From: Spirochaeta africana DSM 8902
GTDB lineage: Bacteria > Spirochaetota > Spirochaetia > DSM-27196 > DSM-8902
Length of the DNA: 64,000 nucleotides
Assembly (NCBI RefSeq): GCF_000242595.2
Contig: NC_017098.1
Location: forward strand, 2,046,001 to 2,110,000
Direction of reading: 5' to 3'
This document shows, piece after piece, positions 1-64,000 of the stretch. How positions within the stretch are numbered: position 1 is the stretch's first letter; each line of letters opens with the position of its first letter. Made by a program: the position numbers and the translations under genes. The notes beneath the pieces are model-generated. The model saw only the letters and a program-made list of their open reading frames with translations. It was not told the DNA's origin and searched no databases.

Positions 1-2340
1 ATAAGCTGGAGCCCTGGCGGCACGCGCCCGGCAATGTGGGTAACAGTTACCGTATCGACTCCCCCGGTTGTTTGAATCCTGGCACGGTATCCTGCCCCGA
101 CCATGCCCTGTGGAAGCTCTCTGTCAAGAAGCTCGATCGCGGCACGCACCTCGATGGCTCCATAGAGCTGGCTATACACCGCGGCATTGCTGCTGTGCAC
201 CTGAATCCTGAAAGGGATCAACTGACCGGGCGCAGTCCCGGCCGGCACCGTTACGCCAAGCTGCAGGGCAGCATTCGGCACAGCTTCGGCGGGGGTGATC
301 GTAAGTTCGATGCCGGTCGGATTGGCGGCAGTGGCTGCGTCGGGAGCGCGTGTGGTCGTGCCAGGTGTGGCGCTGGCTTGCGACTGTGCGGTCTGCGGCA
401 GCTCGGCCTCTTCCGGCGCGGTCTGCAGCAGTTCTGCCCGCAGCTGTACCGGCTCGGCATAGCCTGTCAGCAGGTAGCGCGTCTCGCTGCTGCCACCGGC
501 AGCCACCTGGATGCGTTCCGGGCCCCTGAGTTGCAGGCCTCGGGTACGGATATCTATCCAGGGGCCCGGGACATGGCGGCCGTCCTGCGTCAGCAGCGCC
601 AGGCGACCGGGTGCAGTCGCGGTTGTTGTTTGCACCTCGATGCGGTGCTCGCAGTGGTGCTGGACAGGGTGCGGGTGGTCTGCTATGTGCAGGGTCTGGA
701 TGGTGTTCAGGCCGTGGCCGTAGATAGTAATTATCTGCCCGGGGTACACACTGTCGGGTTCCACCGCCTGTATAACCGGCAGAATCGGCGCATCGTTATT
801 GTCCGCATCGTCATCATCCTGATCCTCATCCCCGAGGATCGTCAACGGCAGCGACACGGCATCGGCTGCTGGTTTGGACACCAGAAGAAAGTACCGACCG
901 GGGACTGCCGACGGCGCCACCGGCAACTCGATGCGGGTTACCTTACCGGGAGCAAGCTCGGTCGCCACCGGATCAGTAAGCGGTACGTCTGTATCCTGCA
1001 GTACGATACTGACCGGTGCCATAGCGGTGTAGCCATGTCGGTCTTCTGCCCGGATATGAAGCACTGCCGTCCCCCCGGGGCGAGCATACAGATGGTTTGC
1101 CAGCAGCTGCAGATGATAATCAGGTCGATTGATCGCGACAGGGATCGCGGCAGAAACCCCCTGGCGGTTGCGTGCCCGCACCTCAAGCTGACCGGCAGAA
1201 ATTCCTGTGGGGATTTCAATCACCCGCTGCTGCTGATCCCCCGAGAGGATCGCCAGCTCATAGTGGTCCCCGCGGCTATCGGTCGCAACAATCTGCAGGG
1301 CTCCGCTCAGACCGGAGCCATACAGGGTTAGCCGGGAGGGCAGCTCTCCGGTCAGTTCGGTCGGGTCACACCCGTACAGCAGCGGCTGCGGATCGTGCAC
1401 AACGATCTCCAGATGCTCCACCACGCAGCGATCAACAGCATCATGATTCTCTACCCTGATCCCCAGTCGATAGATGCCGGGCAGTACATCCAGCCCTGCC
1501 TGCAGTACCAGCTCGACCGGGATCGTGTTGCCAGCCAGCATCCGGGCAGATGACAGATGGCCATTCAGCCCGGGGGTGGCAACAGCACACTGCACCGGAC
1601 CATCAACAGCGTCCAGACAGTCTTCGAGCCCGAGTATCCTGATCCCCCAGCTGCGGACATCGCCTTTGCCAGCAACAATCGGCAGCGGCAGGGAGATGCG
1701 CTCCCCTGCCGCAAGCATTACCACATCGGGTAATGCCAGCACAGGAGCCGCCTGACCACCGGTTTCAACACCGAGCACGGTATCGGTAAAAAGAAATCTT
1801 CCTGGTTCCGCTGCAGATATACTGTACGGGGCTATCCCGAAACGCAGCGGAACCCCAGCGGGAAATCCTCCCAGAGTGATCATCTGCAGATGTCCCAGGT
1901 CGATTTCACGAGGGACTGCCCCGGGGCGTCCGTAACGCAGCAGATATCCCGCCGTGCGCAGTTGATCTGCATGCCGGAAATGCAGGGTAACCGAGCCATT
2001 ACGGTTATCCACCACCATAAACTGCTCGACCGCTGCCAAGGTTTCGGCAGGCGGTGATGTAACCGTAACCCTGTCCGGAAAGACCCGACGACGTTCCGGG
2101 AGATCAGAGGCTGCAAACCCGACTGCCACCGACCAGACACCGGTTGGCAGCTGCTCGTGCGGCACCTCCAGCCGGAAGGAACCGCTGCCTACAGGTGAGG
2201 AGGCAATTACTCTGCCTGCCGTTGCATGCTCATTCTCGAGCAGATACAAGGTTACCTCTCCGGGGCGATCTACCGAACCCTCAGCCGACAGAATACTGCC
2301 ATGCTCGAGTACCCTCAGCCTGAGCTGCGGTAGTGTGGCA
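1..2340 (-). other. C-terminal array of FN3-, IPT/TIG- and He_PIG-like domains of the giant protein
   Basis: The order toward the C-terminus is: an Ig/FN3-like pair (about 2340-1780); an IPT/TIG-like module (DPTELTGELPSRLTLYGSGL, about 1370-1290); an Ig-like module; a second IPT/TIG-like module (VEPDSVYPGQIITIYGHGL, about 765-700) preceded by an acidic DEDQDDDDADNND linker that could bind Ca2+; a linker rich in Ala and Thr; and the He_PIG-like Ig domain at the window edge. These domains are typical of bacterial surface or adhesive proteins. Confidence 0.55.
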
Positions 2341-5300
2341 ACGGTATAGGCCTCGATTGCGTATCCCAGCGGATCCTGGAGATTTTCAACCTCCACCTGC
2401 CAGTTACCCGGTTCAGGTGCATGCACGATCAGGGCAGCACCCCAGTCATCATAGATCATCTCGACTGCAGGATGTCCCTCCTGCAGTCGCTCGCCACCGG
2501 GTGAAATTGCGCGTATAACCGGATTTCCTGCCGGATACGCCACCAGAAAAACGATCCGATCGAGCGGTGGTGACACGTCATTTCCGGTTGCGCTGTTCGC
2601 CAACGGCATCATCCCGGAGAATCTACCGGGCACACCTGAGCTGTGGCGCGGCAGCGACACCTGCGATGCGGCGACTGGTGGCGGCCGGTAGAGCTCATAC
2701 CGACTGACATTTCCCAGGGTGAACCTGCCGCGGCGATCGACAAACACCCCTGTCTCGCCCAGCAGCGGTACATCGGCATAGCCGCGAATTCCCTCGGCAC
2801 CATTGGTAAACATGCCTACCTCAGCGCCAACCTGAGCAAGCCAGATATTACTGCCGGGGATCCGCACCCGTACACCAAGAATGGTTTTGTCCAGCAACAG
2901 CCCGCGACGCAACCCGAACTGGACCCTCCCGGCACCGCTGGCGCGAACGACGCCCTGGTGGGTGTACACAAACACCTCTACCATCCCCCGTACATACACC
3001 AGTTCAACAATTACCGACCCGTAAAAACCATGCCCGGTCAGTGCCGCCAGAAGCTCTCCACGCACCAGACCACGCAGTACCGCTGCCTCGCCCTGCACCG
3101 CGATTCCCCAGTTGGTGATATCGATCCAGGTACTGACCGATGCATCTATCAGGTAGCCGCCGGTCTGATCAACCATCGATATGCCAGCCTCGATTCGGGT
3201 ACCGCTGTCAAACAGATACTGAACCGGTCCCGGCAGTTCGTCCGGAACCCCATAGGCCAATCCACCGCGCAGCCGGTTTAGGTACATCCCGGAATTCGCG
3301 ATCGGCAGGCCAAGGCCGAACACCTCGTAGGAGAAGAAGGCACGCTGCAGACCCCAGGGGTACATACTGCAGCGATCGACAAAAACGACCTGCGCCGCAA
3401 ACGCCCCGATACCCGGTACCACAGCCTCACCGCTGCCAGCTATCCGCATCTGACCGTCGTCCAGCATCAGCTCGACCATTACCTCGCGAAAACCCAGGCC
3501 ACCGCCGATGGAAAACTCCGGCAAGGCCAGCAAGCCGCCACTGTAGCCTACCCCTTCCGGAGAAATCCGGAAGCCGTACACCTCGAAACGTGCACCCCCC
3601 AGCAACGCAGGCAGTTCAATGCCGGCCGACCGAAACCCGATCAGCCGGTCAGCGGGATTCAAGCGAGGCTGGTCAAAATAGATCCGGAATCCGGCCATAT
3701 CAAAGCCGATACTCTGTACCTGTGCCTCACCGTAGAACTCTCCCGCTGCGGTAATACCGGCATTGCGCAGCTCCAGGCGACCGCGCTCAAACGGTTGTGG
3801 CAGTTCAAGCAGCAAACGCCGGATACTGATGCCATCGGCGTGAAAGGCAAGATCATGCAGTTCCGCAGAAAAACCGCCAACCTCGGCAAAGAGATGTGAC
3901 AGCCCCCCGCACACCGCCAGCAGCTGCCCATCCCAGGAAATATGCAGCTCATCCAGCACCACCGAGCCGATATCCAGGGGAAAATCAGGGGCAAAATGCA
4001 GCAGCCCGGCAGTATGCAGACCGTCACTCCCGATACGCAGGCTGGTTATCTCCGCTTCGACCCCGGCAAACAACGGCACACGCAGGCTCTCCGCAAGTGC
4101 CAGGTGGCATTCAAGCAGGCCCTTTTGACTGGACAGCAGAAAGCTTTCGATCTGCAGTGATCTGCCACCCAGCTCTCCCGGCAGGTGCGATGGCAGCAGA
4201 ATCAATCCCTCGAGGTCAGCAAGAAGTTCGCCTGAATGTATACCCGAACAGGCGGAAAATCCGATCCGGGCTTCAGACAGGCGCACACCGCCAAACAGCA
4301 CGGTTTCCGGGATATCGGCACCAGCGCGGAGTTCCCGAATCACCCCGCGGGAATCAATCTGAAATGATTCGATTTCGGCAGTAAACTCCGGTAGTCCGCT
4401 CCCGATTGATCCCGGCAGGATCAGCATGCCGGTAATGCCGAATACCGGCTGCCGTTCATCGTCAAGGATTGCTTCCAGCAGGAAATCCTGAATCTGCCAT
4501 TTCCCCAGTCCCTGCAGTGGCCAGGCAGCCGAACAGTCCAATGACTGCAGGTTACCACGCACATCGAAGGTCATGTCGGCAAGCTGAAGCTCCATCCCGC
4601 GCAGTCCATCGGGAAAGCTGTTTCCCAGCGCAGCCGCTCCCGAAACCTGCAGCTGTGGATCAGGCGCACCGAACAGACGGGCTGTCCCATGATGCAGTTC
4701 AATCCCGCCAGCCAGGATAGCACCCGGCTCAAGCTGCAGTTCGGCCTGCAGCGCCAGCAGACCCGCAGCGGAATATCGCAATTCCTGTAGCTCAAGCCTG
4801 GCGGAGGCAAGTGAGCCGGGAAACTCAGCCGGCAGGACTGCCATCCCGGCGACAGACAGCTCAGGTGAACCAGGATTTGCTTCCGTCACTGACAGTTCAA
4901 GCGAAGCCTGCTCCAGAGAAAGTGGCGGATACCCAAGCTGCAGATGCGGCATCTCGGCCAGTGCACGCAACCTGCGCAGCTGCCCATCGGACGGGGTCAG
5001 CATAAAATCCTGCAGATCGAGCCTGATCCCGGCGTCAGGGAATGGTGAGGAAAGCCGCAGTTCCCCCGCCCCTGTAAGCTGAACGGTCTCCCCCTGCAAA
5101 GCCACGCCAAGCCGGCCCTGCTGCAGATGGACACCGTTTCCCAATACTCCCGTAAGCCCGACAGCCTCGCCATGGAGTGCATGTAAATTCCCGACAGCAT
5201 CTACCCGGAGATAGTGAAGATCAAGAATTACATCCTGTAGCACCGGTGGCAGGGATTCATGGCCAAGCTGCAGATATCCCGAGAACCCGGCGGTACCATC

Positions 5301-8300
5301 GGCCTCGAACACCAGTTCGCGCAGCACCAGTTCCAGCCCGTGCTCACGGATCCGGAAGTCATGCAGGGCGATGCTGTCCATCTCCGGCTTTCCGGTGACC
5401 AGATCCAGCTGCAGCCCCTGCAGCACCACCCGCGGCGGACGCCAGCCACGCCCGATCAGTCCAGCCGGAAAGAGCAGCTGCACCAGCTCCGCATGGAGTA
5501 CCGGAGCAGTATCCTGATCAGACCGAAAGCGAATACCAAGATCATGGGTATACACCCGCCAATCTCCCCACACCGAAAAAACACTGCGGCCAGCAAGACA
5601 GGCATCGAGCGATTTCAGCTCGCCATCAAGACCGAGCTTCAGTTCATGCAGGTAGGCAGCACGACCAGCAAGTCCTGTGGGCAAGGACTGCGCCAGACGC
5701 AGGTGTCCCTGCAGGATGAGTTCATTATCGTGCACCGCAATCTTTTCCGGATATACCCTGCAGCCCAATAATTCAAACGACGCCCCGGGTTCAGGATGCA
5801 TCATGAAGCTTCCATCAAACCCGATACGTACATGACGAGCCGCGAGCTGTTGTCCCGAGAGCGCGCCCCCGGACGCCATCACCATCCGGTCAGCCTCCAG
5901 TCCGGCACCACTCAACCGCAGTCGCTGGATCACCAAACGGCCACCTCCCGGGAGGGCGACCTCAATCTCCGGAATAACCGCCGGGCTGCTGAGCCGTCCG
6001 TCAGGATGGAATATGGCGGGCGCAAATTCCAGCTCTATCCCGTTTAACAACCCGAGCCTCACGCGTATCCAGGCGGTCAGCCCTTGATTGGTCAAACCGG
6101 CTGCAACCAGCTCCACCTCATTGCCGCCCAGGGAAACGCCCTGCCCGAGATATCGCAGCTGTCCATCACTCTCCCCGGAGTCCAGCAGTACCGGAAAGGC
6201 CGGCAGCGCTACCCTGAGGTCGGCAAGGGGAATGACCACATCGGTTGCATGAAACAGAATGCGATCCTGTAGCAGCTCGACTGCATGCACCGTAACCGGG
6301 ATCCCCCCGTAGTGGAACTGCGGCTGCTCATCCGGGAACAGCAGATGCTGACTGGTCAGCACGCCCTGTGAAGTAAGAATCATGCTGTCCTGCGGCATCT
6401 CGAGCCTCCCAGACCCAAGACTCTGCGGCAGGCGCACCCTGCCGCTAAACAGGAATCCCAGTTCAGGATCTACCGACACACCCTGAACCTCCATCCGATA
6501 ACCGTTGCGCGAGATTAACCGCAGTCGGGGATCAACACTGCCCCGCCCCTGCAGTCGGGTTATTCGCAGCAAGGGAGCATACCCGCCACCGCTCGCGGAC
6601 AACAGCGGCGGTTGTTCAGCTAGACCGGGCTTCGCAGCCAGAACGGTCTGGGTAGGTGGTTGGGCAGATGGCTGGGCATCGGCCATCTGCTCCAGAAACA
6701 CTACCAGCTCGGGGATCACCAGGCAGGCCTCAGTGCCGGGATATTCTGCCAACGAATCAAGATAAACGACCAGATCGGTCAGGGTCAGCTTCGAATTACC
6801 CAGATCCACCGTGCCCACGGCAACCGGATACCCGTGCAGCAGCAGACTGCTTTCGGGCGTGCCCAGATGCAGTGAGGGGCCTGGCCGAGCTGCGAGAAAG
6901 CTCAACGTACCGGCAAACGGATCCGGAAGACTCAGGGTCACACGGCCCTGAACACCATCGCACCACAGTAGGGCCTGCTCCAGCATCAGTTCATGGCCAG
7001 CCATCAGCACCGGGATGTCCCCGGAAAGCATTCCAGGTTCCAGCATGCGCTTGGCGAAAAACAGCGGACCGGCAGTTGCCGCAAGCTCGGCCTGTGCGAA
7101 TACAGCACTGCCATCAGCCGCATAGCCTGCCGGAAATACCGCCAGACCACCCCGCAGCTGCAGTTGACCATCCTCCAGCTGCCAGCCATATGGATACAGA
7201 ATCGTGTCCCCCAACACCAGCGTTGCGTAAGGACCGACAGCGGTTACCGGCTGCATCCTGCCACCGGGTTCAACCGGTATCATATGAAAGATTACCGCTT
7301 CGGCCTCTGGCAACGGCCAGACCTCAGCTCGGCTGATCTGCAGCCCATACTGATCCAGCACCAGACCGCGGCACGCGAGGATACGTTGCCCATGCTGATC
7401 ATAGAGGGAAAAAACCGTGTCAGCCGCTGCGGGGGCGAGAATCGCTCCGGTAAACAGACATAATTCAAGGCCCCGCATGGGTATCGATCCAGTCGGGAAC
7501 CCGGGAGGAAGCCCCTGCAGTTCTGCCTTCCCTGCCATGAGTACCGGACTGTCACCATGGTATCCGACCGAAATATCCAGCAGATCCAGGGGAAATCCAT
7601 GCAGCTGCATACGCAACGGAGCAGCCTGTATCCCATCAGTTCCCCAGTCTATACCGTCATCGGTTAATCGCACCCCGGTCAGGAGCACCTCTGGAACGCC
7701 ATCACCCTCTGTGGAGAACGACAGCCGTACCGTATCACTCAACAGCCGCCCCTGCTCCAGTCGAAAATCATCCAGATACACTGCGCCGCCGTCCGCATCG
7801 TAGACTGCAACCGGCTCCAGATAAAAACCCTGTGCCCCACGCCACTGTCCGTCAATCGTGAATTCCGCGTTGCGGAACTCCGGTGTACGGGGCACCCATC
7901 CCTCGGGCAGCCTGAGATTACCGCGATACACCCGAAGCCGGTCTGACTGCAGCTCGACCTCACACAGTGCGTAGCGAACCCCCTCCATGACTACATACGG
8001 GGATTCATCCGCGGCAATCCAGCCACGATCCAGGTATGGTCCTGTCATGACCAGGCTATTATCGCCACCTGGAGGGTTCAGCAGAATACGCGGTACCGAC
8101 AGATTCATCGGCTGCAGCGCCGCCAGCTCGCTGTGCAGCTGGCTTGTGCCGCCCATAGCAACTGCATCACCCTCCAGCACCAGCCATCCGGGGGTGCCGA
8201 TCAGCCATCCCGGTCTGCCGTCGATTTGTGACAGCCTTAACCCGGTGTTGTCGCGGCTGCCGGGGACGCCAACGCTGCCGGGGCTCCCGGCCCCGTCGGG

Positions 8301-11300
8301 GCCGCCGAACCCTGCCGCCCAGGGATACCCCGGCATATCCGGCTCCAGCCGGGCAGACCGGGCAAAGCGTAGTGTCGGAGCGGTGGTCACCCACACGTCC
8401 CGAAAAACTGCGGTGCGGTCGTCCGGCCCGAGAATCACCTGTGCTGTGTCCAGCAAAAGTCCCCGATCCGGCTGCACGGTAATCCCGTGCGCCAGGACAT
8501 CCCAACTGCCTACCCGGATCAGCACCGGCTGCCGGGTATACCTCGCCATTACCGGCTCGGTCTGTCCAGTATTTAATTGAACCGAATCCAGCGCCAGCAG
8601 TCCCAACGGTCGGCCGTCCGGATACCGCGGCTTGCATGCAGCCGGCAGCCGCAGCATCGCCTCTTCCAGAACCTGCTGCTGTTCATCGTATATCCCCTGG
8701 ATCAGCACCCCGTCGCGCTCCCAGCGCCAGGGCACCCGCAAGGCGGTCAGCGGCGTTGCTCCTGTTCCGAAGCGTTGGGTGATCTCCCGGGCATTACCAG
8801 CCCGATCACGCAGCTGCAAGCGCAACTCATAGACACGGCCCTCTGTCAGCCCCGCGATACGCAGCCCCGGCCGATCATCAGCGCCTGTCGCGCCGGGTGG
8901 GCTTGTCTGGCCAGCCACGGCAGTCTGATCCCACTCACCGCTTCCGCTCATCAAATCCCAACTGCGTGGCGTAGGGTGCAGCACACCGTCGCGGGCGGCA
9001 TACAGACGCAGTTGCAGCGATTCCAGCCCTGAGGCCCGCTGCAGCTGCGCAGCGCCATCTGCCGTAAGGTGCCACCGCCCGGAGCAGTTTCCCGCTGCAC
9101 CATCAGGTGAATCCAGGCATTCACCATCCGCAGTCGCTGTTCCGCCCGGGGCAGCGGTATCCTCGACAGCCGTGCTGCGCAGTCTTTGCAGCGACATCCA
9201 GGCATCCGCCAGCAGTTCGGGATTATCCTGGAGCCAGGTGTCGGATACATCAGGCAGGATCAGCCTGACAGCAGACTCAGCACTCAGCAGCTCGATCTCC
9301 AGTCCGCCCGACTGACCTGCAGGCACGCCTACTTGCTGCCCGTCCGACTGGCCTGCAGGCACGCCAAATGGCAGCCCGTCTGGATGACTTTCCGGCAGTC
9401 CATTCGGCTGCCCGACGGTCTGCCCGTCCGTGCCTGTCCCGAATACAAGCTGCGGTCGGGAGCGATCAATCAGCAGCTCCCGCCAGGCAGCGCTGCGGTT
9501 ACCGGCATAATCCTCGGCCACCACCACGGCAGTGAATACCCCGAACCTGTCGGATTCCGGCTGATGATCCTCCAGCTGAACAGACAGGTGCATCCAGTCG
9601 CCGACTGGCGGAACGGCATACCACTGCCCATCCGGTCGTACCGGTAAGGCCTCGGCTACCGCCGGGAGGGTGCCGGTCTCTGCGGGGAGGGCTTCAGCAA
9701 GGCACACCGCCGCAAGCTGCTCTGGATCCAGTACGAAATCCATCGCCGGCCCGGCACAATCGATGCGTACATAATACCTACCCACCCCGGCTGCGTCGGC
9801 CGGGCGATTCCAGGAAAGATCGATCACCGGGCAGTTCTCCCACCGCCCGGCTTCACCATGACTGCGCGAAAACAGCACCAGCCCCTCGGGGGGTGAGGTG
9901 TCCACCACAAACCGATAGCGAGCCGGGGGGCCAACCAGCCCGTTGCGGCCAACAGCCCTCACCTGCAGGCGGTAATGTTCGCCTGCCAGGCTGTCCGGCA
10001 GATCATACAGGGTCAACTGTGCAGTGCCATCTTCCGCATCAATCGACGCGCCGCGGATTTCCTCAATCGCTGTAAAGCCCCCGCTGGAGGCCACCCCTCG
10101 CTCCAGCTGATATAGAAAACCCACCGGCAGGCTCACACTCCCTGAATTACCGAAGCCCTCTCTGCCGGGATACAGATCAAACCACCCGTTGCTGAATGGC
10201 ACAGCAACCTCAGCGCGCATCCCCTCGGGAAACACACTACTGCTGACATGCGGAACAAGCGGCAGCCCGCCGTCAACCAGAATCACCCGCTCATGGACAG
10301 GCCCCGCTACACCGGCAGCATCCACTGTACGCAGCTGGATCAGCCACTCCCCATCTCCCGGAAACTCCAGTTCGAAGGTTAGCGGGGTATCTGCAGCCAC
10401 ACCCGCAGCTGCCGGATGCCACTGCCACTGCAGTGTATCCATGGCCTGCCCGTGCGCCGCCCATCGATACTGCAGGCCGAGCAGGGACAGAACAGCAGCG
10501 CCCCCCTGTGGATATTCCGGGACTCGCGGTTCACCCCACCCCTCAGGATCAACCACAAGCAGCACCCGGTTCGCCATCGCGGCTCCAAAGTCCGCGGGAA
10601 TCTCGGCTCCGTCCTGCCCGAACAACCTGACCCCGGCAATACTCCCCGATTTCCCGCCGTACAGCACCACCCTCTGCAACTCACCGCGGTTTCCGGCGTG
10701 GTCATACGTATACACGACCAGCGGCACCTCTGTGCCGACCGCCAGCAAGTCCGCCCCGTCTGACAGCGCCTGTTCGGGTATCGCAGCAAACCGCCAGGCG
10801 GCAGCCTCGGGCAGCAGCATCCGCAGGGGCGACCACACGTCTTCCCCGGGAGTGATCAATGGATATCGGCCATCCCCGATTTGTACACCGGATGTTTCGG
10901 CCAGACCCGAGATTGCATCGCTGGCTTCAAATTGTGTTACCCAGACTCCCCCAGCCGCGTGGTCGTACCAGGGATACACCTCTGCACACAGCTGCGGCGG
11001 ACTGCGGTCTATCCGGATTACGCTCACCGCCTGCGCTGCAGCCCCAGCTCTACTTCGCACCTGCATGGAAATCTCGTACACACCGTCCGGATAGAGATCG
11101 AGGTCGAGTAATCCCCCGACTGGCTCCCCGGCAGTTTCGCTGTCGCTCAACCAGGCAGTCCAGCTCTCGGGATCGACACCTGAAAGCCCGGGGATAGCAC
11201 ACCCGCGCAACACAACGCCGTAATCTCGTATCCAGGCATGCTCTGCCAACAGGAAACCGGCGGCATTCCGCAGCTCCAGGGTGAGGTCCGGAGCTTCTCG

Positions 11301-13928
11301 ATCTATCCGGAACAGGCGGTGGGCGAGGCTGGTGTTCCCCGCCTGATCGACAGCCGAGACGACCAGCAGATATATCCCGGATGCCGACTGCTGCAGTTCT
11401 GCACCGGATGCAGTGCTGCCGGCGGCTATCGGCTGCCACAGCTCCGATGCCGGGAGCCCGTCTGCCAGCTGCACCTCCGGAGAACCCGCGGGCTCACCCT
11501 CGGCACCTTCGTGCTGCAGGCGATACCAGGTATATCGCAGATCGGCAATCCCGGACTCGTCATCAACAGCCAGTACCCGGCAGCGTGCCGGATCAGGCTG
11601 CCAGTCTGGCCCGGTATCCGACAGCAGCTCCAGCCGCGGTGGTGTGCGATCTATCCGGAGCGGAATATTCAGCCAAGCAGTATTGCCCAGGGTATCGTAC
11701 AGCCGAATCTGCAGCTCATGCAGGCCGGTCTCAAGCTCCTCCGGCAGCCCGGTGCTCAGCAGCCCGTCAGCCAGTTCGGCAGACAGCAGGGTTCCCCGGT
11801 AACGAACCTCTACCCCGGCGACCCCGCTGCCGGCATCCGCAACCCGGAAGCGGAGGTGGCGACCATCGCTCCAGTCCAGAGCCGAGGCCGGATCCACATA
11901 CCCCAACGTCGGCGGTGTGGTGTCGATTGCGAATGGTCGATACCCGACGCTGTCCCAGGATGCCTGAGACCAGTTGCCTGCCCGGTCCTGTACCCGAAAG
12001 CCGACCCGGTAGCTGCCATCCTCCAGCGCATCGGTCTCGAGCTCGAGCCACAGCCCGCTGCCTTCGGCAACCACGTCCCCGGCAGCGCCGACTACCCGCC
12101 ACTGTGCGGTATCGGGGGCGACCCCCGATGCGGCATCGCTGAACTCAGCGTGAAACTCGATCATCCCCTGCAGGTAGACCACCTCCGCCAGCCTGCCACT
12201 GCGGTTGCCTGCCTCATACCATATGTGTTCAAGGACCGGTCCGATCGTGTCGCGATACAGATATACCGTCTGTTCCTGGCGATTGCCGGCATTATCCCGC
12301 ACCTGCACTACGGCCTCGGTAACCCCCTCACGCAGAACCCGCAGTATCGGCTGCTCGTCGCCAAATCGCCGCCAGTCGCTATCATCGCTACGCCAGCGCC
12401 AGGAGCCCGGGTCTACACCGCTGCCAGGGTCCCTACCCGGAAGCACCGGATCCTCTGCCAGCCATGTAATCGCCAGCCCCTCGCTGCAGCTGTTCCAAGG
12501 AGCCTCCGCTGCTGCCATCGGCTCCAGACTGAACCCATCACCGTGCATGGTATCCTTATCATACCCGGCGATACCCAGCATGGGTGGATCGTAATCTATC
12601 CCCACCAGGATCATCACCTCACTACTGTTGCCGACCCGATCATGGGCTACACAGCGTAATTCATGGCGCCCCGGCCGGGTTACCCGAACCATGGGGTCTG
12701 AGGCGAGCAGCTCATCGCCAAGCATCCAGGCAACACTGTCGAGTCCGGACTGGTTATCCTCGACATCCGCAGTCAGCTCCGGGGGGGTATGAAACCAGCG
12801 AATTTCCCGGGGTTCAGTCCAGGGCAGGGTTATCACCGGGGGTTGATCATCAATACGGAAGAATCCGGCCTTTTCATGGCGATTACCGGCAGCATCCTCC
12901 ACCTGCATGGCTACCAGGAAATCGCCGCCCTCGGTCAGCCGCAGCTCATACTCACCCTCACGATCCGAGATCGCGGCCACCGCCTCGCTGTAGCCTCCCG
13001 CTGCATCACGTCGAAACACCCGCAGATACCACGCCATCACCCCGGATGCATAGCCGTCCCGAGGCGGATCCTGCGGATCAAGCCGCAGCAGATAGCCGGA
13101 TTCCGGCAACGGCAGCCAGGGCGAATACTCATCATCCGACAGGAACGGTACCGTGCCGGTATATCCCAGAACCGGGTCGAGGGTATCTACCGCAAAGCTC
13201 AACTCCAGTTCGCTGCGATTGGATACGCGATCGGTTGCGGTAAACACCACATGGTAGCTGCCATCTGCAAGCGGACCGGTGTCTTCGCCGCTGCTGTCGT
13301 GCAGCAGTTGCCGGTTGCCGTCTTCATCAACCCGGTAAATGCGATGACGCACCTCTGCCAGCCCGGACAATCCGTCCGCAGCAGCAACCCGCAACCGCAC
13401 CGGATACGCCAACACGGCACCATTGTGGGGAACCTGCCCCACCCAGTTGAGCTGTGGCGGGGTGTTGTCGCGTACAAAAGAAAAGGAGATGGTACCCAGG
13501 CGTTCACGGTTGCGTTTCAGCAGTCGATCACGCCAGCCTGAAACTGTAATGGTGTGACGATCGTGCCTCAGGGTGCGGGTACGATTGATCGCGGTATTCC
13601 CGCTGGTGTTGCTACGGTTGGCAAACCGCGAGCGGCTGCGCCCGTCCGGTTCATCATAGGCCTCTATATAATAGTTGGTACCGGCCCAGTTATGCTCGGT
13701 TTTCCGGGCCCGGATGGCGAGCTCCTCGCCACGAAAATACAGGGTACTGCCCTGTACATGCCGTCGCGAGGCAGGGTGATCTACCTGGATGGCGTACCAC
13801 AGATCTCCACTGCTGTGCTGGCGACTGGTGAGGGTTGTCCAGCCGGACAATGGCAGAGCACATACAAAAAGGGTGAGAAGCAGAGGCGGGAACACGGGCA
13901 ACCCGAGCCCGCCGGTTCTCCGGGGCAT
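1..13928 (-). CDS. Giant exported multidomain protein, at least 4,642 aa (3' end outside window)
   Basis: Reading the minus strand in the frame whose codons occupy plus-strand triplets beginning at multiples of 3, I find no stop from 13928 to the left edge, so the gene is truncated by the window. The start is ATG 13928 (or GTG 13931), sharing a base with the stop of the upstream gene (TGATG), with GAGG 8-11 bases upstream. The N-terminus (MPRRTGG, then PLLLTLFVCALPLSG) looks like a signal peptide. Next come about twelve Ig-like repeats (residues about 150-1500) with DxxPP boundaries and DxAGN cores; a repetitive beta-strand region (about 1740-3530); a Gly-rich cap (about 3450-3650); and C-terminal beta domains including two IPT/TIG-like modules and, at the edge, a He_PIG-like Ig domain (LPQGMVGAGY, then GRVPPGLQL). 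No catalytic motif is seen. A cell-surface or periplasmic role is inference. The conflicting plus-strand frames over this region are shadows. Confidence 0.9.
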   Translation of the reverse strand, partial: MPRRTGGLGLPVFPPLLLTLFVCALPLSGWTTLTSRQHSSGDLWYAIQVDHPASRRHVQGSTLYFRGEELAIRARKTEHNWAGTNYYIEAYDEPDGRSRSRFANRSNTSGNTAINRTRTLRHDRHTITVSGWRDRLLKRNRERLGTISFSFVRDNTPPQLNWVGQVPHNGAVLAYPVRLRVAAADGLSGLAEVRHRIYRVDEDGNRQLLHDSSGEDTGPLADGSYHVVFTATDRVSNRSELELSFAVDTLDPVLGYTGTVPFLSDDEYSPWLPLPESGYLLRLDPQDPPRDGYASGVMAWYLRVFRRDAAGGYSEAVAAISDREGEYELRLTEGGDFLVAMQVEDAAGNRHEKAGFFRIDDQPPVITLPWTEPREIRWFHTPPELTADVEDNQSGLDSVAWMLGDELLASDPMVRVTRPGRHELRCVAHDRVGNSSEVMILVGIDYDPPMLGIAGYDKDTMHGDGFSLEPMAAAEAPWNSCSEGLAITWLAEDPVLPGRDPGSGVDPGSWRWRSDDSDWRRFGDEQPILRVLREGVTEAVVQVRDNAGNRQEQTVYLYRDTIGPVLEHIWYEAGNRSGRLAEVVYLQGMIEFHAEFSDAASGVAPDTAQWRVVGAAGDVVAEGSGLWLELETDALEDGSYRVGFRVQDRAGNWSQASWDSVGYRPFAIDTTPPTLGYVDPASALDWSDGRHLRFRVADAGSGVAGVEVRYRGTLLSAELADGLLSTGLPEELETGLHELQIRLYDTLGNTAWLNIPLRIDRTPPRLELLSDTGPDWQPDPARCRVLAVDDESGIADLRYTWYRLQHEGAEGEPAGSPEVQLADGLPASELWQPIAAGSTASGAELQQSASGIYLLVVSAVDQAGNTSLAHRLFRIDREAPDLTLELRNAAGFLLAEHAWIRDYGVVLRGCAIPGLSGVDPESWTAWLSDSETAGEPVGGLLDLDLYPDGVYEISMQVRSRAGAAAQAVSVIRIDRSPPQLCAEVYPWYDHAAGGVWVTQFEASDAISGLAETSGVQIGDGRYPLITPGEDVWSPLRMLLPEAAAWRFAAIPEQALSDGADLLAVGTEVPLVVYTYDHAGNRGELQRVVLYGGKSGSIAGVRLFGQDGAEIPADFGAAMANRVLLVVDPEGWGEPRVPEYPQGGAAVLSLLGLQYRWAAHGQAMDTLQWQWHPAAAGVAADTPLTFELEFPGDGEWLIQLRTVDAAGVAGPVHERVILVDGGLPLVPHVSSSVFPEGMRAEVAVPFSNGWFDLYPGREGFGNSGSVSLPVGFLYQLERGVASSGGFTAIEEIRGASIDAEDGTAQLTLYDLPDSLAGEHYRLQVRAVGRNGLVGPPARYRFVVDTSPPEGLVLFSRSHGEAGRWENCPVIDLSWNRPADAAGVGRYYVRIDCAGPAMDFVLDPEQLAAVCLAEALPAETGTLPAVAEALPVRPDGQWYAVPPVGDWMHLSVQLEDHQPESDRFGVFTAVVVAEDYAGNRSAAWRELLIDRSRPQLVFGTGTDGQTVGQPNGLPESHPDGLPFGVPAGQSDGQQVGVPAGQSGGLEIELLSAESAVRLILPDVSDTWLQDNPELLADAWMSLQRLRSTAVEDTAAPGGTATADGECLDSPDGAAGNCSGRWHLTADGAAQLQRASGLESLQLRLYAARDGVLHPTPRSWDLMSGSGEWDQTAVAGQTSPPGATGADDRPGLRIAGLTEGRVYELRLQLRDRAGNAREITQRFGTGATPLTALRVPWRWERDGVLIQGIYDEQQQVLEEAMLRLPAACKPRYPDGRPLGLLALDSVQLNTGQTEPVMARYTRQPVLIRVGSWDVLAHGITVQPDRGLLLDTAQVILGPDDRTAVFRDVWVTTAPTLRFARSARLEPDMPGYPWAAGFGGPDGAGSPGSVGVPGSRDNTGLRLSQIDGRPGWLIGTPGWLVLEGDAVAMGGTSQLHSELAALQPMNLSVPRILLNPPGGDNSLVMTGPYLDRGWIAADESPYVVMEGVRYALCEVELQSDRLRVYRGNLRLPEGWVPRTPEFRNAEFTIDGQWRGAQGFYLEPVAVYDADGGAVYLDDFRLEQGRLLSDTVRLSFSTEGDGVPEVLLTGVRLTDDGIDWGTDGIQAAPLRMQLHGFPLDLLDISVGYHGDSPVLMAGKAELQGLPPGFPTGSIPMRGLELCLFTGAILAPAAADTVFSLYDQHGQRILACRGLVLDQYGLQISRAEVWPLPEAEAVIFHMIPVEPGGRMQPVTAVGPYATLVLGDTILYPYGWQLEDGQLQLRGGLAVFPAGYAADGSAVFAQAELAATAGPLFFAKRMLEPGMLSGDIPVLMAGHELMLEQALLWCDGVQGRVTLSLPDPFAGTLSFLAARPGPSLHLGTPESSLLLHGYPVAVGTVDLGNSKLTLTDLVVYLDSLAEYPGTEACLVIPELVVFLEQMADAQPSAQPPTQTVLAAKPGLAEQPPLLSASGGGYAPLLRITRLQGRGSVDPRLRLISRNGYRMEVQGVSVDPELGFLFSGRVRLPQSLGSGRLEMPQDSMILTSQGVLTSQHLLFPDEQPQFHYGGIPVTVHAVELLQDRILFHATDVVIPLADLRVALPAFPVLLDSGESDGQLRYLGQGVSLGGNEVELVAAGLTNQGLTAWIRVRLGLLNGIELEFAPAIFHPDGRLSSPAVIPEIEVALPGGGRLVIQRLRLSGAGLEADRMVMASGGALSGQQLAARHVRIGFDGSFMMHPEPGASFELLGCRVYPEKIAVHDNELILQGHLRLAQSLPTGLAGRAAYLHELKLGLDGELKSLDACLAGRSVFSVWGDWRVYTHDLGIRFRSDQDTAPVLHAELVQLLFPAGLIGRGWRPPRVVLQGLQLDLVTGKPEMDSIALHDFRIREHGLELVLRELVFEADGTAGFSGYLQLGHESLPPVLQDVILDLHYLRVDAVGNLHALHGEAVGLTGVLGNGVHLQQGRLGVALQGETVQLTGAGELRLSSPFPDAGIRLDLQDFMLTPSDGQLRRLRALAEMPHLQLGYPPLSLEQASLELSVTEANPGSPELSVAGMAVLPAEFPGSLASARLELQELRYSAAGLLALQAELQLEPGAILAGGIELHHGTARLFGAPDPQLQVSGAAALGNSFPDGLRGMELQLADMTFDVRGNLQSLDCSAAWPLQGLGKWQIQDFLLEAILDDERQPVFGITGMLILPGSIGSGLPEFTAEIESFQIDSRGVIRELRAGADIPETVLFGGVRLSEARIGFSACSGIHSGELLADLEGLILLPSHLPGELGGRSLQIESFLLSSQKGLLECHLALAESLRVPLFAGVEAEITSLRIGSDGLHTAGLLHFAPDFPLDIGSVVLDELHISWDGQLLAVCGGLSHLFAEVGGFSAELHDLAFHADGISIRRLLLELPQPFERGRLELRNAGITAAGEFYGEAQVQSIGFDMAGFRIYFDQPRLNPADRLIGFRSAGIELPALLGGARFEVYGFRISPEGVGYSGGLLALPEFSIGGGLGFREVMVELMLDDGQMRIAGSGEAVVPGIGAFAAQVVFVDRCSMYPWGLQRAFFSYEVFGLGLPIANSGMYLNRLRGGLAYGVPDELPGPVQYLFDSGTRIEAGISMVDQTGGYLIDASVSTWIDITNWGIAVQGEAAVLRGLVRGELLAALTGHGFYGSVIVELVYVRGMVEVFVYTHQGVVRASGAGRVQFGLRRGLLLDKTILGVRVRIPGSNIWLAQVGAEVGMFTNGAEGIRGYADVPLLGETGVFVDRRGRFTLGNVSRYELYRPPPVAASQVSLPRHSSGVPGRFSGMMPLANSATGNDVSPPLDRIVFLVAYPAGNPVIRAISPGGERLQEGHPAVEMIYDDWGAALIVHAPEPGNWQVEVENLQDPLGYAIEAYTVATLPQLRLRVLEHGSILSAEGSVDRPGEVTLYLLENEHATAGRVIASSPVGSGSFRLEVPHEQLPTGVWSVAVGFAASDLPERRRVFPDRVTVTSPPAETLAAVEQFMVVDNRNGSVTLHFRHADQLRTAGYLLRYGRPGAVPREIDLGHLQMITLGGFPAGVPLRFGIAPYSISAAEPGRFLFTDTVLGVETGGQAAPVLALPDVVMLAAGERISLPLPIVAGKGDVRSWGIRILGLEDCLDAVDGPVQCAVATPGLNGHLSSARMLAGNTIPVELVLQAGLDVLPGIYRLGIRVENHDAVDRCVVEHLEIVVHDPQPLLYGCDPTELTGELPSRLTLYGSGLSGALQIVATDSRGDHYELAILSGDQQQRVIEIPTGISAGQLEVRARNRQGVSAAIPVAINRPDYHLQLLANHLYARPGGTAVLHIRAEDRHGYTAMAPVSIVLQDTDVPLTDPVATELAPGKVTRIELPVAPSAVPGRYFLLVSKPAADAVSLPLTILGDEDQDDDDADNNDAPILPVIQAVEPDSVYPGQIITIYGHGLNTIQTLHIADHPHPVQHHCEHRIEVQTTTATAPGRLALLTQDGRHVPGPWIDIRTRGLQLRGPERIQVAAGGSSETRYLLTGYAEPVQLRAELLQTAPEEAELPQTAQSQASATPGTTTRAPDAATAANPTGIELTITPAEAVPNAALQLGVTVPAGTAPGQLIPFRIQVHSSNAAVYSQLYGAIEVRAAIELLDRELPQGMVGAGYRARIQTTGGVDTVTVTHIAGRVPPGLQL
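2340..3500 (-). other. Gly-rich cap and PPC-like domain of the giant protein
   Basis: Downstream of the beta-repeat region the protein reads NSGMYLNRLRGGLAYG, then VVRASGAGRVQFGLRRG, FTNGAEGIRGYADV and LLGETGVFVDRRG (about 3450-2740). This is a less repetitive, glycine- and aromatic-rich stretch that could be the closing domain of the beta region. After a short linker comes a module with AISPGGERL, MIYDDWGAALIV and PEPGNWQVEVENLQ (about 2590-2400), whose NWxVxVxN pattern resembles pre-peptidase C-terminal (PPC) beta domains. The family assignment is tentative. Confidence 0.45.
3500..8700 (-). repeat. Repetitive beta-strand region of the giant protein with about 70-residue period
   Basis: Roughly 1,700 residues of alternating hydrophobic and polar residues, with a recurring motif of the form L-x-x-L-x-(L/I/F)-x-x-x-G-x-(L/I), often preceded by LP and a Gly-Ser turn. 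Examples are LHELKLGLDGEL (near 5640), LRELVFEADG (5315), LHYLRVDAVGNL (5215), LQDFMLTPSDGQL (5005), LQELRYSAAGLL (4790), LADMTFDVRGNL (4575), IESFQIDSRGVI (4380), IESFLLSSQKGLL (4155), ITSLRIGSDG (4045), LDELHISWDGQL (3955) and LHDLAFHADG (3855). Between 5215 and 4155 the spacing is near 210 bases, about 70 residues. I do not recognise the family. Confidence 0.7.
9303..9432 (-). repeat. 36-bp tandem repeat, about 3.5 copies, coding for a Gly/Pro/Gln linker
   Basis: Units start near 9303, 9339, 9375 and 9411. The first two share CTGCAGGCACGCC and the later ones are diverged. In the giant protein they encode 12-residue units of the type GVPAGQSDGQQV between the last Ig-like repeat and the next domain. 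Because the period is a multiple of three, copy-number change would keep the frame. Confidence 0.7.
9450..13475 (-). repeat. Array of about 12 Ig-like repeats inside the giant protein
   Basis: Each unit ends in a D-x-x-P-P type junction followed by a hydrophobic strand. Junctions read near 13465 (RDNTPPQL), 13185 (VDTLDP), 12850 (IDDQPP), 12595 (IDYDPP), 12250 (RDTIGP), 11920 (IDTTPP), 11655 (IDRTPP), 11305 (IDREAP), 11010 (IDRSPP), 10275 (VDGGLP), 9900 (VDTSPP) and 9465 (IDRSRP). Most units contain a VxDxAGN-like turn, as in bacterial Ig-like or cadherin-like surface repeats. Unit length varies from about 85 to 245 residues. The coordinates of individual units are approximate. Confidence 0.75.
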
Positions 13929-15367
13929 CACGGCATTACCCTCACGCGATACAGCTGGTGGGCATCCTGGAAATACCTGTCTCCATGATCCCCCCCAACA
14001 ACAGTGAGATCCAGCCGTGCCGCAGCCAACCACAGTGGTTCGGCCGCCGGCGCAAACCCTTCATCATCCAGCAGCAGCTGTCTGTCCGCATCCACCAGCC
14101 AGACCCGGCCCTCACGGCTATGATACCCCATGGCGGACGGGGAGCTGTACAGGGGCAGCCAGTCCGCATTGAACATCAGCACCTGCAGATTGTTCGGCCC
14201 CTCCAGGAGCAGCAGACCATCCGGGGTAAACCGGACAGCGACCCCATCCCCGACTGGGAAATGCGTCGGCGACGTATCAGGAAAATACACACCGCTGCTG
14301 CTGACTTCCTGACAAATCAACAGAACCTGCTCGGAACAGTAGTGCAGCATCGCGACACCATAGGGTGTGGGAACGGCGCCAAGAAATCCCTGGTCAGGCA
14401 AGGCAACCGGCAGCCGCTGCCAGCCGCTGCAGTCCTGCTTCCAGCCAGACAGCCGCTCGCCGTCGCCGCTCCACAGCACCGGCACATCGGGATTTCCGGC
14501 ATATCCGTACCCCGACATCTGCCATCTACTCATGCTGCTGTCCGGCAGCATAATCGCCGCGGCTCCCCCATCAGAACCCACAACTATATCAACCAGCCCA
14601 TGACTGCCGGCAACCAGAACCCCAACCTGCCAGGCGGCAGATTCCTCATCATCTGTCAGGGGATGATACAGCTGAAGCCAGGGCTGCTGCTCGCTCACCC
14701 CTGTCGGCAGGTACACCGTCCAGGATGTCACGGTTCGCAGATCAACTCCCCCACCCAGTTCGATCCACCGGATACCGGCGCTGCCCGTTTCCGTACGACA
14801 CAGAGCGATCGCCGTCAGGCCGTAATCCCCATGAAAATGCAGCTGGTAATCGGCCTGTCTCTGACCATCACCATGCGGCTGCAGCCCGGTCATCACCTGC
14901 CGCAGCACCATTGGTTTGTCAGTACCGGCACTACCCAGCTGCCGGTACTCGATCGAACCTGCCCAGAGGTTTCTGGTTTGATCTGCCCCGGCAGCGGTAC
15001 ACAGCACCAGCCACTGCCCCGACCCGACGGCCTGCAGCGAAAGCCGGGCGGCAGCGCCTGGCGGAACCGGCTCGTCCCCCCATTCCACCACTACCTCCTG
15101 CCACTCCAGGCGATCATTCTGCAATGCCGCCTGCAGATTACCATCTGGCAACGTTTGCAGCAGCAGCCTGCTGCCCGGTGTTTCCAGCACCACTCGTTCA
15201 ACTGCAGCTGCAAGATTCCCCGGCAGAGGAACCGGATCAAAAACATACCTGCCGTATGAGGTCACCGTCAGGCTGCAGATACACCCCAGGCACGCTGCCA
15301 ACAGCAGCCGTCGATTCCACCACAGCACTGGGCTCAGGCCAGTCCAGAAAAATACGGCAGTATTCAT
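13928..15367 (-). CDS. Exported protein of unknown function, partner of the giant protein
   Basis: The protein is 479 aa from ATG 15367, which has a strong GGAGG about five bases upstream; an in-frame GTG at 15379 lies inside that site and is less likely. An N-terminal hydrophobic segment (LLLAACLGCICSLTVTS, about residues 20-37) is a signal peptide or anchor. The remainder is all-beta looking, with repeated W-x-L/V and G-x-G-x turns (PVLWSGDG, VWLVDADRQLLLDD). This would fit a beta-propeller or lectin-like fold, but no family is recognised. Its stop overlaps the start of the giant gene by one base, so the two are almost certainly co-translated and probably act together. Confidence 0.85.
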   Translation of the reverse strand: MNTAVFFWTGLSPVLWWNRRLLLAACLGCICSLTVTSYGRYVFDPVPLPGNLAAAVERVVLETPGSRLLLQTLPDGNLQAALQNDRLEWQEVVVEWGDEPVPPGAAARLSLQAVGSGQWLVLCTAAGADQTRNLWAGSIEYRQLGSAGTDKPMVLRQVMTGLQPHGDGQRQADYQLHFHGDYGLTAIALCRTETGSAGIRWIELGGGVDLRTVTSWTVYLPTGVSEQQPWLQLYHPLTDDEESAAWQVGVLVAGSHGLVDIVVGSDGGAAAIMLPDSSMSRWQMSGYGYAGNPDVPVLWSGDGERLSGWKQDCSGWQRLPVALPDQGFLGAVPTPYGVAMLHYCSEQVLLICQEVSSSGVYFPDTSPTHFPVGDGVAVRFTPDGLLLLEGPNNLQVLMFNADWLPLYSSPSAMGYHSREGRVWLVDADRQLLLDDEGFAPAAEPLWLAAARLDLTVVGGDHGDRYFQDAHQLYRVRVMP

Positions 15368-15485
15368 ACCCCCTCCCACAAGCTACTACCGATTATTCCG
15401 TGGTAAATCTTCAACTCGACATGCATCATATGGAGGTTTTCCGGGAATTCTGGTAGACTCCAAGGCAATCGCTCAAGGAGTCTGT

Positions 15486-16031
15486 ATGCGCAATTATCAG
15501 GAACAGCTGTATCTCGGCCCTATGCCCGGCAGCACCGAACCACTTTCATCCTGGCTTGAGGATGTGCGCACCAATGGCATAACCCTGGTGATTTGCTTGA
15601 CTCCGCCGCATGAAATCGAGAAAAAGTCCCCCGAATATGCGCGGCTGCTGAACGACTGGACCCTTACCGCTTCCACCACAGTCGCGGAATCCCCCTCTGC
15701 ACCACCACCTGACTCTACCCCCGCTGGCAGCAGCCAGGTAGATACCGACAGTCACCCGGAGGTTATCCAGCTGGCAGTCGGTGACAACCAGGCTCCAGAG
15801 GATCCAGCAGCCTTCTGGAAGGCAGTGGAATCCACTGCAGCGCATACCAAGGCCGGGGGCAAGGCATTCATCCATTGTCGCGGCGGCCGTGGCCGCACCG
15901 GCCTGTTTGCCGCCGCAGTGCTGATGCAGCAGGGAAAATCCGCAGAGGAAGCGCTCGCTGCTATCAAACCGGCCGGCTCCTACCCGGAATCTGCCGACCA
16001 GCAGGCATTCTTGCGCCGCGCACCGCTGTAG
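15486..16031 (+). CDS. Cysteine-dependent protein phosphatase, dual-specificity/CDKN3-like
   Basis: The protein is 181 aa from ATG 15486, preceded by AAGGAG. The signature HCRGGRGRTG gives a CX5R phosphate loop with Cys131 and Arg137, the hallmark of the Cys-based tyrosine/dual-specificity phosphatases, which form a phospho-cysteine intermediate. The N-terminal part (YLGPMPGS, TLVICLTPP) matches the fold start of this family. Residues about 62-92 are an unusual Ser/Thr/Pro/Ala-rich insertion between the first strands and the loop. No signal peptide is visible, so it should be cytoplasmic. The substrate is unknown. It is transcribed divergently from the giant-protein operon. Confidence 0.8.
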   Translation: MRNYQEQLYLGPMPGSTEPLSSWLEDVRTNGITLVICLTPPHEIEKKSPEYARLLNDWTLTASTTVAESPSAPPPDSTPAGSSQVDTDSHPEVIQLAVGDNQAPEDPAAFWKAVESTAAHTKAGGKAFIHCRGGRGRTGLFAAAVLMQQGKSAEEALAAIKPAGSYPESADQQAFLRRAPL

Positions 16032-16077
16032 GCTCCATCACCCGGAATATAACCGGTGGTGCAAACCATCGCCCGTA

Positions 16078-16114
16078 TTGCCAACCGCGGTTCTCACCGC
16101 TATGATACAGGGCA
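16078..16114 (+). promoter_or_regulatory. Promoter abutting serS start (leaderless arrangement)
   Basis: TTGCCA (16078-16083), a 17-base spacer, then TATGAT (16101-16106), with ATG at 16114. Seven bases separate the -10 element from the start codon, so transcription should begin at or one base before the ATG. No Shine-Dalgarno is present. Confidence 0.6.
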
Positions 16115-17394
16115 TGATCGATGTAAAGCACCTGAAAGAGCACCTGGACCAGCACAAGGCCAACATCACTGCCCGCGGGATGGTGGCCGATCCCGAACGG
16201 GCTCTCGAGCTGTATGAACGACGCAACCGTCTCCAGACCGAACTGGATGAACTGCGCCGTCTTCGTAACGACACCGCAGCCCGAATGAAGGGAAAACTCG
16301 AACAAAGCGAGCGTGAGGAACTGATCGCCGAGGGAAAACGCCTGAAGAATGAAATCCCGGCTCGTGAACACGAGTTCGAGCAGACTGACCATCAGTTGCG
16401 CGGTGAGCTTGAGCGGATTCCGAACCTTGCGCATCCCGACGCCCCGATCGGTAAAGAGGATAAGGATAATCTCCAGTTGCGCACCTGGGGCGAGATCCCC
16501 AAATTCGATTTCACCCCCAAAGACCATGTGCAGCTTGGCAGCGAGCTTGATCTGATCGACTTCGAAACTGCAACCCGGGTGACCGGGCCGAAGTTCTACT
16601 TTCTGAAAAACCAGGCCGTATTTCTCGAGCTGGCCCTTGCTCGCTTCGCACTGGACAAACTGCAGGGCCACGGCTTTACCCCGACTATCACCCCGGACAT
16701 CGCACGAGAAGAGGTTGTATCGGGTATCGGTTTTAATCCCAGAGGCGAAGAAAGCAATATCTACACCCTGGAGGGCACCGGAACCTGCCTTGTCGGCACC
16801 GCAGAGATAACCCTTGGCGGCTATCACGCCGGGAAGATGCTTACCGCCAGTGAACTTCCGATCCGGCTGGCCGGGCTTTCACACTGCTTCCGTCGCGAAG
16901 CCGGGGCTGCCGGGCAGTTTTCCAAGGGGCTGTATCGTGTCCACCAGTTCACCAAAGTGGAGATGTTTGTGTACACCACCCCCGAAGAGAGCGAAGCGGA
17001 GCATGACCGGCTGTGTGCGATAGAAGAAGAGATCTTCCAGGCACTGGAAATCCCCTATCGGGTAGTTGACACCTGCACCGGTGACCTCGGTTCTCCCGCC
17101 TACCGCAAATTTGATCTTGAAGCATGGATGCCTGGCCGCGGTGAATCGGGAGACTGGGGCGAGGTAACCTCTACCAGCAACTGTACCGACTATCAGGCCC
17201 GTCGCCTGAACGTGCGTTTCAAGGATTCCGAAGGTCGCACCCGCATGGTACACATGCTGAACGGTACCGCTATCGCTGTCTCCCGGGCACTGGTTGCCTT
17301 GATGGAAAACTTCCAGCAAGCGGACGGCTCGATCCGCATACCGGATGCCCTGATACCCTACACCGGCTTTGACCGCATACCGGCACGATCCTGA
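16114..17394 (+). CDS. serS: Seryl-tRNA synthetase
   Basis: A class II aminoacyl-tRNA synthetase charging tRNA-Ser (and tRNA-Sec where present) in the cytoplasm. It is 426 aa from ATG 16114 (MIDVKHLKEH, the usual SerRS start); the earlier in-frame TTG 16078 is part of the promoter and ATG 16102 is possible but less likely. The N-terminal about 100 residues form the Ser/Ala/Glu/Lys-rich coiled-coil arm that grips tRNA. The catalytic core shows the class II motifs: motif 2 CFRREAGAAG and motif 3 near LNGTAIAVSRALVALMEN, with TSTSNCTDYQARR between them. Length is typical. Confidence 0.96.
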   Translation: MIDVKHLKEHLDQHKANITARGMVADPERALELYERRNRLQTELDELRRLRNDTAARMKGKLEQSEREELIAEGKRLKNEIPAREHEFEQTDHQLRGELERIPNLAHPDAPIGKEDKDNLQLRTWGEIPKFDFTPKDHVQLGSELDLIDFETATRVTGPKFYFLKNQAVFLELALARFALDKLQGHGFTPTITPDIAREEVVSGIGFNPRGEESNIYTLEGTGTCLVGTAEITLGGYHAGKMLTASELPIRLAGLSHCFRREAGAAGQFSKGLYRVHQFTKVEMFVYTTPEESEAEHDRLCAIEEEIFQALEIPYRVVDTCTGDLGSPAYRKFDLEAWMPGRGESGDWGEVTSTSNCTDYQARRLNVRFKDSEGRTRMVHMLNGTAIAVSRALVALMENFQQADGSIRIPDALIPYTGFDRIPARS

Positions 17395-17414
17395 CCGGCT
17401 GCAGCGAGGGACGC

Positions 17415-18524
17415 ATGGCACCATCGGACCATCGGCAACAATCCGGCAATCATATCTACATCATTGCCGAAATCGGCACCGGGCACGGTGGTGATCTTGT
17501 CGCTGCCGAGCGGCTTGTTGCAGCAGCAGCAGCAGCCGGTGCAGACTGTGCGAAGTTCCAAACAGTTTTTGCCGACGAAATCGTTCCGCCAAATGTGGGC
17601 GATGTCCCGCTGCCGGGAGGGTCGATCCCGCTGTACGAGCGCTTCCGTCAACTCGAACAACCGGCAGATTTTTACCATGAACTGAAAGAGATCTGCACGT
17701 ATCATGACCTCGACTTTCTGTCGACACCGTTCGGGCTGCGCAGCGCCCGTCTGCTGCAGAAAATCGGCAGCCAGGCAATCAAGATCGCCAGCCCCGAGCT
17801 CAATCACCTGCCTCTGTTGACTGAGGTTGCCGGTTACCATTTGCCGTTGATCCTCTCCAGCGGAGTCAGCCGTCTGGAAGATATCGAGCGCGCCCTGGAG
17901 ATAACCGGCACCCAGGAGGTTACGCTGCTGCAGTGTGTTACTGCCTATCCTGCCCCTGCAGAAGACTACAACCTGCGTATCCTGCCGCTGCTGCAGAAGC
18001 TTTTCGGAGTAGCCGTGGGGGTGTCGGATCACAGCCTGGATCCCGTACTGGTCCCCACCCTCGCCGTAACCCAGGGAGCAACGGTGATCGAGAAGCACAT
18101 TACCCTGTCACACGACGGCAACGGACTTGACGACCCCATTGCCCTTGAACCCGAGCAGTTTGCCGCGATGGTACAATCTGTACGCCAGGCACGTAAGGAG
18201 CCTGCGGAGCAAACACTGAAACGCCTTACCAATGAATATGGCACCGCAACCGTGGAGGCGGTCCTTGGCAGTGGTCGCAAGCTGCTCGCTCCCAGTGAGC
18301 GTGACAATTACGGTCGGACCAACCGCTCGGTACATGCCGTGCGCGACCTGAATGCGGGCGACCCCCTGACACCCGAGGACTACGCCCTGCTGCGCACCGA
18401 AAAACTGCTGCACCCCGGTATCCCCCCGCACGCTGCCGAGCTGCTCCCGGGGGCTGTACTGAGCCGTTCTGTTCCTGCCGGCCAGGGTATACGCTGGAAG
18501 GATCTTATGACCTTACATCGGTAA
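17415..18524 (+). CDS. neuB: NeuB-family sialic/nonulosonic acid synthase
   Basis: The protein is 369 aa from ATG 17415, with GAGGG upstream, 20 bases after serS. It has the NeuB TIM barrel (IAEIGTGHGGDL, FQTVFADEIVPP, LSTPFGLRSARLL, KIASPELNHLPLL, LSSGVSRLEDIERAL) with the metal-binding His in VSDHSLDP and EKHITLS, followed by a C-terminal SAF (antifreeze-like) domain from about residue 300. The family condenses phosphoenolpyruvate with an N-acyl hexosamine to give sialic, legionaminic or pseudaminic acid. Which sugar is used cannot be told from sequence. No other nonulosonate gene is nearby, so partner genes must lie elsewhere. Confidence 0.88.
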   Translation: MAPSDHRQQSGNHIYIIAEIGTGHGGDLVAAERLVAAAAAAGADCAKFQTVFADEIVPPNVGDVPLPGGSIPLYERFRQLEQPADFYHELKEICTYHDLDFLSTPFGLRSARLLQKIGSQAIKIASPELNHLPLLTEVAGYHLPLILSSGVSRLEDIERALEITGTQEVTLLQCVTAYPAPAEDYNLRILPLLQKLFGVAVGVSDHSLDPVLVPTLAVTQGATVIEKHITLSHDGNGLDDPIALEPEQFAAMVQSVRQARKEPAEQTLKRLTNEYGTATVEAVLGSGRKLLAPSERDNYGRTNRSVHAVRDLNAGDPLTPEDYALLRTEKLLHPGIPPHAAELLPGAVLSRSVPAGQGIRWKDLMTLHR

Positions 18525-18549
18525 ATTTCTCTCACAAAGCTTGTTTCCC

Positions 18550-18578
18550 CTGATAATTGTGTACATATTTACTAATAT
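18550..18578 (+). promoter_or_regulatory. Candidate promoter for the 18596 lipoprotein
   Basis: CTGATA (18550-18555), 17 bases, then TAATAT (18573-18578). The predicted transcript start near 18585 gives an 11-base leader containing AGGAGG. The intergenic stretch is conspicuously AT-rich compared with its surroundings. Confidence 0.4.
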
Positions 18579-18595
18579 TTTATCAGGAGGGAACT

Positions 18596-19240
18596 ATGAA
18601 AAAGTTCTTTGCTTTGTTGCTTGTTACCATAATAATGGGTGCTGTCGGCTGCGAAAACCCGACCAGCAGCACTTCGACGATCAGCAGTAATGAGGGGAGT
18701 ACGGGCGAGGCCACAGACGATGGGTCAGACCAGGCTGCCCCGGACGATGAAACAACTCCAACTGTCGGCAGCTATACCGCGACGATCAGCGGTGCACGCA
18801 CCGGCACACTGAGCGGTCCGGCCGATTTCTTTTATAATTCTGGTAACGCCCCCGAGGGGTATAATATCTCGTTGTATGGTGGCAGCGGATTTGCGGGAAC
18901 CGGCGGCACCGACGGTCTGGCTGATGTACAATTTACTATCGGGAAAACCCAACCGACGACCGGAAGCTATCCGCTGCAATACCGGGGAGGCGTCCAGCCC
19001 GATCAGAACACCGCCTGGCAGGAATTATCCTTCTATTTCGTACTGGATGGGGTTCGCTACGATATACATGATGATGCCAGTGTGTCCGGTTCGGTAGAGA
19101 TTACCAGCGTCGATACAACCTCGATTGAGGGGACAGCCGAGCTCTCGCTGGAAGCCTCATTCATGCAGAACTTCGCCACCCAGCCAATCGGTACCGTAGA
19201 TATAACTATAGAATTTACCACTAGCTACACCACAGATTAG
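18596..19240 (+). CDS. Putative lipoprotein, unknown function
   Basis: The protein is 214 aa from ATG 18596, with AGGAGGG seven bases upstream; an earlier in-frame start at 18557 is inside the promoter. The signal sequence MKKFFALLLVTIIMGAVGC ends in a lipobox-like GAVGC, so the mature protein should be anchored by Cys19. A Ser/Thr/Glu/Asp-rich linker follows (about residues 20-55), then a beta-rich domain with many Gly and Thr (YTATISGARTGTLSGPADF, and IEFTTSYTTD at the end). No family is recognised. The last four bases overlap the stop of the convergent U32 gene. Confidence 0.8.
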   Translation: MKKFFALLLVTIIMGAVGCENPTSSTSTISSNEGSTGEATDDGSDQAAPDDETTPTVGSYTATISGARTGTLSGPADFFYNSGNAPEGYNISLYGGSGFAGTGGTDGLADVQFTIGKTQPTTGSYPLQYRGGVQPDQNTAWQELSFYFVLDGVRYDIHDDASVSGSVEITSVDTTSIEGTAELSLEASFMQNFATQPIGTVDITIEFTTSYTTD

Positions 19241-21525
19241 CGTCCGCTATCCTTGTCCGGCCTGTCTTTCTGGCGGGCTGGACAGATATGCCTCTTGTCA
19301 TCTTTCATCACCATCGTCCAGCAGCGATACACCAGCGCCTGAAATCCTCGTCTCCCCTGTTGAAGCCGATAGCGCTGTACCGTGTCCGGGTGACAGTCCC
19401 GACAGCTGCCTCCGGTATTGCGCCGATGGCAGCTGCGCGACAGAAACAGCGGCGGCATGAAGCCCTTCACCGGCAAGACCGGCAAACTCTCTGTCGCATC
19501 ATCCCCGTCACGGAAAGAAAGCTCTGCGGTCGGAACACTTCCCGCCGACGACTTCGATTCTGTCGGCGCCTCTATCCATGGCATGCGGGCCACCAGCCGA
19601 GGCAGCAGGGAACGATACAGTGCCAGTGTCTGGCTGTTGGTTACGTACAGCCCGTAATCAAGGAATGCGGCCGTGTCAGGATATTGTGCCCATTTCTTTC
19701 GATAGCGCTCGGCATGAGCGGGATTCCCCAGACCAAGCACCACCAGCGGACGCTGTGGATCTGCCAGAAATTTATCAAGTCTATCCCATCCGGGCAGCCC
19801 GAGCGAGACCGGAAACAGGGGGATGAACACTGGCTCCGCGAGGTCGGTAACCCAGGCATAGGGATCATCCCCGGGAAAGAGAAACGGCACACCGTTACGC
19901 TGCAGCTGGCCTCGTGGCGGCAGCGGCATGCCCTGGGGCAACACCCTTTTTCTATCCGGCGGTGTCAGAGCGGGCTTCTGCAGGCCCGTGCGATCGGCAT
20001 CATGTATTATAGCACCATCAACTGCCTGTCCAGCTGCTTCGCAGCACCAGGTGGAGTCGATTGCTGCCACCCAGGTGCGGCGCAGGGATTTCAGGCGCGA
20101 TGCCGGATAAAACCATCCCGGATCGTTTCCCGAAATCCTGGCCTTATGCCGGAAGTACTCACCCTCGGCAGTAAATACATCTTCAAGCTGGGCAAACAGT
20201 CGCCCCGGTGTTTTGGCTGGCATCCACTCGAGACTGCACTCCTGTGAACCATGCTCACAGCTCAGTGTCAGGCCTTCATCGGTTACCAGAACACCGGTAG
20301 CAAGCACGGGTTTCCACAGCTGCATGGCCGGGGCGGCAGGAAGCGTTGAATCGTGACGGCTTATCAGGCGCACCTCACTGCCAGCGAGCGGCACCATATC
20401 TGATTCCAGCTGCCCGGTCATACCGGCTGTCAGCTTTTTCAGCGGTTTCCCCCCGGGTGAACGGATCTGCCGGACGCCGGTCTGCTTCCAGCCGGCTGCG
20501 GTACGCAGCAGCAGACCGTCACGGAGGTGCAGTTCATGCTGTGTGGTGATGGTAAAACCAGCTGCCCCACACTGAGTAGCCGTTCCCAGGAGAACACCGG
20601 TTGCGCCCGGATATTCGGTATTCACCAGTGCCGCATCCTGTGCGGGCTGCTGCTTACGCCCCCAATCCCAACATCCGGCATTGAAATTGCGCGCAAAAGT
20701 GGTGCGTACCGCATCATCGGGGGGAACCGGATTCCCGGTATCCCCGGATGCCAGACGATCAAGCATCCCTCGATACCATGACACGGTCTGCTGCACATAG
20801 GCGGGACTCTTCATGCGTCCCTCTATCTTGAGGCTGTCCACGCCGGCAGCAGCAAGATCAGGGATCCGTGCCGCCAGTGAACGGTCATCGGCGCTGAAGG
20901 GATACTGGCCATCGAATGAAGTACGGCAGATTTGCGCGCAGGCGCCGCGGTTGGCAGAACGCCCGAGCATCACCCCGGAGGCAAGGCAGAGACCGCTGAA
21001 ACCGTAGCACTGGGCCCCGTGTATAAAGTATTCCAGCTCCATGCCGGGCGGCAGGTCTGCCTGCAGCTCTGCCAGCTCACTCCCCGAGACCTCTCTGGCC
21101 AGCACCATACGCTGCAGCCCCAGGCGCTGCGCCCAGTGCACTCCGTCGCTGTCATGTACTGCCAGCTGAGTCGATCCATGGCGCGGTATATGCGGATACA
21201 ACTGCTGCAGAACCGCAGCGGCACCAGGATCCTGCAGGATAACCCCGTCTACCTCGAGGTAATCCAGAAATGCGGCCGTCTGGTGGAAATCTGCAAGCTC
21301 CTGATCGGTAAGCAGGGTGTTGACCGCTGCGTAGATCCGGCGCCCCAGCCGGCGCGAGAACCAGCGCAGCCGCCGCGCATCATCATACGAGAAGTTGCGG
21401 GCAGCGGCGCGGGCCGAGAACCGTTGCAGACCGAAGTAGACAGCATCGGCGCCGGCTTGCAGGGCATAATAGGCGGAGTCCAGGCTGCCAGCCGGAGCCA
21501 GCAGCTCTGGAACTGATCGATCCAT
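19237..21525 (-). CDS. Peptidase U32 family protein, RlhA-like
   Basis: The protein is 762 aa from ATG 21525, overlapping the lpdA stop (TGATG). The N-terminal barrel begins PELLAPAGSLDSAYYALQAGADAVYFG, and the family core has four cysteines in HGAQCYGFSGLC and RSANRGACAQICR, followed by LKIEGRMKSP. These match the Fe-S-type U32 proteins that include RlhA (23S rRNA hydroxylation) and TrhP (tRNA hydroxylation), rather than a true collagenase. The long C-terminal half has further Cys/His pairs near the end (SCHRRN, SCRDCHPD, RHICPAR), possibly a second metal site. It is longer than E. coli RlhA (about 650 aa). It is the last gene of the pdh operon. Confidence 0.85.
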   Translation of the reverse strand: MDRSVPELLAPAGSLDSAYYALQAGADAVYFGLQRFSARAAARNFSYDDARRLRWFSRRLGRRIYAAVNTLLTDQELADFHQTAAFLDYLEVDGVILQDPGAAAVLQQLYPHIPRHGSTQLAVHDSDGVHWAQRLGLQRMVLAREVSGSELAELQADLPPGMELEYFIHGAQCYGFSGLCLASGVMLGRSANRGACAQICRTSFDGQYPFSADDRSLAARIPDLAAAGVDSLKIEGRMKSPAYVQQTVSWYRGMLDRLASGDTGNPVPPDDAVRTTFARNFNAGCWDWGRKQQPAQDAALVNTEYPGATGVLLGTATQCGAAGFTITTQHELHLRDGLLLRTAAGWKQTGVRQIRSPGGKPLKKLTAGMTGQLESDMVPLAGSEVRLISRHDSTLPAAPAMQLWKPVLATGVLVTDEGLTLSCEHGSQECSLEWMPAKTPGRLFAQLEDVFTAEGEYFRHKARISGNDPGWFYPASRLKSLRRTWVAAIDSTWCCEAAGQAVDGAIIHDADRTGLQKPALTPPDRKRVLPQGMPLPPRGQLQRNGVPFLFPGDDPYAWVTDLAEPVFIPLFPVSLGLPGWDRLDKFLADPQRPLVVLGLGNPAHAERYRKKWAQYPDTAAFLDYGLYVTNSQTLALYRSLLPRLVARMPWIEAPTESKSSAGSVPTAELSFRDGDDATESLPVLPVKGFMPPLFLSRSCHRRNTGGSCRDCHPDTVQRYRLQQGRRGFQALVYRCWTMVMKDDKRHICPARQKDRPDKDSGR

Positions 21526-22922
21526 CAGAAGTGGATCGCCCAGCCCTCGGCCTGGCGGGCCGATTCCATCACTGCTTCGCTGATGGTCGGGTGAGCATGC
21601 ACCATGGTAGCAATGTCTTCCGGCAGCAGCTCGGCCTTCGCGGCCAGCAGGATTTCGTGTATAAGCTCGGTCGCCGCACTGCCAACGACATGACCGCCAA
21701 TGATGGCCTTGGTCTCGGGATTGAACAGGAGTTTGACCAGTCCTTCCGGCTGCTCTATGGCCACTGCTTTCCCCGCACCGCGGTAGGGAAAAACCGCCGT
21801 CTTGTAGGCCACCCCGGCCTCCTTGGCCTTGGCCTCGGTGTATCCGAAGCTGCCGATCTGCGGCTCGCAGTATACCGCAGACGGTATCAGCAGGGGGTCA
21901 ATCCGTGCCTCGGGATGATGGCCGGCAAGGTACTCAATGGCAATCTCGCCCTCCTTGCTGGCAACATGCGCCAGCAGCGGCGAGCTGGTAACATCGCCGA
22001 TGGCAAAGATACTGTCCACCGAACTGCGGTAGTAATCACCCACCCGGACAAAACCGCGATCAAGGGTAACCCCGACCTCTTCGAGCCCGAGACCTTCGGT
22101 GTTTGGCGCACGCCCGACTGCCACCAGCAACTTCTCGGACTTGAGGGTGGATTCCTTGCCGTCCTTGTCCTGCACCGTGATCTCGAGGGTTTTACCCTTC
22201 TTGAGACCGGTCGCCTTGGTGCCGGTCAGCATGGTGATCCCGGATTTCTCGAAATCCTTGGCGATCACCGCCGCGGTCTCCTCATCCTCCAGCGGCAGCA
22301 CGCGGTCCAGCAGTTCAACCACGGTCACCTCTACCCCGAAGGCATTCATGACAAAGGCAAACTCCATACCGATAGCGCCGGCACCCATGATAACCAGGCT
22401 TTTGGGAAGCTTTTCCAGCATCAGTGCGCCGGTACTGGAAAGAATCTGCTTTTCGTCAAACTCGAAACCGGGAATCTCGCGCGGACGGGAACCGGTGGCA
22501 ATCAGGATTGCCTTCCCGGATATCTTCTTATCTCCGTCAACGGTTACCTCATGGGGACCAGTGATTCTGGCTTCACCGTTCACATACTCAACCTTGTTCT
22601 TCTTGAGCAGCGACTGCACCCCTTTGCTCAATCGCTGGGCAGCAGCCCGGGACTTCTTGAACACACTGGAGTAGTCAAAACCGGATTCATCAATCTTGAG
22701 CCCCATCCCGGCCAGATCGGCACGATGGCGAAAGACATCAGCCTGATGAATCAGCGATTTACTGGGAATACAGCCAATGTTCAGACAGACCCCGCCGGGT
22801 TTGTCCTTTTCGATGACCACCGGCTTCAACCCCAGCTGATTGGCACGGATGGCGGCCACATAGCCGCCGGGTCCGGCCCCGATAATCACCACGTCATAGT
22901 CATAGTTCTGGTTTTCACTCAT
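21525..22922 (-). CDS. lpdA: Dihydrolipoyl dehydrogenase (E3)
   Basis: An FAD enzyme that reoxidises the lipoyl group of the pyruvate dehydrogenase complex and makes NADH. It is 465 aa, the normal length. It shows the FAD-binding GAGPGGYVAAIRA, the redox disulfide GGVCLNIGCIPSK, the NAD-binding GAGAIGMEFA, the second FAD motif SIFAIGDVTSSPLLAH, and the C-terminal catalytic His-Glu pair in HAHPTISEAV. There is no N-terminal lipoyl domain. GAGGAG precedes the start, 23 bases after pdhC. Confidence 0.97.
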   Translation of the reverse strand: MSENQNYDYDVVIIGAGPGGYVAAIRANQLGLKPVVIEKDKPGGVCLNIGCIPSKSLIHQADVFRHRADLAGMGLKIDESGFDYSSVFKKSRAAAQRLSKGVQSLLKKNKVEYVNGEARITGPHEVTVDGDKKISGKAILIATGSRPREIPGFEFDEKQILSSTGALMLEKLPKSLVIMGAGAIGMEFAFVMNAFGVEVTVVELLDRVLPLEDEETAAVIAKDFEKSGITMLTGTKATGLKKGKTLEITVQDKDGKESTLKSEKLLVAVGRAPNTEGLGLEEVGVTLDRGFVRVGDYYRSSVDSIFAIGDVTSSPLLAHVASKEGEIAIEYLAGHHPEARIDPLLIPSAVYCEPQIGSFGYTEAKAKEAGVAYKTAVFPYRGAGKAVAIEQPEGLVKLLFNPETKAIIGGHVVGSAATELIHEILLAAKAELLPEDIATMVHAHPTISEAVMESARQAEGWAIHF

Positions 22923-22945
22923 AATTTCTCCTCATTCCCGCTGCG

Positions 22946-24325
22946 TTAAAACAGCACCCGTACCGGCGACTCGATCATCCGCGTAAGCTCATGGATAAAA
23001 CGCCCGGCCAGAGCCCCATCGATCACCCGGTGATCACAGGAAAGGCTCATGGTCATGGTGCTGGCTACCCTGATCTGGTCGTTCTCGCCGACCACCGGGG
23101 TTTTGCGGGTCTGACCCAATGCCAGAATAGCTGCCCCTGGCGGGTTGATGATGGCGGTGAACTCATCCACCCCGAAAGATCCCAGATTGGAGATCGAGAA
23201 GGTCGCACCGCTATATTCGTCCGGCTGCAGACTGTTGCTGCGGGCCTTCTCGATAAGCTCCTTCAGCTCAGCGTCAATCTGGGTAACACCCTTGGCACCG
23301 CAGTTGCGCACAATCGGGGTAATCAAGCCATTGCCCAGATCTACCGCCAGCCCGATGTCGATGCTGCCGAAGTAGCGGATGCTGTCCTCCTGCCACGATG
23401 CATTGACCTCCGGATGGCGCTTGAGCGCCTCGGCGGCGAACTTGATCATGAAGGCATTGAAGCCGACCTTTTCCGGCAGCTCCCGATTCAGCATACTGCG
23501 GGCCGCAATCAGGGAGTCCATCTCGGCAGTCGATTTCAGGTAGTAGTGCGGTGCCGAGAACTTGCTTTCGCTCAGTCGGCGCGCAATCACCTTGCGCTTG
23601 CCGGCAACCGGTTCCTCGCGGTCGGCCATTACCGGAGCTCCGGCTGCTGCAGCCGCCCCACCCCCGGCCGGAGCCTGCGGGGTCAGGTGTGCCGGGTTGG
23701 CACTCTCGATATCGGCCTTGACGATGCGCCCGCCGGGGCCGCTGCCCTGGATCATGCGCAGATCAATGTTACGACTGGCGGCCAGTTTGCGCGCCAGCGG
23801 GCTGGCCTTAATCGAGCGATCGCTCTCCGGCAGTTCGCTGCTGCCGGCAGTCGGACCACCGGCTTTCCGGGCACCGCCGCGCTGAGCTGCTGCATCGCCA
23901 CGGTCGGATCCAGCGCTGGAGGCTGCATCGCCCCCGGCAGAGCCTGTATCCGTTGCCGAGGCATCTGCTTTGGGTGCATCCTTGGCCTCGCTGCCGGCAG
24001 CTTCCGTGCTGTCAGCGGATCCGGACGAATCACCGCCGGACTTGGCCTGGGCCTTGAGTTCCTTCTCCAGGTCGGCAACATCCTCCCCGGCCTCGCCGAG
24101 TATGCCGATCGGGTCGCCGACCTTGGCCGAGCTGCCCTCGCCCAGCAGGATCTTGAGCAGTACCCCGTCCTGGGTAGACTCATAGTCCATGGTGGCTTTA
24201 TCGGTCTCGACCTCGCACAGGACATCGCCAGCGCTGATTTCATCACCCTCGTTTTTACTCCATGCTACAATGGTACCGTCTTCCATAGTGGGAGACAGTG
24301 CCGTCATCAAGATTGGTTCTGCCAT
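22946..24325 (-). CDS. pdhC: Pyruvate dehydrogenase E2, dihydrolipoamide acetyltransferase
   Basis: The protein is 459 aa. It has one N-terminal lipoyl domain with the lipoylated Lys in VETDKATMDYES (about residue 44), then an Ala/Ser/Gly/Asp-rich flexible linker, a peripheral subunit-binding domain (IKASPLARKLAASRNIDL, with GSGPGGRIVKADIE), and a catalytic domain ending in the DHRVIDGALAGRF acetyltransferase motif. It transfers acetyl from E1 to CoA and forms the core of the complex. GGAGTAATCG upstream gives a good ribosome site. Confidence 0.95.
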   Translation of the reverse strand: MAEPILMTALSPTMEDGTIVAWSKNEGDEISAGDVLCEVETDKATMDYESTQDGVLLKILLGEGSSAKVGDPIGILGEAGEDVADLEKELKAQAKSGGDSSGSADSTEAAGSEAKDAPKADASATDTGSAGGDAASSAGSDRGDAAAQRGGARKAGGPTAGSSELPESDRSIKASPLARKLAASRNIDLRMIQGSGPGGRIVKADIESANPAHLTPQAPAGGGAAAAAGAPVMADREEPVAGKRKVIARRLSESKFSAPHYYLKSTAEMDSLIAARSMLNRELPEKVGFNAFMIKFAAEALKRHPEVNASWQEDSIRYFGSIDIGLAVDLGNGLITPIVRNCGAKGVTQIDAELKELIEKARSNSLQPDEYSGATFSISNLGSFGVDEFTAIINPPGAAILALGQTRKTPVVGENDQIRVASTMTMSLSCDHRVIDGALAGRFIHELTRMIESPVRVLF

Positions 24326-24336
24326 TCGATTACTCC

Positions 24337-25308
24337 TTACAGTACACGGCCGACTGCGTCGACAATCTTTTCGATGCTTGGCTGTACCGCCAACTCCATG
24401 GCGTGGTTGTACGGCATTGGCACATCCTCGCTGGCTACCAGCTCAACCTGAGCATCCAGGTCGTCAAAACAGTTACGACTGATCAACCAGCCAACATGAG
24501 AACCAACGCTGGCAATCGGCCAGGCCTCCTCGATTATAACCGCCCGGTTGGTTTTGCGAACCGAGGCATAGATAGCATCCTCGTCCAGGGGCCGCAGACT
24601 GCGCAGGTCCACTACCTCGGCGTTAATCCCCTGTTCAGCCAGCTTTTCGGCAGCTGCCAGCACCATGTGAGTAATCTTGCCGTAGGTAATCAGACTGACA
24701 TCGGTTCCCTCGCGCTTGATATCTGCCTTGCCAAAGGGAATGGTGTACTCCTCCTCCGGCACCTCCCCGGTCATGCCGTAGGTCATCTCGGACTCCATGA
24801 ACATTACCGGGTTATCATCGCGGATCGCGGTCTTGAGCATACCCTTGCAGTCATACGGAGTACAGGGAAAGACTACCTTCAATCCGGGAACATGGGCATA
24901 GTAGCTCTCGAACGACTGACTGTGCTGCGAACTCAGATACTCGGCAGGTCCGTTCGGTCCACGCACTACCATGGGAATGCTAATCTGTCCCCCGGACATA
25001 TGCCGCAGCTTGCTGGCGTTATTGATGATCTGATCCATCGCCAGCACCCCGAAGTTGAAGGTCATCCACTCAACCACCGGGCGCAGCCCCATCATCGCGG
25101 CACCAACCGCCATCCCGGTAAACCCGAGTTCCGCAATCGGGGTATCGATCACCCGGGGATATCCATACTTGTCCAGCAGCCCCTTGCTGACCTTGTAGGG
25201 ACCATTGTACTCGGCCACCTCTTCCCCCAACAGGAAAACCTTGTCATCGCGGGCCATCTCCTCGTCGATAGCCTGGCGCAGGGCCTCTCGAATCGAAATC
25301 TCAGCCAT
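24337..25308 (-). CDS. pdhB: Pyruvate dehydrogenase E1 component, beta subunit
   Basis: The protein is 323 aa, typical for the family. With PdhA it forms the thiamine-diphosphate-dependent decarboxylase. Seen are MAEISIREALRQAIDEEMARD, the conserved glutamate region VFLLGEEVAEYNGPYKVSKG, DTPIAELGFTGMAVGAAM, and the C-terminal transketolase domain (DLRSLRPLDEDAI, VIIEEAWP). The start lies eight bases inside the 3' end of pdhA, so the pair is translationally coupled. Confidence 0.96.
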   Translation of the reverse strand: MAEISIREALRQAIDEEMARDDKVFLLGEEVAEYNGPYKVSKGLLDKYGYPRVIDTPIAELGFTGMAVGAAMMGLRPVVEWMTFNFGVLAMDQIINNASKLRHMSGGQISIPMVVRGPNGPAEYLSSQHSQSFESYYAHVPGLKVVFPCTPYDCKGMLKTAIRDDNPVMFMESEMTYGMTGEVPEEEYTIPFGKADIKREGTDVSLITYGKITHMVLAAAEKLAEQGINAEVVDLRSLRPLDEDAIYASVRKTNRAVIIEEAWPIASVGSHVGWLISRNCFDDLDAQVELVASEDVPMPYNHAMELAVQPSIEKIVDAVGRVL

Positions 25309-26305
25309 TATGTGCCTCCGCTAATACATCCTCGTAGATCGTGTGGAGCGCAGGCTCTGCGCTCTCTTCTGCAAAATCAACCGACTCCTGCACCCGGACC
25401 TTGATATCACTGTCAAGTTTCTTGAACTCCTCATCGCTGATGTAGCCACCATCGATCATGTCGGCTTTCAGCAGCAGGATCGGATCCTGCTGCTTGTAGG
25501 ACTCGAGTTCCTCCTTGGTGCGATATTTGGCCGGGTCGGACATCGAGTGCCCCTTGTAGCGGTAGGTTTTCACATCGAGCAGATACGACTGACCGTTCTC
25601 GCGGGCATCGGACAGGATCTCTCCCATGCGACTGTACATCTCGACCACGTCCATACCGTTAATGGTGGCCGATTTCATGTCGTAGCCGGGGGCCTTGAGG
25701 GTGAAATCCTCGATTGCACTGGCCCGGCGTACCGAGGTTCCCATCCCGAAGCCATTATTTTCAACGGCATAGATAACCGGCAACTCCCAGATACGGGACA
25801 TATTCAGCGACTCATGAAAGGCCCCCTGGTGGATAGCGCCATCGCCGAAAAAACACACCGTTGCTCCTTTTGACTTGGTATACATCTGATAGAACCCGAC
25901 ACCGGTTGCAATGGGTATCTGGGCACCGACAATCCCGTTGCCGCCCAGAAAATGCTTCTCGACATCGAACATGTGCATCGAGCCGCCCTTGCCCCGCGAA
26001 CAGCCGGTTATTTTACCGAACAGCTCAGCCATAACCACCTTGGGATCCATTCCCATGGCAATGGCATGCCCGTGATCGCGATAGGCGGTAAGGACATAAT
26101 CCTTGTCGCGGTCCATCGCCTGGGCGGTGCCGACGGCTACCCCTTCCTGTCCATTGTAGAGATGACAGAATCCGCCGATCTTCTTGAGCCCGTACATCTG
26201 GGCCGATTTTTCTTCGAAGCGACGGATCAGCAGCATATCATACAGCATGGTATGCAACAGTTCACCGCCGAGCTTCGCGAGCTCGTCTTTACGCTCTTTC
26301 TTCAT
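25301..26305 (-). CDS. pdhA: Pyruvate dehydrogenase E1 component, alpha subunit
   Basis: The protein is 334 aa, of the heterotetrameric E1 type. The thiamine-diphosphate motif runs from FFGDGAIHQGAFHES to YAVENNGFGMG; GKGGSMHMFD is the usual cofactor-side loop, and the phosphorylation-loop region RYKGHSMSDPAKYRTKEE is present. It oxidatively decarboxylates pyruvate together with PdhB. It is the second gene of the operon, 25 bases after the PNPOx-like gene. A complete PDH implies that pyruvate can be respired, not only fermented. Confidence 0.96.
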   Translation of the reverse strand: MKKERKDELAKLGGELLHTMLYDMLLIRRFEEKSAQMYGLKKIGGFCHLYNGQEGVAVGTAQAMDRDKDYVLTAYRDHGHAIAMGMDPKVVMAELFGKITGCSRGKGGSMHMFDVEKHFLGGNGIVGAQIPIATGVGFYQMYTKSKGATVCFFGDGAIHQGAFHESLNMSRIWELPVIYAVENNGFGMGTSVRRASAIEDFTLKAPGYDMKSATINGMDVVEMYSRMGEILSDARENGQSYLLDVKTYRYKGHSMSDPAKYRTKEELESYKQQDPILLLKADMIDGGYISDEEFKKLDSDIKVRVQESVDFAEESAEPALHTIYEDVLAEAHNG

Positions 26306-26330
26306 GCATAACTCCTAGCTTTTAATCCTG

Positions 26331-26726
26331 TTATTGAATATGTACTTCCCCGACTATGGTCTCCAGCACCACAATATCCTCGGGGTCGATATCCTGTTCC
26401 CAGAAGCGTGCCAGGCGGGAGCCCAGCAGCTCCATCACCCCTGCCTTTACTGCAGGGTTATCCACTACATGTGTCTGTCCATCAACAATAGCGTTTTTCC
26501 CGCCAGCACTGAACAGCCACTGCGTATGCGGGTTGTGCTCGAGCTGGGAAATCTTTCCGGCATTGCGATAGGAAACGGTGAACACGGCACCGTCACGGCT
26601 CTTCTCGGTGGCGGCGGTCATCCAGCGAACCCGCGGCCGATTCTCGGTATCCACGGTGGCCAACACCCCGACACCGGCTTCATCGATAATATCCACCAGT
26701 GCATTGTACTGCTGCTTGTCATTCAT
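26331..26726 (-). CDS. Pyridoxamine 5'-phosphate oxidase-like FMN-binding split-barrel protein
   Basis: The protein is 131 aa from ATG 26726, preceded by GGAGGT. The split-barrel core is visible: GVGVLATVDTENRPRVRWM, then GAVFTVSYRNAGKISQLEHNP. This matches the small general-stress-protein-26 type of PNPOx-like proteins, which bind FMN or another flavin; true PNP oxidases are longer. Its place as first gene of the pdh operon suggests a redox accessory or flavin-linked role, but the reaction is unknown. Confidence 0.8.
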   Translation of the reverse strand: MNDKQQYNALVDIIDEAGVGVLATVDTENRPRVRWMTAATEKSRDGAVFTVSYRNAGKISQLEHNPHTQWLFSAGGKNAIVDGQTHVVDNPAVKAGVMELLGSRLARFWEQDIDPEDIVVLETIVGEVHIQ

Positions 26727-26747
26727 TCAGAAACTACCTCCAAATCC

Positions 26748-26775
26748 AATGTAATCAATCTGTTTCGGTTTTCAA
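26748..26775 (-). promoter_or_regulatory. Candidate promoter of the PNPOx-pdh operon
   Basis: On the minus strand, TTGAAA (26775-26770), a 16-base spacer, then TACATT (26753-26748), about 20 bases before the start codon and its GGAGGT ribosome site. It lies back to back with the nqr promoter in the same AT-rich intergenic region. Confidence 0.4.
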
Positions 26776-26809
26776 AGAGTTTTTTACCTGACTTATATTA
26801 TCATATTTG

Positions 26810-26839
26810 TTGAGTAATTGACCAGAGGCGTTGTATACT
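26810..26839 (+). promoter_or_regulatory. Candidate promoter of the nqrBCDEF operon
   Basis: TTGAGT (26810-26815), an 18-base spacer, then TATACT (26834-26839), giving a leader of about 50 bases before the GTG start, which has AGGAGG upstream. It is divergent from the pdh promoter. Confidence 0.45.
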
Positions 26840-26894
26840 CAGCCGCAGTTTATTACTATTGTAGCGTAAACTGATTCAAACCCTAGGAGGAGTC

Positions 26895-27968
26895 GTGGCC
26901 AAGACAGGTTTATTTCAAAAACAGGATGTGATGCGGCGGGTCGTATATTCGCTGATTCCCATCTTTATTTTCTCGATCCTCATGTACGGCTGGCGCGTCC
27001 TGACCATCACCACGGTAGTTTTTGTATTCGGCATACTCTCGGAATACATTATGGAACGCGGTCGCAAGAAAAAGGTCAGCGAGGCAGTGCTGGTAACCTG
27101 CGCCCTGTTCGCCCTGTCCCTGCCGCCGATGGTGCCACTGTGGATTGCCGCGGTAGGTATTGTATTCGCCGTGATTATCGGCAAAGAGGTGTTTGGCGGA
27201 TTCGGGCGCAACATCTTTAATCCCGCGATTACCGGCCGGCTGTTCGTGTACATCTCGTTCCCGCTCGCCTTGCAGCAGACCTGGATGGCCCCAGGCTGGT
27301 TCGGCACCGGCGGGGCATACATGGTAGACGGGGTATCCGGCCCCACCCCGCTGCAGCATGTCTATGGAGGGGCGTATGCAGCCCTGGAAGGCCTGCGCGG
27401 CTGGGTGGCACCCTCGGCGATCGCAGCCGGCGAGGCCCCGGGGCTGCTGAATCTGCTCACCGGCATCCGACCCGGTTCACTGGGTGAAGGCCCGGTTATC
27501 CTGATTGTGCTGGCCGCTGTGTACCTGATTGTTACCAAGACCGCCAACTGGAAGCTTATTGTAGCGACCTTCGCTGGCGCCACGGTAACCGCGGCCGGGT
27601 TCTTTCTTGGCGGACTGATTCCAGGACTGAGCCCTGCCAGCACCAGCTTTCTGGACTTCCTGCTGTATGTTGCCATGTACCTGATGTCCGGCTCCATCCT
27701 GTTCGTAACGGTATTCATGGCGACCGACCCCATATCCGGTCCCAACAAGCCGGGTGCGCAATGGGTCTACGGTTTCATGATCGGGGCAGTGTCGATGACG
27801 GTTCGCACCTTCTCCGGATTTCCGGAAGGCACCAGTTTCGGGGTGATGTTCGCCAACACCTTCTCACCGCTGCTGGATGAATGGTTTCCGAAACCGAAGA
27901 AGAAAGCAAAGAAAAAAGCGGCGCCAGCCAAAGCCAAACCGGCTGCCGCACAGGGGGCAGCAACATGA
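26895..27968 (+). CDS. nqrB: Na+-translocating NADH:quinone oxidoreductase subunit B
   Basis: The protein is 357 aa from GTG 26895, with TAGGAGG upstream. It is a multi-spanning membrane protein of the NqrB/RnfD family, with GGFGRNIFNPAITGRLFVY, an extracytoplasmic loop, and the late conserved SMTVRTFSGFPEGTSFGVMFAN. The flavinylation site reads DGVSGPTPLQ, where the family consensus is SGAT or TGAT with FMN on the Thr. It is shorter than Vibrio NqrB (about 410 aa) at the N-terminus, closer to RnfD in length. The last about 25 residues are a Lys/Ala/Pro-rich tail. NqrF in the same operon decides the NQR over the RNF label. Confidence 0.88.
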   Translation: MAKTGLFQKQDVMRRVVYSLIPIFIFSILMYGWRVLTITTVVFVFGILSEYIMERGRKKKVSEAVLVTCALFALSLPPMVPLWIAAVGIVFAVIIGKEVFGGFGRNIFNPAITGRLFVYISFPLALQQTWMAPGWFGTGGAYMVDGVSGPTPLQHVYGGAYAALEGLRGWVAPSAIAAGEAPGLLNLLTGIRPGSLGEGPVILIVLAAVYLIVTKTANWKLIVATFAGATVTAAGFFLGGLIPGLSPASTSFLDFLLYVAMYLMSGSILFVTVFMATDPISGPNKPGAQWVYGFMIGAVSMTVRTFSGFPEGTSFGVMFANTFSPLLDEWFPKPKKKAKKKAAPAKAKPAAAQGAAT

Positions 27969-28561
27969 ACAAACAGAGCGTACTCTACACGGTAGTGTTC
28001 ACCTTTCTGGTCAGCTTTGTGTTTGTAACCCTGCTGGCATTCAGCAACGAAGCTACCCGCGAGCAGGTCGAGCTGAACAATCAGCTGGCGCGCAGTCGCG
28101 CGGTTCTGAATGCACTCGGCATCGAGTTTGCGTCGGAATCAGAGCTGTTATCGCGATTCGAGGATCTGGCCTATGACGAGGATTCCGGACTGTTTACCAC
28201 CGAGGCAGACGGACAGACCCTGCATGCCTTCGAGTTCAGCGGTTCCGGACTCTGGGGCCCGATCCGCGGGGTAATCGCGGTTACCGCCAATCTGGAAAAG
28301 ATTGTCGGGCTGGAGATCGTTGAACACAATGAAACCCCGGGGCTGGGCGGCCGCATCGAGGAGTCTGGCTACAAACAGCAGTTCCGCGGTCTGATCATCC
28401 CGGATGATAAAACCTTTACCCTGAACCCTGCCGGCGACTCCGACAAGGACTCCGGTCAGGTAGATTCGGTCACTGGAGCCACCCGTACCAGCGAGGCCAT
28501 GGCCGGGATCATCAACACAGAGATTCGACGTTTGAGTGAGCTGTTGGGAGGTCAATCATGA
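27965..28561 (+). CDS. nqrC: Na+-translocating NADH:quinone oxidoreductase subunit C
   Basis: The protein is 198 aa from ATG 27965, overlapping the nqrB stop (ATGA); an upstream in-frame start lies inside nqrB and is rejected. It has one N-terminal membrane span (VVFTFLVSFVFVTLLAF), then a periplasmic FMN-binding domain with HNETPGLGGRIEE and the covalent-FMN motif DSVTGATRTSEAM (FMN on the Thr of TGAT). It is shorter than Vibrio NqrC and near RnfG in size. Confidence 0.9.
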   Translation: MNKQSVLYTVVFTFLVSFVFVTLLAFSNEATREQVELNNQLARSRAVLNALGIEFASESELLSRFEDLAYDEDSGLFTTEADGQTLHAFEFSGSGLWGPIRGVIAVTANLEKIVGLEIVEHNETPGLGGRIEESGYKQQFRGLIIPDDKTFTLNPAGDSDKDSGQVDSVTGATRTSEAMAGIINTEIRRLSELLGGQS

Positions 28562-29181
28562 GCCAATCGGGCCAAATACTGAAGGAAAATGTATGGGACA
28601 ACAACCCGATTCTGATCCAGATTCTGGGTATCTGTTCCACCCTGGCAGTTACCAATCTGCTGGTTAATACATTTATTATGACGATCGGGGTAATCTTCGT
28701 TACCGCCTTTACCAACCTTACGGTATCGCTGCTGAAAAGCCTGTTTCCCCGCAAGGTCCGGATGATTGTTCAGACCCTGATCATCGCGTTCTATGTAATC
28801 ATCGTCGACATCCTGCTGCGGGCATACATGCCGGAGATTCACACCGCACTGGGACCGTACGTCGGGCTTATCATCACTAACTGTATTATTATGGGCCGAG
28901 CCGAGGCTTTTGCCCAGTCAAACCCGCCATTGATCTCATTCTGGGACGGTGTTACCTCGGGCCTGGGGTATATGGCGGTCCTGATGCTGATCGCCTTTGT
29001 CCGCGAGCTGCTGGGATTTGGCAGCCTGTTCGGTGTGCAGGTACTGCCCGGCTGGTTTACTCCCTGGACGATAATGGTAATGCCGCCAAGCGCGTTCTTC
29101 GCCGTTGGCCTGCTGCTGTGGGGCGTGAAAAGCATTATGCTGCGCAATGAACATCCATCACCGCAAGGAGCGAAAAAATGA
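28558..29181 (+). CDS. nqrD: Na+-translocating NADH:quinone oxidoreductase subunit D
   Basis: The protein is 207 aa with about six membrane helices, starting in an ATGA overlap with nqrC. Conserved NqrD/RnfE motifs are NPILIQILGICSTLAVT and LIITNCIIMGRAEAFA. The two Cys in these inverted-repeat motifs are the ones that, with those of NqrE, hold the intramembrane iron centre in the known NQR and RNF structures. An FWDGVTSGLGY motif follows. Confidence 0.93.
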   Translation: MSQSGQILKENVWDNNPILIQILGICSTLAVTNLLVNTFIMTIGVIFVTAFTNLTVSLLKSLFPRKVRMIVQTLIIAFYVIIVDILLRAYMPEIHTALGPYVGLIITNCIIMGRAEAFAQSNPPLISFWDGVTSGLGYMAVLMLIAFVRELLGFGSLFGVQVLPGWFTPWTIMVMPPSAFFAVGLLLWGVKSIMLRNEHPSPQGAKK

Positions 29182-29771
29182 GTCCTGATATTCCATTGAT
29201 TTCACTGCTGTTTGCTTCCATCCTGACCAGCAACATCCTGCTGGCAAACTTCCTGGGGATGTGTTCGTTTATCTCGATCAGCAAGGACATGACCTCGTCG
29301 AACGGGCTTGGCATGGCGGTTACCCTGGTACTCACCATTACCGCCGGGATCAACTGGCTGATTCTGGAGTACGTACTGCTGCCGCTGGATCTGATCTATC
29401 TGCGCTTCATCATATTCATTATTGTTATTGCAGCAATCGTCCAGATGCTGGAGATGATCATCGACCGCATCTCACCGGCGCTCTATATGAACCTGGGGAT
29501 CTTTCTGCCGCTGATTACGGTAAACTGTGCAATCCTGGGGGTATCGCTGTTCATCGAAATCCGCCGCTACACCCTGGTGCAGTCGGTGATCTACGGCTTC
29601 GGCTCAGGTCTGGGCTGGTGGCTCGCGATCATGCTGTTGGCAGCCATCCGGAAAAAGACCGAGAAAGCCCCGGTACCGCCGGGTCTGCAGGGACCAGGGA
29701 TCACCATGATCGTCATCGGGTTGATGGCTATGGCCTTCATCGGCTTTTCCGGCATGCTGAGCGTACAGTAG
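29178..29771 (+). CDS. nqrE: Na+-translocating NADH:quinone oxidoreductase subunit E
   Basis: The protein is 197 aa with six predicted helices, starting in an ATGA overlap with nqrD. It carries the pseudo-symmetric partner motifs NILLANFLGMCSFISIS and LITVNCAILGVSLF with both iron-centre Cys, and YGFGSGLGWWLAI. It pairs with NqrD in the membrane core that couples electron flow to Na+ movement. Confidence 0.93.
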   Translation: MSPDIPLISLLFASILTSNILLANFLGMCSFISISKDMTSSNGLGMAVTLVLTITAGINWLILEYVLLPLDLIYLRFIIFIIVIAAIVQMLEMIIDRISPALYMNLGIFLPLITVNCAILGVSLFIEIRRYTLVQSVIYGFGSGLGWWLAIMLLAAIRKKTEKAPVPPGLQGPGITMIVIGLMAMAFIGFSGMLSVQ

Positions 29772-29799
29772 GCGTCGGCCTTACTATAAAGGAGTTGAT

Positions 29800-30924
29800 A
29801 TGAATCCTGTGTTTTTTGTAGCACCCGTGTCGATAGCCGGCATCAGCGCCCTGCTGGCGCTGCTGATCTCGGCCACCGACAAGATTGTCAACAACTACGG
29901 TGATGTGGTTATTGATATAAACCAGGGCAAGAAGGAGCTTGAGGTCAAGGGCGGCGCTGCATTGATGGGCACCCTGGCCGAATCGGGTATCTTTGTACCC
30001 TCGGCCTGCGGCGGTCGCGGCAGCTGCGGTGCCTGTAAGGTCGTCGTAAAGAGTGATGTCGGTCCGGTTCTGCCGACCGAGGCCCCCTATCTTACCAAAG
30101 AAGAGATCGAACAGGGGGTTCGCCTGTCCTGCCAGATCAAGCTCAAAGCGGATATCGGTATCGAGATCCCCGACGCCCTGTTCAACATCAAGAAGTTGCG
30201 CGGTACCATAAAGAAGATCACCGACCTGACCCATGACATAAAAGAGGTACTGGTCGAGCTGCCAGAGGGCGAATCCGTCGATTACGTTCCCGGGCAGTAC
30301 ATGCAGCTGGAGGTTCCCGGTTATGACAAGATCAAGGAACCTACCATGCGGGCTTACTCGCTGTCCTCTACCCCCTCGGACAAGGGGCACGTCGAGTTTC
30401 TGATACGTCTGGTACCCGGCGGCATTGTAACCACCTACGTCCATGAACACCTGAAAGAAGGTGAAAAGCTGAATGTAGTCGGGCCTTTCGGTGATTTCTA
30501 TGTGCAGGATAACGATTCGCCAATGATCTGTGTTGCCGGCGGATCGGGAATGGCACCATTCAAATCGATATTCAATCACATGATCGAAACCGGCGAGATT
30601 GAAACCCGCGATGTCTGGTACTTCTTTGGCGCCCGGGCAGTACGGGATATGTTCTATCTTGACTGGCTGCGGGAACTGGACAAGAAGTACGAGCACTTCC
30701 ATTTTATAGCGGCATTGAGTGAACCCCTGCCCGAGGATCACTGGGAGGGCGAGACCGGGCTGATTACCGATGTCCTTGCCAAGTACCTGGAGACCATTAT
30801 TCCGGATGAGCAGAGCAAGGAGGGCTACCTCTGCGGCAGCCCAGGTATGCTTGACGCCTGTATGGCTGTTATGAGAAAATACAAAATGCAGGAAGAAAAG
30901 ATCTATTTTGATAAGTTCGCCTGA
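29800..30924 (+). CDS. nqrF: Na+-translocating NADH:quinone oxidoreductase subunit F
   Basis: The protein is 374 aa from ATG 29800, with AAAGGAG upstream. It has an N-terminal membrane helix (VAPVSIAGISALLALLIS), a 2Fe-2S ferredoxin domain with CGGRGSCGAC and the fourth Cys in RLSCQIK, then a ferredoxin-NADP reductase-like FAD domain (MRAYSLSSTPS) and NADH-binding domain (CVAGGSGMAPF, then YLCGSPGML). It is the NADH entry point of NQR and has no counterpart in RNF, where RnfB and RnfC do this job. No nqrA is present in the cluster or elsewhere in the window. Confidence 0.95.
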   Translation: MNPVFFVAPVSIAGISALLALLISATDKIVNNYGDVVIDINQGKKELEVKGGAALMGTLAESGIFVPSACGGRGSCGACKVVVKSDVGPVLPTEAPYLTKEEIEQGVRLSCQIKLKADIGIEIPDALFNIKKLRGTIKKITDLTHDIKEVLVELPEGESVDYVPGQYMQLEVPGYDKIKEPTMRAYSLSSTPSDKGHVEFLIRLVPGGIVTTYVHEHLKEGEKLNVVGPFGDFYVQDNDSPMICVAGGSGMAPFKSIFNHMIETGEIETRDVWYFFGARAVRDMFYLDWLRELDKKYEHFHFIAALSEPLPEDHWEGETGLITDVLAKYLETIIPDEQSKEGYLCGSPGMLDACMAVMRKYKMQEEKIYFDKFA

Positions 30925-30940
30925 CAATGAGGTATGAAGA

Positions 30941-31405
30941 ATGAAAATGACCCCTGAATTCACCAAAGCCCAAGCAAACATGCAGCCGGGAGTTATCACC
31001 TCCACCGGCTTCCTGGGCGATGACCGCCGCAATCTGGCCGATATTATCGAGGCTGATCGCGAAACCATGACCAAGCTTGGCATTGAGTTCGAGATTGCGG
31101 CAGCCCGGATGCGTCACCTGATGGAGGAAGGTCGCAAAGGCCTGGGAGAGCCGGTTACGGTGGATGGCACCTGGCTGGTTCGCACCGATGAGGCGCGAGG
31201 TTTCCTGGCCTCCCCCTTTGAAGACGGGATTTTTCGCAAGGTGAATGTTGAGGTATGGGCCCCCGGCGAAACCGAGGATTCCGGCAACAAGATTATCTAC
31301 ACCGAGCTTTCACTACATCTGTTTGAGCGCTATCATTTCATGCAGGGCAAGGGCTCGCCATTCCGACTCGAACCGGATGACCTGCGAGATGTGCTGCGAC
31401 TGTGA
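30941..31405 (+). CDS. Conserved-looking protein of unknown function downstream of nqrF
   Basis: The protein is 154 aa, 16 bases after nqrF and presumably in its operon; a GAGG lies upstream. It has no signal peptide or membrane span. The sequence is mixed alpha/beta: an acidic helical N-terminal half (DDRRNLADIIEADRETMTKLG, IAAARMRHLMEEGRKGLG), then EVWAPGETED and a C-terminal helix. I recognise no family. Linkage to nqr suggests an assembly or cofactor role, which is only an inference from position. Confidence 0.75.
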   Translation: MKMTPEFTKAQANMQPGVITSTGFLGDDRRNLADIIEADRETMTKLGIEFEIAAARMRHLMEEGRKGLGEPVTVDGTWLVRTDEARGFLASPFEDGIFRKVNVEVWAPGETEDSGNKIIYTELSLHLFERYHFMQGKGSPFRLEPDDLRDVLRL

Positions 31406-31442
31406 TCAGCCGGCTACAGACATCGGCACGAACCAGTGAACG

Positions 31443-31474
31443 AAGGCAGTTTCCCGTCCGGGAGCTGCCTTTTT
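31443..31474 (+). terminator. Rho-independent terminator of the nqr operon
   Basis: AAGGCAG and the following TTCCCG pair with CGGGAG and CTGCCTT around a short TC loop, followed by a run of T (31469-31474). It lies 38 bases after the stop of the 154-aa gene. Confidence 0.75.
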
Positions 31475-31477
31475 CAT

Positions 31478-31512
31478 TTGATTTTCCCGGGAGACAACCT
31501 ATACTATGAATA
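31478..31512 (+). promoter_or_regulatory. Promoter abutting the REC-GGDEF-EAL gene (leaderless arrangement)
   Basis: TTGATT (31478-31483), 16 bases, then TATACT (31500-31505). The expected transcript start is the A of ATG 31512, which selects that codon over ATG 31506. No ribosome site lies at usable spacing. Confidence 0.6.
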
Positions 31513-33596
31513 TGTTACGCCAACTTTCCAGCAGCATCGATACCAAAGCTCGTCTCATGATTGTCGAAGACGAGAAGATCATCGCGCTTGACCTGCAGCG
31601 CCGGCTGGAAAAATACGGGTATGAGGTTACCGGGCTTTCGAACGACGGCAGTGAAGCCGTTACCATGGCCGAAAAGGATCAGCCGGATCTGATCCTGATG
31701 GACATCATGCTCAATGGTGAGACTGACGGGGTACAGGCGGCAACCCGTATCTTTCATGACTATCAGATACCGATTATCTTCTTGACCGCCTATGCAGACC
31801 AGCGCACCCTGGAGCGCGCCAAGGAAGCCCAGCCATTCGGATACGTGCTCAAGCCCTTCAAGGAACGCGAGCTGTACAGCACCATAGACATCGCCTTGTA
31901 TAAAAGCGGGGTCGACAAGGCGCTGAAAAAGCATGACCGCTGGCTGAGCGCGGTGCTGCATAATATCGGTGATGGCATTATTGCCACCAGATCCGATGGT
32001 TCGGTGGAGTATATGAATCCCACGGCCGAACGCATGACCGGTTGGCAGTTCAATGAAAATGCCAAAAGTACAGTTCGCCTTACCGACATCCTGCCCCTGC
32101 ATGATTCCCAGACTCATCTGAATGTTCCTATACCGGAGCCTGATTCGATCCCGGTCGACAGCCCGGTTTTCTTTGAGAACCTGCTGCTGATTAACAAGGC
32201 CGGCGCCCACATCCACATCGAGGGCTCCTTCGCCGGTATCTATGATGAAAGCAAGGTGTGCGAAGGCCTGGTGGTGGCATTCCAGGATGTCACCACCATC
32301 AAGACCATGTCCGACACCATCATGTATCAGGCCAGCCACGACAGCCTGACCGGATTGATCAACCGGGACGAGTTTTTTGCGCAGCTCAAACGCACCATAA
32401 GCGAGCACAACGGCAACACCCCGGATCACCTGCTGTATCTGGATATCGATCAGTTCAAGGTAGTAAACGATCTCTGCGGGCATCTGGCAGGCGATGAACT
32501 GCTGCGCCGAATCTCCAAGGACATCCGTGCCCATTTACCTCCCGGCAGTGCCTTCGCCCGCCTGGGCGGGGATGAGTTCGGCATACTGGTCCAGAATCTC
32601 CCCAACGACGAACTCTCGGGATTTTGCGAACAGATGCTGTCGCTGGTACAGCGGAATTTTACCTGGAAGCACAACGTGATCAGCATCTCGGTCAGCATCG
32701 GGGTGGTAACCCTGGATCAGGCAACCCTTGATCCCTATGCCGTGCTGGCTGCTGCCGATGATGCTACCTATCTGGCCAAGGAATCCGGAGGCAACACCTA
32801 CCGCTTCTACCGCACCGCCGATTTTTCTTTTCTGAAACGACGCGGCGAGATGCAGTGGGTGGCCCGGCTGACCAAATCTCTGGAGAACGACCGGTTTGTG
32901 CTGTTCGAGCAGCCAATCGTACACCTTTCGGACAGCAGTATTGCCAAGCGCGAAATCCTGCTGCGGCTGCGTGATGATGAGGATGAGCTGATCAGCCCCC
33001 AGGTATTCATTCCGGCCGCCGAACGCTACAACCTGATGCCAGCCATAGACCGCTGGGTAATCCGCAACACCTTTCGCTTTATTGCCGAAAGCGAATCGAC
33101 CATCAAGTACTCCATTAACCTTTCCGGGGCCTCGATTGCCGACGAGAATCTGAGCGGGTATGTGACCGCACAGCTCGAGGAGCATGCGATCAATCCCGAG
33201 CAGATCTGCTTCGAGATTACCGAGACTACTGCAATAGAAAACCTGTCACGGGCTATTGACTTCATAACCCGGATGCGTGATCTGGGCGCAACCTTTGCGC
33301 TGGACGATTTTGGCAGCGGCTTTTCCAGCTTTACCTACCTGCGCAATCTGCCGGTACAGTACCTGAAGCTGGACGGCTCTTACGTGAAGGATATTCTGTC
33401 TGACAAGGTCAGCATGCAGATGGTCGATTCGATCAATGACATCGGTCATGTGCTGGGAATGCAGACCATTGCCGAGTATGTACGATCAGCCGAGCTGATG
33501 CGGGCACTGCGCGAGATGGGCGTGGATATGGGTCAGGGCTACGAAATACAGAAGCCTGCCCCGCTGGCCGACAGTATTGCGATAGATCGCCGGTAA
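31512..33596 (+). CDS. Response regulator with PAS, GGDEF and EAL domains
   Basis: The protein is 694 aa from ATG 31512 (696 if ATG 31506 is used). Domains in order: receiver (IVEDE acidic pair, phospho-Asp in LILMDIMLNG, Lys in GYVLKPFKERE; about 15-130), PAS (about 140-265, NIGDGIIATRSDGSVEYMNPTAERM), GGDEF (LGGDEFGIL intact; DxD at LDIDQFK), and EAL (about 445-690). In the EAL domain the signature is REILLRL instead of EAL, but the catalytic Glu, the Asn of YSINLSG, the Glu of FEITET, the DDFGSG pair, the Lys of LKLDGS and the Glu of TIAEYV remain. It should make and/or degrade cyclic di-GMP in response to phosphorelay and a PAS ligand. Confidence 0.9.
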   Translation: MLRQLSSSIDTKARLMIVEDEKIIALDLQRRLEKYGYEVTGLSNDGSEAVTMAEKDQPDLILMDIMLNGETDGVQAATRIFHDYQIPIIFLTAYADQRTLERAKEAQPFGYVLKPFKERELYSTIDIALYKSGVDKALKKHDRWLSAVLHNIGDGIIATRSDGSVEYMNPTAERMTGWQFNENAKSTVRLTDILPLHDSQTHLNVPIPEPDSIPVDSPVFFENLLLINKAGAHIHIEGSFAGIYDESKVCEGLVVAFQDVTTIKTMSDTIMYQASHDSLTGLINRDEFFAQLKRTISEHNGNTPDHLLYLDIDQFKVVNDLCGHLAGDELLRRISKDIRAHLPPGSAFARLGGDEFGILVQNLPNDELSGFCEQMLSLVQRNFTWKHNVISISVSIGVVTLDQATLDPYAVLAAADDATYLAKESGGNTYRFYRTADFSFLKRRGEMQWVARLTKSLENDRFVLFEQPIVHLSDSSIAKREILLRLRDDEDELISPQVFIPAAERYNLMPAIDRWVIRNTFRFIAESESTIKYSINLSGASIADENLSGYVTAQLEEHAINPEQICFEITETTAIENLSRAIDFITRMRDLGATFALDDFGSGFSSFTYLRNLPVQYLKLDGSYVKDILSDKVSMQMVDSINDIGHVLGMQTIAEYVRSAELMRALREMGVDMGQGYEIQKPAPLADSIAIDRR

Positions 33597-33633
33597 CTGC
33601 GTCGCCGGGTTCCTGCATTACCTCAGCGTGCGT

Positions 33634-33656
33634 ACCGCCTGCTGACCGGAGGCGGT
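33634..33656. terminator. Possible bidirectional hairpin between convergent genes
   Basis: ACCGCCT (33634-33640) and AGGCGGT (33650-33656) form a perfect 7-bp stem with a 9-base loop, exactly between the stops of the response-regulator gene and fumC. There is no clear T run, so termination is only likely from position. Confidence 0.35.
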
Positions 33657-35033
33657 TCAGGAAAACGGCGGCAGCATCGTCAGCGGATCCAGCAGCCGGT
33701 CACATTCGGCAGCAGAAAACCCCTCGTCGGTCATCAGTACATCACGCAGTGAACGCCGCTCACGCTGAGCCTGCAGTGCAATCCTGGCAGCACGATCATA
33801 CCCGATATCATCGGCAACCCGGGTAATCAGTGCCAGACTGCGCTCAACCTGCTCCCGGCAGATCTGTGGATTGGCGGTTATCCCCTCGATACAGCGACGG
33901 CGCAGTCCGTCGCAGGCATTCTTCAGCAGCCGCATGCTTTCCAGGGTCTCCCAGGCTATCAGCGGGAACATGATATTCAGCTCCAGAGGCCCCTGAGCGG
34001 CTGCCTGGGCGACTACGGCTACCTTTCCCTGTACATGGACCGCCAGCTGCTGTACCGCCTCCGGGATAACCGGATTGATCTTGCCTGGCATAATGGATGA
34101 ACCGGGCTGTAGCTCCGGGAGGTTGATCTCCCCCAGCCCGCCATTCGGGCCGCTGGACATCAGCCGGAGATCGATACACCATCGCTGCAAGGTCGCGGTA
34201 AGCAGCTGCAAGGCACCCATCAGCTGCACCTGCGGCAGACGGCTGTTCATCTCGGCAGACGGCACTGCCGCCGGCTGGATCTCATAGCCGATTGATTCCG
34301 AAACAAAACGGCAGGCCGCCGCCGCGAACTGCGGGTGGGTATTCAGCCCGGTGCCGGCGGCGGTGCCGCCCAGCGCGACCACACGCAGACTGTCGATACT
34401 GCCGCGAACGGCTGCGGTGCCCTCGGCAAGCTGTGCGGCAACTGCTGCAAAGGCATCCCCCAGCCGTACCGGCACGGCATCCTGCAGATGGGTACGCCCG
34501 AGCTTGACGATATCGGCAAACTCCTGCCCCTTGCTGCGCAGTGCCGCCGCCAGGGCATCCACCGAACTGCACAGCGGCTCGAGGAGCTCCAGACAGGCAA
34601 GGTTGATGGCTGTCGGGATAACATCGTTGGAGCTCTGCCCCATATTTACATGATCATTGGGATGCAGCCGGGAACCAAGTCGATGTGCTGCCAGCCTGGC
34701 GATTACCTCGTTGGCATTCATATTCCATGAGGTGCCGGACCCGGTCTGAAAAACCTCTACCGGAAAGGCATCGCCAAGCTCTCCCTGCCAGATCTGCAGC
34801 GCTGTCTCGCGTACCGCCCTGGCAGCATCAGGGTCAAGCCGCCCCAGCTCGGCGTTAGCGTTGGCAGCGGCGGCCTTGACCAGTCCAACCGACCGACGCA
34901 GTGCAGCCGGCATCGGGTAGCCGGAAAAGGTAAAATTATCGACTGCCCGCTGGGTCTGTGCCCCCCAGGCCGCATCTGCCGGCAGGACTACCTCGCCCAG
35001 TGAGTCACGCTCGGTTCGTTTGTCAGGTGCCAT
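33657..35033 (-). CDS. fumC: Fumarate hydratase, class II
   Basis: Interconverts fumarate and malate. The protein is 458 aa from ATG 35033 (MAPDKRTERDSLGEV, the family start); a longer in-frame start at 35081 adds a non-homologous stretch lying inside the upstream gene. Signatures: TGSGTSWNMNANEV, NMGQSSNDVIPTA, GRTHLQDAVPV and GSSIMPGKINPVIPE. The His in GRTHLQ and the PGK in the signature favour fumarase over aspartase. The start lies 11 bases inside the 3' end of the GGDEF-EAL gene, so the two are coupled, which is an odd pairing of metabolism with signalling. Confidence 0.9.
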   Translation of the reverse strand: MAPDKRTERDSLGEVVLPADAAWGAQTQRAVDNFTFSGYPMPAALRRSVGLVKAAAANANAELGRLDPDAARAVRETALQIWQGELGDAFPVEVFQTGSGTSWNMNANEVIARLAAHRLGSRLHPNDHVNMGQSSNDVIPTAINLACLELLEPLCSSVDALAAALRSKGQEFADIVKLGRTHLQDAVPVRLGDAFAAVAAQLAEGTAAVRGSIDSLRVVALGGTAAGTGLNTHPQFAAAACRFVSESIGYEIQPAAVPSAEMNSRLPQVQLMGALQLLTATLQRWCIDLRLMSSGPNGGLGEINLPELQPGSSIMPGKINPVIPEAVQQLAVHVQGKVAVVAQAAAQGPLELNIMFPLIAWETLESMRLLKNACDGLRRRCIEGITANPQICREQVERSLALITRVADDIGYDRAARIALQAQRERRSLRDVLMTDEGFSAAECDRLLDPLTMLPPFS

Positions 35034-36729
35034 AGAAAAATACCGTCTCTTTCTCAAAGTGGGGTTGGGCATGTATAACACTTAACGGCTTGGAAAAGTA
35101 ATACCCCTGTACATAATCGCAGCTGCTTTGCTTGAGAAAATCAAACTGCTGTTTGGTCTCCACCCCTTCGGCCACCACCCGCATATGCATGCTGTGCGCC
35201 ATGGAAATAATCGCGGTTACGATAGCAGCCTGGTTGTCGCGCACCATCAAATCACGAATAAAGCTGCGATCAATCTTGAGCTGATCCACCGGCAGGGTCT
35301 TGAGATAACTCAGGCTCGAGTAGCCGGTTCCGAAATCATCAATCGATATCTGCAAACCGGCATCCTTGAAGCGACGCAGGGTGCGTACCGATTCATCTAT
35401 GTCCTGCATAAGGCTGTTCTCGGTAATCTCGATGGTAACACGATCCGGCGAGAGTCCTGTCTCCTGCAGGATTCCCAGCAGATTATCGACCAGATTCGGC
35501 TGGATAAACTGGCGCGCCGAGAGGTTGATCCCGACCGAGGCATCCACAACACCAAGTTCAAGCCAGGCAGCGTACTGACTGCAGGCCTGGCGAAATACGT
35601 ACTCCCCCAGACGATAGATCAGTCCGTTCTCCTCGGCAAGCGGGATGAACTGTCCTGGCGGGATCTCACCCCGTTCGGGATGAAACAGACGTGCCAGCGC
35701 CTCGCTTGATGACAATCGACCGGTTTCCATATCAATCACCGGCTGGAAATACACCTGAATCATCTGTTCATCCAGTGCGGTGCGTACCGTTTCCTCAAGG
35801 TAAATCCGGTGTTGTACCCGCTCATTCAGATCCGGGGTGTAGAAATGATGATAGCCCTTGCAGTGTGTCTTGGCACGAATAAGAGCCAGATCGGCATTGG
35901 ACAGCAAGTCCTGGGAGGTAGTCCCGTCATCCGGATAGATACTGGCACCGACAGTAGCCCCGAGATAGATAACGCTGCTGTCAACGGTAAACGGTTCGGA
36001 CAGCAGCTCGATGATGCGCTGTGCAATCTCCCCGGCATCATCCGGTGTGCGGATATCAGGCAGCAGTACCGTAAACTCATCTCCGCCGGTCCGCGCAACC
36101 GAGTCACCGATCCGCACCGCCGATGAAACCCTGGCGGCAGCGATTTTCAGAACCTCGTCGCCGACGGTATGCCCCATACCGTCGTTAATGGTCTTGAAGT
36201 CGTCCAGGTCCACGATAAGCAGCCCCAGACCGCGGTTTTTCAGTGCAGCCTGCACTATTGCCAGCTCGATACGATCCTGCAGCAGCATGCGATTCGGCAG
36301 CGATGTCAATGCATCATGCTGCACGCTGTGCTGCAGCTTTGCCTCGGCTTCCCGGATACGGCTGGTGTCATTTACCAGATAGCAGTAGTACTGCTCGGCA
36401 TCACTGGCTATCCCCAGGATTGTCACCTTGAAGAAAAAATACTCCCCGCATTTGCGGGTACTCCAGAGGCTACCGCTCCAGGAGCCGTGTTCTGCTACCC
36501 GGCGCAAGATCTCTGTATAGTATGAATCCTCATAGCTGTCGGAGCGAAAACGGTTAATGCTGGTTCCCACCAGTTCCTGTGGAGCATAGCCGGCGATCTC
36601 CTGAAAGGCATTGTTCACAAAGCGGATTGTGTGCCGGGAATCGGTGAGCACAATACCCTCGGCACTGAAGGTGCAGACAGAATCCAGCATGGTTGAGATA
36701 GTAGTAGCAGATACACAGTTGCTTATCAT
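35023..36729 (-). CDS. PAS-GGDEF-EAL cyclic di-GMP signalling protein
   Basis: The protein is 568 aa from ATG 36729, chosen because a strong promoter places the transcript start there; an alternative internal ATG is at 36690, and codons upstream to 36927 overlap the divergent kinase gene and are rejected. Domains: PAS (EGIVLTDSRHTIRFVNNAFQEIAGY, about 25-145), GGDEF with intact RTGGDEFTVL and VDLDDFK, and EAL with intact SSEALARLFHPE, INLSARQF, IEITENSLM, IDDFGTGYSSL, LKIDRSFI and AEGVET. Both catalytic domains look competent. No membrane span or receiver domain is seen, so it is cytoplasmic and sensing should be through PAS. Confidence 0.9.
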   Translation of the reverse strand: MISNCVSATTISTMLDSVCTFSAEGIVLTDSRHTIRFVNNAFQEIAGYAPQELVGTSINRFRSDSYEDSYYTEILRRVAEHGSWSGSLWSTRKCGEYFFFKVTILGIASDAEQYYCYLVNDTSRIREAEAKLQHSVQHDALTSLPNRMLLQDRIELAIVQAALKNRGLGLLIVDLDDFKTINDGMGHTVGDEVLKIAAARVSSAVRIGDSVARTGGDEFTVLLPDIRTPDDAGEIAQRIIELLSEPFTVDSSVIYLGATVGASIYPDDGTTSQDLLSNADLALIRAKTHCKGYHHFYTPDLNERVQHRIYLEETVRTALDEQMIQVYFQPVIDMETGRLSSSEALARLFHPERGEIPPGQFIPLAEENGLIYRLGEYVFRQACSQYAAWLELGVVDASVGINLSARQFIQPNLVDNLLGILQETGLSPDRVTIEITENSLMQDIDESVRTLRRFKDAGLQISIDDFGTGYSSLSYLKTLPVDQLKIDRSFIRDLMVRDNQAAIVTAIISMAHSMHMRVVAEGVETKQQFDFLKQSSCDYVQGYYFSKPLSVIHAQPHFEKETVFFYGT

Positions 36730-36765
36730 TGTCGCTATAGTAAACCGGGCTTTACTCACCGTCAA
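36729..36765 (-). promoter_or_regulatory. Promoter abutting the PAS-GGDEF-EAL gene (leaderless arrangement)
   Basis: On the minus strand, TTGACG (36765-36760), 17 bases, then TACTAT (36742-36737), with ATG beginning at 36729 after seven bases. No Shine-Dalgarno lies between. Confidence 0.6.
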
Positions 36766-36772
36766 GAAAATA

Positions 36773-36800
36773 CGGCAGCAGCGCTTGCGCCCTGCTGCCG
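36773..36800. promoter_or_regulatory. Perfect inverted repeat overlapping the shikimate-kinase-like promoter
   Basis: CGGCAGCAG (36773-36781) and CTGCTGCCG (36792-36800) are perfect 9-bp arms around 10 bases that contain the -35 hexamer TTGCGC of the kinase gene. It also lies just upstream of the divergent GGDEF promoter. As DNA it looks like an operator that could control one or both genes. Confidence 0.45.
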
Positions 36801-36821
36801 CAGTCGTTACCATAGGCGCTA
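36785..36821 (+). promoter_or_regulatory. Promoter abutting the shikimate-kinase-like gene (leaderless arrangement)
   Basis: TTGCGC (36785-36790), 17 bases, TACCAT (36808-36813), then ATG at 36821 after seven bases. No ribosome site is present. Confidence 0.5.
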
Positions 36822-37393
36822 TGGATACCGTCGAAGATTTCACCCAGCCGATACGGTTGAGCAGCAGCATTGTACTGCTGGGCATGAAGCATGTCGGCAA
36901 GACTACCCTCGGGCAGCAGTTTGCCACCCGCCATCATCTGGCCTGGATCGACATGGATGAACTGATCGTGGATCGGGCCCGTGAATCGTACAACATCGAG
37001 GCGCGCAACGCCCGCGAGGTCTATATCAAACTGGGTAAAGACGGATTCCAGGAGATCGAGACCGCCGCGGCCCGCTATCTGCGGCTGTACAGTTCGCGCA
37101 ACCAGATCATCGCAACCGGAGGAGGGATTGCTGACAATCCTGCCGCCCTGGCTGAGCTGGCTGCTATCGGTACCTCGGTATACCTGCAGGAAAGCCCCGA
37201 TATACTCTTCCAGCGGATCATGGCCGGTGGTCTGCCGCCATTTCTCGACGCCCGGGATCCACGCGGGTCTTTCGATGAACTGTTTGACCGACGGGATGCG
37301 ATATACCGGAAAACAGCCAGGATTGTGCTGAACCTGCAGGGGGCGTCAATACCCGAAGCCCTGCAGCTTTTCGAAACGGCAATCAGGGGCTGA
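36821..37393 (+). CDS. aroK: Shikimate kinase-like P-loop kinase
   Basis: The protein is 190 aa from ATG 36821 (MDTVEDFTQPI); the upstream in-frame start at 36611 lies inside the divergent gene. Family marks: Walker A GMKHVGKTT, the DxD of IDMDELIVD, IATGGGIADNP, and the lid and C-terminal region DARDPRGSFDELFDRRDAIY. In shikimate kinases an Arg in an FRxxE motif binds shikimate. Here the position reads GFQEIE, with Gln in place of Arg, and the usual RPL before the lid is LPPF. It may therefore phosphorylate something other than shikimate. No other aromatic pathway gene is nearby. Confidence 0.72.
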   Translation: MDTVEDFTQPIRLSSSIVLLGMKHVGKTTLGQQFATRHHLAWIDMDELIVDRARESYNIEARNAREVYIKLGKDGFQEIETAAARYLRLYSSRNQIIATGGGIADNPAALAELAAIGTSVYLQESPDILFQRIMAGGLPPFLDARDPRGSFDELFDRRDAIYRKTARIVLNLQGASIPEALQLFETAIRG

Positions 37394-37448
37394 ACGACTC
37401 CCTGCAGCGACCAGACAGCAGCCCGGTGGTCTGGCGAGCTCATCGGGC

Positions 37449-37475
37449 AAAAAAAGCCGCCGCAGATGCGACGGC
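37449..37475 (-). terminator. Rho-independent terminator after rubredoxin
   Basis: On the minus strand, GCCGTCGC and GCGGCGGC form an 8-bp stem (one G-T pair) with an ATCT loop, followed by seven T. It starts 24 bases after the rubredoxin stop. Confidence 0.8.
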
Positions 37476-37498
37476 CGTCTATCGAAGCAAGAGGCGAT

Positions 37499-37663
37499 TT
37501 ACTCCTCCTCTACCTCAAAGTCTTCTTTCTCGGCACCACACATCGGGCATACCCAGTCTTCAGGAATTGCCTCAAATGCTGTACCAGGCTCTACGCCGTT
37601 ATCCGGATCGCCTTCCTCGGGGTCGTAAATATACCCGCATACCACACAAACGTACTTTTGCAT
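37499..37663 (-). CDS. Rubredoxin
   Basis: The protein is 54 aa, with AAGGAGACGG before ATG 37663. Two CxxC knuckles, [12 protein letters not shown] and [13 protein letters not shown], bind a single iron (Fe-Cys4); [20 protein letters not shown] is the canonical middle. It is a small cytoplasmic electron carrier, in anaerobes and microaerophiles often a donor to superoxide or peroxide reductases. It is 12 bases downstream of the membrane-protein gene, probably in the same transcript, which ends at a clear terminator. Confidence 0.96.
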
Positions 37664-37674
37664 TTCCGTCTCCT

Positions 37675-38202
37675 TTATTCTTTATGATGATCTTTTAATG
37701 CATTTTGCAGCATGACTGCAAGTCCCAGCAGGATAATCGTAATCGGCCACCAGCGCACCATGAACCGGGCAAAGCTGATCTGCACCAGGCCGAGGCTGAA
37801 CATAAGAAACACACCGGAAAGTAACATCAGCACCAGCCCGGGAATCATATACGCTGCCCGGTGTTCATGCTTTTTTTGCTGCCCGTAAAAAAGCAGGGCA
37901 ACTGCAAGCACCGACATGAACAGTGGCCACATCCGTTCCAGCACCGCCCATGACAATACGGTGTTTAACAGAACCAGAAAAAGCCCGCCAAGCAGCAGAA
38001 AAAATCCCAGAAAAACAGCGCCCTCACTGTCCGGCACGGTATAGCCGCGATACAGGAGATAGATCCCCACGATCAACAGCAGTGCCGGCCACACCGACAC
38101 AACCGACGGCAGAACACCGGTGGTCAGCAGCAGCAGAATCCCTCCGACCAGGGTGGCGCCCAATCCAAAAAAGAACAGCTTCTGTGGTCTGCGATTCTCC
38201 AT
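37675..38202 (-). CDS. Polytopic membrane protein, unknown function
   Basis: The protein is 175 aa from ATG 38202 ([11 protein letters not shown]), preceded by GAGGTG seven bases away; the longer frame to 38220 would use a TTG. About six short hydrophobic segments are arranged as pairs ([48 protein letters not shown], and so on), with WP turns and an HEHR basic loop in the middle. The paired TM and WP layout resembles the membrane half of LiaF-type proteins, but the cytoplasmic LiaF domain is missing. Function is not known. Confidence 0.8.
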
Positions 38203-38223
38203 CTGATTCACCTCTAACACTTC

Positions 38224-38274
38224 AAACTAACAGAACATTCTGCCCTTGCCAACTGTTTTCTTTCCGGCTACAGT
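38224..38274. promoter_or_regulatory. Divergent promoters with overlapping -35 elements
   Basis: Plus strand: TTGCCA (38246-38251), 17 bases, TACAGT (38269-38274), five bases before ATG 38280. Minus strand: TTGGCA (38252-38247), 17 bases, TAGTTT (38229-38224). The two -35 hexamers share five bases, so RNA polymerase cannot occupy both at once. Confidence 0.5.
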
Positions 38275-38279
38275 GCAGT

Positions 38280-39311
38280 ATGCAGCGTAACGTGATTGCT
38301 GGAGCCGTCCTGACCGTGCTCCTGCTGGTTTTATATGGATGTAGCAACCTGCTGGGAGGCCCGGTGCAGCAGGAGTCGGCCGCCGAGCTGCGGCAGCTTC
38401 TGGCGGAACGCAGCGATGATCCCGATGCCCAGGTGGTGGTGGTTGAGCAGCTGATACAGCAGCTGCGCAAGGACGACCGGCACCAGGAGATTCAGCCGCT
38501 GCTGTCGCGACTGGTCGCGCGCCAGCCCGACAACCCGTACAATGCCTATTATCTCACCCTGATTGGCGAGCAGCTGCGATCCGATGGTAAGCCGCATGCA
38601 GCCAGGCTATACTACTACCGTGCGGTCTACCGCTATCCCGATGTGGAGATCGGCAGCAATTCGGTCCACTACCGTGCCCTGAACGCACTGCTGGCAACTA
38701 CCAGCGATCCGGAAAGGAAACTGCAGCACTACACCACCCTGCAAAGCCGATTCGCCGGTCGGATCGATCCCGGTCTGCACCATTACCACATGGCCAGGAC
38801 CTATGAGTCGATCGGGGATTATGAGGCTGCATTCGAGGAATACCGCAAATTCATCAGTTATCCGGATACCCGCATCCCGGGAAAACCGAATGCGCACCGC
38901 AGCGTCCAGCAGCTGCTGGACTTTCAGAACAGCTCCCGCAACTGGACCCATGAAACCCTCGATGGCCTGGTACGCGAGATTCAGGCTGCCATCGCAGCCA
39001 GAAACCCCGCACGCCTGAATCGCAGCCGTTCACAGGCAAACTTTTTTGCCATGTCCTGGAAGCAGGATGAATCCGATGCCAATACCCAGCCAAACATAGA
39101 CATCGGTTCCTTTCTGATTCGCAATCGCATTCGCTATGCATCGGAGCTTGAACCGCAAAGCAACTCCCACGAGGCATTCCTGTGGACATCCGGCTGGGAG
39201 GCGCGTATCCCGACCTGGTATCTGTACTTTCGCAAGATCGATTTCCCCGCCGACCCCGAGATACACGGCAACTGGGAGTGGGCAGGAATCTACTTCGGGG
39301 AATCCCTGTAA
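38280..39311 (+). CDS. Lipoprotein with TPR-like helical repeats
   Basis: The protein is 343 aa from ATG 38280, selected by the promoter position. The signal sequence ends VLLLVLYGC, a lipobox-like site with Cys21. Residues about 30-230 are helical with TPR-like spacing (DDPDAQVVVVEQLIQQL, LLSRLVARQPDNPYNAYYL, HYHMARTYESIGDYEAAFEEYRKF). The C-terminal third has a Trp-rich section (FLWTSGWEARIPTWYLYF, GNWEWAGIYFG) of unknown fold. It is probably attached to the inner or outer membrane facing the periplasm, as an assembly or scaffold factor by analogy with other TPR lipoproteins. Confidence 0.8.
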   Translation: MQRNVIAGAVLTVLLLVLYGCSNLLGGPVQQESAAELRQLLAERSDDPDAQVVVVEQLIQQLRKDDRHQEIQPLLSRLVARQPDNPYNAYYLTLIGEQLRSDGKPHAARLYYYRAVYRYPDVEIGSNSVHYRALNALLATTSDPERKLQHYTTLQSRFAGRIDPGLHHYHMARTYESIGDYEAAFEEYRKFISYPDTRIPGKPNAHRSVQQLLDFQNSSRNWTHETLDGLVREIQAAIAARNPARLNRSRSQANFFAMSWKQDESDANTQPNIDIGSFLIRNRIRYASELEPQSNSHEAFLWTSGWEARIPTWYLYFRKIDFPADPEIHGNWEWAGIYFGESL

Positions 39312-39318
39312 TGTCCGC

Positions 39319-39354
39319 TTGGGATACCGTCGTTTACCGCCGATACTGACGGTA
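39319..39354 (+). promoter_or_regulatory. Promoter abutting the 39354 gene (leaderless arrangement)
   Basis: TTGGGA (39319-39324), 17 bases, GATACT (39342-39347), then ATG at 39354, exactly seven bases after the last base of the -10. Confidence 0.5.
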
Positions 39355-40193
39355 TGTACGAGCGCTACCTCCGACAGTTAGTGATAGCCGTGCTGTGGTG
39401 TACGGTCGCAACCTTTGCCGCAGCCGACAGCGCCTCGGTTGAATATGTGATCGACTGGGTCAACAACCGTCTGACAATCAACGCCGAAGCCCCGGTTCCG
39501 GATCAACAGCGCAATCGCGCGGCCGCCCGCCAGCAGACCACCCGCGATCTGGAAAATCGTCTGCCGCAGTTTCTGTCTGAGGGGGTCCTGCTGGTAACCG
39601 TTGATGCAGAACACCGGATCGGCGAAAGCACAGCCGCCAACACCGCGGTGCTACAGCATATCGCGGAAATCTTCTCTGCTGGCAGTCGTGAGTACTCACG
39701 CCTGCACGATGACCTGCGCCGGGTGCAGCTGCGCTATCATGTACCGCTGCAGCCTGCCATACTTGCACCGCTGATCTCGCAGGACCGCGCTCGCCCGGTT
39801 CCACGCCGGCTGGGCTGGACCCCGCGTGCCGAGTATTCGGGGATTCTGATCTACGCCGCTGCGCAGGATACCCGCGGAGCCCTGCTACCGCGGATTGTGG
39901 ATCGCACCGGCACCGTGTACCATGACTACAGCGCCCTTGATCCCGATCTGCTGATGCAGCGTGGAATGGTGCTCTATTCCGACACCCCAGGCAGCCTGGC
40001 GGTCACCGAGCGGGTTGGTGCCAGCCCGCGCCGGGTAACCTCAATTGCAGTCAGCGGCAGTCATGGTACAGATATTGTCCTGAGCGATGAAGACATCCAT
40101 GCACTGCTGAGCACCCCCAGTACACGCGCTGCATTGCGTCAAGGCAGGGTTGCGGTCATCCTGCACCCGGATCACGTATTCGACCGTTATTGA
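39354..40193 (+). CDS. Exported protein of unknown function
   Basis: The protein is 279 aa. The N-terminal MYERYLRQLVIAVLWCTVATFAAA is a signal peptide, likely cut before DSAS. The mature part begins with a repeated-strand segment (VEYVIDWVNNRLTINAEAPV), followed by a helical stretch rich in Arg and Gln, and a C-terminal alpha/beta domain (GILIYAAAQDTRGALLPRIVDRTGTVYHD, VAVILHPDHVFDRY). No family is recognised. It sits between two lipoprotein genes on the same strand, which suggests a common envelope role. Confidence 0.78.
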   Translation: MYERYLRQLVIAVLWCTVATFAAADSASVEYVIDWVNNRLTINAEAPVPDQQRNRAAARQQTTRDLENRLPQFLSEGVLLVTVDAEHRIGESTAANTAVLQHIAEIFSAGSREYSRLHDDLRRVQLRYHVPLQPAILAPLISQDRARPVPRRLGWTPRAEYSGILIYAAAQDTRGALLPRIVDRTGTVYHDYSALDPDLLMQRGMVLYSDTPGSLAVTERVGASPRRVTSIAVSGSHGTDIVLSDEDIHALLSTPSTRAALRQGRVAVILHPDHVFDRY

Positions 40194-40228
40194 CTTTTAC
40201 CGCTGCTTGTCGGCATCATACTGGTATG

Positions 40229-41590
40229 ATGAACCCGAATCGTCCTGCTGGCCTGCTTCTTCGTTGTATTTCCTGCGCTTCCTGCATCACCCTGACTGCT
40301 CTGGTTCTGCTGCTGGCAAGCTGCGGCACCGAGACATCAGCGGTCGTGCTGTGGTCACCCGATACCGACATGATGGCAAACGGCTCGGTTGTCACGGTAG
40401 TTTCGGAGGGCTCTGACAGCGCCATTATCCGTTTACCCGAAGACGGCAGCAATCACACCGTCGATCTGTGGCGCATCGCCATTTTTCCATCGGCCGCTGA
40501 GGCAGCCAATTATGCCGAAAAGTATGAAGCGGTGGCAGAAACTACCGCCGTGTCCCAGCGTAATGCCCTGCCGGTACGACAGGAACCGCGCAGCAACAGT
40601 TCGATCGTGTACCGCTTGCGCGAGGGCGAAACCATCAAGGTTATCGGTCATACCGATACCCCGGTCATCGAGGGCAACCTCGAGGATTTCTGGTACGAGG
40701 TACTCACCGACTCCGGTGTTCACGGCCATGTATTCGGGTTCCATCTGCAGCTGATTGACCCCTCCACCGCACTGGAACAGGATCGCGAAGATATGCTGGA
40801 TGAGCAGCTGCAGGCGCTGCTGGTTGAGCAATGGCGTCCGATTGGCTTCCGCCGCATGATCAACGATCGCCAGATTGACCTGCAGCGACTGCGATCCCGC
40901 TACGGGCTGTTTTTCGACACCGAAGAGCAGCGCATCGACATCGTGCTGTCTGGTGATTCCTTCGTGTACGGTTACGACGAGATTCAGCAGACGAACAGCA
41001 GCAGCTACCTGTTTACCGGTGCCGATGTCCAGATTCGGTTTCTGGCAGATGACGAGATCCGCGTCCAGTTTCCCGTGGGAAGCCGCACCCAGAGTGAAAG
41101 CTTTGTACTTATTGATGATGACCTCGGTGAAATCCGCGAGCGGGAAGAGCAGCGCCGTGAAGACCTGCTGGCGTCACTGCGGGAGGGCGGCAACGAACTC
41201 AGCAGCACCGCCTACGGCACCATCGTCCTGAATCAGGACGGAACATTCATGTGGTCCGGGTACGATCGTCTGCAGCCGCGGGTCCTCCCGGCTGGCCTGA
41301 GTGGTACAGGCGAGCTTGATTTCTCCTATTTTCTGAGTCGGGAGCTGCGTTCCCAGTATGACGGCGCGGTTGGATTCCGGTTTGATGGTCGCCAGCAGAC
41401 AGTCGTATTCCTCTTCGAGCTGATCAATTCCGGCCTGCGGCTGACCCACGCCCCCGACAGCACTATCAGCAACTCGGTGGTTGAATCGGTCAGCATGTCC
41501 CCTACCATCCTGTTCTTTCAGTATCTGCCGGATGATGACCAGGACGGACCGGATGACGACTGGTTCATCTTTGACGCCGACGAAGACTGA
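40229..41590 (+). CDS. Lipoprotein with bacterial SH3 domain
   Basis: The protein is 453 aa from ATG 40229 (ATG 40226 is adjacent). A CATACT hexamer ends seven bases before 40229, but its -35 is poor. The signal sequence ends LVLLLASC, a good lipobox. Residues about 95-170 form an SH3b-like domain (NALPVRQEPRSNSSIVYRLREGETIKVIG), which often binds cell-wall peptides. The rest is beta-rich with long acidic stretches (LADDEIRVQFPVGSRTQ) and ends in a strongly acidic tail (DDDQDGPDDDW). Probably a periplasmic-facing envelope protein. Confidence 0.8.
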   Translation: MNPNRPAGLLLRCISCASCITLTALVLLLASCGTETSAVVLWSPDTDMMANGSVVTVVSEGSDSAIIRLPEDGSNHTVDLWRIAIFPSAAEAANYAEKYEAVAETTAVSQRNALPVRQEPRSNSSIVYRLREGETIKVIGHTDTPVIEGNLEDFWYEVLTDSGVHGHVFGFHLQLIDPSTALEQDREDMLDEQLQALLVEQWRPIGFRRMINDRQIDLQRLRSRYGLFFDTEEQRIDIVLSGDSFVYGYDEIQQTNSSSYLFTGADVQIRFLADDEIRVQFPVGSRTQSESFVLIDDDLGEIREREEQRREDLLASLREGGNELSSTAYGTIVLNQDGTFMWSGYDRLQPRVLPAGLSGTGELDFSYFLSRELRSQYDGAVGFRFDGRQQTVVFLFELINSGLRLTHAPDSTISNSVVESVSMSPTILFFQYLPDDDQDGPDDDWFIFDADED

Positions 41591-41592
41591 GC

Positions 41593-43542
41593 ATGGCTGA
41601 GTATCACCTGCAGGCATCGCAGATTTCTCATTCATTCGGCGCCCAGACCGTGTTCGATCAGGTTTCGCTCAAGATGCGTTCTGGTGACCGGATTGCGCTG
41701 GCCGGATCGAACGGCAGCGGCAAGACAACCTTTATGCGCATCCTGTCCGGACAGCTGCAGCCGGACAGCGGCACCATCCACCTGAGCCGCAATGCCCGCA
41801 TCGGGTATCTCCCGCAGCAGGGAGTACCGCTGAGTGGGCACTCTATCTTTGCAGAAACCGAGCAGGTATTCGATCACATAGCCACGCTGATTCAGCGGCG
41901 CCAGCAGCTGGGAGAGAAAATGGCAGCCGGCGATCACAATCCGGCTGTACTGGAGGAGTACGGTGCGCTGCAGGAGCATATCGAGCACTCCGGGTATTAC
42001 CAGCGCGAATCAGTGATCGAATCAACCCTGAAAGGGCTTGGCTTTCACCGCTCGGATCTGGAGCGCCCCTGTGCCGAGTTCTCCGGTGGATGGCGCATGC
42101 GCATCGCCCTGGCAAAAATCCTGATCGACCGGCCAGACTTCCTGCTGCTGGACGAGCCGACCAACTATCTTGACATCGAGGCTCGTGAGTGGCTCGAGGC
42201 CTGGATGAATCGCTTTGAAGGGGGCATCCTGCTGGTTGCACACGACCGCTATTTTCTGGACACGACCATGAATCAGGTTGTCGAGCTGTTTCAGTCCCGC
42301 CTGCGACGTTATCCTGGCAGCTACACCCGGTACGAACAGGTACGTACCGGCGAGATCATGCAACTGACTCGCGAGTACGAGCAACAGCAGTCAGAGATCG
42401 CCCGCCATGAAGATTTTGTACGCCGGTTCCGGTACAATGCCCGTAAAGCAAAGCAGGTACAGAGCCGTATCAAGATGCTGGAAAAGATCGATACCATCGA
42501 GTTGCCCCCACATCTGAAACCGATAGCTATCCCGATGCCGGAACCCCCGCACAGCGGTAAGGATGTGCTTACCCTGAATGGCCTCAGCAAGTCCTACGGC
42601 AACCTGCAGGTACTCAATCACCTTGACCTGTCGGTACAGCGCGGTGAGTGTATCGCGCTTACCGGTAAGAATGGCATGGGAAAGTCTACCCTGCTGCGTA
42701 TCCTGGCTGGCGTGGACACCAGCTTCGACGGCGGCCTGCAGCTTGGCAGCGGGGTGTCAGTCGGGTTTTACGCCCAGGAATCCGCCTACAGCCTGCCCGA
42801 GGAACCGGGCATTTTGGAGTATCTTGAGGAACAGGCCCCGCGCGAGCGGGCCGGGAGTGTCCGCAGCCTGCTGGGTGCGTTCCTGTTTCATGGTGATGAT
42901 GTGTTCAAGCCTATAGGGGTACTGAGCGGTGGGGAACGCAGTCGGGTTGCCCTGCTGGAGGTTCTGCTGCAGCCGGTCAATCTGCTGCTGCTGGACGAAC
43001 CCACCAACCACCTGGATATTGTGTCCCAGGATGTTCTGGCAGAGGCACTCACCTCCTTCGGGGGGACCGCAGTGGTGGTATCCCATGATCATGATTTTCT
43101 GGAAAGGATCGCTACCAGGGTTATTGAACTGGGGCCGCGCAGTCACCGCAACTTTCCCGGGGATTATCGCTACTACCTGCAGCGAATTCAGCAGGAGTCT
43201 GCAGAATCACCGGGAGCATCATCACCGGCTGCCACCGTCGCACCCGATACCGCCGGCGGAGCTGCGCAGCAGGACTACACTGAACAGAAGCGTATCCGTT
43301 CACGCATCCAGAAGCTGGAAAAGCAGGAGGCAGCAGTGGTGGCAGAAATGGAAACGGCAGACCAGGAGGTAGCCTGGCTGCAGCAGCGACTGTCAGATCC
43401 TGAGGTGTACACCGACGGCGAGCAGGTTCAGCAGGTGCAGGAACAACTGCTCGCAGCACAGGAGCGCCAGGAGCATCTCGCCGAGCAATGGGAAAAAATC
43501 GACACCGAACTGAACGAACTGCGCAGCCCCGACTTGTCCTGA
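41593..43542 (+). CDS. ABC-F family ATPase
   Basis: The protein is 649 aa with two tandem ABC domains and no membrane spans. Domain 1: Walker A GSNGSGKTT, signature FSGGWRMRIALAK, Walker B LLLDEPTNYLD. Domain 2: Walker A GKNGMGKST, LSGGERSRVALLE, LLLLDEPTNHLD. A charged inter-domain linker (about 245-310) would reach the ribosomal P/E region in this family, and the C-terminal 90 residues form a coiled coil (EQKRIRSRIQKLEKQEAAVV onwards). ABC-F proteins act on stalled or antibiotic-bound ribosomes. The subfamily (YheS/Uup-like by the C-terminal coil) is tentative. The start is two bases after the previous stop. Confidence 0.93.
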   Translation: MAEYHLQASQISHSFGAQTVFDQVSLKMRSGDRIALAGSNGSGKTTFMRILSGQLQPDSGTIHLSRNARIGYLPQQGVPLSGHSIFAETEQVFDHIATLIQRRQQLGEKMAAGDHNPAVLEEYGALQEHIEHSGYYQRESVIESTLKGLGFHRSDLERPCAEFSGGWRMRIALAKILIDRPDFLLLDEPTNYLDIEAREWLEAWMNRFEGGILLVAHDRYFLDTTMNQVVELFQSRLRRYPGSYTRYEQVRTGEIMQLTREYEQQQSEIARHEDFVRRFRYNARKAKQVQSRIKMLEKIDTIELPPHLKPIAIPMPEPPHSGKDVLTLNGLSKSYGNLQVLNHLDLSVQRGECIALTGKNGMGKSTLLRILAGVDTSFDGGLQLGSGVSVGFYAQESAYSLPEEPGILEYLEEQAPRERAGSVRSLLGAFLFHGDDVFKPIGVLSGGERSRVALLEVLLQPVNLLLLDEPTNHLDIVSQDVLAEALTSFGGTAVVVSHDHDFLERIATRVIELGPRSHRNFPGDYRYYLQRIQQESAESPGASSPAATVAPDTAGGAAQQDYTEQKRIRSRIQKLEKQEAAVVAEMETADQEVAWLQQRLSDPEVYTDGEQVQQVQEQLLAAQERQEHLAEQWEKIDTELNELRSPDLS

Positions 43543-43569
43543 ACCGGTGCGCCGGGTACACTGTCGTCA
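43534..43569 (+). promoter_or_regulatory. Promoter abutting the exonuclease III gene (leaderless arrangement)
   Basis: TTGTCC (43534-43539), 17 bases, TACACT (43557-43562), then ATG at 43569, exactly seven bases after the last base of the -10. The -35 lies inside the 3' end of the ABC-F gene. Confidence 0.6.
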
Positions 43570-44351
43570 TGCAGAAGATTGTTTCCTGGAACGTGAACGG
43601 CATCAGGGCGGCTCATAAGAAGGGCCTGCTGGATTTTGTCCGGCAGGAATCACCAGATATCCTGTGTCTGCAGGAAACCAAAGCCCACCCCGACCAGCTG
43701 CCTGGCGAGCTCAAGCAGGCGCTGGGGTATCATACCAGCTACTCCTCAGCGGTGCGGCGCGGCTACAGCGGGGTAGCGGTATGGTCGCGGCATCAGCCGA
43801 CAGATGTTCGAACGATGGGCCTCCCGGAGTTCGATGATGAGGGGCGCGTTCTGATAATCGACTACCCCGCTGTCAATGGCAGCCAGGAACTCACGGTTAT
43901 CAATGCCTATTTCCCCAACAGCCAGGAGGCCGGCAAACGTCTGGATTATAAACTTGCCTTCTGCGCGGCGATGCTCGATATCTGTAACGAGATTACCGCC
44001 AGCGGACGCAACCTGGTACTGTGTGGCGACTACAACATCGCTCACACCCCGATAGACCTGGCCAATCCCGAGCGGAATACCGAAAACCCTGGCTATCTGC
44101 CGGAAGAGCGTGCCTGGATGGACAGTTTTCTGGCTGCCGGCTACATCGATACCTTTCGGCTCTTTACCCCTGATGGGGGGCACTACACCTGGTGGTCCTA
44201 CCGCTTCGGTGCGCGGGAACGGAACATTGGCTGGCGGATAGATTATCACTGTGTGAATCCCTCCCTGAGGGATCGGGTACACAGCTCGGTTATCCTGCCG
44301 GAGATCATGGGATCCGACCACTGTCCCATACGCCTGGAGCTGGATTCTTGA
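43569..44351 (+). CDS. xth: Exodeoxyribonuclease III / AP endonuclease
   Basis: The protein is 260 aa from ATG 43569 (MQKIVSWNVNGIRAAHKKG); the longer frame from 43488 overlaps the ABC-F gene. It is a Mg2+-dependent endonuclease/exonuclease/phosphatase-fold enzyme of base-excision repair. Catalytic residues are seen in LCLQETKAHPDQLP (metal Glu), VINAYFPNSQEAGKRLDYKL, GDYNIAHTPIDLANPE (Asp and Asn), and MGSDHCPIRLEL (Asp-His). The IGWRIDYHCVN motif is conserved. The length is typical. Confidence 0.95.
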   Translation: MQKIVSWNVNGIRAAHKKGLLDFVRQESPDILCLQETKAHPDQLPGELKQALGYHTSYSSAVRRGYSGVAVWSRHQPTDVRTMGLPEFDDEGRVLIIDYPAVNGSQELTVINAYFPNSQEAGKRLDYKLAFCAAMLDICNEITASGRNLVLCGDYNIAHTPIDLANPERNTENPGYLPEERAWMDSFLAAGYIDTFRLFTPDGGHYTWWSYRFGARERNIGWRIDYHCVNPSLRDRVHSSVILPEIMGSDHCPIRLELDS

Positions 44352-44376
44352 CTTTTTCCATGGTCGCGCATATCCT
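44348..44376 (+). promoter_or_regulatory. Candidate promoter of the rhomboid gene
   Basis: TTGACT (44348-44353), 17 bases, then TATCCT (44371-44376). The predicted start near 44383 leaves a leader of about nine bases with a weak GAGG. Confidence 0.4.
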
Positions 44377-44391
44377 CGGAGCGAGGCAGTC

Positions 44392-44949
44392 ATGAAAATC
44401 CGCTACAACGCACCGGTAACCCTCACCTTTTCGCTGACGGCCGCTGCAGTGCTGTTGCTCAATTACACGTTGCTACCTGGCATTACCTGGAATCTGTTTA
44501 CCGTCCATGCGTCTATGTCGGCTACCAATCCGGCAGACTATCTGCGCTTGTTCACCCATGTAATCGGACACAGCAGCTGGAGTCATTTGCTGGGGAATCT
44601 CGCGCTGCTGCTGCTTATCGGACCGATCCTGGAGGAGAAGTACGGCGGAACCGCACTGGGGATCATGATTGGCCTGACAGCCGTGATTACCGGCGGGGTG
44701 AATGTGTTGTTCATGCCGACGGCACTGCTGGGTGCCAGCGGCGTGGTATTCATGATGATATTGCTGGTGTCCTTCACCAACATACGCTCCGGAGAGATCC
44801 CCCTGACCTTTATCCTTGTGCTGGTGCTGTACCTGGCGCGAGAGTTTTACGGGATTTTTCAGGACGACAATATTTCGCGGCTGGCCCATATCCTCGGCGG
44901 CCTGTGCGGAAGCCTGTTCGGCTTCCTGAGCCCGGCACCCCGTGAGTAG
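44392..44949 (+). CDS. Rhomboid family intramembrane serine protease
   Basis: The protein is 185 aa with six membrane helices. The catalytic dyad is visible: Ser116 in LGASGVVF (the GxSG motif) and His166 in [29 protein letters not shown] carries the conserved His/Asn of helix 2. It cleaves membrane helices of unknown substrates within the cytoplasmic membrane. The protein is compact, without extra cytosolic domains. Confidence 0.9.
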
Positions 44950-44987
44950 CCGAAGGCCACCGCCGTTCAACGAGTAAAGGAAGTGCT

Positions 44988-46058
44988 ATGGAACTCAAAC
45001 CCAAACTGGATGCAAAGGTAGCCCGCCATTCCGAGGTGGAGAAGCTGATCGCCGACCCCGAGCTGCACAAAGACCCTGCCCGCTTCAAGGAGCTGATGCG
45101 TGAGCACTCCCAGCTGTGTGAACTGGTAGAGGCCTATGCCGAGTACCGCGATACCAGCCAGCAGCTGCAGGACAACCGGGAGCTGCTGAACGAGGAAAAA
45201 GATCCCGAGATGCGCGAAATGGCCAAGGCCGAACTCGATGAGCTTGAGCAGCGCAGCGAGGAGCTCACCAAACAGCTGCGGCTGCTGCTGGTACCCCGCG
45301 ATCCTATGGACGAGAAAAGTGCCATAATCGAGATCCGTGCCGGAACCGGTGGCGATGAGGCCGGACTGTTTGCCGCCGATCTGTACCGGATGTATGCCCG
45401 CTATGGTGAACGCCATGGCCTGAAATTCGAATTCATCACCGTCAATGAATCCGAGATCGGTGGCTTCAAGGAGGTGGTATTCTCGGCATCCGGGAAAAAC
45501 GCCTACGGATCACTGCGTTTCGAGAGCGGTGTGCACCGGGTCCAGCGGGTTCCCGCAACCGAATCGGGGGGACGTATCCACACCTCTGCGGTTACGGTCG
45601 CGGTGCTGCCCGAGGCCGAGGACACCGACATCCAGCTGCATGACAACGAGCTCAAGATAGATGTCTTCCGCTCAAGCGGGCCGGGCGGGCAGTCGGTAAA
45701 CACCACCGACTCGGCCGTCCGCATTACCCATCTGCCAACCAGCACCGTGGTAACCTGTCAGGACGAAAAAAGTCAGCTCAAGAACAAGGCCAAGGCGATG
45801 CGGGTTCTCAAGGCGCGACTGTACGAGATGGAGGAAAAGAAAAAGCAGGAGGAGCGTGCCAGCTTTCGCCGCAACCAGATTGGCTCCGGCGATCGCTCTG
45901 AACGTATCCGTACCTACAACTTTCCCCAGAACCGGTTGACCGACCACAGAATCAACCTGACACTCTACAAGCTTGATCTGGTGATGCAGGGTGAACTTGA
46001 CGAGATTCTGGATGCGCTGCAGCTGAGCGCACGTGAGGAACAGCTGCAGGACGCATGA
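44988..46058 (+). CDS. prfA: Peptide chain release factor 1
   Basis: The protein is 356 aa with AAAGGAAG upstream. It recognises UAA and UAG stop codons. The GGQ motif [14 protein letters not shown] catalyses peptide release (PrmC methylates its Gln), and the PxT-type recognition region reads [14 protein letters not shown], as in RF1. Typical length. It overlaps prmC by four bases, the usual prfA-prmC pairing. Confidence 0.97.
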
Positions 46059-46897
46059 CCATCCGCCGTACGCTGCAGCAGCTGCAGCAGTCCCTGGGCA
46101 GCGAGTCACCGGCACTGGACGCCTCGCTGCTGGTGGCCCATGTCTGCGGACTCACCCGGGAACAGCTGTATCTCGAGCCGGATCGCCTGCTTGAGCCCGG
46201 GCAGCAGCAGATGCTCGAACGGCTCGCCGAAAGACGGCGCCATGGAACCCCCGTCGCCTACCTGCTTGGGTACAAGGAGTTTTACGGCCGGGTGTTCCAG
46301 GTCGATGATCGCGCCCTGATACCGCGACCGGACACCGAGATCCTGGTTGAGGCAGGGCTGCAGGCCATCGATCGGCATAGCTCCCGCCCGGTACGGGTGC
46401 TCGATCTCTGCTGCGGTACCGGCTGTGTCGGGATTACCCTGGCAGCCGAACGCCCGGGGATAGAGCTGCAGCTGGCCGACATCGACAACGATGCCCTGCA
46501 GCTTGCCGCCGAGAATGCTGCCCGACTGCTGCCGACACCGCAACAACCGGTATTGATACAATCTGACCTGTTTGCCTCCCTCTCCGGTCGGTATGATGTT
46601 ATCGTCAGTAACCCGCCGTATGTACGCGAGCAGGACTATCGTGCCCTGGAAATGCAGCGCTGGGGAGAACCGCGACATGCACTTGTCGCCAGGGAAGAGG
46701 GGCTTGAAATTATTCGCCGAATTGCCGATACAGTAGTAGATTATATATATCCGAATGGGTATATCGCCATCGAGGCCGCAGATCATCAGGCTCCGCACAT
46801 CGCAGAATTACTGGCCAGGGCATCCTTCCAGTCTGTTGAGCATCTCCGGGATCTGGCAGGCCATCTCAGGGTAACCGCCGGCACCCATACCGGATAA
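46055..46897 (+). CDS. prmC: Release factor glutamine methyltransferase
   Basis: The protein is 280 aa, starting in an ATGA overlap with prfA. N-terminal helical domain, then a Rossmann methyltransferase with [16 protein letters not shown] for AdoMet binding and the NPPYV motif that holds the target Gln. It methylates the GGQ Gln of release factors. Length is normal. Confidence 0.96.
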
Positions 46898-46906
46898 GGG
46901 CACATT

Positions 46907-48931
46907 ATGGTACACGATCTGGACAGCTTTGCCGCAATCCTCACCCCCTACTCTCCCGCTGAGCAGGAGCAGATCATGCGTGCTGCCCGCACCAGCAAAA
47001 AACTCCACCAGGGCCAGATGCGGGAAAGCGGGGACGAGTACTACACCCATCCCTTGCAGGTTGCCGAGATTCTGGTGGGGATGCGGCTGGATCCGCCAGG
47101 CATCATCGGTGCCCTGCTGCATGATGTACTGGAAGACACCACCATGAGCCGTCAGGAGCTGCGAGAGCAGTTCGGCAAGGATGTCGAGGCACTGGTAAAC
47201 GGTGTAACCAAGATCAGCCTGGTAAAGGCCAAAAACAAGAGCGTGCAGGAAGCCGAGACCATCCGGAAGATGCTGTTTGCCATGGTGAAGGACATTCGGG
47301 TAATCCTGATCAAGCTGGCCGACAAGCTGCACAACATGCGCACCCTGGGCTTCAAGAATCAGCAGCGGCGCATCGCCATCGCCCAGGAGTGTCTGGACAT
47401 CTACGCCCCGCTGGCGGGTCGCCTTGGCATCAGCTGGCTGAAGGATGAACTTGAGGACCTGTCCTTGAAGCATATCAATCCGCAGGCCTATGCCCAGATC
47501 AAGGCCTTTGTAGCCCAGAAAAAGCAGGAGCGCGGCGACTATCTGCAGCGTGTGCAGAAAGCAATCTATGACGAGGCTGACAAAGAGGGTTTCTCAATCT
47601 CGGTTGAAACCAGGGCCAAGCATTTCTACTCCATCTACAACAAGATGCGACGCCGCAGCAAAGACCTGGATGAGATATACGACACCCTCGGGATTCGCAT
47701 CCTCTGCAACTCCCCGACCGACTGCTATGCCCTGCTGGGTCTGGTGCACAAACTGTGGATGCCGATAGAGGGGCGTTTCAAGGACTATATCGCCATGCCC
47801 AAGTCCAACCGCTACCAGAGCCTGCATACAACGGTAATGTGCTTTGGCGGCCGTCTGATCGAGATCCAGATCCGGACCTTTGCCATGCACAACACCGCCG
47901 AGTTTGGTGTTGCTGCCCACTGGCTGTACAAGGACAATACCCCGGGATCACCACAAAGCCACGACCTGGCGATCATCAACCGTGTTCGCAGCCTGAATGG
48001 CCTGAAGATAACCAGTAACGAGTTTCTGGACGAAATCAAGCGGGAGATACTCAAGGGCTCCATCTATGTCTTTACCCCCAAGGGTGATGCGGTTCAGCTG
48101 CCCAAGGGCGCAACCGCTATCGATTTTGCCTACCACATCCATACCGAGATCGGCGACCATATATCCGGCGCCAAGGCGGACGGGGCAATCATCCCGCTGC
48201 GTGAACCCCTGCGCAACACCCAGGTAATCGAGATCATGACCAGTCCACAGGCACACCCGCATGTACACTGGCTGCGGTATGTACGCACGACCCGGGCACG
48301 GAGCAAGATCAGGCACTGGCTGAACAAACACGACGAAAACCTGATTCTGGACAAGAGTATTGTTGCCCGCAAACGCGGATCGGCGCAGGAGCAGCCTCTA
48401 CCGCCCAAAAGCCCGGCAAAAACGAAATCCAGCGAGGTGGATACCTCGACGATTATGGACACCAAGAAGGTCGGCGTGCGCATCGGTGACGAACGCAACC
48501 TGATGATCCGGTTCGCCAACTGCTGCCACCCCAAAACCGGGGATCCGATTGTCGGGTATGTCTCGCGCGGGCGCGGCATAATCGTCCATCATCGGGACTG
48601 CAAAAATCTCAAGCACATCAGCGAGATCGAAAACCGGACTATCGAGGTTGAATGGGAAACCGTGTCACCCAAGGTCACCCGGCGTTTGCAGGTTACCGCC
48701 CGCAAGACCCCCAACCTCTTCTCCGAGATTGAGGGAGCAATTCGCAAGGTCCATGGCCACCTGATCGAGGGGCGGGTCGATGAGTCCGACAACGGGAATC
48801 TTGATGCCCGCTTTACCCTCGAGATCGAGCGTGCAGCCGACATGGAGTCAATTATCCGTGCAATCCGCTCGCTTCCCTCAATACTTACCATTGCAAAGCT
48901 TGATCCCCACCCGAATCCGTCAGTATTTTAG
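46907..48931 (+). CDS. rel: Bifunctional (p)ppGpp synthetase/hydrolase, RelA/SpoT family
   Basis: The protein is 674 aa. Domains: HD hydrolase (YYTHPLQVAEI, GALLHDVLEDTT; about 45-190), synthetase (GRFKDYIAMPKSNRYQSLHTTV, IEIQIRTFAMHNTAEFG), TGS (IYVFTPKGDAVQLPKGAT), a Cys/His conserved domain (FANCCHPKTGDPIVGYVSRGRGIIVHH, then RDC) and a C-terminal ACT domain. Both catalytic sites look intact, so it should make and break the stringent-response alarmone. The only such gene in the window. Confidence 0.95.
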   Translation: MVHDLDSFAAILTPYSPAEQEQIMRAARTSKKLHQGQMRESGDEYYTHPLQVAEILVGMRLDPPGIIGALLHDVLEDTTMSRQELREQFGKDVEALVNGVTKISLVKAKNKSVQEAETIRKMLFAMVKDIRVILIKLADKLHNMRTLGFKNQQRRIAIAQECLDIYAPLAGRLGISWLKDELEDLSLKHINPQAYAQIKAFVAQKKQERGDYLQRVQKAIYDEADKEGFSISVETRAKHFYSIYNKMRRRSKDLDEIYDTLGIRILCNSPTDCYALLGLVHKLWMPIEGRFKDYIAMPKSNRYQSLHTTVMCFGGRLIEIQIRTFAMHNTAEFGVAAHWLYKDNTPGSPQSHDLAIINRVRSLNGLKITSNEFLDEIKREILKGSIYVFTPKGDAVQLPKGATAIDFAYHIHTEIGDHISGAKADGAIIPLREPLRNTQVIEIMTSPQAHPHVHWLRYVRTTRARSKIRHWLNKHDENLILDKSIVARKRGSAQEQPLPPKSPAKTKSSEVDTSTIMDTKKVGVRIGDERNLMIRFANCCHPKTGDPIVGYVSRGRGIIVHHRDCKNLKHISEIENRTIEVEWETVSPKVTRRLQVTARKTPNLFSEIEGAIRKVHGHLIEGRVDESDNGNLDARFTLEIERAADMESIIRAIRSLPSILTIAKLDPHPNPSVF

Positions 48932-48958
48932 TCATAATCACACATCCGAGGAGGATAT

Positions 48959-49456
48959 ATGGCTACGATAACCCTGAAGGGAAACCCGATAGAGACAATC
49001 GGCCAACTGCCGGCAGTTGGCAGCAGCGCGCCAGACTTTGTGCTCACCAATGCTGATCTGCAGGATGTCGGACTCGCGGACTTTGCCGGCAAGAAAAAGA
49101 TCCTGAATATTGTCCCTTCGCTTGAAACCAGTGTCTGCTCAGCCAGTGCCAGGCGTTTTGAACAGGAGATTGCCAGGTATCCGGATGCGGTTGTGCTCAC
49201 CATCAGCTGCGACCTGCCGTTCGCCCAGAAGCGCTTCTGTCAGGCAGAATCCATCTCGCAAGTCATTACCCTGAGCCAGCTCCGGGACCGCAGCTTCGGC
49301 CGCGATTACGGGGTCGAGATCACCACCGGACCCATGAAAGGACTGACCTCCCGGGCGGTGGTGGTGCTGGACCGGGATAACACGGTGGTGTACACCGAAC
49401 AGGTGCCGGAAATCGGCCAGGAACCGGATTATCAAAAGGCCCTGTCTGCGCTATAG
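48959..49456 (+). CDS. tpx: Thiol peroxidase (Tpx-type peroxiredoxin)
   Basis: The protein is 165 aa with GAGGAGG before ATG 48959. Peroxidatic Cys in PSLETSVCSASARRFEQE and resolving Cys in CDLPFAQKRFC, the atypical 2-Cys Tpx layout. It reduces peroxides with thioredoxin. The N-terminal VTLKGNP-like start (ITLKGNPIETIGQLPAVGSSAPDF) is characteristic. Confidence 0.95.
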   Translation: MATITLKGNPIETIGQLPAVGSSAPDFVLTNADLQDVGLADFAGKKKILNIVPSLETSVCSASARRFEQEIARYPDAVVLTISCDLPFAQKRFCQAESISQVITLSQLRDRSFGRDYGVEITTGPMKGLTSRAVVVLDRDNTVVYTEQVPEIGQEPDYQKALSAL

Positions 49457-49463
49457 TAGCGCA
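49429..49463 (+). promoter_or_regulatory. Candidate promoter abutting trmL (leaderless arrangement)
   Basis: TTATCA (49429-49434), 17 bases, TATAGT (49452-49457), then ATG at 49463 after five bases. It lies across the 3' end of tpx. Confidence 0.45.
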
Positions 49464-49966
49464 TGCAGCTGAACTTAGTACTGGTAGAGCCGGAGATACC
49501 ACAGAACACCGGCAATATCGCCCGCACCTGCGCTGCCGTAGGTGCGCGGCTTCACCTGGTAAAGCCGATGGGCTTTACCATCACCGACAAACATCTCAAG
49601 CGGGCTGGCCTTGACTACTGGCATCTGGTGGATCTGCAGTACCACGAGTCGCTGGAGGAGTTTCTGGACGTCACCCCCGCAGAGAACTGCATCTTTGCCA
49701 CTACCAAGGGTGGCCAGGTGTACGCCGATCTGCCGCTGCCGGACAGCTGTTACCTCGTGTTTGGCAAGGAGACCGCCGGTCTGCCGCGCTGGCTGCTCGA
49801 GCGCTATCGGCAGCAGGCAGCACGCATCCCGATGCGGCCTGAGGCCCGATCCTTGAATCTATCCAATTCAGCCGCCATAATGGCGTACGATGTACTGCGC
49901 CGCTGGGGGTTTCCCGATCTTCAGTGTACGGCAGGAAAGCACGAGGAGGTGACATGCAGCGAGTAG
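49463..49966 (+). CDS. trmL: tRNA (cytidine/uridine-34-2'-O)-methyltransferase
   Basis: The protein is 167 aa, a minimal SPOUT methyltransferase. Motifs: LVEPEIPQNTGNIARTCAAVGA (motif 1), FGKETAGLPRWLL (motif 2) and IPMRPEARSLNLSNSAAIMAYD (motif 3), forming the knotted AdoMet site. It methylates the wobble ribose of tRNA-Leu species in known cases. The stop overlaps the proC start by 13 bases. Confidence 0.94.
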   Translation: MQLNLVLVEPEIPQNTGNIARTCAAVGARLHLVKPMGFTITDKHLKRAGLDYWHLVDLQYHESLEEFLDVTPAENCIFATTKGGQVYADLPLPDSCYLVFGKETAGLPRWLLERYRQQAARIPMRPEARSLNLSNSAAIMAYDVLRRWGFPDLQCTAGKHEEVTCSE

Positions 49967-50775
49967 CGATCTTTGGATACGGCAACATGGGGGCGGCATT
50001 TGCCAAAGCACTGCACCGGCAATTCCCAGATGCCCGCTTTCTGGTAGCAGAGATTGACCCCGGTAAGGCCGAGGCCGCCCGTCAGGAGATCGGCGCCGAA
50101 TCCCTGATGCTGGATGCCCCGCTGAGTGACCGCAGCCTGTCCTCCCTGGGCAAGTTCCAACCCGAGCTGCTGCTGCTGGCGGTAAAGCCATTCCAGTTTG
50201 CAGATCTGGCAAGCGGACTGCGGCGCCATGCCGGCAGTTCACTGGTGATTTCACTCATGGCGGGGATTGACCTTGCAGCCCTGGCCGAGGGTCTGCAGAC
50301 AACCAGGGTTGTGCGCTTTCTGCCGAATCTGGCTGCCGTAGTTGGCCAGTCGGTAACCGCGGTAACCCCGCACACCGAACTTGCTGTCGAGGATCGGACG
50401 ACGGCCATGACTGCCGCCGAGGCTGCCGGTATGGCTGTACAACTGCCCGAAGATCTGATTTCCAGCCTGATTGGTCTGTCCGGCAGCGGGATTGCCTTTG
50501 CCTTTCAGTTTTTACATGCCCTGGCGCTGGGAGGAACCCAGGCAGGCATCAGCTACCCGCAGAGCCTGGAGATCGCTATTGCCACGGTTGAAGGGGCTGC
50601 TGCCGCGCTTAAAACCTCCGGGATCCATCCGGCTGACTACGTTACCAGGGTATGCTCCCCGGGAGGCACCACCATTCGCGGGGTTGCCGCCCTGGAGCAG
50701 CACGGATTTACCGCTGCGGTTATGCAGGCTGTGCACAGTGCCGAGCAGCGAAGCCGGGAACTGGAGCGGGAATAG
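49954..50775 (+). CDS. proC: Pyrroline-5-carboxylate reductase
   Basis: The protein is 273 aa from ATG 49954 (MQRVAIFGYGNMGAAFAKAL), with GAGGAGG upstream inside trmL. The NAD(P) Rossmann motif is GYGNMG; the C-terminal dimerisation domain has GLSGSGIAFAFQFLHAL and VCSPGGTTIRGVAALE. It catalyses the last step of proline synthesis. Length is typical. Confidence 0.95.
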   Translation: MQRVAIFGYGNMGAAFAKALHRQFPDARFLVAEIDPGKAEAARQEIGAESLMLDAPLSDRSLSSLGKFQPELLLLAVKPFQFADLASGLRRHAGSSLVISLMAGIDLAALAEGLQTTRVVRFLPNLAAVVGQSVTAVTPHTELAVEDRTTAMTAAEAAGMAVQLPEDLISSLIGLSGSGIAFAFQFLHALALGGTQAGISYPQSLEIAIATVEGAAAALKTSGIHPADYVTRVCSPGGTTIRGVAALEQHGFTAAVMQAVHSAEQRSRELERE

Positions 50776-50780
50776 CGCAA

Positions 50781-51431
50781 ATGCAGCAGCTACCCCGACG
50801 GCACCAGGATCGCACCCGTCTGCTGCAGGAGCTGCAGCAGGACGGAATCCGTGACCATCGCGTACTTGAAGCGATGGCGGCCATCCCCCGTGAGCTGTTT
50901 ATTGAACCCGGTCTTGCCGACCAGGCCTACGCCAACCGACCACTATCAATCGGGTATGGGCAAACCATAAGCCAGCCCTATACCGTCGCCTTTATGGCTG
51001 AACTGCTCAGGCTGCAGCCGGGAATGCGGGTTCTGGAGATCGGCGGTGGCTGCGGCTACAGCGCCGCAATACTGGGCCAGCTGGTAAGGCCTGGCGGGAT
51101 CGTCTACAGTCTGGAGAGACTGCCATCCCTGGCCGAGCGCGGCCGCCGCAACCTGACGGCCTGCGGCAGCGATGAGGTCAGACTGCGTGCTGCCGACGGC
51201 AGCGAAGGGCTGCCCGAGCACGCCCCGTATGACGCTATTGTTATCGCTGCCGCTGCCGTTCATATTCCCCCCCGACTGCAGCATCAGCTGGGTGAGCACG
51301 GTCGTCTGTTGCTCCCACTACAGCCCCCGGGACACCACGCGGCAGAGATGACCCTGATTGAACGCCGCGGCGACAGTTTTATATCCAGCAGTCACGGCCT
51401 GTTCCAGTTTGTCCCCCTGATTTTCCCTTGA
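50781..51431 (+). CDS. pcm: Protein-L-isoaspartate O-methyltransferase
   Basis: The protein is 216 aa from ATG 50781, just after the proC stop; a longer frame from 50652 overlaps proC. Motifs: AIPRELFIEPGLADQAYANRP, GYGQTISQPYTVAFMAELL, AdoMet site LEIGGGCGYSAAILG and YDAIVIAAAAVHIPP. It methylates isoaspartate in damaged proteins to start repair. The usual EIGTGSGY is EIGGGCGY here, still compatible with cofactor binding. Confidence 0.93.
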   Translation: MQQLPRRHQDRTRLLQELQQDGIRDHRVLEAMAAIPRELFIEPGLADQAYANRPLSIGYGQTISQPYTVAFMAELLRLQPGMRVLEIGGGCGYSAAILGQLVRPGGIVYSLERLPSLAERGRRNLTACGSDEVRLRAADGSEGLPEHAPYDAIVIAAAAVHIPPRLQHQLGEHGRLLLPLQPPGHHAAEMTLIERRGDSFISSSHGLFQFVPLIFP

Positions 51432-51520
51432 TCTCCGGCACACAGGAACTTTCTTACAGTTTTTCCCTGTTTCCTGAATAATCACCGCCGAATAACCGGT
51501 AGTACATGGTGGAGGGAGTA

Positions 51521-52024
51521 ATGATCCATCGTGTACAGATCCTGCTGACGCCGCTTATTTCGCCGCTGCTGATGTTTGTACTGCTTTCAGGCTGCGCCAC
51601 TGGCCACTCATCTCCCGACATCCTGCACGGAATTGTGTTCAGCAGCGGCGGTCAGGCCCTGTTCGGCGCAGAGGTTCGGGTAACAGACAGGCGCGGCGAA
51701 CATCACCAGGCTCGCGCGGACATTCACGGGAGGTTCCGGATCAGCGGCATCATGACAGGACCTGTAGTGGTCACGGTGCTGCACCAGACCCATGAGCCCC
51801 TGCAGCAGGAGGTCATGGTTGCCGATCGGACCCAGGTGCTCTATCTGCGGCTTACCAGCTGGCGGCATCTGCTGGAGGCCTGGCAGGCAAGCCTGGAGCA
51901 GCAGGACATCAGCCATGCCGAAACCCTGCTGATCCGGCTGCACACTGCCGGCTGTCCGGCGCCGATATTTCGTCATGCCGAGCATATTCAGCAGCTGTAC
52001 CGCAAGCAGACAGGTCACCCGTGA
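51521..52024 (+). CDS. Lipoprotein at the head of the type II secretion operon
   Basis: The protein is 167 aa from ATG 51521, with GGAGGG upstream. The signal sequence ends MFVLLSGCATG, a strong lipobox. The mature part begins with a transthyretin-like/carboxypeptidase-regulatory-type beta sandwich (GIVFSSGGQALFGAEVRVTDRRGEHHQARADIHGRFRISGI) followed by a C-terminal helical tail (RHLLEAWQASLEQQDISHAETLLIRL). The stop overlaps the secretin start. Position and lipid anchor make it a candidate pilotin or secretin partner, but no known pilotin family is recognised. Confidence 0.82.
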   Translation: MIHRVQILLTPLISPLLMFVLLSGCATGHSSPDILHGIVFSSGGQALFGAEVRVTDRRGEHHQARADIHGRFRISGIMTGPVVVTVLHQTHEPLQQEVMVADRTQVLYLRLTSWRHLLEAWQASLEQQDISHAETLLIRLHTAGCPAPIFRHAEHIQQLYRKQTGHP

Positions 52025-54231
52025 TGCAACGCACCCCCCATCGCCATCAGGTATGGATCACCGCCCTCCTGCTGTCAGCCATCCCGCCTTGTTTATCCCT
52101 GTCCGGGCAGCAGATTGCATACATGGAGTTTGTTGACCAACCCGTTACCGACATCCTGCTGGCTGCGGCGATCACTGCTGGCATATCGATTATCCCTGAT
52201 GGCACCGTCAGTGGGAGAGCAACACACTACTTTACCGGAACCGATATACGGCAGGCCCTGGAGGGTTTTCTGCGCAGTAATCATCTGTACATGCAGCAGA
52301 TAGACGGTATCTATCATGTATCCCGAATCTACTGCAGCTATGATCCCCTCCGGCAGCTGATAAGTATCAAGGCATATCAAAGCCCCGCCGGATACGTCCT
52401 GCAGCGCATATCTACCGAGATCGGGATAACCATAATCCACGATCTCGATACAGAGAAACTGTTGAGCATCCAGGCAGAGAATATCACACCGCAGCGAGGC
52501 ATCGCCCTGCTGGAGCGCCTGCTGCCGCACCACCGGGTGACCCTGCAGCCGGACTGTCTGGTCATTGCGGCACACGACACCCCTGAATCAATAGGAGCAT
52601 CGCCCACCGTCCCCATGGTGGAGTTTGACCCCGAAACAGGCTATCACCTGCGCGCTGAGCGCACTGACAGCCGCAGCCTGCTCACCGAAATTCTGCAGCA
52701 ACAGGGGCTGCAGCCGGTATTCATGAACCAGCGCGATGTACCATTGCAGGATCTGCTGTTGTTCGGACAGGATCTGGATACCCTGCTGGATCTGGTACTG
52801 TATCAGGCAGGGCTGGATGTCTTCCGTCGGGATCTGATTGCGTATGTAGTGGATATCCCCCAGCGGGAGATCCGCAAACAGCTGCGCGAACATCGAGTCC
52901 TGACCCTGCAGCATCTTCAGGTTCAGGACCTGCCGTCGCTGTTCCCCCAGGATCTGGCGGCAACTACTCAGTACCGGCTGGATCGACAGCGCAACAGCAT
53001 AATCCTGAGCGGTACCCCGCTCGAGATTGACCCGGTAGAGGGCTTTATCCGGAGAATCGATATCCCGCCGTCATCCTTTCCACCAGTCAGAATCGAGCTC
53101 CAGCACATTGAAGCGCCCACCGTGAAGGAATTCCTCTCCCGGCAGTTGCCAGGACTGCAGTATACTGTCCTGCCCGATAGAACCGCGCTCCTGCTGCATG
53201 GATGTCCGGATATGATCGCCGATGCCCACGCGCTGATCAGCATGACCGATCAGCCGCGTACTGCCACTGCGGTGGAACTGCAGTATATCCACCTCGGCAA
53301 CCTGCTGGATCAGCTTCCGGACGGGTTTCAGGCAACCGAGTTTTCCGGACATCGCGAATCATCCACACTGGTGTTCCACGGCAGCAAGGGCCGACTGGCA
53401 CGACTGCAGGAGTATCTCGCACTGATCGACACCCCGGCACCACAGATCAGGTATCAGCTGCTGGTCATCCAGTATCAACACGGTGAATCGCTGCAGCTTG
53501 ACCTTGAGCATGACCTGCTGACCGACCCGGGGGACACCAGCAAGCCAATGCTGTCAAGCCTGTTCGGGAGTCTGTTGAGTCTGAACTTTGACATCGTTAC
53601 CCATCTCGGACTGCAGTTTGCAACCAGGTTGAGCGCCGCGATCAAGGACAACACTGCGCGAATCTTTGTTGACACCACCCTGAACGGGTTGTCGGGTGAG
53701 CAGATACGTTTTCAGAACACCGACACCTATCGATATCGCGACAGCGAGATAGACCCGGATACCGGACAGCCCCGTGTTGCCGGGGTAACCCGGGAGATAA
53801 CCGCTGGATTGATTCTGCAGATCCGTGGCCGGGTGTCGGGCAGTGACATGGTTACCATGGAGGTAGATGCTACCATCAGCAAACGTGGACTGGACACCCG
53901 CCAGGGTGATCCGCCCCCAACCAGTGAACGGATCGTCCAGACCCAGGTCCGCACACCTTCAGGTACCCCGGTAATTATCAGTGGCCTGGTACAACAGGAC
54001 ACCAGCCGCCAGTCAGGCGGAATCCCGTACCTGCGCCGGATACCGCTGCTGGGACGGCTGTTTGGCAGCCTGCGTGCCGCCAGCGAGGACAGCGAACTGA
54101 TAATCTATCTGATACCGTTTATACAAACCGAATCTGACAGTGATTACCCCCGCCTGATCCAACAGATGTCAGACAGGCTGCTTGCAGACCATCTGCAGCG
54201 TACCGAATTCCCACAGGAGGCTGTGCCATGA
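52024..54231 (+). CDS. gspD: Type II secretion secretin (GspD-like)
   Basis: The protein is 735 aa from ATG 52024 (GTG 52021 also in frame), overlapping the lipoprotein stop. Signal peptide (VWITALLLSAIPPCLSLSG), an N0/STN-type domain (YMEFVDQPVTDILLAAAITAGISI), several N-domain repeats to about residue 450, then the secretin barrel with FVDTTLNGLSGEQIRFQ, TEREI-like VTREITAGLILQI, VIISGLVQQDT and the closing IPYLRRIPLLGRLFGS motif. It forms the outer-membrane pore. A first-round secretin alternative such as type IV pilus PilQ is disfavoured by the gspG-like pseudopilin in the operon. Confidence 0.92.
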   Translation: MQRTPHRHQVWITALLLSAIPPCLSLSGQQIAYMEFVDQPVTDILLAAAITAGISIIPDGTVSGRATHYFTGTDIRQALEGFLRSNHLYMQQIDGIYHVSRIYCSYDPLRQLISIKAYQSPAGYVLQRISTEIGITIIHDLDTEKLLSIQAENITPQRGIALLERLLPHHRVTLQPDCLVIAAHDTPESIGASPTVPMVEFDPETGYHLRAERTDSRSLLTEILQQQGLQPVFMNQRDVPLQDLLLFGQDLDTLLDLVLYQAGLDVFRRDLIAYVVDIPQREIRKQLREHRVLTLQHLQVQDLPSLFPQDLAATTQYRLDRQRNSIILSGTPLEIDPVEGFIRRIDIPPSSFPPVRIELQHIEAPTVKEFLSRQLPGLQYTVLPDRTALLLHGCPDMIADAHALISMTDQPRTATAVELQYIHLGNLLDQLPDGFQATEFSGHRESSTLVFHGSKGRLARLQEYLALIDTPAPQIRYQLLVIQYQHGESLQLDLEHDLLTDPGDTSKPMLSSLFGSLLSLNFDIVTHLGLQFATRLSAAIKDNTARIFVDTTLNGLSGEQIRFQNTDTYRYRDSEIDPDTGQPRVAGVTREITAGLILQIRGRVSGSDMVTMEVDATISKRGLDTRQGDPPPTSERIVQTQVRTPSGTPVIISGLVQQDTSRQSGGIPYLRRIPLLGRLFGSLRAASEDSELIIYLIPFIQTESDSDYPRLIQQMSDRLLADHLQRTEFPQEAVP

Positions 54232-55730
54232 GTCGCCAGGTATTGATCCAGGACTATCTGCCGCTGCCATCATCGCAGTATCCCGAGAGATTTGTTATAC
54301 ACAATGGTGCAATCAAACTGCAGGATGACGTTCGGGGGGTAACAATCGGACTTACCAATCCGCAGGATTCCGAGCTGCGATGCCGGCTGGAAAATTACCA
54401 CGCTGCTGTCCCGCACTCTCCGCCACGGATACACTTTGCCGGGATTGACGCTGCCGAACTGACCGCCTACCTGGGCAGTCGCTGCCCCGAATACCTGAAC
54501 AGCCCCGGCGACGATGACCCCGGCAACGATGCCGATCTGCTTGATCGTCTGGCGAATGACGCCCCCATTGTAAATCTGGTCAACAGCATCCTGATTGAAG
54601 GGATCCGTCGCAGTGCATCCGACATCCACATAGAGGCAGGTCGTGAAGAGGCCACGGTACGGCTGCGAATTGACGGAATCCTGATGCGAGAACGCATGGT
54701 ACCCCAACGGTTGTTTCCCGGGGTAAGCTCACGGATCAAGGTAATGGCTGGTCTGAATCTCATGGAACGCCGCCTGCCCCAGGATGGCAGGTGTCGTGTC
54801 AGTATTCAGGGGAATGATCTTGATATCCGTGTATCCACCCTGCCAACCATTCATGGAGAATCCCTGGTGCTCCGACTGCTTCAGCATACCGGTCACCAGC
54901 TGAAACTGGATGAACTGGGATTCTCCGCTGATCAGACAGCCGGATTGCGGCAATCGGCAGCGGTGTCGCATGGCCTGATAGCGGTGACCGGCCCAACCGG
55001 TTCGGGAAAATCAACTACCCTGCATGCCCTGCTGGCTGAACTGGCCGACGGAACCCGAAAGATCATCACCATCGAGGACCCTGTAGAGTACCGGACAGCC
55101 GGGGTTGAACAGATACAAACCAACGAGCACATCGGCTTGGGTTTCGATACCGTACTGCGCCGCATACTGCGCCAGGATCCGGATATTATCATGGTTGGAG
55201 AGATTCGCGACAGCAGCACCGCCGAGCTTGCCGTGCGGGCGGCGCTGACCGGGCATCTGGTACTGACCACCCTGCATACCAATGACGCGGCAGCAGCAGT
55301 GGTGCGCCTGACCGACCTGGGGGTCCCCCCGTTTCTGACCGCTGCTGTGCTGCGAAGCGTTGCCGCACAGCGGCTGGTGCGGAAACTCTGCCCGTCGTGT
55401 CGCCAGCCTGCCCCGGTTTCGGCATCACAGCACCACCTGCTACAGCAGTTGTGCCGCAAAACTGGTCAAGACATCCCGGACATGACCTATACAGCCCCGG
55501 GTTGTCGTTGCTGTCGCGGCAGCGGTTTCCGCGGGCGGACAGCGCTGACCGAGCTGCTGGTTGTCGACCACTCAACCGAAGCCTGGATTCTGCAAGGGCT
55601 CTCGCCAGCAGCGATCCGTGTCCAGCAGCGTCATCACCGGCATCGAACCCTGCAGCACAGCGGGGTGACAGCGATCACCAATGGCACGGCTCAGCTGTCG
55701 GATATCTACAGTGCGGTGGCCCCGCTATGA
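54228..55730 (+). CDS. gspE: Type II secretion ATPase (GspE-like)
   Basis: The protein is 500 aa, ATGA overlap with gspD. N-terminal domain about 100 aa, then SASDIHIEAGREEATVRLRIDG, Walker A GPTGSGKSTT, Asp box IEDPVEYRT, Walker B IIMVGEIRDSSTAE and His box GHLVLTTLHTNDA. The tetracysteine zinc site is present as LCPSCRQ and GCRCCRG. It powers pseudopilus assembly from the cytoplasm. Confidence 0.94.
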   Translation: MSRQVLIQDYLPLPSSQYPERFVIHNGAIKLQDDVRGVTIGLTNPQDSELRCRLENYHAAVPHSPPRIHFAGIDAAELTAYLGSRCPEYLNSPGDDDPGNDADLLDRLANDAPIVNLVNSILIEGIRRSASDIHIEAGREEATVRLRIDGILMRERMVPQRLFPGVSSRIKVMAGLNLMERRLPQDGRCRVSIQGNDLDIRVSTLPTIHGESLVLRLLQHTGHQLKLDELGFSADQTAGLRQSAAVSHGLIAVTGPTGSGKSTTLHALLAELADGTRKIITIEDPVEYRTAGVEQIQTNEHIGLGFDTVLRRILRQDPDIIMVGEIRDSSTAELAVRAALTGHLVLTTLHTNDAAAAVVRLTDLGVPPFLTAAVLRSVAAQRLVRKLCPSCRQPAPVSASQHHLLQQLCRKTGQDIPDMTYTAPGCRCCRGSGFRGRTALTELLVVDHSTEAWILQGLSPAAIRVQQRHHRHRTLQHSGVTAITNGTAQLSDIYSAVAPL

Positions 55731-56932
55731 TCCTTCATCCTGTCCCACCCGGCCCCACCCGCACTACGACCACCAGATCAGCGCAGGCGGCAGGGTTGGC
55801 CGGTTCGGCCGGGCCGGCTGGGCTGGCCAGGTCGGTGCAGACCACCAGAAGTACGAAGTCCGTGCAGGCGGCTGGATCAGCGCATTCAGCCCCGGTGCTC
55901 ACCAGCCGAATGTTGCCCCTGCCCGTCCTGATTTGCTTCACCCGATCGCTGGCATTGCTGCTGGACTGTGGTCTGGGTCTACCGGAATCGCTGGAAGCAG
56001 CAACAGATATGCTGCCCCCGCGCCGTCGACGGATTATGTACGCAGTCATCGCTGCGCTGCGCACCGGCAACACCCTGTCAGCGGCTATGCAGCAGCAACC
56101 CGGGGTATTTCCATCGATGTACACCGGCATGATAGCCGTAGGCGAGACAACCGGCAGCATCTCGGCAGTACTCACCGAAATCTCCCGATACCTGGAGCAG
56201 CACGCAACCCTCCACAGCAAGCTGATCGGGGCAGCTATGTATCCGGCGGTCGTGTTGACCGCACTTGCCGTCGGTGTCGCCGGACTGCTGCTGTACGGTA
56301 TGCCGCGCCTTGACAGCCTGCTGCTGCAGCTCGATCCGGCAGCGGCATATCGCATTCGCTGCCGCATGGCCATCATCCTGGCAGCCGCTGGCGGCTTGCT
56401 GTTCGTGCTCGGCATCGCAGTCAGCGGCTGGCTGCTGCGACAGCAAATGCCGCAAGAACTGTGCATCGGGCTGGAACGACTGGCGCTGCGGCTGCCGATA
56501 GCAGGACGTCTGCTGCAGTTTCGCTTGCTTGTTCGCTGGGCGTTCACTATGGAGATCCTGCTGCAGCGTGGTATTCCCCTGGAGCAAGCCCTTGCCATTG
56601 CTGGCCGGACAGAGAAACTGACGGCCTTTCGCCAGGAGTTGTCAGAGCTGCAGACAGCTGTCAGCACAGGCCGGTCTATCGTGACCATCATGCCACAATC
56701 CTGCCTGCCGCCGGCGGTATACAGCTGGCTGTCGGTCGGGGAAAAAACCGGCAGCCTCCAGGCAGTATTCAGTCGTTTGCGACGGGTTTACAGCACGCAT
56801 CTGGAGCAATACATCGCCACACTGACCAGACTGACTGAGCCAGTCCTGATAGCTGTCGTCGGAACAATCCTGTTAGGGGTGATCATCGCGGTGATTCTGC
56901 CGCTGTTACATACCTTTGGAGGGATAGTATGA
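55727..56932 (+). CDS. gspF: Type II secretion inner-membrane platform protein (GspF-like)
   Basis: The protein is 401 aa from ATG 55727 in an ATGA overlap with gspE. The two T2SSF repeats are clear: LALLLDCGLGLPESLEAATDM onward with MYTGMIAVGETTGSISAVL, and WAFTMEILLQRGIPLEQALAIAG with YSWLSVGEKTGSLQAVF. Membrane helices lie near 195-215, 245-265 and at the C-terminus (LIAVVGTILLGVIIAVILPLL). The first about 60 residues are an unusual Ala/Ser/Thr/Gly-rich low-complexity stretch (TRTTTTRSAQAAGLAGSAGP) not found in standard GspF. Confidence 0.92.
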   Translation: MILHPVPPGPTRTTTTRSAQAAGLAGSAGPAGLARSVQTTRSTKSVQAAGSAHSAPVLTSRMLPLPVLICFTRSLALLLDCGLGLPESLEAATDMLPPRRRRIMYAVIAALRTGNTLSAAMQQQPGVFPSMYTGMIAVGETTGSISAVLTEISRYLEQHATLHSKLIGAAMYPAVVLTALAVGVAGLLLYGMPRLDSLLLQLDPAAAYRIRCRMAIILAAAGGLLFVLGIAVSGWLLRQQMPQELCIGLERLALRLPIAGRLLQFRLLVRWAFTMEILLQRGIPLEQALAIAGRTEKLTAFRQELSELQTAVSTGRSIVTIMPQSCLPPAVYSWLSVGEKTGSLQAVFSRLRRVYSTHLEQYIATLTRLTEPVLIAVVGTILLGVIIAVILPLLHTFGGIV

Positions 56933-57324
56933 GTACGCCACTGATTCGCAGGGGATGTCGGGGATTCACCTTTATAGAAACCATTATCGTAATCGGTATC
57001 ATCCTCGTGCTTACCGGTTCAGTCGGGTTCACCGCCATCGGTTTCCTTGACCGGGCCAGGCTTGCCGCAGCCAGAAGTCAGATAGAGATCTATTCGGCCG
57101 CGCTGCAGGCCTATTACCTGGATACCGGACGCCTGCCGACAGCCGAACAGGGGCTGCACGCCCTCTGGGAATATCCCTACCTGGAACCGCGACCGACAGG
57201 CTGGATGGGTCCGTATCTGGACCGCCCGGCAGGTCCCGATCCATGGGGAGAACCCTATCGCTATCAGGTACCCGGCCCGGACGGCAGACCATTCGCGGTT
57301 TCCTCAACCGGGGTGCAGCCATGA
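56929..57324 (+). CDS. gspG: Major pseudopilin (GspG-like)
   Basis: The protein is 131 aa. Prepilin cleavage motif RG-FTFIE (E+5 present) followed by the hydrophobic helix TIIVIGIILVLTGSVGFTAIGF. GspG marks are YYLDTGRLPTAEQGLHALWEYP and GPYLDRPAGPDPWGEPYRYQVPG. The C-terminus stops at FAVSSTGVQP, shorter than usual, lacking the ADG loop that often binds calcium. Confidence 0.92.
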   Translation: MSTPLIRRGCRGFTFIETIIVIGIILVLTGSVGFTAIGFLDRARLAAARSQIEIYSAALQAYYLDTGRLPTAEQGLHALWEYPYLEPRPTGWMGPYLDRPAGPDPWGEPYRYQVPGPDGRPFAVSSTGVQP

Positions 57325-57527
57325 CCGGCTGTCGGGGATGGCTGCTGCCCGACTGTCTGCTGGCAGCTGCAGCTGTGGTTTTCGGCAGCATAATGATCGG
57401 CGCACTGCTGGGCAGCAATACCAGCCTGCTCAGTCGAACGGAAGCCGCCCACAGCAGCATCAGTCGGGAGAATCTCCGGGCTTTGCAACTGCTGTATGGG
57501 GCACCGGAGGAATTCCATGACCCGTAG
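57321..57527 (+). CDS. Very small minor-pseudopilin-like protein
   Basis: The protein is 68 aa, ATGA overlap with gspG. Its N-terminus CRGWLLPDCLLAAAAVVFGSIMIGALLG keeps the short basic leader, Gly and hydrophobic helix of pseudopilins, but Glu+5 is replaced by Asp after a Pro, and almost no globular domain follows. It may be a degenerate GspI or GspH. The stop lies 11 bases inside the next gene. Confidence 0.6.
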   Translation: MTGCRGWLLPDCLLAAAAVVFGSIMIGALLGSNTSLLSRTEAAHSSISRENLRALQLLYGAPEEFHDP

Positions 57528-58128
57528 GCTGTGTATATCCGGCAGTTCAGGCTATACCGTGCCGGTAGCCCTTGCCGCCGCAGCCGCCATGCTGCTGCTT
57601 GGTGCAATAGCTGGCGGCGTTGCCGGCGCTGCAGCGGCCCGGCTGACAAGTCACACACAGCGTGCCGCAGCCGGCAGAGCCCTGCGGCAGGCCGAGATAC
57701 TGCTGCTGCAGTCGTGTGCCGCGGTACGGCTGCCGTTCTGGTCGGCAGCGATCCTTGACTGCAGGACTGAGGCCGGCCGACAGTACTGCAGTCTGCGACG
57801 CTGCAGCCAATCGGCGCCGGTACTGTCTCTGGAACTGGATCAGGGCACCCTGACCATCCGTACAGAGGATCGCAGCCGTTATACCAAAGGCCTTGCGGCC
57901 CCGATCCTGCAGCCGGCATATGACCACGAGAAGCGCCCATTCGGATTCATATTGTCTGCCAAGGTGCAGAACACCAGGATCACGGTTGCGGCACCGTTTG
58001 GTGGAGCCGGATCACCGCCGATGAACAACGACATTCCTGTTCAAAGCATGCGGAGTCGAGAGCCAATCCTGGAACGGCATCAGGAGAGAAGCCTGCACTA
58101 CGGAAAAATATATGATCTCCACCCCTGA
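57517..58128 (+). CDS. Minor-pseudopilin-like protein (GspJ/H position)
   Basis: The protein is 203 aa from ATG 57517, beginning inside the preceding gene. The leader MTRRLCISGSSG is followed by YTVPVALAAAAAMLLLGAIAGG, a pseudopilin-like helix without the Glu+5. The C-terminal domain has three Cys (SCAAVRLPFWSAAILDC, QYCSLRRC) and beta strands, e.g. ILSAKVQNTRITVAAPFG. It is assigned by operon position only. Confidence 0.55.
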   Translation: MTRRLCISGSSGYTVPVALAAAAAMLLLGAIAGGVAGAAAARLTSHTQRAAAGRALRQAEILLLQSCAAVRLPFWSAAILDCRTEAGRQYCSLRRCSQSAPVLSLELDQGTLTIRTEDRSRYTKGLAAPILQPAYDHEKRPFGFILSAKVQNTRITVAAPFGGAGSPPMNNDIPVQSMRSREPILERHQERSLHYGKIYDLHP

Positions 58129-59218
58129 CCTGGCCGCCGACACCACTTCCCGTCGACCGGCAGGCGCTACCGGCAGCATTGCGGTCTGGACCCTTGCCCT
58201 TATGCTATCGATCGCAGCTGCAGGTATCGGGCTGTCGATGGTACTGCAGAGTGATGCGATGCTGTCTCAGCGCTATGCTGCCCGCGACCGCCAGCTGCTC
58301 TATGATGCACTCCACGGGGCTATCCACATTCTTGACAGTCGCCGGATTGGAGATACTGACTCCCCGCATTCCCCACCGATGCAGCAGCTTCTCCGCTATC
58401 AGAATGAGCTTGCATCAGCCGGCATCCAGCTGACAACAGAGGAAATCTCGTCGCGCATCAACCCGTGCTGGATATCCCCCATGCTGCTGGAACATACCGG
58501 GTTGTCATCACTGCTGCTGCCGTCATGGACACCGGCCAGTTTGCAGGAATGGCGTCAGCGACACGAACCGGGAATCAATCCGGACACCCTGCTGGAGGTA
58601 TTCACCCCGCATGCCAGGGATGAGCTGGTAACCCTGTTCAGCCCTGCCTGCATCCACTATGCCGATGAATTCAGTTTGTATCAGCTGTGCAAGGAACTGA
58701 GCCCGGCACACGCAGGTTCAATACGCAGCGCGGTACAGGACATCAGGCGCAACGGGATTCAGGTATCCACGGCAGATCTGGAGCACCTGCTGGGGCCGGC
58801 AGCACCACAGCTCCTGCCCTGGGTTACCGCTGAGCCGCTGTTTAACATCCATTACACCCCGGCAGAGCTTCTGGCCGGGCTGCTCGCGCATCGCCTTTAT
58901 GCGGTGCCGGATCCTCCCGGCACCCTCCAGCGAGTTCTCCGGCATCGCACGCGGTACAGTATTGAAGCAGCCGAGCTGCCGCAGCTGCTTGGCATCCGTG
59001 AGGATCATCGACTGCTGCTACTGCTGGGAACCACAAGCCGATCCTGGCGGATAACTGCCCGGACCGACAGGACCAGCTGTACGGTTGTGGTGATGCGTCC
59101 AGCGGCCTACCCCAAAGCAAACCTGATACCAGCACCACCAGCTCACCATCGGATTGTGCAGCACACCCTGCAGTATGCCGCACTGACGCCGGAGCGAGGT
59201 CTGTATGAAACCTGGTAG
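58112..59218 (+). CDS. GspK-like minor pseudopilin
   Basis: The protein is 368 aa from ATG 58112, starting 17 bases before the previous stop. The N-terminal helix GSIAVWTLALMLSIAAAGIG follows a 22-residue leader and lacks Glu+5, as is usual for GspK. A large mostly helical domain follows (HARDELVTLFSPACIHYADEFSLYQLCKEL, QDIRRNGIQVSTADLEHLL), and a C-terminal beta segment (RITARTDRTSCTVVVMR), consistent with the big GspK insert that caps the pseudopilus tip. Confidence 0.6.
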   Translation: MISTPDLAADTTSRRPAGATGSIAVWTLALMLSIAAAGIGLSMVLQSDAMLSQRYAARDRQLLYDALHGAIHILDSRRIGDTDSPHSPPMQQLLRYQNELASAGIQLTTEEISSRINPCWISPMLLEHTGLSSLLLPSWTPASLQEWRQRHEPGINPDTLLEVFTPHARDELVTLFSPACIHYADEFSLYQLCKELSPAHAGSIRSAVQDIRRNGIQVSTADLEHLLGPAAPQLLPWVTAEPLFNIHYTPAELLAGLLAHRLYAVPDPPGTLQRVLRHRTRYSIEAAELPQLLGIREDHRLLLLLGTTSRSWRITARTDRTSCTVVVMRPAAYPKANLIPAPPAHHRIVQHTLQYAALTPERGLYETW

Positions 59219-60236
59219 CAAGGTGCAGCAGGTGCTGCTTGATCGACGACTGTACACCCTGATGTTTATCGAGATACCGGCAGCAACACCCGTGCAGAAC
59301 GTAGAGACTATGATCCGGGATCATGCCGTCCGTCAGTATCCCGGAAGCGCAGAGGAAACTATAATCGATTGGCGCTGGCTGGGCACGACCGGACGAGTGG
59401 TGGTCCACTGCATGCAGAGCGCGGCGCTGCCGCCCTGCTCCCGGGTGCATCTGATTTCACCCTCACTGATGTATCTTTTCGGCCAGTCACGAAACGGATG
59501 TCGCAGCCCGGTTAGCGCATCACCGCCGCATCTGATTTGCGGGGACCACTGGATAGAACAACTGCAGTTTGACAGCCGCGGTCCGACAGCATCCAGCTGG
59601 CTTCCAATAGATCCGGAGAAGCGAAGAAACGAGGGTACTACAGTTCTCCCGTCGCTGCACGACTGCCCGCGGAAGCTGCTGAGGCGCTGCAGAGTCTTTG
59701 CCCAACCGCCGTGGTATCTGCGGCTGCTGCACCATCGCGTGGGGATATACCTGTGCAGCCTGGCACTGCTGTTGATCGCCGGAACCAGGCAGCAGACAGA
59801 GATGATTGATCGTGACCTGCAGCAGCTGCTGCCGCACCTCCATGCCCTTGAGATTGATCTTGAACAGCAAATGCTCGCTGCCGCTTATGTTCAGGAACTG
59901 GAGCGGAACCTGCCAGGCAGGGGAATCCAGCCCTATACCCGCATTACACAGCTTTTGGCAGTGCTACAGCCGGATACCAGGGTAATCGGCCTGGAATTGA
60001 ATGGCGACGACTTTCGCCTGCAGCTGGTAACCGACACCCCTCTGCAGGATATCATCGGGGTACGCGCCATGCCGGAGATCACTGCCGCCGAGCTGCATGC
60101 AGCTTACCGTACCACCGGTGGCCGTCAGTGGGCGTTGCACGGTCAGTTTATGGTGTATGACCCGCCGAAACAAGCAGCTCGAGACAGCCAGTTCCGCCGA
60201 ACCTCCCCCGGTATTCCCACGGCAGGGTTCCCATGA
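59205..60236 (+). CDS. GspL-like inner-membrane assembly protein
   Basis: The protein is 343 aa, overlapping the gspK-like 3' end by 14 bases. About 180 cytoplasmic residues (DHAVRQYPGSAEETIIDWRWLG in front) precede one membrane helix (VGIYLCSLALLLIAG, about 185-199), then a helical and ferredoxin-like periplasmic domain (ITQLLAVLQPDTRVIGLELNGDDFRLQLVT). The cytoplasm-TM-periplasm layout matches GspL, which binds GspE. Sequence similarity is weak, so the call leans on topology and position. Confidence 0.6.
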   Translation: MKPGSKVQQVLLDRRLYTLMFIEIPAATPVQNVETMIRDHAVRQYPGSAEETIIDWRWLGTTGRVVVHCMQSAALPPCSRVHLISPSLMYLFGQSRNGCRSPVSASPPHLICGDHWIEQLQFDSRGPTASSWLPIDPEKRRNEGTTVLPSLHDCPRKLLRRCRVFAQPPWYLRLLHHRVGIYLCSLALLLIAGTRQQTEMIDRDLQQLLPHLHALEIDLEQQMLAAAYVQELERNLPGRGIQPYTRITQLLAVLQPDTRVIGLELNGDDFRLQLVTDTPLQDIIGVRAMPEITAAELHAAYRTTGGRQWALHGQFMVYDPPKQAARDSQFRRTSPGIPTAGFP

Positions 60237-60748
60237 GGTACGGCCGACCGGTTTTCCGCATCATCCTTCTGTATTCGACGGCTGCTGCTGTTTTGGCGAC
60301 CACCTGTATGCTTACCGCGCTGCGGATAGACTCACGTCAAGGCGAGCTGATACAGCAACAGGAAAGAGTCCGACAGCTCACAGCTGAAATATCGCGTTTG
60401 TCGGTGGTGGCGCATACACTGCCGGAACTCGAGGAACGGCGTTCGCATATACGCCAGGACGCCTCTCTGTCCGGTGAGCCAGGCGACATCGATGCGTATT
60501 CATATGCCCTGCAGCTGCAGCAGACTGCCAGGCAGCAGCCAGGGCTACGGGTTAATGCCGAGGTGCAGGCAACCTCCAGTGCCCCGCAGATACAGATTCA
60601 TGCACACACTATCGGCCGCAGCATACATCCACTGCTGTACCTGCTGCAGAAATTTGAATGTCAGCACGGAATCACCCCGATCGAACGGGTATGGCTTCGG
60701 CAGGAGCTGCCTCACTGGTCCCTTACCCTGGAGCTGCCTCATGAATAG
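60233..60748 (+). CDS. GspM-like inner-membrane protein
   Basis: The protein is 171 aa, ATGA overlap. One N-terminal membrane helix (IILLYSTAAAVLATTCMLTAL), then a coiled-coil segment (DSRQGELIQQQERVRQLTAEISRL) and a small C-terminal ferredoxin-like domain (QIQIHAHTIGRSIHPLLYLLQKFE). This is the GspM/PilO topology; GspM partners GspL. Confidence 0.6.
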   Translation: MRYGRPVFRIILLYSTAAAVLATTCMLTALRIDSRQGELIQQQERVRQLTAEISRLSVVAHTLPELEERRSHIRQDASLSGEPGDIDAYSYALQLQQTARQQPGLRVNAEVQATSSAPQIQIHAHTIGRSIHPLLYLLQKFECQHGITPIERVWLRQELPHWSLTLELPHE

Positions 60749-61400
60749 CCCAAGACTGTCATACCTGAAAATGGCGATTCCGGAGCTTGTTGGATTGCTG
60801 CTCCTGGCCAGCGTACTGATTCTGCATCCAGGCCTGCAGCGCGCAGCCCCCGGGGCTATCGGCAACACTGATGCCACTGCCAACAACTCCGGAACAGCTA
60901 TCAGCAAACCACAGGTTGACAGAAAAATCTTCGGAGATGCAGAAGATGCCCCTCCAGGCACCATCCAATCACCGGTACAGTCGCCCGCCCGCGACCAGCA
61001 GTGGCTTGAGGTGGATACGGCAGCCGCCTTCTTTGCAGAAGCTGATCCGACACCTGCCGCGACCGATCGTCTGGCGCTGGACCGCACCCGGTTCCCCATC
61101 GACAGCAGTATGCTATGTGCCGCACCCCATCCTGCACCACACCACCCGTTAGATACCAGTCACACAGATAGTGGTGACGACACACCGGAGCAGGATACAT
61201 CAACTACTGAGCAGCAGGAAATCGGTCGTGTGAAGCTGGTGGGAGGCCCGGTCCTGCTGATTTTCCGCGGCAGCGATGACCGTATTCGAGTGCTGCAATT
61301 AGAACCGGGCAGGGAGCACGATAGCGAATATCTCCTGGCAACAGCTACCAGATCACCTCATCTGTCGAGCAGGCCAGATAGAGCCTGGCATGAACCATGA
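60741..61400 (+). CDS. GspC-like or unknown T2SS accessory protein
   Basis: The protein is 219 aa from ATG 60741, eight bases inside the previous gene. One N-terminal helix (LVGLLLLASVLILHPGL), a long disordered Pro/Ser/Thr/Asp-rich linker (about residues 35-160), and a short C-terminal strand-rich domain (GRVKLVGGPVLLIFRGSDDRIRVLQLEPG). That domain resembles the homology region of GspC, which links the platform to the secretin. No PDZ domain follows. Confidence 0.45.
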   Translation: MNSPRLSYLKMAIPELVGLLLLASVLILHPGLQRAAPGAIGNTDATANNSGTAISKPQVDRKIFGDAEDAPPGTIQSPVQSPARDQQWLEVDTAAAFFAEADPTPAATDRLALDRTRFPIDSSMLCAAPHPAPHHPLDTSHTDSGDDTPEQDTSTTEQQEIGRVKLVGGPVLLIFRGSDDRIRVLQLEPGREHDSEYLLATATRSPHLSSRPDRAWHEP

Positions 61401-61822
61401 TACCTCGATTGCTGCTGCTTCTGCTGCTGACCGGGATACCCATCGCGTACTGTGACATCCGTTGGCTGGTGATCCCCCATATCCTGGTGTTTCCCGGGAT
61501 CATTCTGGGTGCAGGATACCGAATCCTGACGGGGATCAGCGATTTCCCGGTGGTTGCGCTGGAGCTCTCGGTCAGTCTGCTCATCGGGTTGGCCTGCTAT
61601 GCAGCTGCTCAGGGCGGGCTGGGATTCGGGGACATCCTGCTGGCTCTGATGGTAACTGCGCATGCCGGACTCAAGAATGCCTTCACTGCACTGTGGATTG
61701 CCGTGCCGGCAGCGGCAGCGGTCGCTCTGCTGTTGCTTGCACTCGGGTGTATCGATCGACGGACCCCACTCCCGTGGGCGCCATTCTACCTTGCTGGCAG
61801 CTGCTTCGTCATGCTTTGTTGA
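61397..61822 (+). CDS. Prepilin peptidase, catalytic domain only
   Basis: The protein is 141 aa with about four to five membrane helices, ATGA overlap. The two aspartates of the A24 aspartic peptidases are seen: Asp20 in AYCDIRWLVIP and Asp79 in GGLGFGDILLAL (the GxGD motif). The N-terminal methyltransferase half with its Cys motif is absent, so processing without N-methylation is expected, or methylation by another protein. It should process the pseudopilins encoded just upstream. Confidence 0.85.
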   Translation: MIPRLLLLLLLTGIPIAYCDIRWLVIPHILVFPGIILGAGYRILTGISDFPVVALELSVSLLIGLACYAAAQGGLGFGDILLALMVTAHAGLKNAFTALWIAVPAAAAVALLLLALGCIDRRTPLPWAPFYLAGSCFVMLC

Positions 61823-62768
61823 GTTTGCGCGCTCGACGCCCGGCTGCGAACGCCAGCCCCATGGCGTTCAGTTCCCGATCCAGTCCAAGCAGCTCCCACT
61901 CGTCTGTGCTCAACTGCACAGCTGCCTCGTCGAGACGTGCCTGCACATAGGCATCGACCTGAACCCGGCATTCCTGCTCAATCTCGTGCACAGGACGCCC
62001 TGCCAGCAACTGTGCTGCCATAGTGTCAACAATCCGGCCATAATGATGGAAACCATCCTCCAGGCTTGGCAGTGCCGCTGTTGCGGTACCAGGGATTCGC
62101 CCGAAATGAGTCGGATACACCGCTGTGCACCCCAGGGCTGCTATCCGGCGAGCACTGGCAATCGAAAGCTCGGCATCAAAGTCGGCAGGAGGACTGGTGG
62201 GAAGCACCAGCTGACCATTGCGCTGCAGCAGCGGGTAGGCAACTCCGAACGCATCTCCGGAGAACACACTTTTGCTGCTGCGCTCAGCAACAACCAGATG
62301 ATGAGGAGCATGACCTGGGGTGTGATAGAACTCCAGCTGTGAACCATGCCACGCCACAACCTCGCCATCATCCACACTGCAAACCCGCTCAGCCGGAACC
62401 GGGGTAAGTTCGCCATACAGCTCACGAAAGCGATCATCGCCATACACCGCTCTGGTTCTTTCTGACAGCCGTTCAGGACTGATCAGGTGGCGCGCTGCAC
62501 GCGGGTGGCACAACAGCCGGGCCTGCGCGCAGGCATCCATCAGCGGCCCACTCCCCCCGGCATGATCAAGGTGCACATGAGTGACCACCACGTACTCTAC
62601 ATCCTGCGGTGCAAGCCCCTGATCTTCCAGGGCCTGCAGCAGAAGCGGAATGGCATACCGGGTGTTGTTGTCTATGAATACTGCCTTGCCGTTGCGAACC
62701 AGCAGATAGGCCGCCGCAACCTCGGGGGCAACATACCCGCAATCGATAGTGATAATCTGTGTTTCCAT
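61809..62768 (-). CDS. Metallo-beta-lactamase fold hydrolase
   Basis: The protein is 319 aa, ATG 62768 with GGAG upstream. Metal motif THVHLDHAGGSG, then a His in YHTPGHAPHHLV, an Asp in VFSGDAFGV and a His in VYPTHFGRI, giving a full dinuclear zinc site. The fold is of the glyoxalase II-like MBL group with a helical C-terminal tail. Its substrate is unknown. The last 14 bases overlap the convergent prepilin peptidase gene. Confidence 0.9.
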   Translation of the reverse strand: METQIITIDCGYVAPEVAAAYLLVRNGKAVFIDNNTRYAIPLLLQALEDQGLAPQDVEYVVVTHVHLDHAGGSGPLMDACAQARLLCHPRAARHLISPERLSERTRAVYGDDRFRELYGELTPVPAERVCSVDDGEVVAWHGSQLEFYHTPGHAPHHLVVAERSSKSVFSGDAFGVAYPLLQRNGQLVLPTSPPADFDAELSIASARRIAALGCTAVYPTHFGRIPGTATAALPSLEDGFHHYGRIVDTMAAQLLAGRPVHEIEQECRVQVDAYVQARLDEAAVQLSTDEWELLGLDRELNAMGLAFAAGRRARKLNKA

Positions 62769-62791
62769 AGCAACTCCGCAGGATGGGGTGT

Positions 62792-63766
62792 TCAGCTGAT
62801 GATATCCTGGATCTGCTGCATCTGGCTGGCTTGCAGCGGCCCGTGCGCCAGTGCGGCAGCGTTGTGACGGGCCTGCTCAACGGTTCGAATCCCGGGGATG
62901 GGCACTGTCCACTCACTGCGTGCCCACAACCAGCCAATCGCTCCCTGCACCAGGGACCTGCCATCCTGGGTAAGAATCTCTCGTACCGCCTCAAGTTTTT
63001 TCAACCATTGTGGATCAGGTTTACCGTCGCGGAAGTACTTCATCCAGGCTGGCGAGTTGGCACCTCGCACATCATCATCCGCCAGGGTGCTTGATGCCGA
63101 ATATTTGCCACTGAGCAACCCCATAGCCAACGGACCGCGGTTCAGTCCTGCCAGCTGCAGCCTGTCGATCATCGCGATCATTTCGGGATTGTCGTCGAGT
63201 ACGTTTTCCTGAAACTGCACTGCAGCACAATGCCTGCCCCGTGCGAACAACTCTGCTCGCTCGGGGAAATCTGTGCTCCAGCCGTAGCTGCGAATCTTCC
63301 CTTGCTCCACCAGCCGTTCTAGTGCCTCAAGAACTGCATCGGCCTGTTCCACGGGAAAATCATTCAGGTGAAACTGATACAGATCGATGTAGTCGGTCTG
63401 CAGGCGGCGCAAGGATTCCTCACAGGCAGACTGGATGTAGTGTGGTTCCCCGCTGCTGCCGGTAATCTGCCGGGTTGTCTCGTCAAACTTGTTACCGAAC
63501 TTGGTAGCAACCACCACCCCGGCGCGCTTGCCCTGGAGGGCCTGTCCGACGACTCGCTCACCGTGACCGGCACCATACACATCGGCGGTATCAATCAGGT
63601 TGATGCCAGCATCGAGAGCGGCGTGGATCGCCGCAATGGATTCGCTGTCGTCCACCCGACCCCAGCCGACAGCTTCAGTGCCGTTCCAGAACGGACCCCC
63701 GATAGCCCAACCGCCAAATCCAAGACCACTGACGGTTATTCCGCTTTTTCCCAAAGATCGCTGCAT
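62792..63766 (-). CDS. Aldo/keto reductase
   Basis: The protein is 324 aa from ATG 63766 (MQRSLGKSGITVSGLGFGGW), preceded by GGGGG; the frame open to 63790 would add eight residues. NADPH-dependent oxidoreductase barrel. Catalytic tetrad: Asp and Tyr in DTADVYGAG, Lys in VVATKFGNK and His in YQFHLND. It is of the YajO/YghZ-like group by the GFGGWAIGG start. Substrate unknown. Same strand and 23 bases upstream of the MBL gene, so probably cotranscribed. Confidence 0.92.
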   Translation of the reverse strand: MQRSLGKSGITVSGLGFGGWAIGGPFWNGTEAVGWGRVDDSESIAAIHAALDAGINLIDTADVYGAGHGERVVGQALQGKRAGVVVATKFGNKFDETTRQITGSSGEPHYIQSACEESLRRLQTDYIDLYQFHLNDFPVEQADAVLEALERLVEQGKIRSYGWSTDFPERAELFARGRHCAAVQFQENVLDDNPEMIAMIDRLQLAGLNRGPLAMGLLSGKYSASSTLADDDVRGANSPAWMKYFRDGKPDPQWLKKLEAVREILTQDGRSLVQGAIGWLWARSEWTVPIPGIRTVEQARHNAAALAHGPLQASQMQQIQDIIS

Positions 63767-63786
63767 ACTGATCCCCCTTGTCCCGA

Positions 63787-64000
63787 TCACTCGCTGAACG
63801 GTGAATGCTCCTCACCAATCAATTGATCCAGTGACGGAAACATCTCCTTGAGGCGATCCATATCTTCGTCAGTCACCATAGTCTCGCGCTCACGCGCCAG
63901 CTCGGCACCAGCAGCTGACAACTTGTTTAACAGGCTGTAGATGATGTGCGAGAAAATCTTGAGACCCGCATGCGGCTTCTCGTTACAGTAGGCAAACAGC
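63787..64000 (-). CDS. C-terminal end of an unknown gene (5' end outside window)
   Basis: An open minus-strand frame runs from the right edge to a TGA at 63787-63789, encoding at least 70 residues: LFAYCNEKPHAGLKIFSHII, a helical stretch (SLLNKLSAAGAELAREREMT-like), then TDEDMDRLKEMFPSLDQLIG and a polar end. The stop lies 20 bases before the reductase start. No family can be named from this fragment. Confidence 0.7.
   Translation of the reverse strand, partial: LFAYCNEKPHAGLKIFSHIIYSLLNKLSAAGAELARERETMVTDEDMDRLKEMFPSLDQLIGEEHSPFSE

Follow-up and report, generated by a model that had tools for sequence, protein, structure and literature searches.

A giant exported protein of spirochaetes and its genomic tie to type II secretion

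We identified, in the complete genome of Spirochaeta africana DSM 8902, a real exported protein of 5,760 codons (619.7 kDa, ~620 kDa; pI 5.0) that represents an undescribed spirochaete family, and the new observation here is that this giant family is tied to the type II secretion system (T2SS). The window, that is, the whole stretch of 64,000 nucleotides analysed (C1:2046001-2110000 of a 3,285,855 bp, or 3.29 Mb, genome), contains the first 4,642 codons of the giant gene as well as a T2SS cluster (Table 1). A preliminary description of the window was correct in recognising an exported modular giant and missed the T2SS gene linkage in the same window. Our literature search found no described spirochaete giant/T2SS family. 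On balance, we lean slightly towards the view that the giant is a Sec-exported modular fibre and a client of the single T2SS of this organism, which would take it across the outer membrane.

The minus-strand frame has no stop between 14060 and the left edge of the window, and reading on into the complete genome located the stop ~3.35 kb past that edge, confirming the frame of more than 13.9 kb and at least 4,642 codons noted previously and giving its true length. The preferred start codon, ATG 13928, lies in a GTGATG that overlaps the TGA of the upstream open reading frame (ORF). In pairwise alignments, relatives run colinear with the giant for as many as 4,100 residues (22-26% identity), and because their own frames are likewise unbroken and about as long, the frame is not a chance one, as had been claimed; a frameshift artefact is likewise ruled out by the intact relatives. 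Antisense ORFs of up to 473 aa beneath the giant gene are taken as composition artefacts.

Table 1. Features of the giant operon and of the T2SS cluster; positions are those of the window unless stated otherwise.
Feature	Position	Strand	Basis or remark
Giant exported protein, codons 1-4642 of 5,760	1..13928	-	frame read on into complete genome
N-terminal signal peptide region, aa 1-35, without lipobox	13824..13928	-	MPRRTGGLGLPVFPPLLLTLFVCALPLSGW
Bacterial Ig-like array (Big_13 and relatives), aa ~150-1710	8799..13481	-	Pfam and motifs
Beta-meander, aa ~1800-3520, without Pfam match	3369..8531	-	AlphaFold2 and Pfam searches
Most conserved core of the family, aa ~3300-3740	2709..4031	-	100-residue blocks reach up to 45% identity with relatives
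Small beta module, aa ~3790-3880, position inferred	2289..2561	-	weak Hemicentin-GBD-like Pfam matches
IPT/TIG domain, aa ~4384-4438	615..779	-	Pfam 22.5 bits, cut-off 20.9
He_PIG domain, aa ~4610-4681, crosses window edge	1..101	-	Pfam 26.7 bits, cut-off 24
Exported protein upstream of the giant, listed at 483 aa, ATG probably 15367	13928..15379	-	stop overlaps start of giant
Downstream partner, 946 aa	L003:11812-14649, outside window	-	C-terminal Cys/His motif pair resembling NlpC/P60
Small lipoprotein with carboxypeptidase-regulatory-like stretch	51506..52024	+	similar-looking ones in G443 and G373 T2SS neighbourhoods, by eye
GspD secretin	52021..54231	+	only Secretin-family match of the genome
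GspE ATPase	54228..55730	+	TIGR02533 best, 3e-144, below full-length cut-off
GspF, start approximate	55682..56932	+	TIGR02120 best, 2e-54, below cut-off
GspG major pseudopilin	56929..57324	+	TIGR01710 94.1 bits, cut-off 88.85
Minor pseudopilin-, GspK-, GspL- and GspM-like genes	57496..60748	+	position, size and membrane anchor only
Prepilin peptidase (Peptidase_A24)	61397..61822	+	only match of the genome

From the N-terminus, the giant consists of a signal peptide, bacterial Ig domains, a beta-meander of ~1,700 residues, the conserved core, Ig/IPT/He_PIG domains, a BamB-like propeller and further Ig-like domains. The signal peptide, already pointed out in the preliminary description, is present by inspection of the N-terminus, and the relatives, by inspection too, begin with signal peptides. 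The Ig-like repeats reported there are equally well founded, with Big_13 matches at E=1.8e-26 (aa 1-900) and 4e-8 (aa 801-1900) and with D-x-x-P-P and D-x-x-G-N motifs; thus, a Big-type Ig array follows a signal peptide, as in bacterial Ig-array surface proteins. The IPT and He_PIG domains exceed their Pfam cut-offs but are not C-terminal, as had been thought, because the propeller (aa ~4690-5050) and additional Ig-like domains come after them, outside the window. Profile matches assign the propeller to the BamB/PQQ type: PQQ_2 was detected in 11 of 15 relatives (best 6.8e-12) and BamB chains were matched at 1e-12 with the family profile, while the propeller region of the giant itself, searched alone, gave no match. 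No shared C-terminal anchor or sorting motif was seen in the giants.

The middle of the protein is its most unusual part. Pfam searches of these ~2,000 residues in 18-19 family members yielded no family except a weak Hemicentin-GBD-like module, in the core segments of 4 of 19 relatives, so that the earlier remark that the combination was not recognised was fair. Conservation is maximal at aa 3501-3600, where pairwise identity averages 47%. A repeat period of ~70-71 residues is clearest at aa ~2660-3430, and the two modelled halves of the meander are homologous to each other (hhalign 99.1%, E 5e-19). The AlphaFold2 models of two segments show a continuous meander of strands ~10 residues long, with mean pLDDT of 78.6 and 73.6 and pTM of 0.43 and 0.39; therefore, the local strands are credible and the overall shape is not. 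Searches of the PDB and a viral fold search with the meander and core found no fold-level match among solved structures, and the Foldseek matches of the modelled segments (LptD, ushers, teneurin, apoB, OspA) represent local meander likeness only.

These models bear on two alternative readings. The giant could be a periplasmic or envelope-spanning T2SS partner, with the ~1,700-residue meander serving as an AsmA/TamB/LptD-like groove, given that it is linked to T2SS, that GspN of the classical T2SS is AsmA-like (PMC12802150), and that the best local Foldseek match of the core is LptD (weaker matches include apoB and, with the second segment, LPD-3 and LptA). The giant appears in the models to share with the beta-taco proteins of this kind, including GspN, a continuous antiparallel-looking meander. 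However, we regard this reading as unlikely, with some room left for it by the uncertain overall shape of the models: query-normalised TM-scores are below 0.2 (the best E-value, that of LptD, comes with a TM of ~0.15 and a model pTM of 0.43), which is local likeness only, and strand amphipathicity (1.90 vs 1.60 +/- 0.20 shuffled) does not differ significantly, so that groove amphipathicity of the beta-taco kind is not clear. Furthermore, long Ig arrays would be unusual in a lipid conduit. Profile comparison gave no sign of TamB/AsmA homology, with hhalign probabilities of 0.6% and 0.1% against TamB of the same order; there was no Pfam match either, nor a fold-level match to solved members. The other alternative, an Rhs/teneurin-like closed shell with a payload, draws on teneurins giving the best Foldseek E-values for aa 1800-2900, but appears highly improbable because the TM-score is 0.06, no Rhs/YD Pfam match exists in 18 relatives, the meander is followed by 2,000 residues of other domains, and no variable C-terminal toxin was recognised.

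The giant is the second gene of an apparent four-gene operon. The 946-aa gene downstream has a start that overlaps the stop of the giant, and the fourth gene (up to 331 aa) lies close behind; hence, a four-gene operon of exported-type proteins is likely. Genes in the same position and of the same size class as the upstream exported protein precede the giants of the relatives, and comparison of this upstream gene between genomes did not show sequence homology. In the downstream partner, D-C, P and H columns are invariant in 5 relatives; the resemblance to NlpC/P60 is one of motif only, with no Pfam match and no significant PDB profile match. This partner may help the passage or processing of the giant. 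The G035 homologue ends in a weak M23-peptidase match instead.

In total, the family comprises 19 loci in 17 genomes, with complete frames of ~4,300-6,400 codons. A search of 148 genomes drawn from the class with aa 3101-4100 of the giant recovered 6 other giant-bearing genomes, whose frames measure 2,692-6,440 codons (contig ends truncate the shorter of these), and the core profile A1 recovered giants in 9/393 genomes of a phylum draw and 3/61 of a relatives draw, counts that include this genome. A scan of ~85,000 bacterial and archaeal species genomes with a single peptide pattern returned only spirochaete records. Within Spirochaetia, the distribution is sporadic, and most same-order relatives do not have a giant. 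G349 carries two copies of the giant operon (L065/L067; C1 1481283-1496312 and 1764145-1779135), ~270 kb apart, of which only one is near gspG.

The T2SS cluster of this genome occupies 51506-61822 of the window and is separated from the giant by 43 kb, which would be expected by chance in ~3% of cases; it includes the only secretin and the only prepilin peptidase found in the genome. A GspG match was present in 15/15 giant-bearing genomes of the draws, two of them weak (G035 and G125, below cut-off). In the class draw, GspG occurred in 7/7 giant-bearing genomes (including the two weak ones) vs 39/148 overall, and in the phylum draw, above the curated cut-off, in 9/9 giant carriers vs 103/393; the corresponding hypergeometric values, 6e-5 and 4e-6, ignore phylogeny. 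Two further same-order carriers, G491 and G492, both have GspG. Conversely, 32 of the 39 GspG-bearing genomes of the class draw have no giant, and the T2SS therefore has other roles.

Among the gene neighbourhoods retrieved, five have the giant operon next to T2SS genes, with giant and gspG less than 8 kb apart: G443, G350 (~4 kb), G349 (~6 kb), G332 (~7 kb) and G373 (~7.5 kb); in G064 the distance is 14 kb. In G443, the gspG ATG lies 1 bp after the stop of the giant (TIGR01710 125 bits, above cut-off), followed by genes for a pseudopilin, GspK/L/M-like proteins, a lipoprotein and a probable prepilin peptidase, and GspE and GspF adjoin. The order and strand of T2SS and giant genes differ in G332 and G373, so the linkage survived rearrangement. 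An ordinary giant surface adhesin or fibre that reaches the surface by another route, with an incidental T2SS linkage, would accord with the common role of bacterial proteins of very large size, where these are not part of secondary metabolism, in surface attachment or recognition (PMC11573180) and with some giants being located away from gspG (in both G064 and G349 the second copy lies at a great distance from it, and the G264 giant is on another contig). This reading is rather unlikely, however, in view of linkage within 14 kb in four taxonomic families despite differing gene orders, complete co-occurrence in the draws, and the lack of any type I or type V export feature recognisable by inspection at the C-terminus of the giant. 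Between the giant operon and gspG of G349, a TIR-like gene start was noticed by eye (L066:4879-5829; G349:C1 1500879-1501829).

Because the genes of the family travel with T2SS, the giant is probably a surface or released fibre put outside by this system. The cargo for which the T2SS is known consists of folded enzymes and toxins, modest in size, and T2SS clients have no recognisable signal by which a protein could be assigned to them. The giant has a Sec/Tat signal peptide and a T2SS in the same genome. In the fibre reading, the chain of strung beta domains would be exported by Sec and then fold domain by domain in the periplasm, the pseudopilus would move it through the GspD secretin, and, outside, it would form a long flexible fibre, retained on the cell surface or set free, whose Ig, propeller and galactose-binding-like modules could bind polymers, neighbouring cells or surfaces. 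Both the T2SS dependence and the adhesive function are what we infer. The surface fibre or adhesin suggested previously is in keeping with the presence of a signal peptide, with an anatomy of all-beta modules and with the conservation of the family, but the S-layer function proposed with it has no support from any finding. A bolder proposal, for which we would put the chances somewhat below even, is that a spirochaete T2SS is devoted to exporting a multidomain all-beta fibre of ~600 kDa that is built around a fold lacking a solved relative; in a weaker variant, the meander would be a secreted lipid-carrying beta-belt.

SslE is reportedly a T2SS-exported surface protein. InvL is another (PMC12802150). 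The giant resembles both in its Sec signal, T2SS association and proposed surface or released location; unlike them, it is several times larger, its N-terminus is not of the lipoprotein type, and its T2SS dependence is proposed from gene linkage and co-occurrence. The huge surface proteins of bacteria that carry Ig/Big arrays have been surveyed (PMC11573180) and include Giant1-5 of Apilactobacillus (PMC12863079); the giant has in common with these its thousands of residues, signal peptide and extracellular-type beta modules, whereas the Pfam-less ~1,700-residue meander and core, the BamB-like propeller, the T2SS linkage and the restriction to spirochaetes in the scans made set it apart. If true, a T2SS-exported ~600 kDa fibre would be far larger than the T2SS clients known to us. 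A ~620 kDa multidomain chain tied to T2SS would put to the test how secretin and pseudopilus cope with folded domains strung together at very great length, and the conserved middle of ~2,000 residues offers structural work a new target. Experimental evidence on spirochaete T2SSs is scarce (PMC4793230, PMC6668835), and the giant family offers a candidate client and readout for them.

The giant contains 0.5% lysine and 7% arginine. Lysine amounts to 0.4-1.5% in the proteins of the giant operon (1-15379) and the T2SS (51506-60748) vs 3-7.5% in the other window proteins sampled. This depletion common to both sets speaks for the client reading, although it may only be a product of fast evolution in a GC-rich genome. 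In giants from AT-rich genomes lysine is not low, and the depletion is therefore a local trait, perhaps reflecting rapid evolution under GC pressure. Elsewhere in the window, ordinary genes were recognised by eye, namely a NeuB-type sugar-acid synthase (17415-18524, plus strand) and the pyruvate dehydrogenase complex genes (E1 alpha/beta, E2 and E3; 21525-26305, minus strand).

Follow-up and report, generated by a model that had tools for sequence, protein, structure and literature searches.

A giant, probably exported protein of Spirochaeta africana with a predicted amphipathic beta-sheet module and a type II secretion link

The flagged region of the Spirochaeta africana DSM 8902 window (the whole 64,000-nucleotide stretch analysed, positions 2,046,001 to 2,110,000 of contig NC_017098.1) encodes, as the original prediction had it, an unrecognised repeat module, predicted to be all-beta, whose units recur about every 70 residues; the repeats fall outside every sequence family of Pfam, NCBIfam and the PDB. 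We see about an even chance that this module is the central beta-sheet of a giant exported surface protein or exoprotein, most likely a type II secretion system (T2SS) client, with a groove-like hydrophobic sheet. The region (3500-8700, minus strand) lies inside a single unbroken ORF of 5,760 codons that extends past the window edge. According to the ORF list, its translations and the joined contiguous genome pieces, the open frame occupies 3-14033 on the minus strand and runs on outside the window; as it contains no internal stop, a fused or frameshifted giant gene was ruled out. The gene, its parts and its upstream neighbour are as follows.

3 to 13928, minus strand: giant gene, starting with the ATG at 13928-13926; of its 5,760 codons, 1-4642 are in the window, and the stop is at genome C1:2042646.
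13836 to 13928, minus strand: N-terminal hydrophobic segment, a probable Sec signal peptide (hydropathy peaks at 2.03 within residues 1-60).
8934 to 13835, minus strand: N-terminal Ig-like domains, Big_13 and related (Pfam Big_13, E 2.6e-25; Big_3_2, E 1.2e-5).
3411 to 8699, minus strand: beta-sheet module, the flagged feature, with regular units established over about 3411-5225 (unit profile with decoys, hydrophobic periodicity, homologues).
3657 to 5234, minus strand: confidently modelled region, a predicted amphipathic hairpin sheet with about four strands per unit (AlphaFold2 pLDDT 83.9, pTM 0.62; face analysis).
2664 to 3410, minus strand: conserved beta domain immediately following the units (mean pairwise identity 43%; barrel-like in a low-confidence model).
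3 to 2636, minus strand: C-terminal part inside the window, with one TIG domain (E 1.8e-4).
13928 to 15379, minus strand: upstream gene from the ORF list, at most 483 aa long, hydrophobic in an N-terminal segment and sharing 1 base with the giant start.

An OmpL47-type domain is found farther along the giant protein, beyond the window, and in relatives the C-terminal part carries TIG, fn3, He_PIG and PQQ_2 (PQQ-like propeller) domains by Pfam. The upstream gene has no Pfam match; a gene of comparable size and position stands upstream of the giant in 8 other regions. Most complete members begin with an N-terminal hydrophobic segment, recognised by hydropathy, a measure in which signal peptide and anchor look the same. 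The ORFs called for P0003, G107a and the truncated P0007 lack it, and their starts may be misplaced or cut off. Candidates for internal transmembrane helices were lacking in 15 of the 17 members checked, the S. africana giant and P0007 having marginal windows.

Regular units start at window positions 5225, 5021, 4799, 4592, 4382, 4163 and 3965, with spacings of 68, 74, 69, 70, 73 and 66 residues (198-222 bases), which bears out the period of about 210 bases claimed for 5215-4155. A unit profile trained on relatives only, with the S. africana giant left out, detected 8 units in the giant at an i-Evalue below 0.01, none in its reversal and none in each of 20 shuffles. Repeats had been proposed for the whole of 3500-8700. 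Clear periodic units occupy about 3400-5230 and isolated ones reach to about 6500, while the weaker upstream half shows strand-like hydrophobic periodicity (z 4.2 versus shuffles); in relatives this upstream part contains further units with a shorter period near 62. When the motif written for the repeat, L-x-x-L-x-h-x-x-x-G-x-L, was searched for in a loose version, its count did not exceed chance (22 matches versus 16.4 +/- 4.4 in 500 shuffles). Ungapped autocorrelation gave weak signals only (strongest at lag 14, z 4.5; z 2.3 at lag 70). The period was missed by ungapped autocorrelation and the literal motif and was revealed by the unit profile.

In the AlphaFold model of the repeat region (526 aa), strands are mostly 7-17 residues long and many are linked by turns of 2-5 residues, forming hairpins. 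A long beta-solenoid, the first of two folds suggested for the module, consists of short parallel strands in regular coils and was rejected on these strand lengths and hairpin turns, modelled at a pLDDT of 84. Hydrophobicity, pooled and family-averaged, alternates along the strands (lag 1, -0.50; lag 2, +0.29), with a lag difference of 0.79 versus a maximum of 0.36 in 1,000 permutations. Across tight hairpins it is matched in register (r +0.35) and anticorrelated one step off (-0.26 and -0.19; n = 102, 92 and 93). Tested strand by strand, the alternation was weak (p < 0.05 in 4 of 56 strands). The module is predicted to be one long amphipathic sheet with one hydrophobic face, not a beta-solenoid. 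The model and the face analysis support such a sheet, which could form a groove, as had been proposed. Alternatively, a partner sheet might cover the hydrophobic face, leaving no lipid held.

The Foldseek comparison suggested with the original prediction, made with the confident 526-aa model against the PDB, returned nothing at E <= 0.001 (best E 0.018), and a PDB sequence search found no relative. The best VIA match of this model scored Z 8.6 with an rmsd of 22.7 A, and such scores are frequent by chance. LptA and VPS13 chains were not among the VIA matches listed, which excludes neither. The sole viral fold match, a phage tail fibre (E 1.7e-5, TM 0.17), was read as shared hairpin geometry.

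Full-length homologues were found in 16 of 394 Spirochaetia genomes, at 18 places, and come from 14 of the sampled genera of the class. In the phylum sample, 9 of 296 genomes gave matches, every one of them from the same class. A single-sequence scan of genome contigs detected no relative and an alignment-based scan detected 5 loci. Viral contigs yielded no relative, and none of the plasmids scanned for the conserved domain had it.

The same window carries a T2SS operon at 52-62 kb, 38 kb from the giant gene.

52021 to 54231, plus strand: gspD secretin (PF00263, E 2.6e-26).
54228 to 55730, plus strand: gspE ATPase (PF00437, E 1.5e-118).
55397 to 56932, plus strand: gspF (PF00482, E 6e-39); its start codon is uncertain, and the listed ORF overlaps gspE.
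56929 to 57324, plus strand: gspG major pseudopilin (PF08334, E 2.2e-22).
61397 to 61822, plus strand: prepilin peptidase, gspO (PF01478, E 4.1e-7).

All 16 genomes with a full-length giant possess gspG, versus 91 of 394 overall (P 2.2e-11, for genomes that share ancestry and with genome size uncontrolled). Counted by genus, the figures are 14 of 14 versus 44 of 132 (P 4e-8). The TonB plug, taken as a control family, occurs in 10 of the 16 giant-bearing genomes versus 171 of 394 (P 0.09). These counts exclude five of the 21 matched genomes (G097, G130, G136, G150 and G267) as short or doubtful matches; two of the five contain gspG, and the G150 match, an ORF resembling a TonB-dependent receptor, was taken as spurious. 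The two genes also lie close together, at 0.1, 4.4, 5.7, 7.0, 14.5 and 43 kb in six genomes with long contigs (combined P 6e-6, corrected for copies). Pfam checks of the neighbours identified gspE, gspD and the prepilin peptidase next to the giant of G264, and gspG next to those of G393, G285 and G282. Against this link, 75 genomes have gspG without a full-length giant, the second giant copies in G282 and G107 are far from gspG, and S. africana, at 43 kb, is the least close of the six. A size of about 600 kDa is also unusual for a T2SS client.

The periplasm-spanning role first suggested for the module is not supported by these observations. With no internal transmembrane-helix candidate in 15 of 17 members checked, domains of Ig, FN3, TIG and propeller type on both sides and a strict T2SS link, the protein is probably exported. 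The giant would enter the periplasm via Sec, its signal peptide presumably being cleaved, and would then be exported, probably through the T2SS, to a place outside the cell or on its outer surface. There its Ig-like, FN3/TIG and propeller-type domains would be strung out on either side of a long, stiff sheet, in which four-strand units of about 70 residues may stack side by side so that one face is continuously hydrophobic and the other polar. The hydrophobic side would presumably be curved into a groove for lipid or another apolar partner.

Perhaps the protein instead acts at the surface as a stiff fibre or adhesin and the sheet serves only as a spacer, its hydrophobic face being hidden by self-association or fold-back and binding no lipid. 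The accompanying Ig, FN3 and TIG-type domains and the T2SS link would suit such a fibre, and OspA-like single-layer sheets are among the weak VIA matches (Z 5.1-5.7), the Borrelia protein likewise having a free-standing hairpin sheet. However, the central sheet of OspA is polar on both sides, whereas that of the giant has one hydrophobic face, on which grounds an OspA-type sheet was rejected; the giant's sheet is also hundreds of residues longer, and by inspection the giant is no lipoprotein. In addition, the repeats (28% mean pairwise identity) are less conserved than the domain that follows them (43%), and the protein is therefore probably no mere rod. We regard the fibre as unlikely.

The units lead straight into this conserved domain, for which Pfam, NCBIfam and the PDB sequence set offer no description. 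Its VIA scores of Z 9-11.5 are to outer-membrane barrels (FimD, LptD, porins and VDAC), in a part of the model where confidence is low and with TM-scores of 0.1-0.2. LptD, an antiparallel amphipathic sheet like the predicted module, with the LptD/LptA beta-taco and a barrel, is also the best Foldseek match of both models, at E 2e-7 for the longer, 1,006-residue model and 0.018 for the repeats. The superposition is nevertheless poor (TM 0.1-0.2, rmsd 34-65 A) and lacks any sequence match, and the giant is a multidomain protein with Ig and TIG domains. The beta-belt of apolipoprotein B-100 is another amphipathic sheet of great length (E 1.7e-4 by Foldseek with the longer model; Z 5.2 by VIA across 321 residues for the repeats), but it belongs to a eukaryotic lipoprotein without detected sequence similarity, and lipid binding by the giant is presumptive.

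It is rather improbable, though conceivable, that this is a Spirochaetia-specific family of proteins 4,300-6,400 residues long with a groove of up to about 1,700 residues leading into an outer-membrane-type or surface barrel, each exported with its own T2SS as an extracellular or surface-borne lipid conduit or carrier that extends outward and does not bridge the two membranes. Slightly more doubtful still is an outer-membrane anchor, in which the conserved domain would be a transmembrane beta-barrel fed with apolar cargo by the sheet, as the LptD N-terminal domain feeds its barrel. The barrel scores, the LptD match and the direct passage from units to domain speak for it; the low model confidence and TM-scores, the readiness with which hairpin-rich chains are modelled as barrels and the roughly 2,000 residues of chain beyond the domain speak against it.

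The second suggested fold, an AsmA/TamB-type groove, shares with the module its repeated strands with one hydrophobic face, as do VPS13 proteins, and TamAB (Z 4.3) and viral chorein proteins are weak matches. RBG units, however, have five strands and a loop, versus about four strands and 70 residues in the giant, which is probably exported and not membrane-anchored. Kinship with AsmA/TamB was not borne out: TamB/AsmA-type Pfam models matched none of 6 members at E <= 10, hhalign against nine spirochaete TamB sequences gave probabilities of 5.2% and 0.2%, and separate TamB genes exist in 9 of 10 genomes checked, S. africana included. A periplasmic bridge moving phospholipid between membranes, favoured by the groove-like amphipathic sheet and weak structural likeness to LptD, TamAB, ApoB and viral chorein proteins, is opposed by these results, by the lack of a clear anchor helix within the chain and by the Ig and TIG-type domains on both flanks, and is the least probable reading. 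GspN, described in one account as a T2SS-linked AsmA-like protein, likely of the inner membrane (PMC12802150), resembles the giant as a beta-groove-type protein tied to the T2SS, but the giant looks like a client and not a part of the machine. The GspN model PF01203 had no match in 10 giant-bearing genomes.

No account of such a giant spirochaete protein was found in the literature, as judged by titles and abstract openings. Little is understood of most exoproteins of free-living spirochaetes or, to our knowledge, of what the T2SS does in these bacteria. The fixed pairing of one giant protein with the T2SS in the sampled genomes gives experiments direct access to that role. Should lipid prove to lie on the hydrophobic face, the giant would take beta-groove lipid carriers beyond the periplasm, into the realm of exported proteins.

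The strand-rich module (window 3411-8699, minus strand) lies within a giant protein whose minus-strand open reading frame fills window 3-14033, contains the interval flagged by the original prediction and continues past the window edge. With the genome sequence outside the window included (the S. africana genome is a single contig of 3,285,855 bases), the giant runs from an ATG at 13928 to a stop at genome position C1:2042646, 5,760 codons without interruption; in P0001, its translation from the window, the start methionine is residue 36. The module is flanked on its N-terminal side by Big_13 and similar Ig domains and on its C-terminal side by TIG, and relatives additionally carry fn3, He_PIG, PQQ_2 and PD40 around it (Pfam). 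The module itself has no covering model in Pfam or NCBIfam and no sequence match in the PDB. Its alignment matches 21 of 394 Spirochaetia genomes, 16 of which hold near-complete matches over 1,229 profile positions, in 18 places, while in a phylum-wide sample all of the matching genomes (9/296) belong to this same class. The relatives that carry a name are MAGs, from Spirochaetales, Spirochaetaceae and Spirochaetes. Short secreted-looking relatives of the module (~490-740 aa) also occur in several Spirochaetia genomes (gene regions L038, L039, L040, L045 and L046), adjoining ankyrin, ABC-transporter and other genes.

The L-x-x-L-x-h-x-x-x-G-x-L motif of the original prediction did not exceed chance when searched as a loose regular expression (22 matches vs 16.4 +/- 4.4 expected). 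The proposed period of about 70 residues is borne out by a unit profile but weakly by plain autocorrelation of the giant at lag 70 (z 2.3). Over residues 1780-2480 of the giant, the upstream half of the module, the signal is limited to a strand-like periodicity of hydrophobicity (z 4.2). The unit profile is the decisive evidence for the repeat: built from relatives alone, it gave eight matches in the giant at i-Evalue < 0.01 and none in the reversed giant or in 20 block shuffles, with unit starts separated by 68, 74, 69, 70, 73 and 66 residues. An iterated profile found 11-16 units in each of seven relatives at the same threshold, spaced by ~62 residues in the N-terminal and ~71 in the C-terminal half of the module; as it was built on the sequences it scored, the relatives-only profile with reversal and shuffles serves as its control.

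Two AlphaFold models were made from six input sequences each. The 1,006-aa model (mean pLDDT 69, pTM 0.41) is of fair quality across the repeats but poor over its final 300 residues. The repeat-only model, which covers P0001 2934-3459, is of good quality (pLDDT 83.9, pTM 0.62). The latter has 33 strands, mostly of 7-17 residues and many joined by turns of 2-5 residues, so that the repeat region is modelled as a hairpin meander and the β-solenoid first suggested is excluded for these residues. The predicted amphipathic pattern held: hydrophobicity alternates along strands far beyond permutations (pooled strands, family average) and agrees across tight hairpins in register only, and thus one hydrophobic face runs along the sheet. 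The composition (Leu 17%, Lys 0.6%) is consistent with such a face.

Conservation within the aligned region peaks directly after the units (window 2664-3410), where P0001 residues 3542-3723 have a mean pairwise identity of 43% vs 28% for the repeats. Residues 715-993 of the 1,006-aa model resemble outer-membrane barrels (VIA Z 9-11.5), and because model confidence is low there, a barrel-like domain is kept as a lead.

Fold searches with the 1,006-aa model matched LptD (E 2e-7) and ApoB-100 (E 1.7e-4), both with poor global superposition, and the repeat-only model had no significant PDB match. We take this resemblance as shared local geometry rather than homology. For the AsmA/TamB-type groove proposed originally, comparing the module's profile with that of nine TamB sequences from spirochaetes gave 5% probability, and separate TamB genes (Pfam) are present in nine of ten giant-bearing genomes checked; on this evidence, the giant is neither TamB nor its replacement. 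GspN had no match in these ten genomes. S. africana has two TamB genes (C1:1769802-1770602 and C1:2556232-2557500), one of which (E 7e-55) has a Pfam score much stronger than any of the other nine matches across these ten genomes. In its passages on spirochaete TamB, which include S. africana and place one of its TamB proteins with Bacteroidetes, PMC4494059 brings in no giant protein.

Giant neighbourhoods were compared in 15 regions. Directly upstream, a same-strand gene of 438-583 aa is found in nine; its product appears propeller-like by eye, and the two copies tested (own genome and G087) had no Pfam match. In eight regions the giant is followed directly downstream by a gene on its own strand encoding 904-1,888 aa, which is absent in G107b, G264 and G393 and not evident in G087 and L019; the G162 and G194 regions are cut. 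The S. africana copy, without a Pfam match, is:
L002:3809-6649, outside the window: downstream gene, 946 aa, with an N-terminal hydrophobic segment
Its arrangement with the giant is operon-like, and a further seven regions also have a large gene after the giant. Across the C-terminal 400 residues of six of the eight proteins (excluding G079 and G090, which had dissimilar-looking ends), two residues do not vary in any of the six, the Cys of an Asp-Cys pair and a His further on, a pattern as in NlpC/P60-type cysteine hydrolases; by eye, the protein is NlpC/P60-like. Elsewhere in the window, 31506-33596 encodes a response regulator with PAS, GGDEF and EAL domains.

The giant is genetically linked to type II secretion (T2SS), which in this window comprises:
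52021-61822: gspD, gspE, gspF, gspG and prepilin peptidase
A small CarboxypepD_reg protein (51506-52024) is encoded directly upstream of gspD. The major pseudopilin gene gspG (PF08334) is found in 91 of 394 Spirochaetia genomes, among them every one of the 16 that carry a full-length giant (hypergeometric P 2.2e-11); by genus the figures are 14/14 with a giant vs 44/132 overall (P 4e-8), counts not fully corrected for shared ancestry or genome size. The TonB plug control family occurs in 10/16 vs 171/394 (P 0.09). In six genomes with both genes on one long contig, the nearest giant-gspG gaps are 0.1, 4.4, 5.7, 7.0, 14.5 and 43 kb (combined P 6e-6 after allowing for multiple copies); nine genomes have the giant and gspG on separate contigs. 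The gap of 7.7 kb in G308, on a 49,870-base contig, was left out of this test; a CarboxypepD_reg gene lies close upstream of that giant, near gspG. By Pfam, gspG adjoins giants of G393, G285 and G282, and gspE, gspD and prepilin peptidase adjoin that of G264. The second giants of both G282 and G107 lie a long way from gspG.

PMC12802150 shows that T2SS can have a β-groove protein linked to it, but there it is part of the machinery, whereas the giant is probably a client. The most economical explanation is that the giant is an exported surface protein or exoprotein, for which we infer export, groove closure and lipid binding, and its long amphipathic β-sheet may form a hydrophobic groove.
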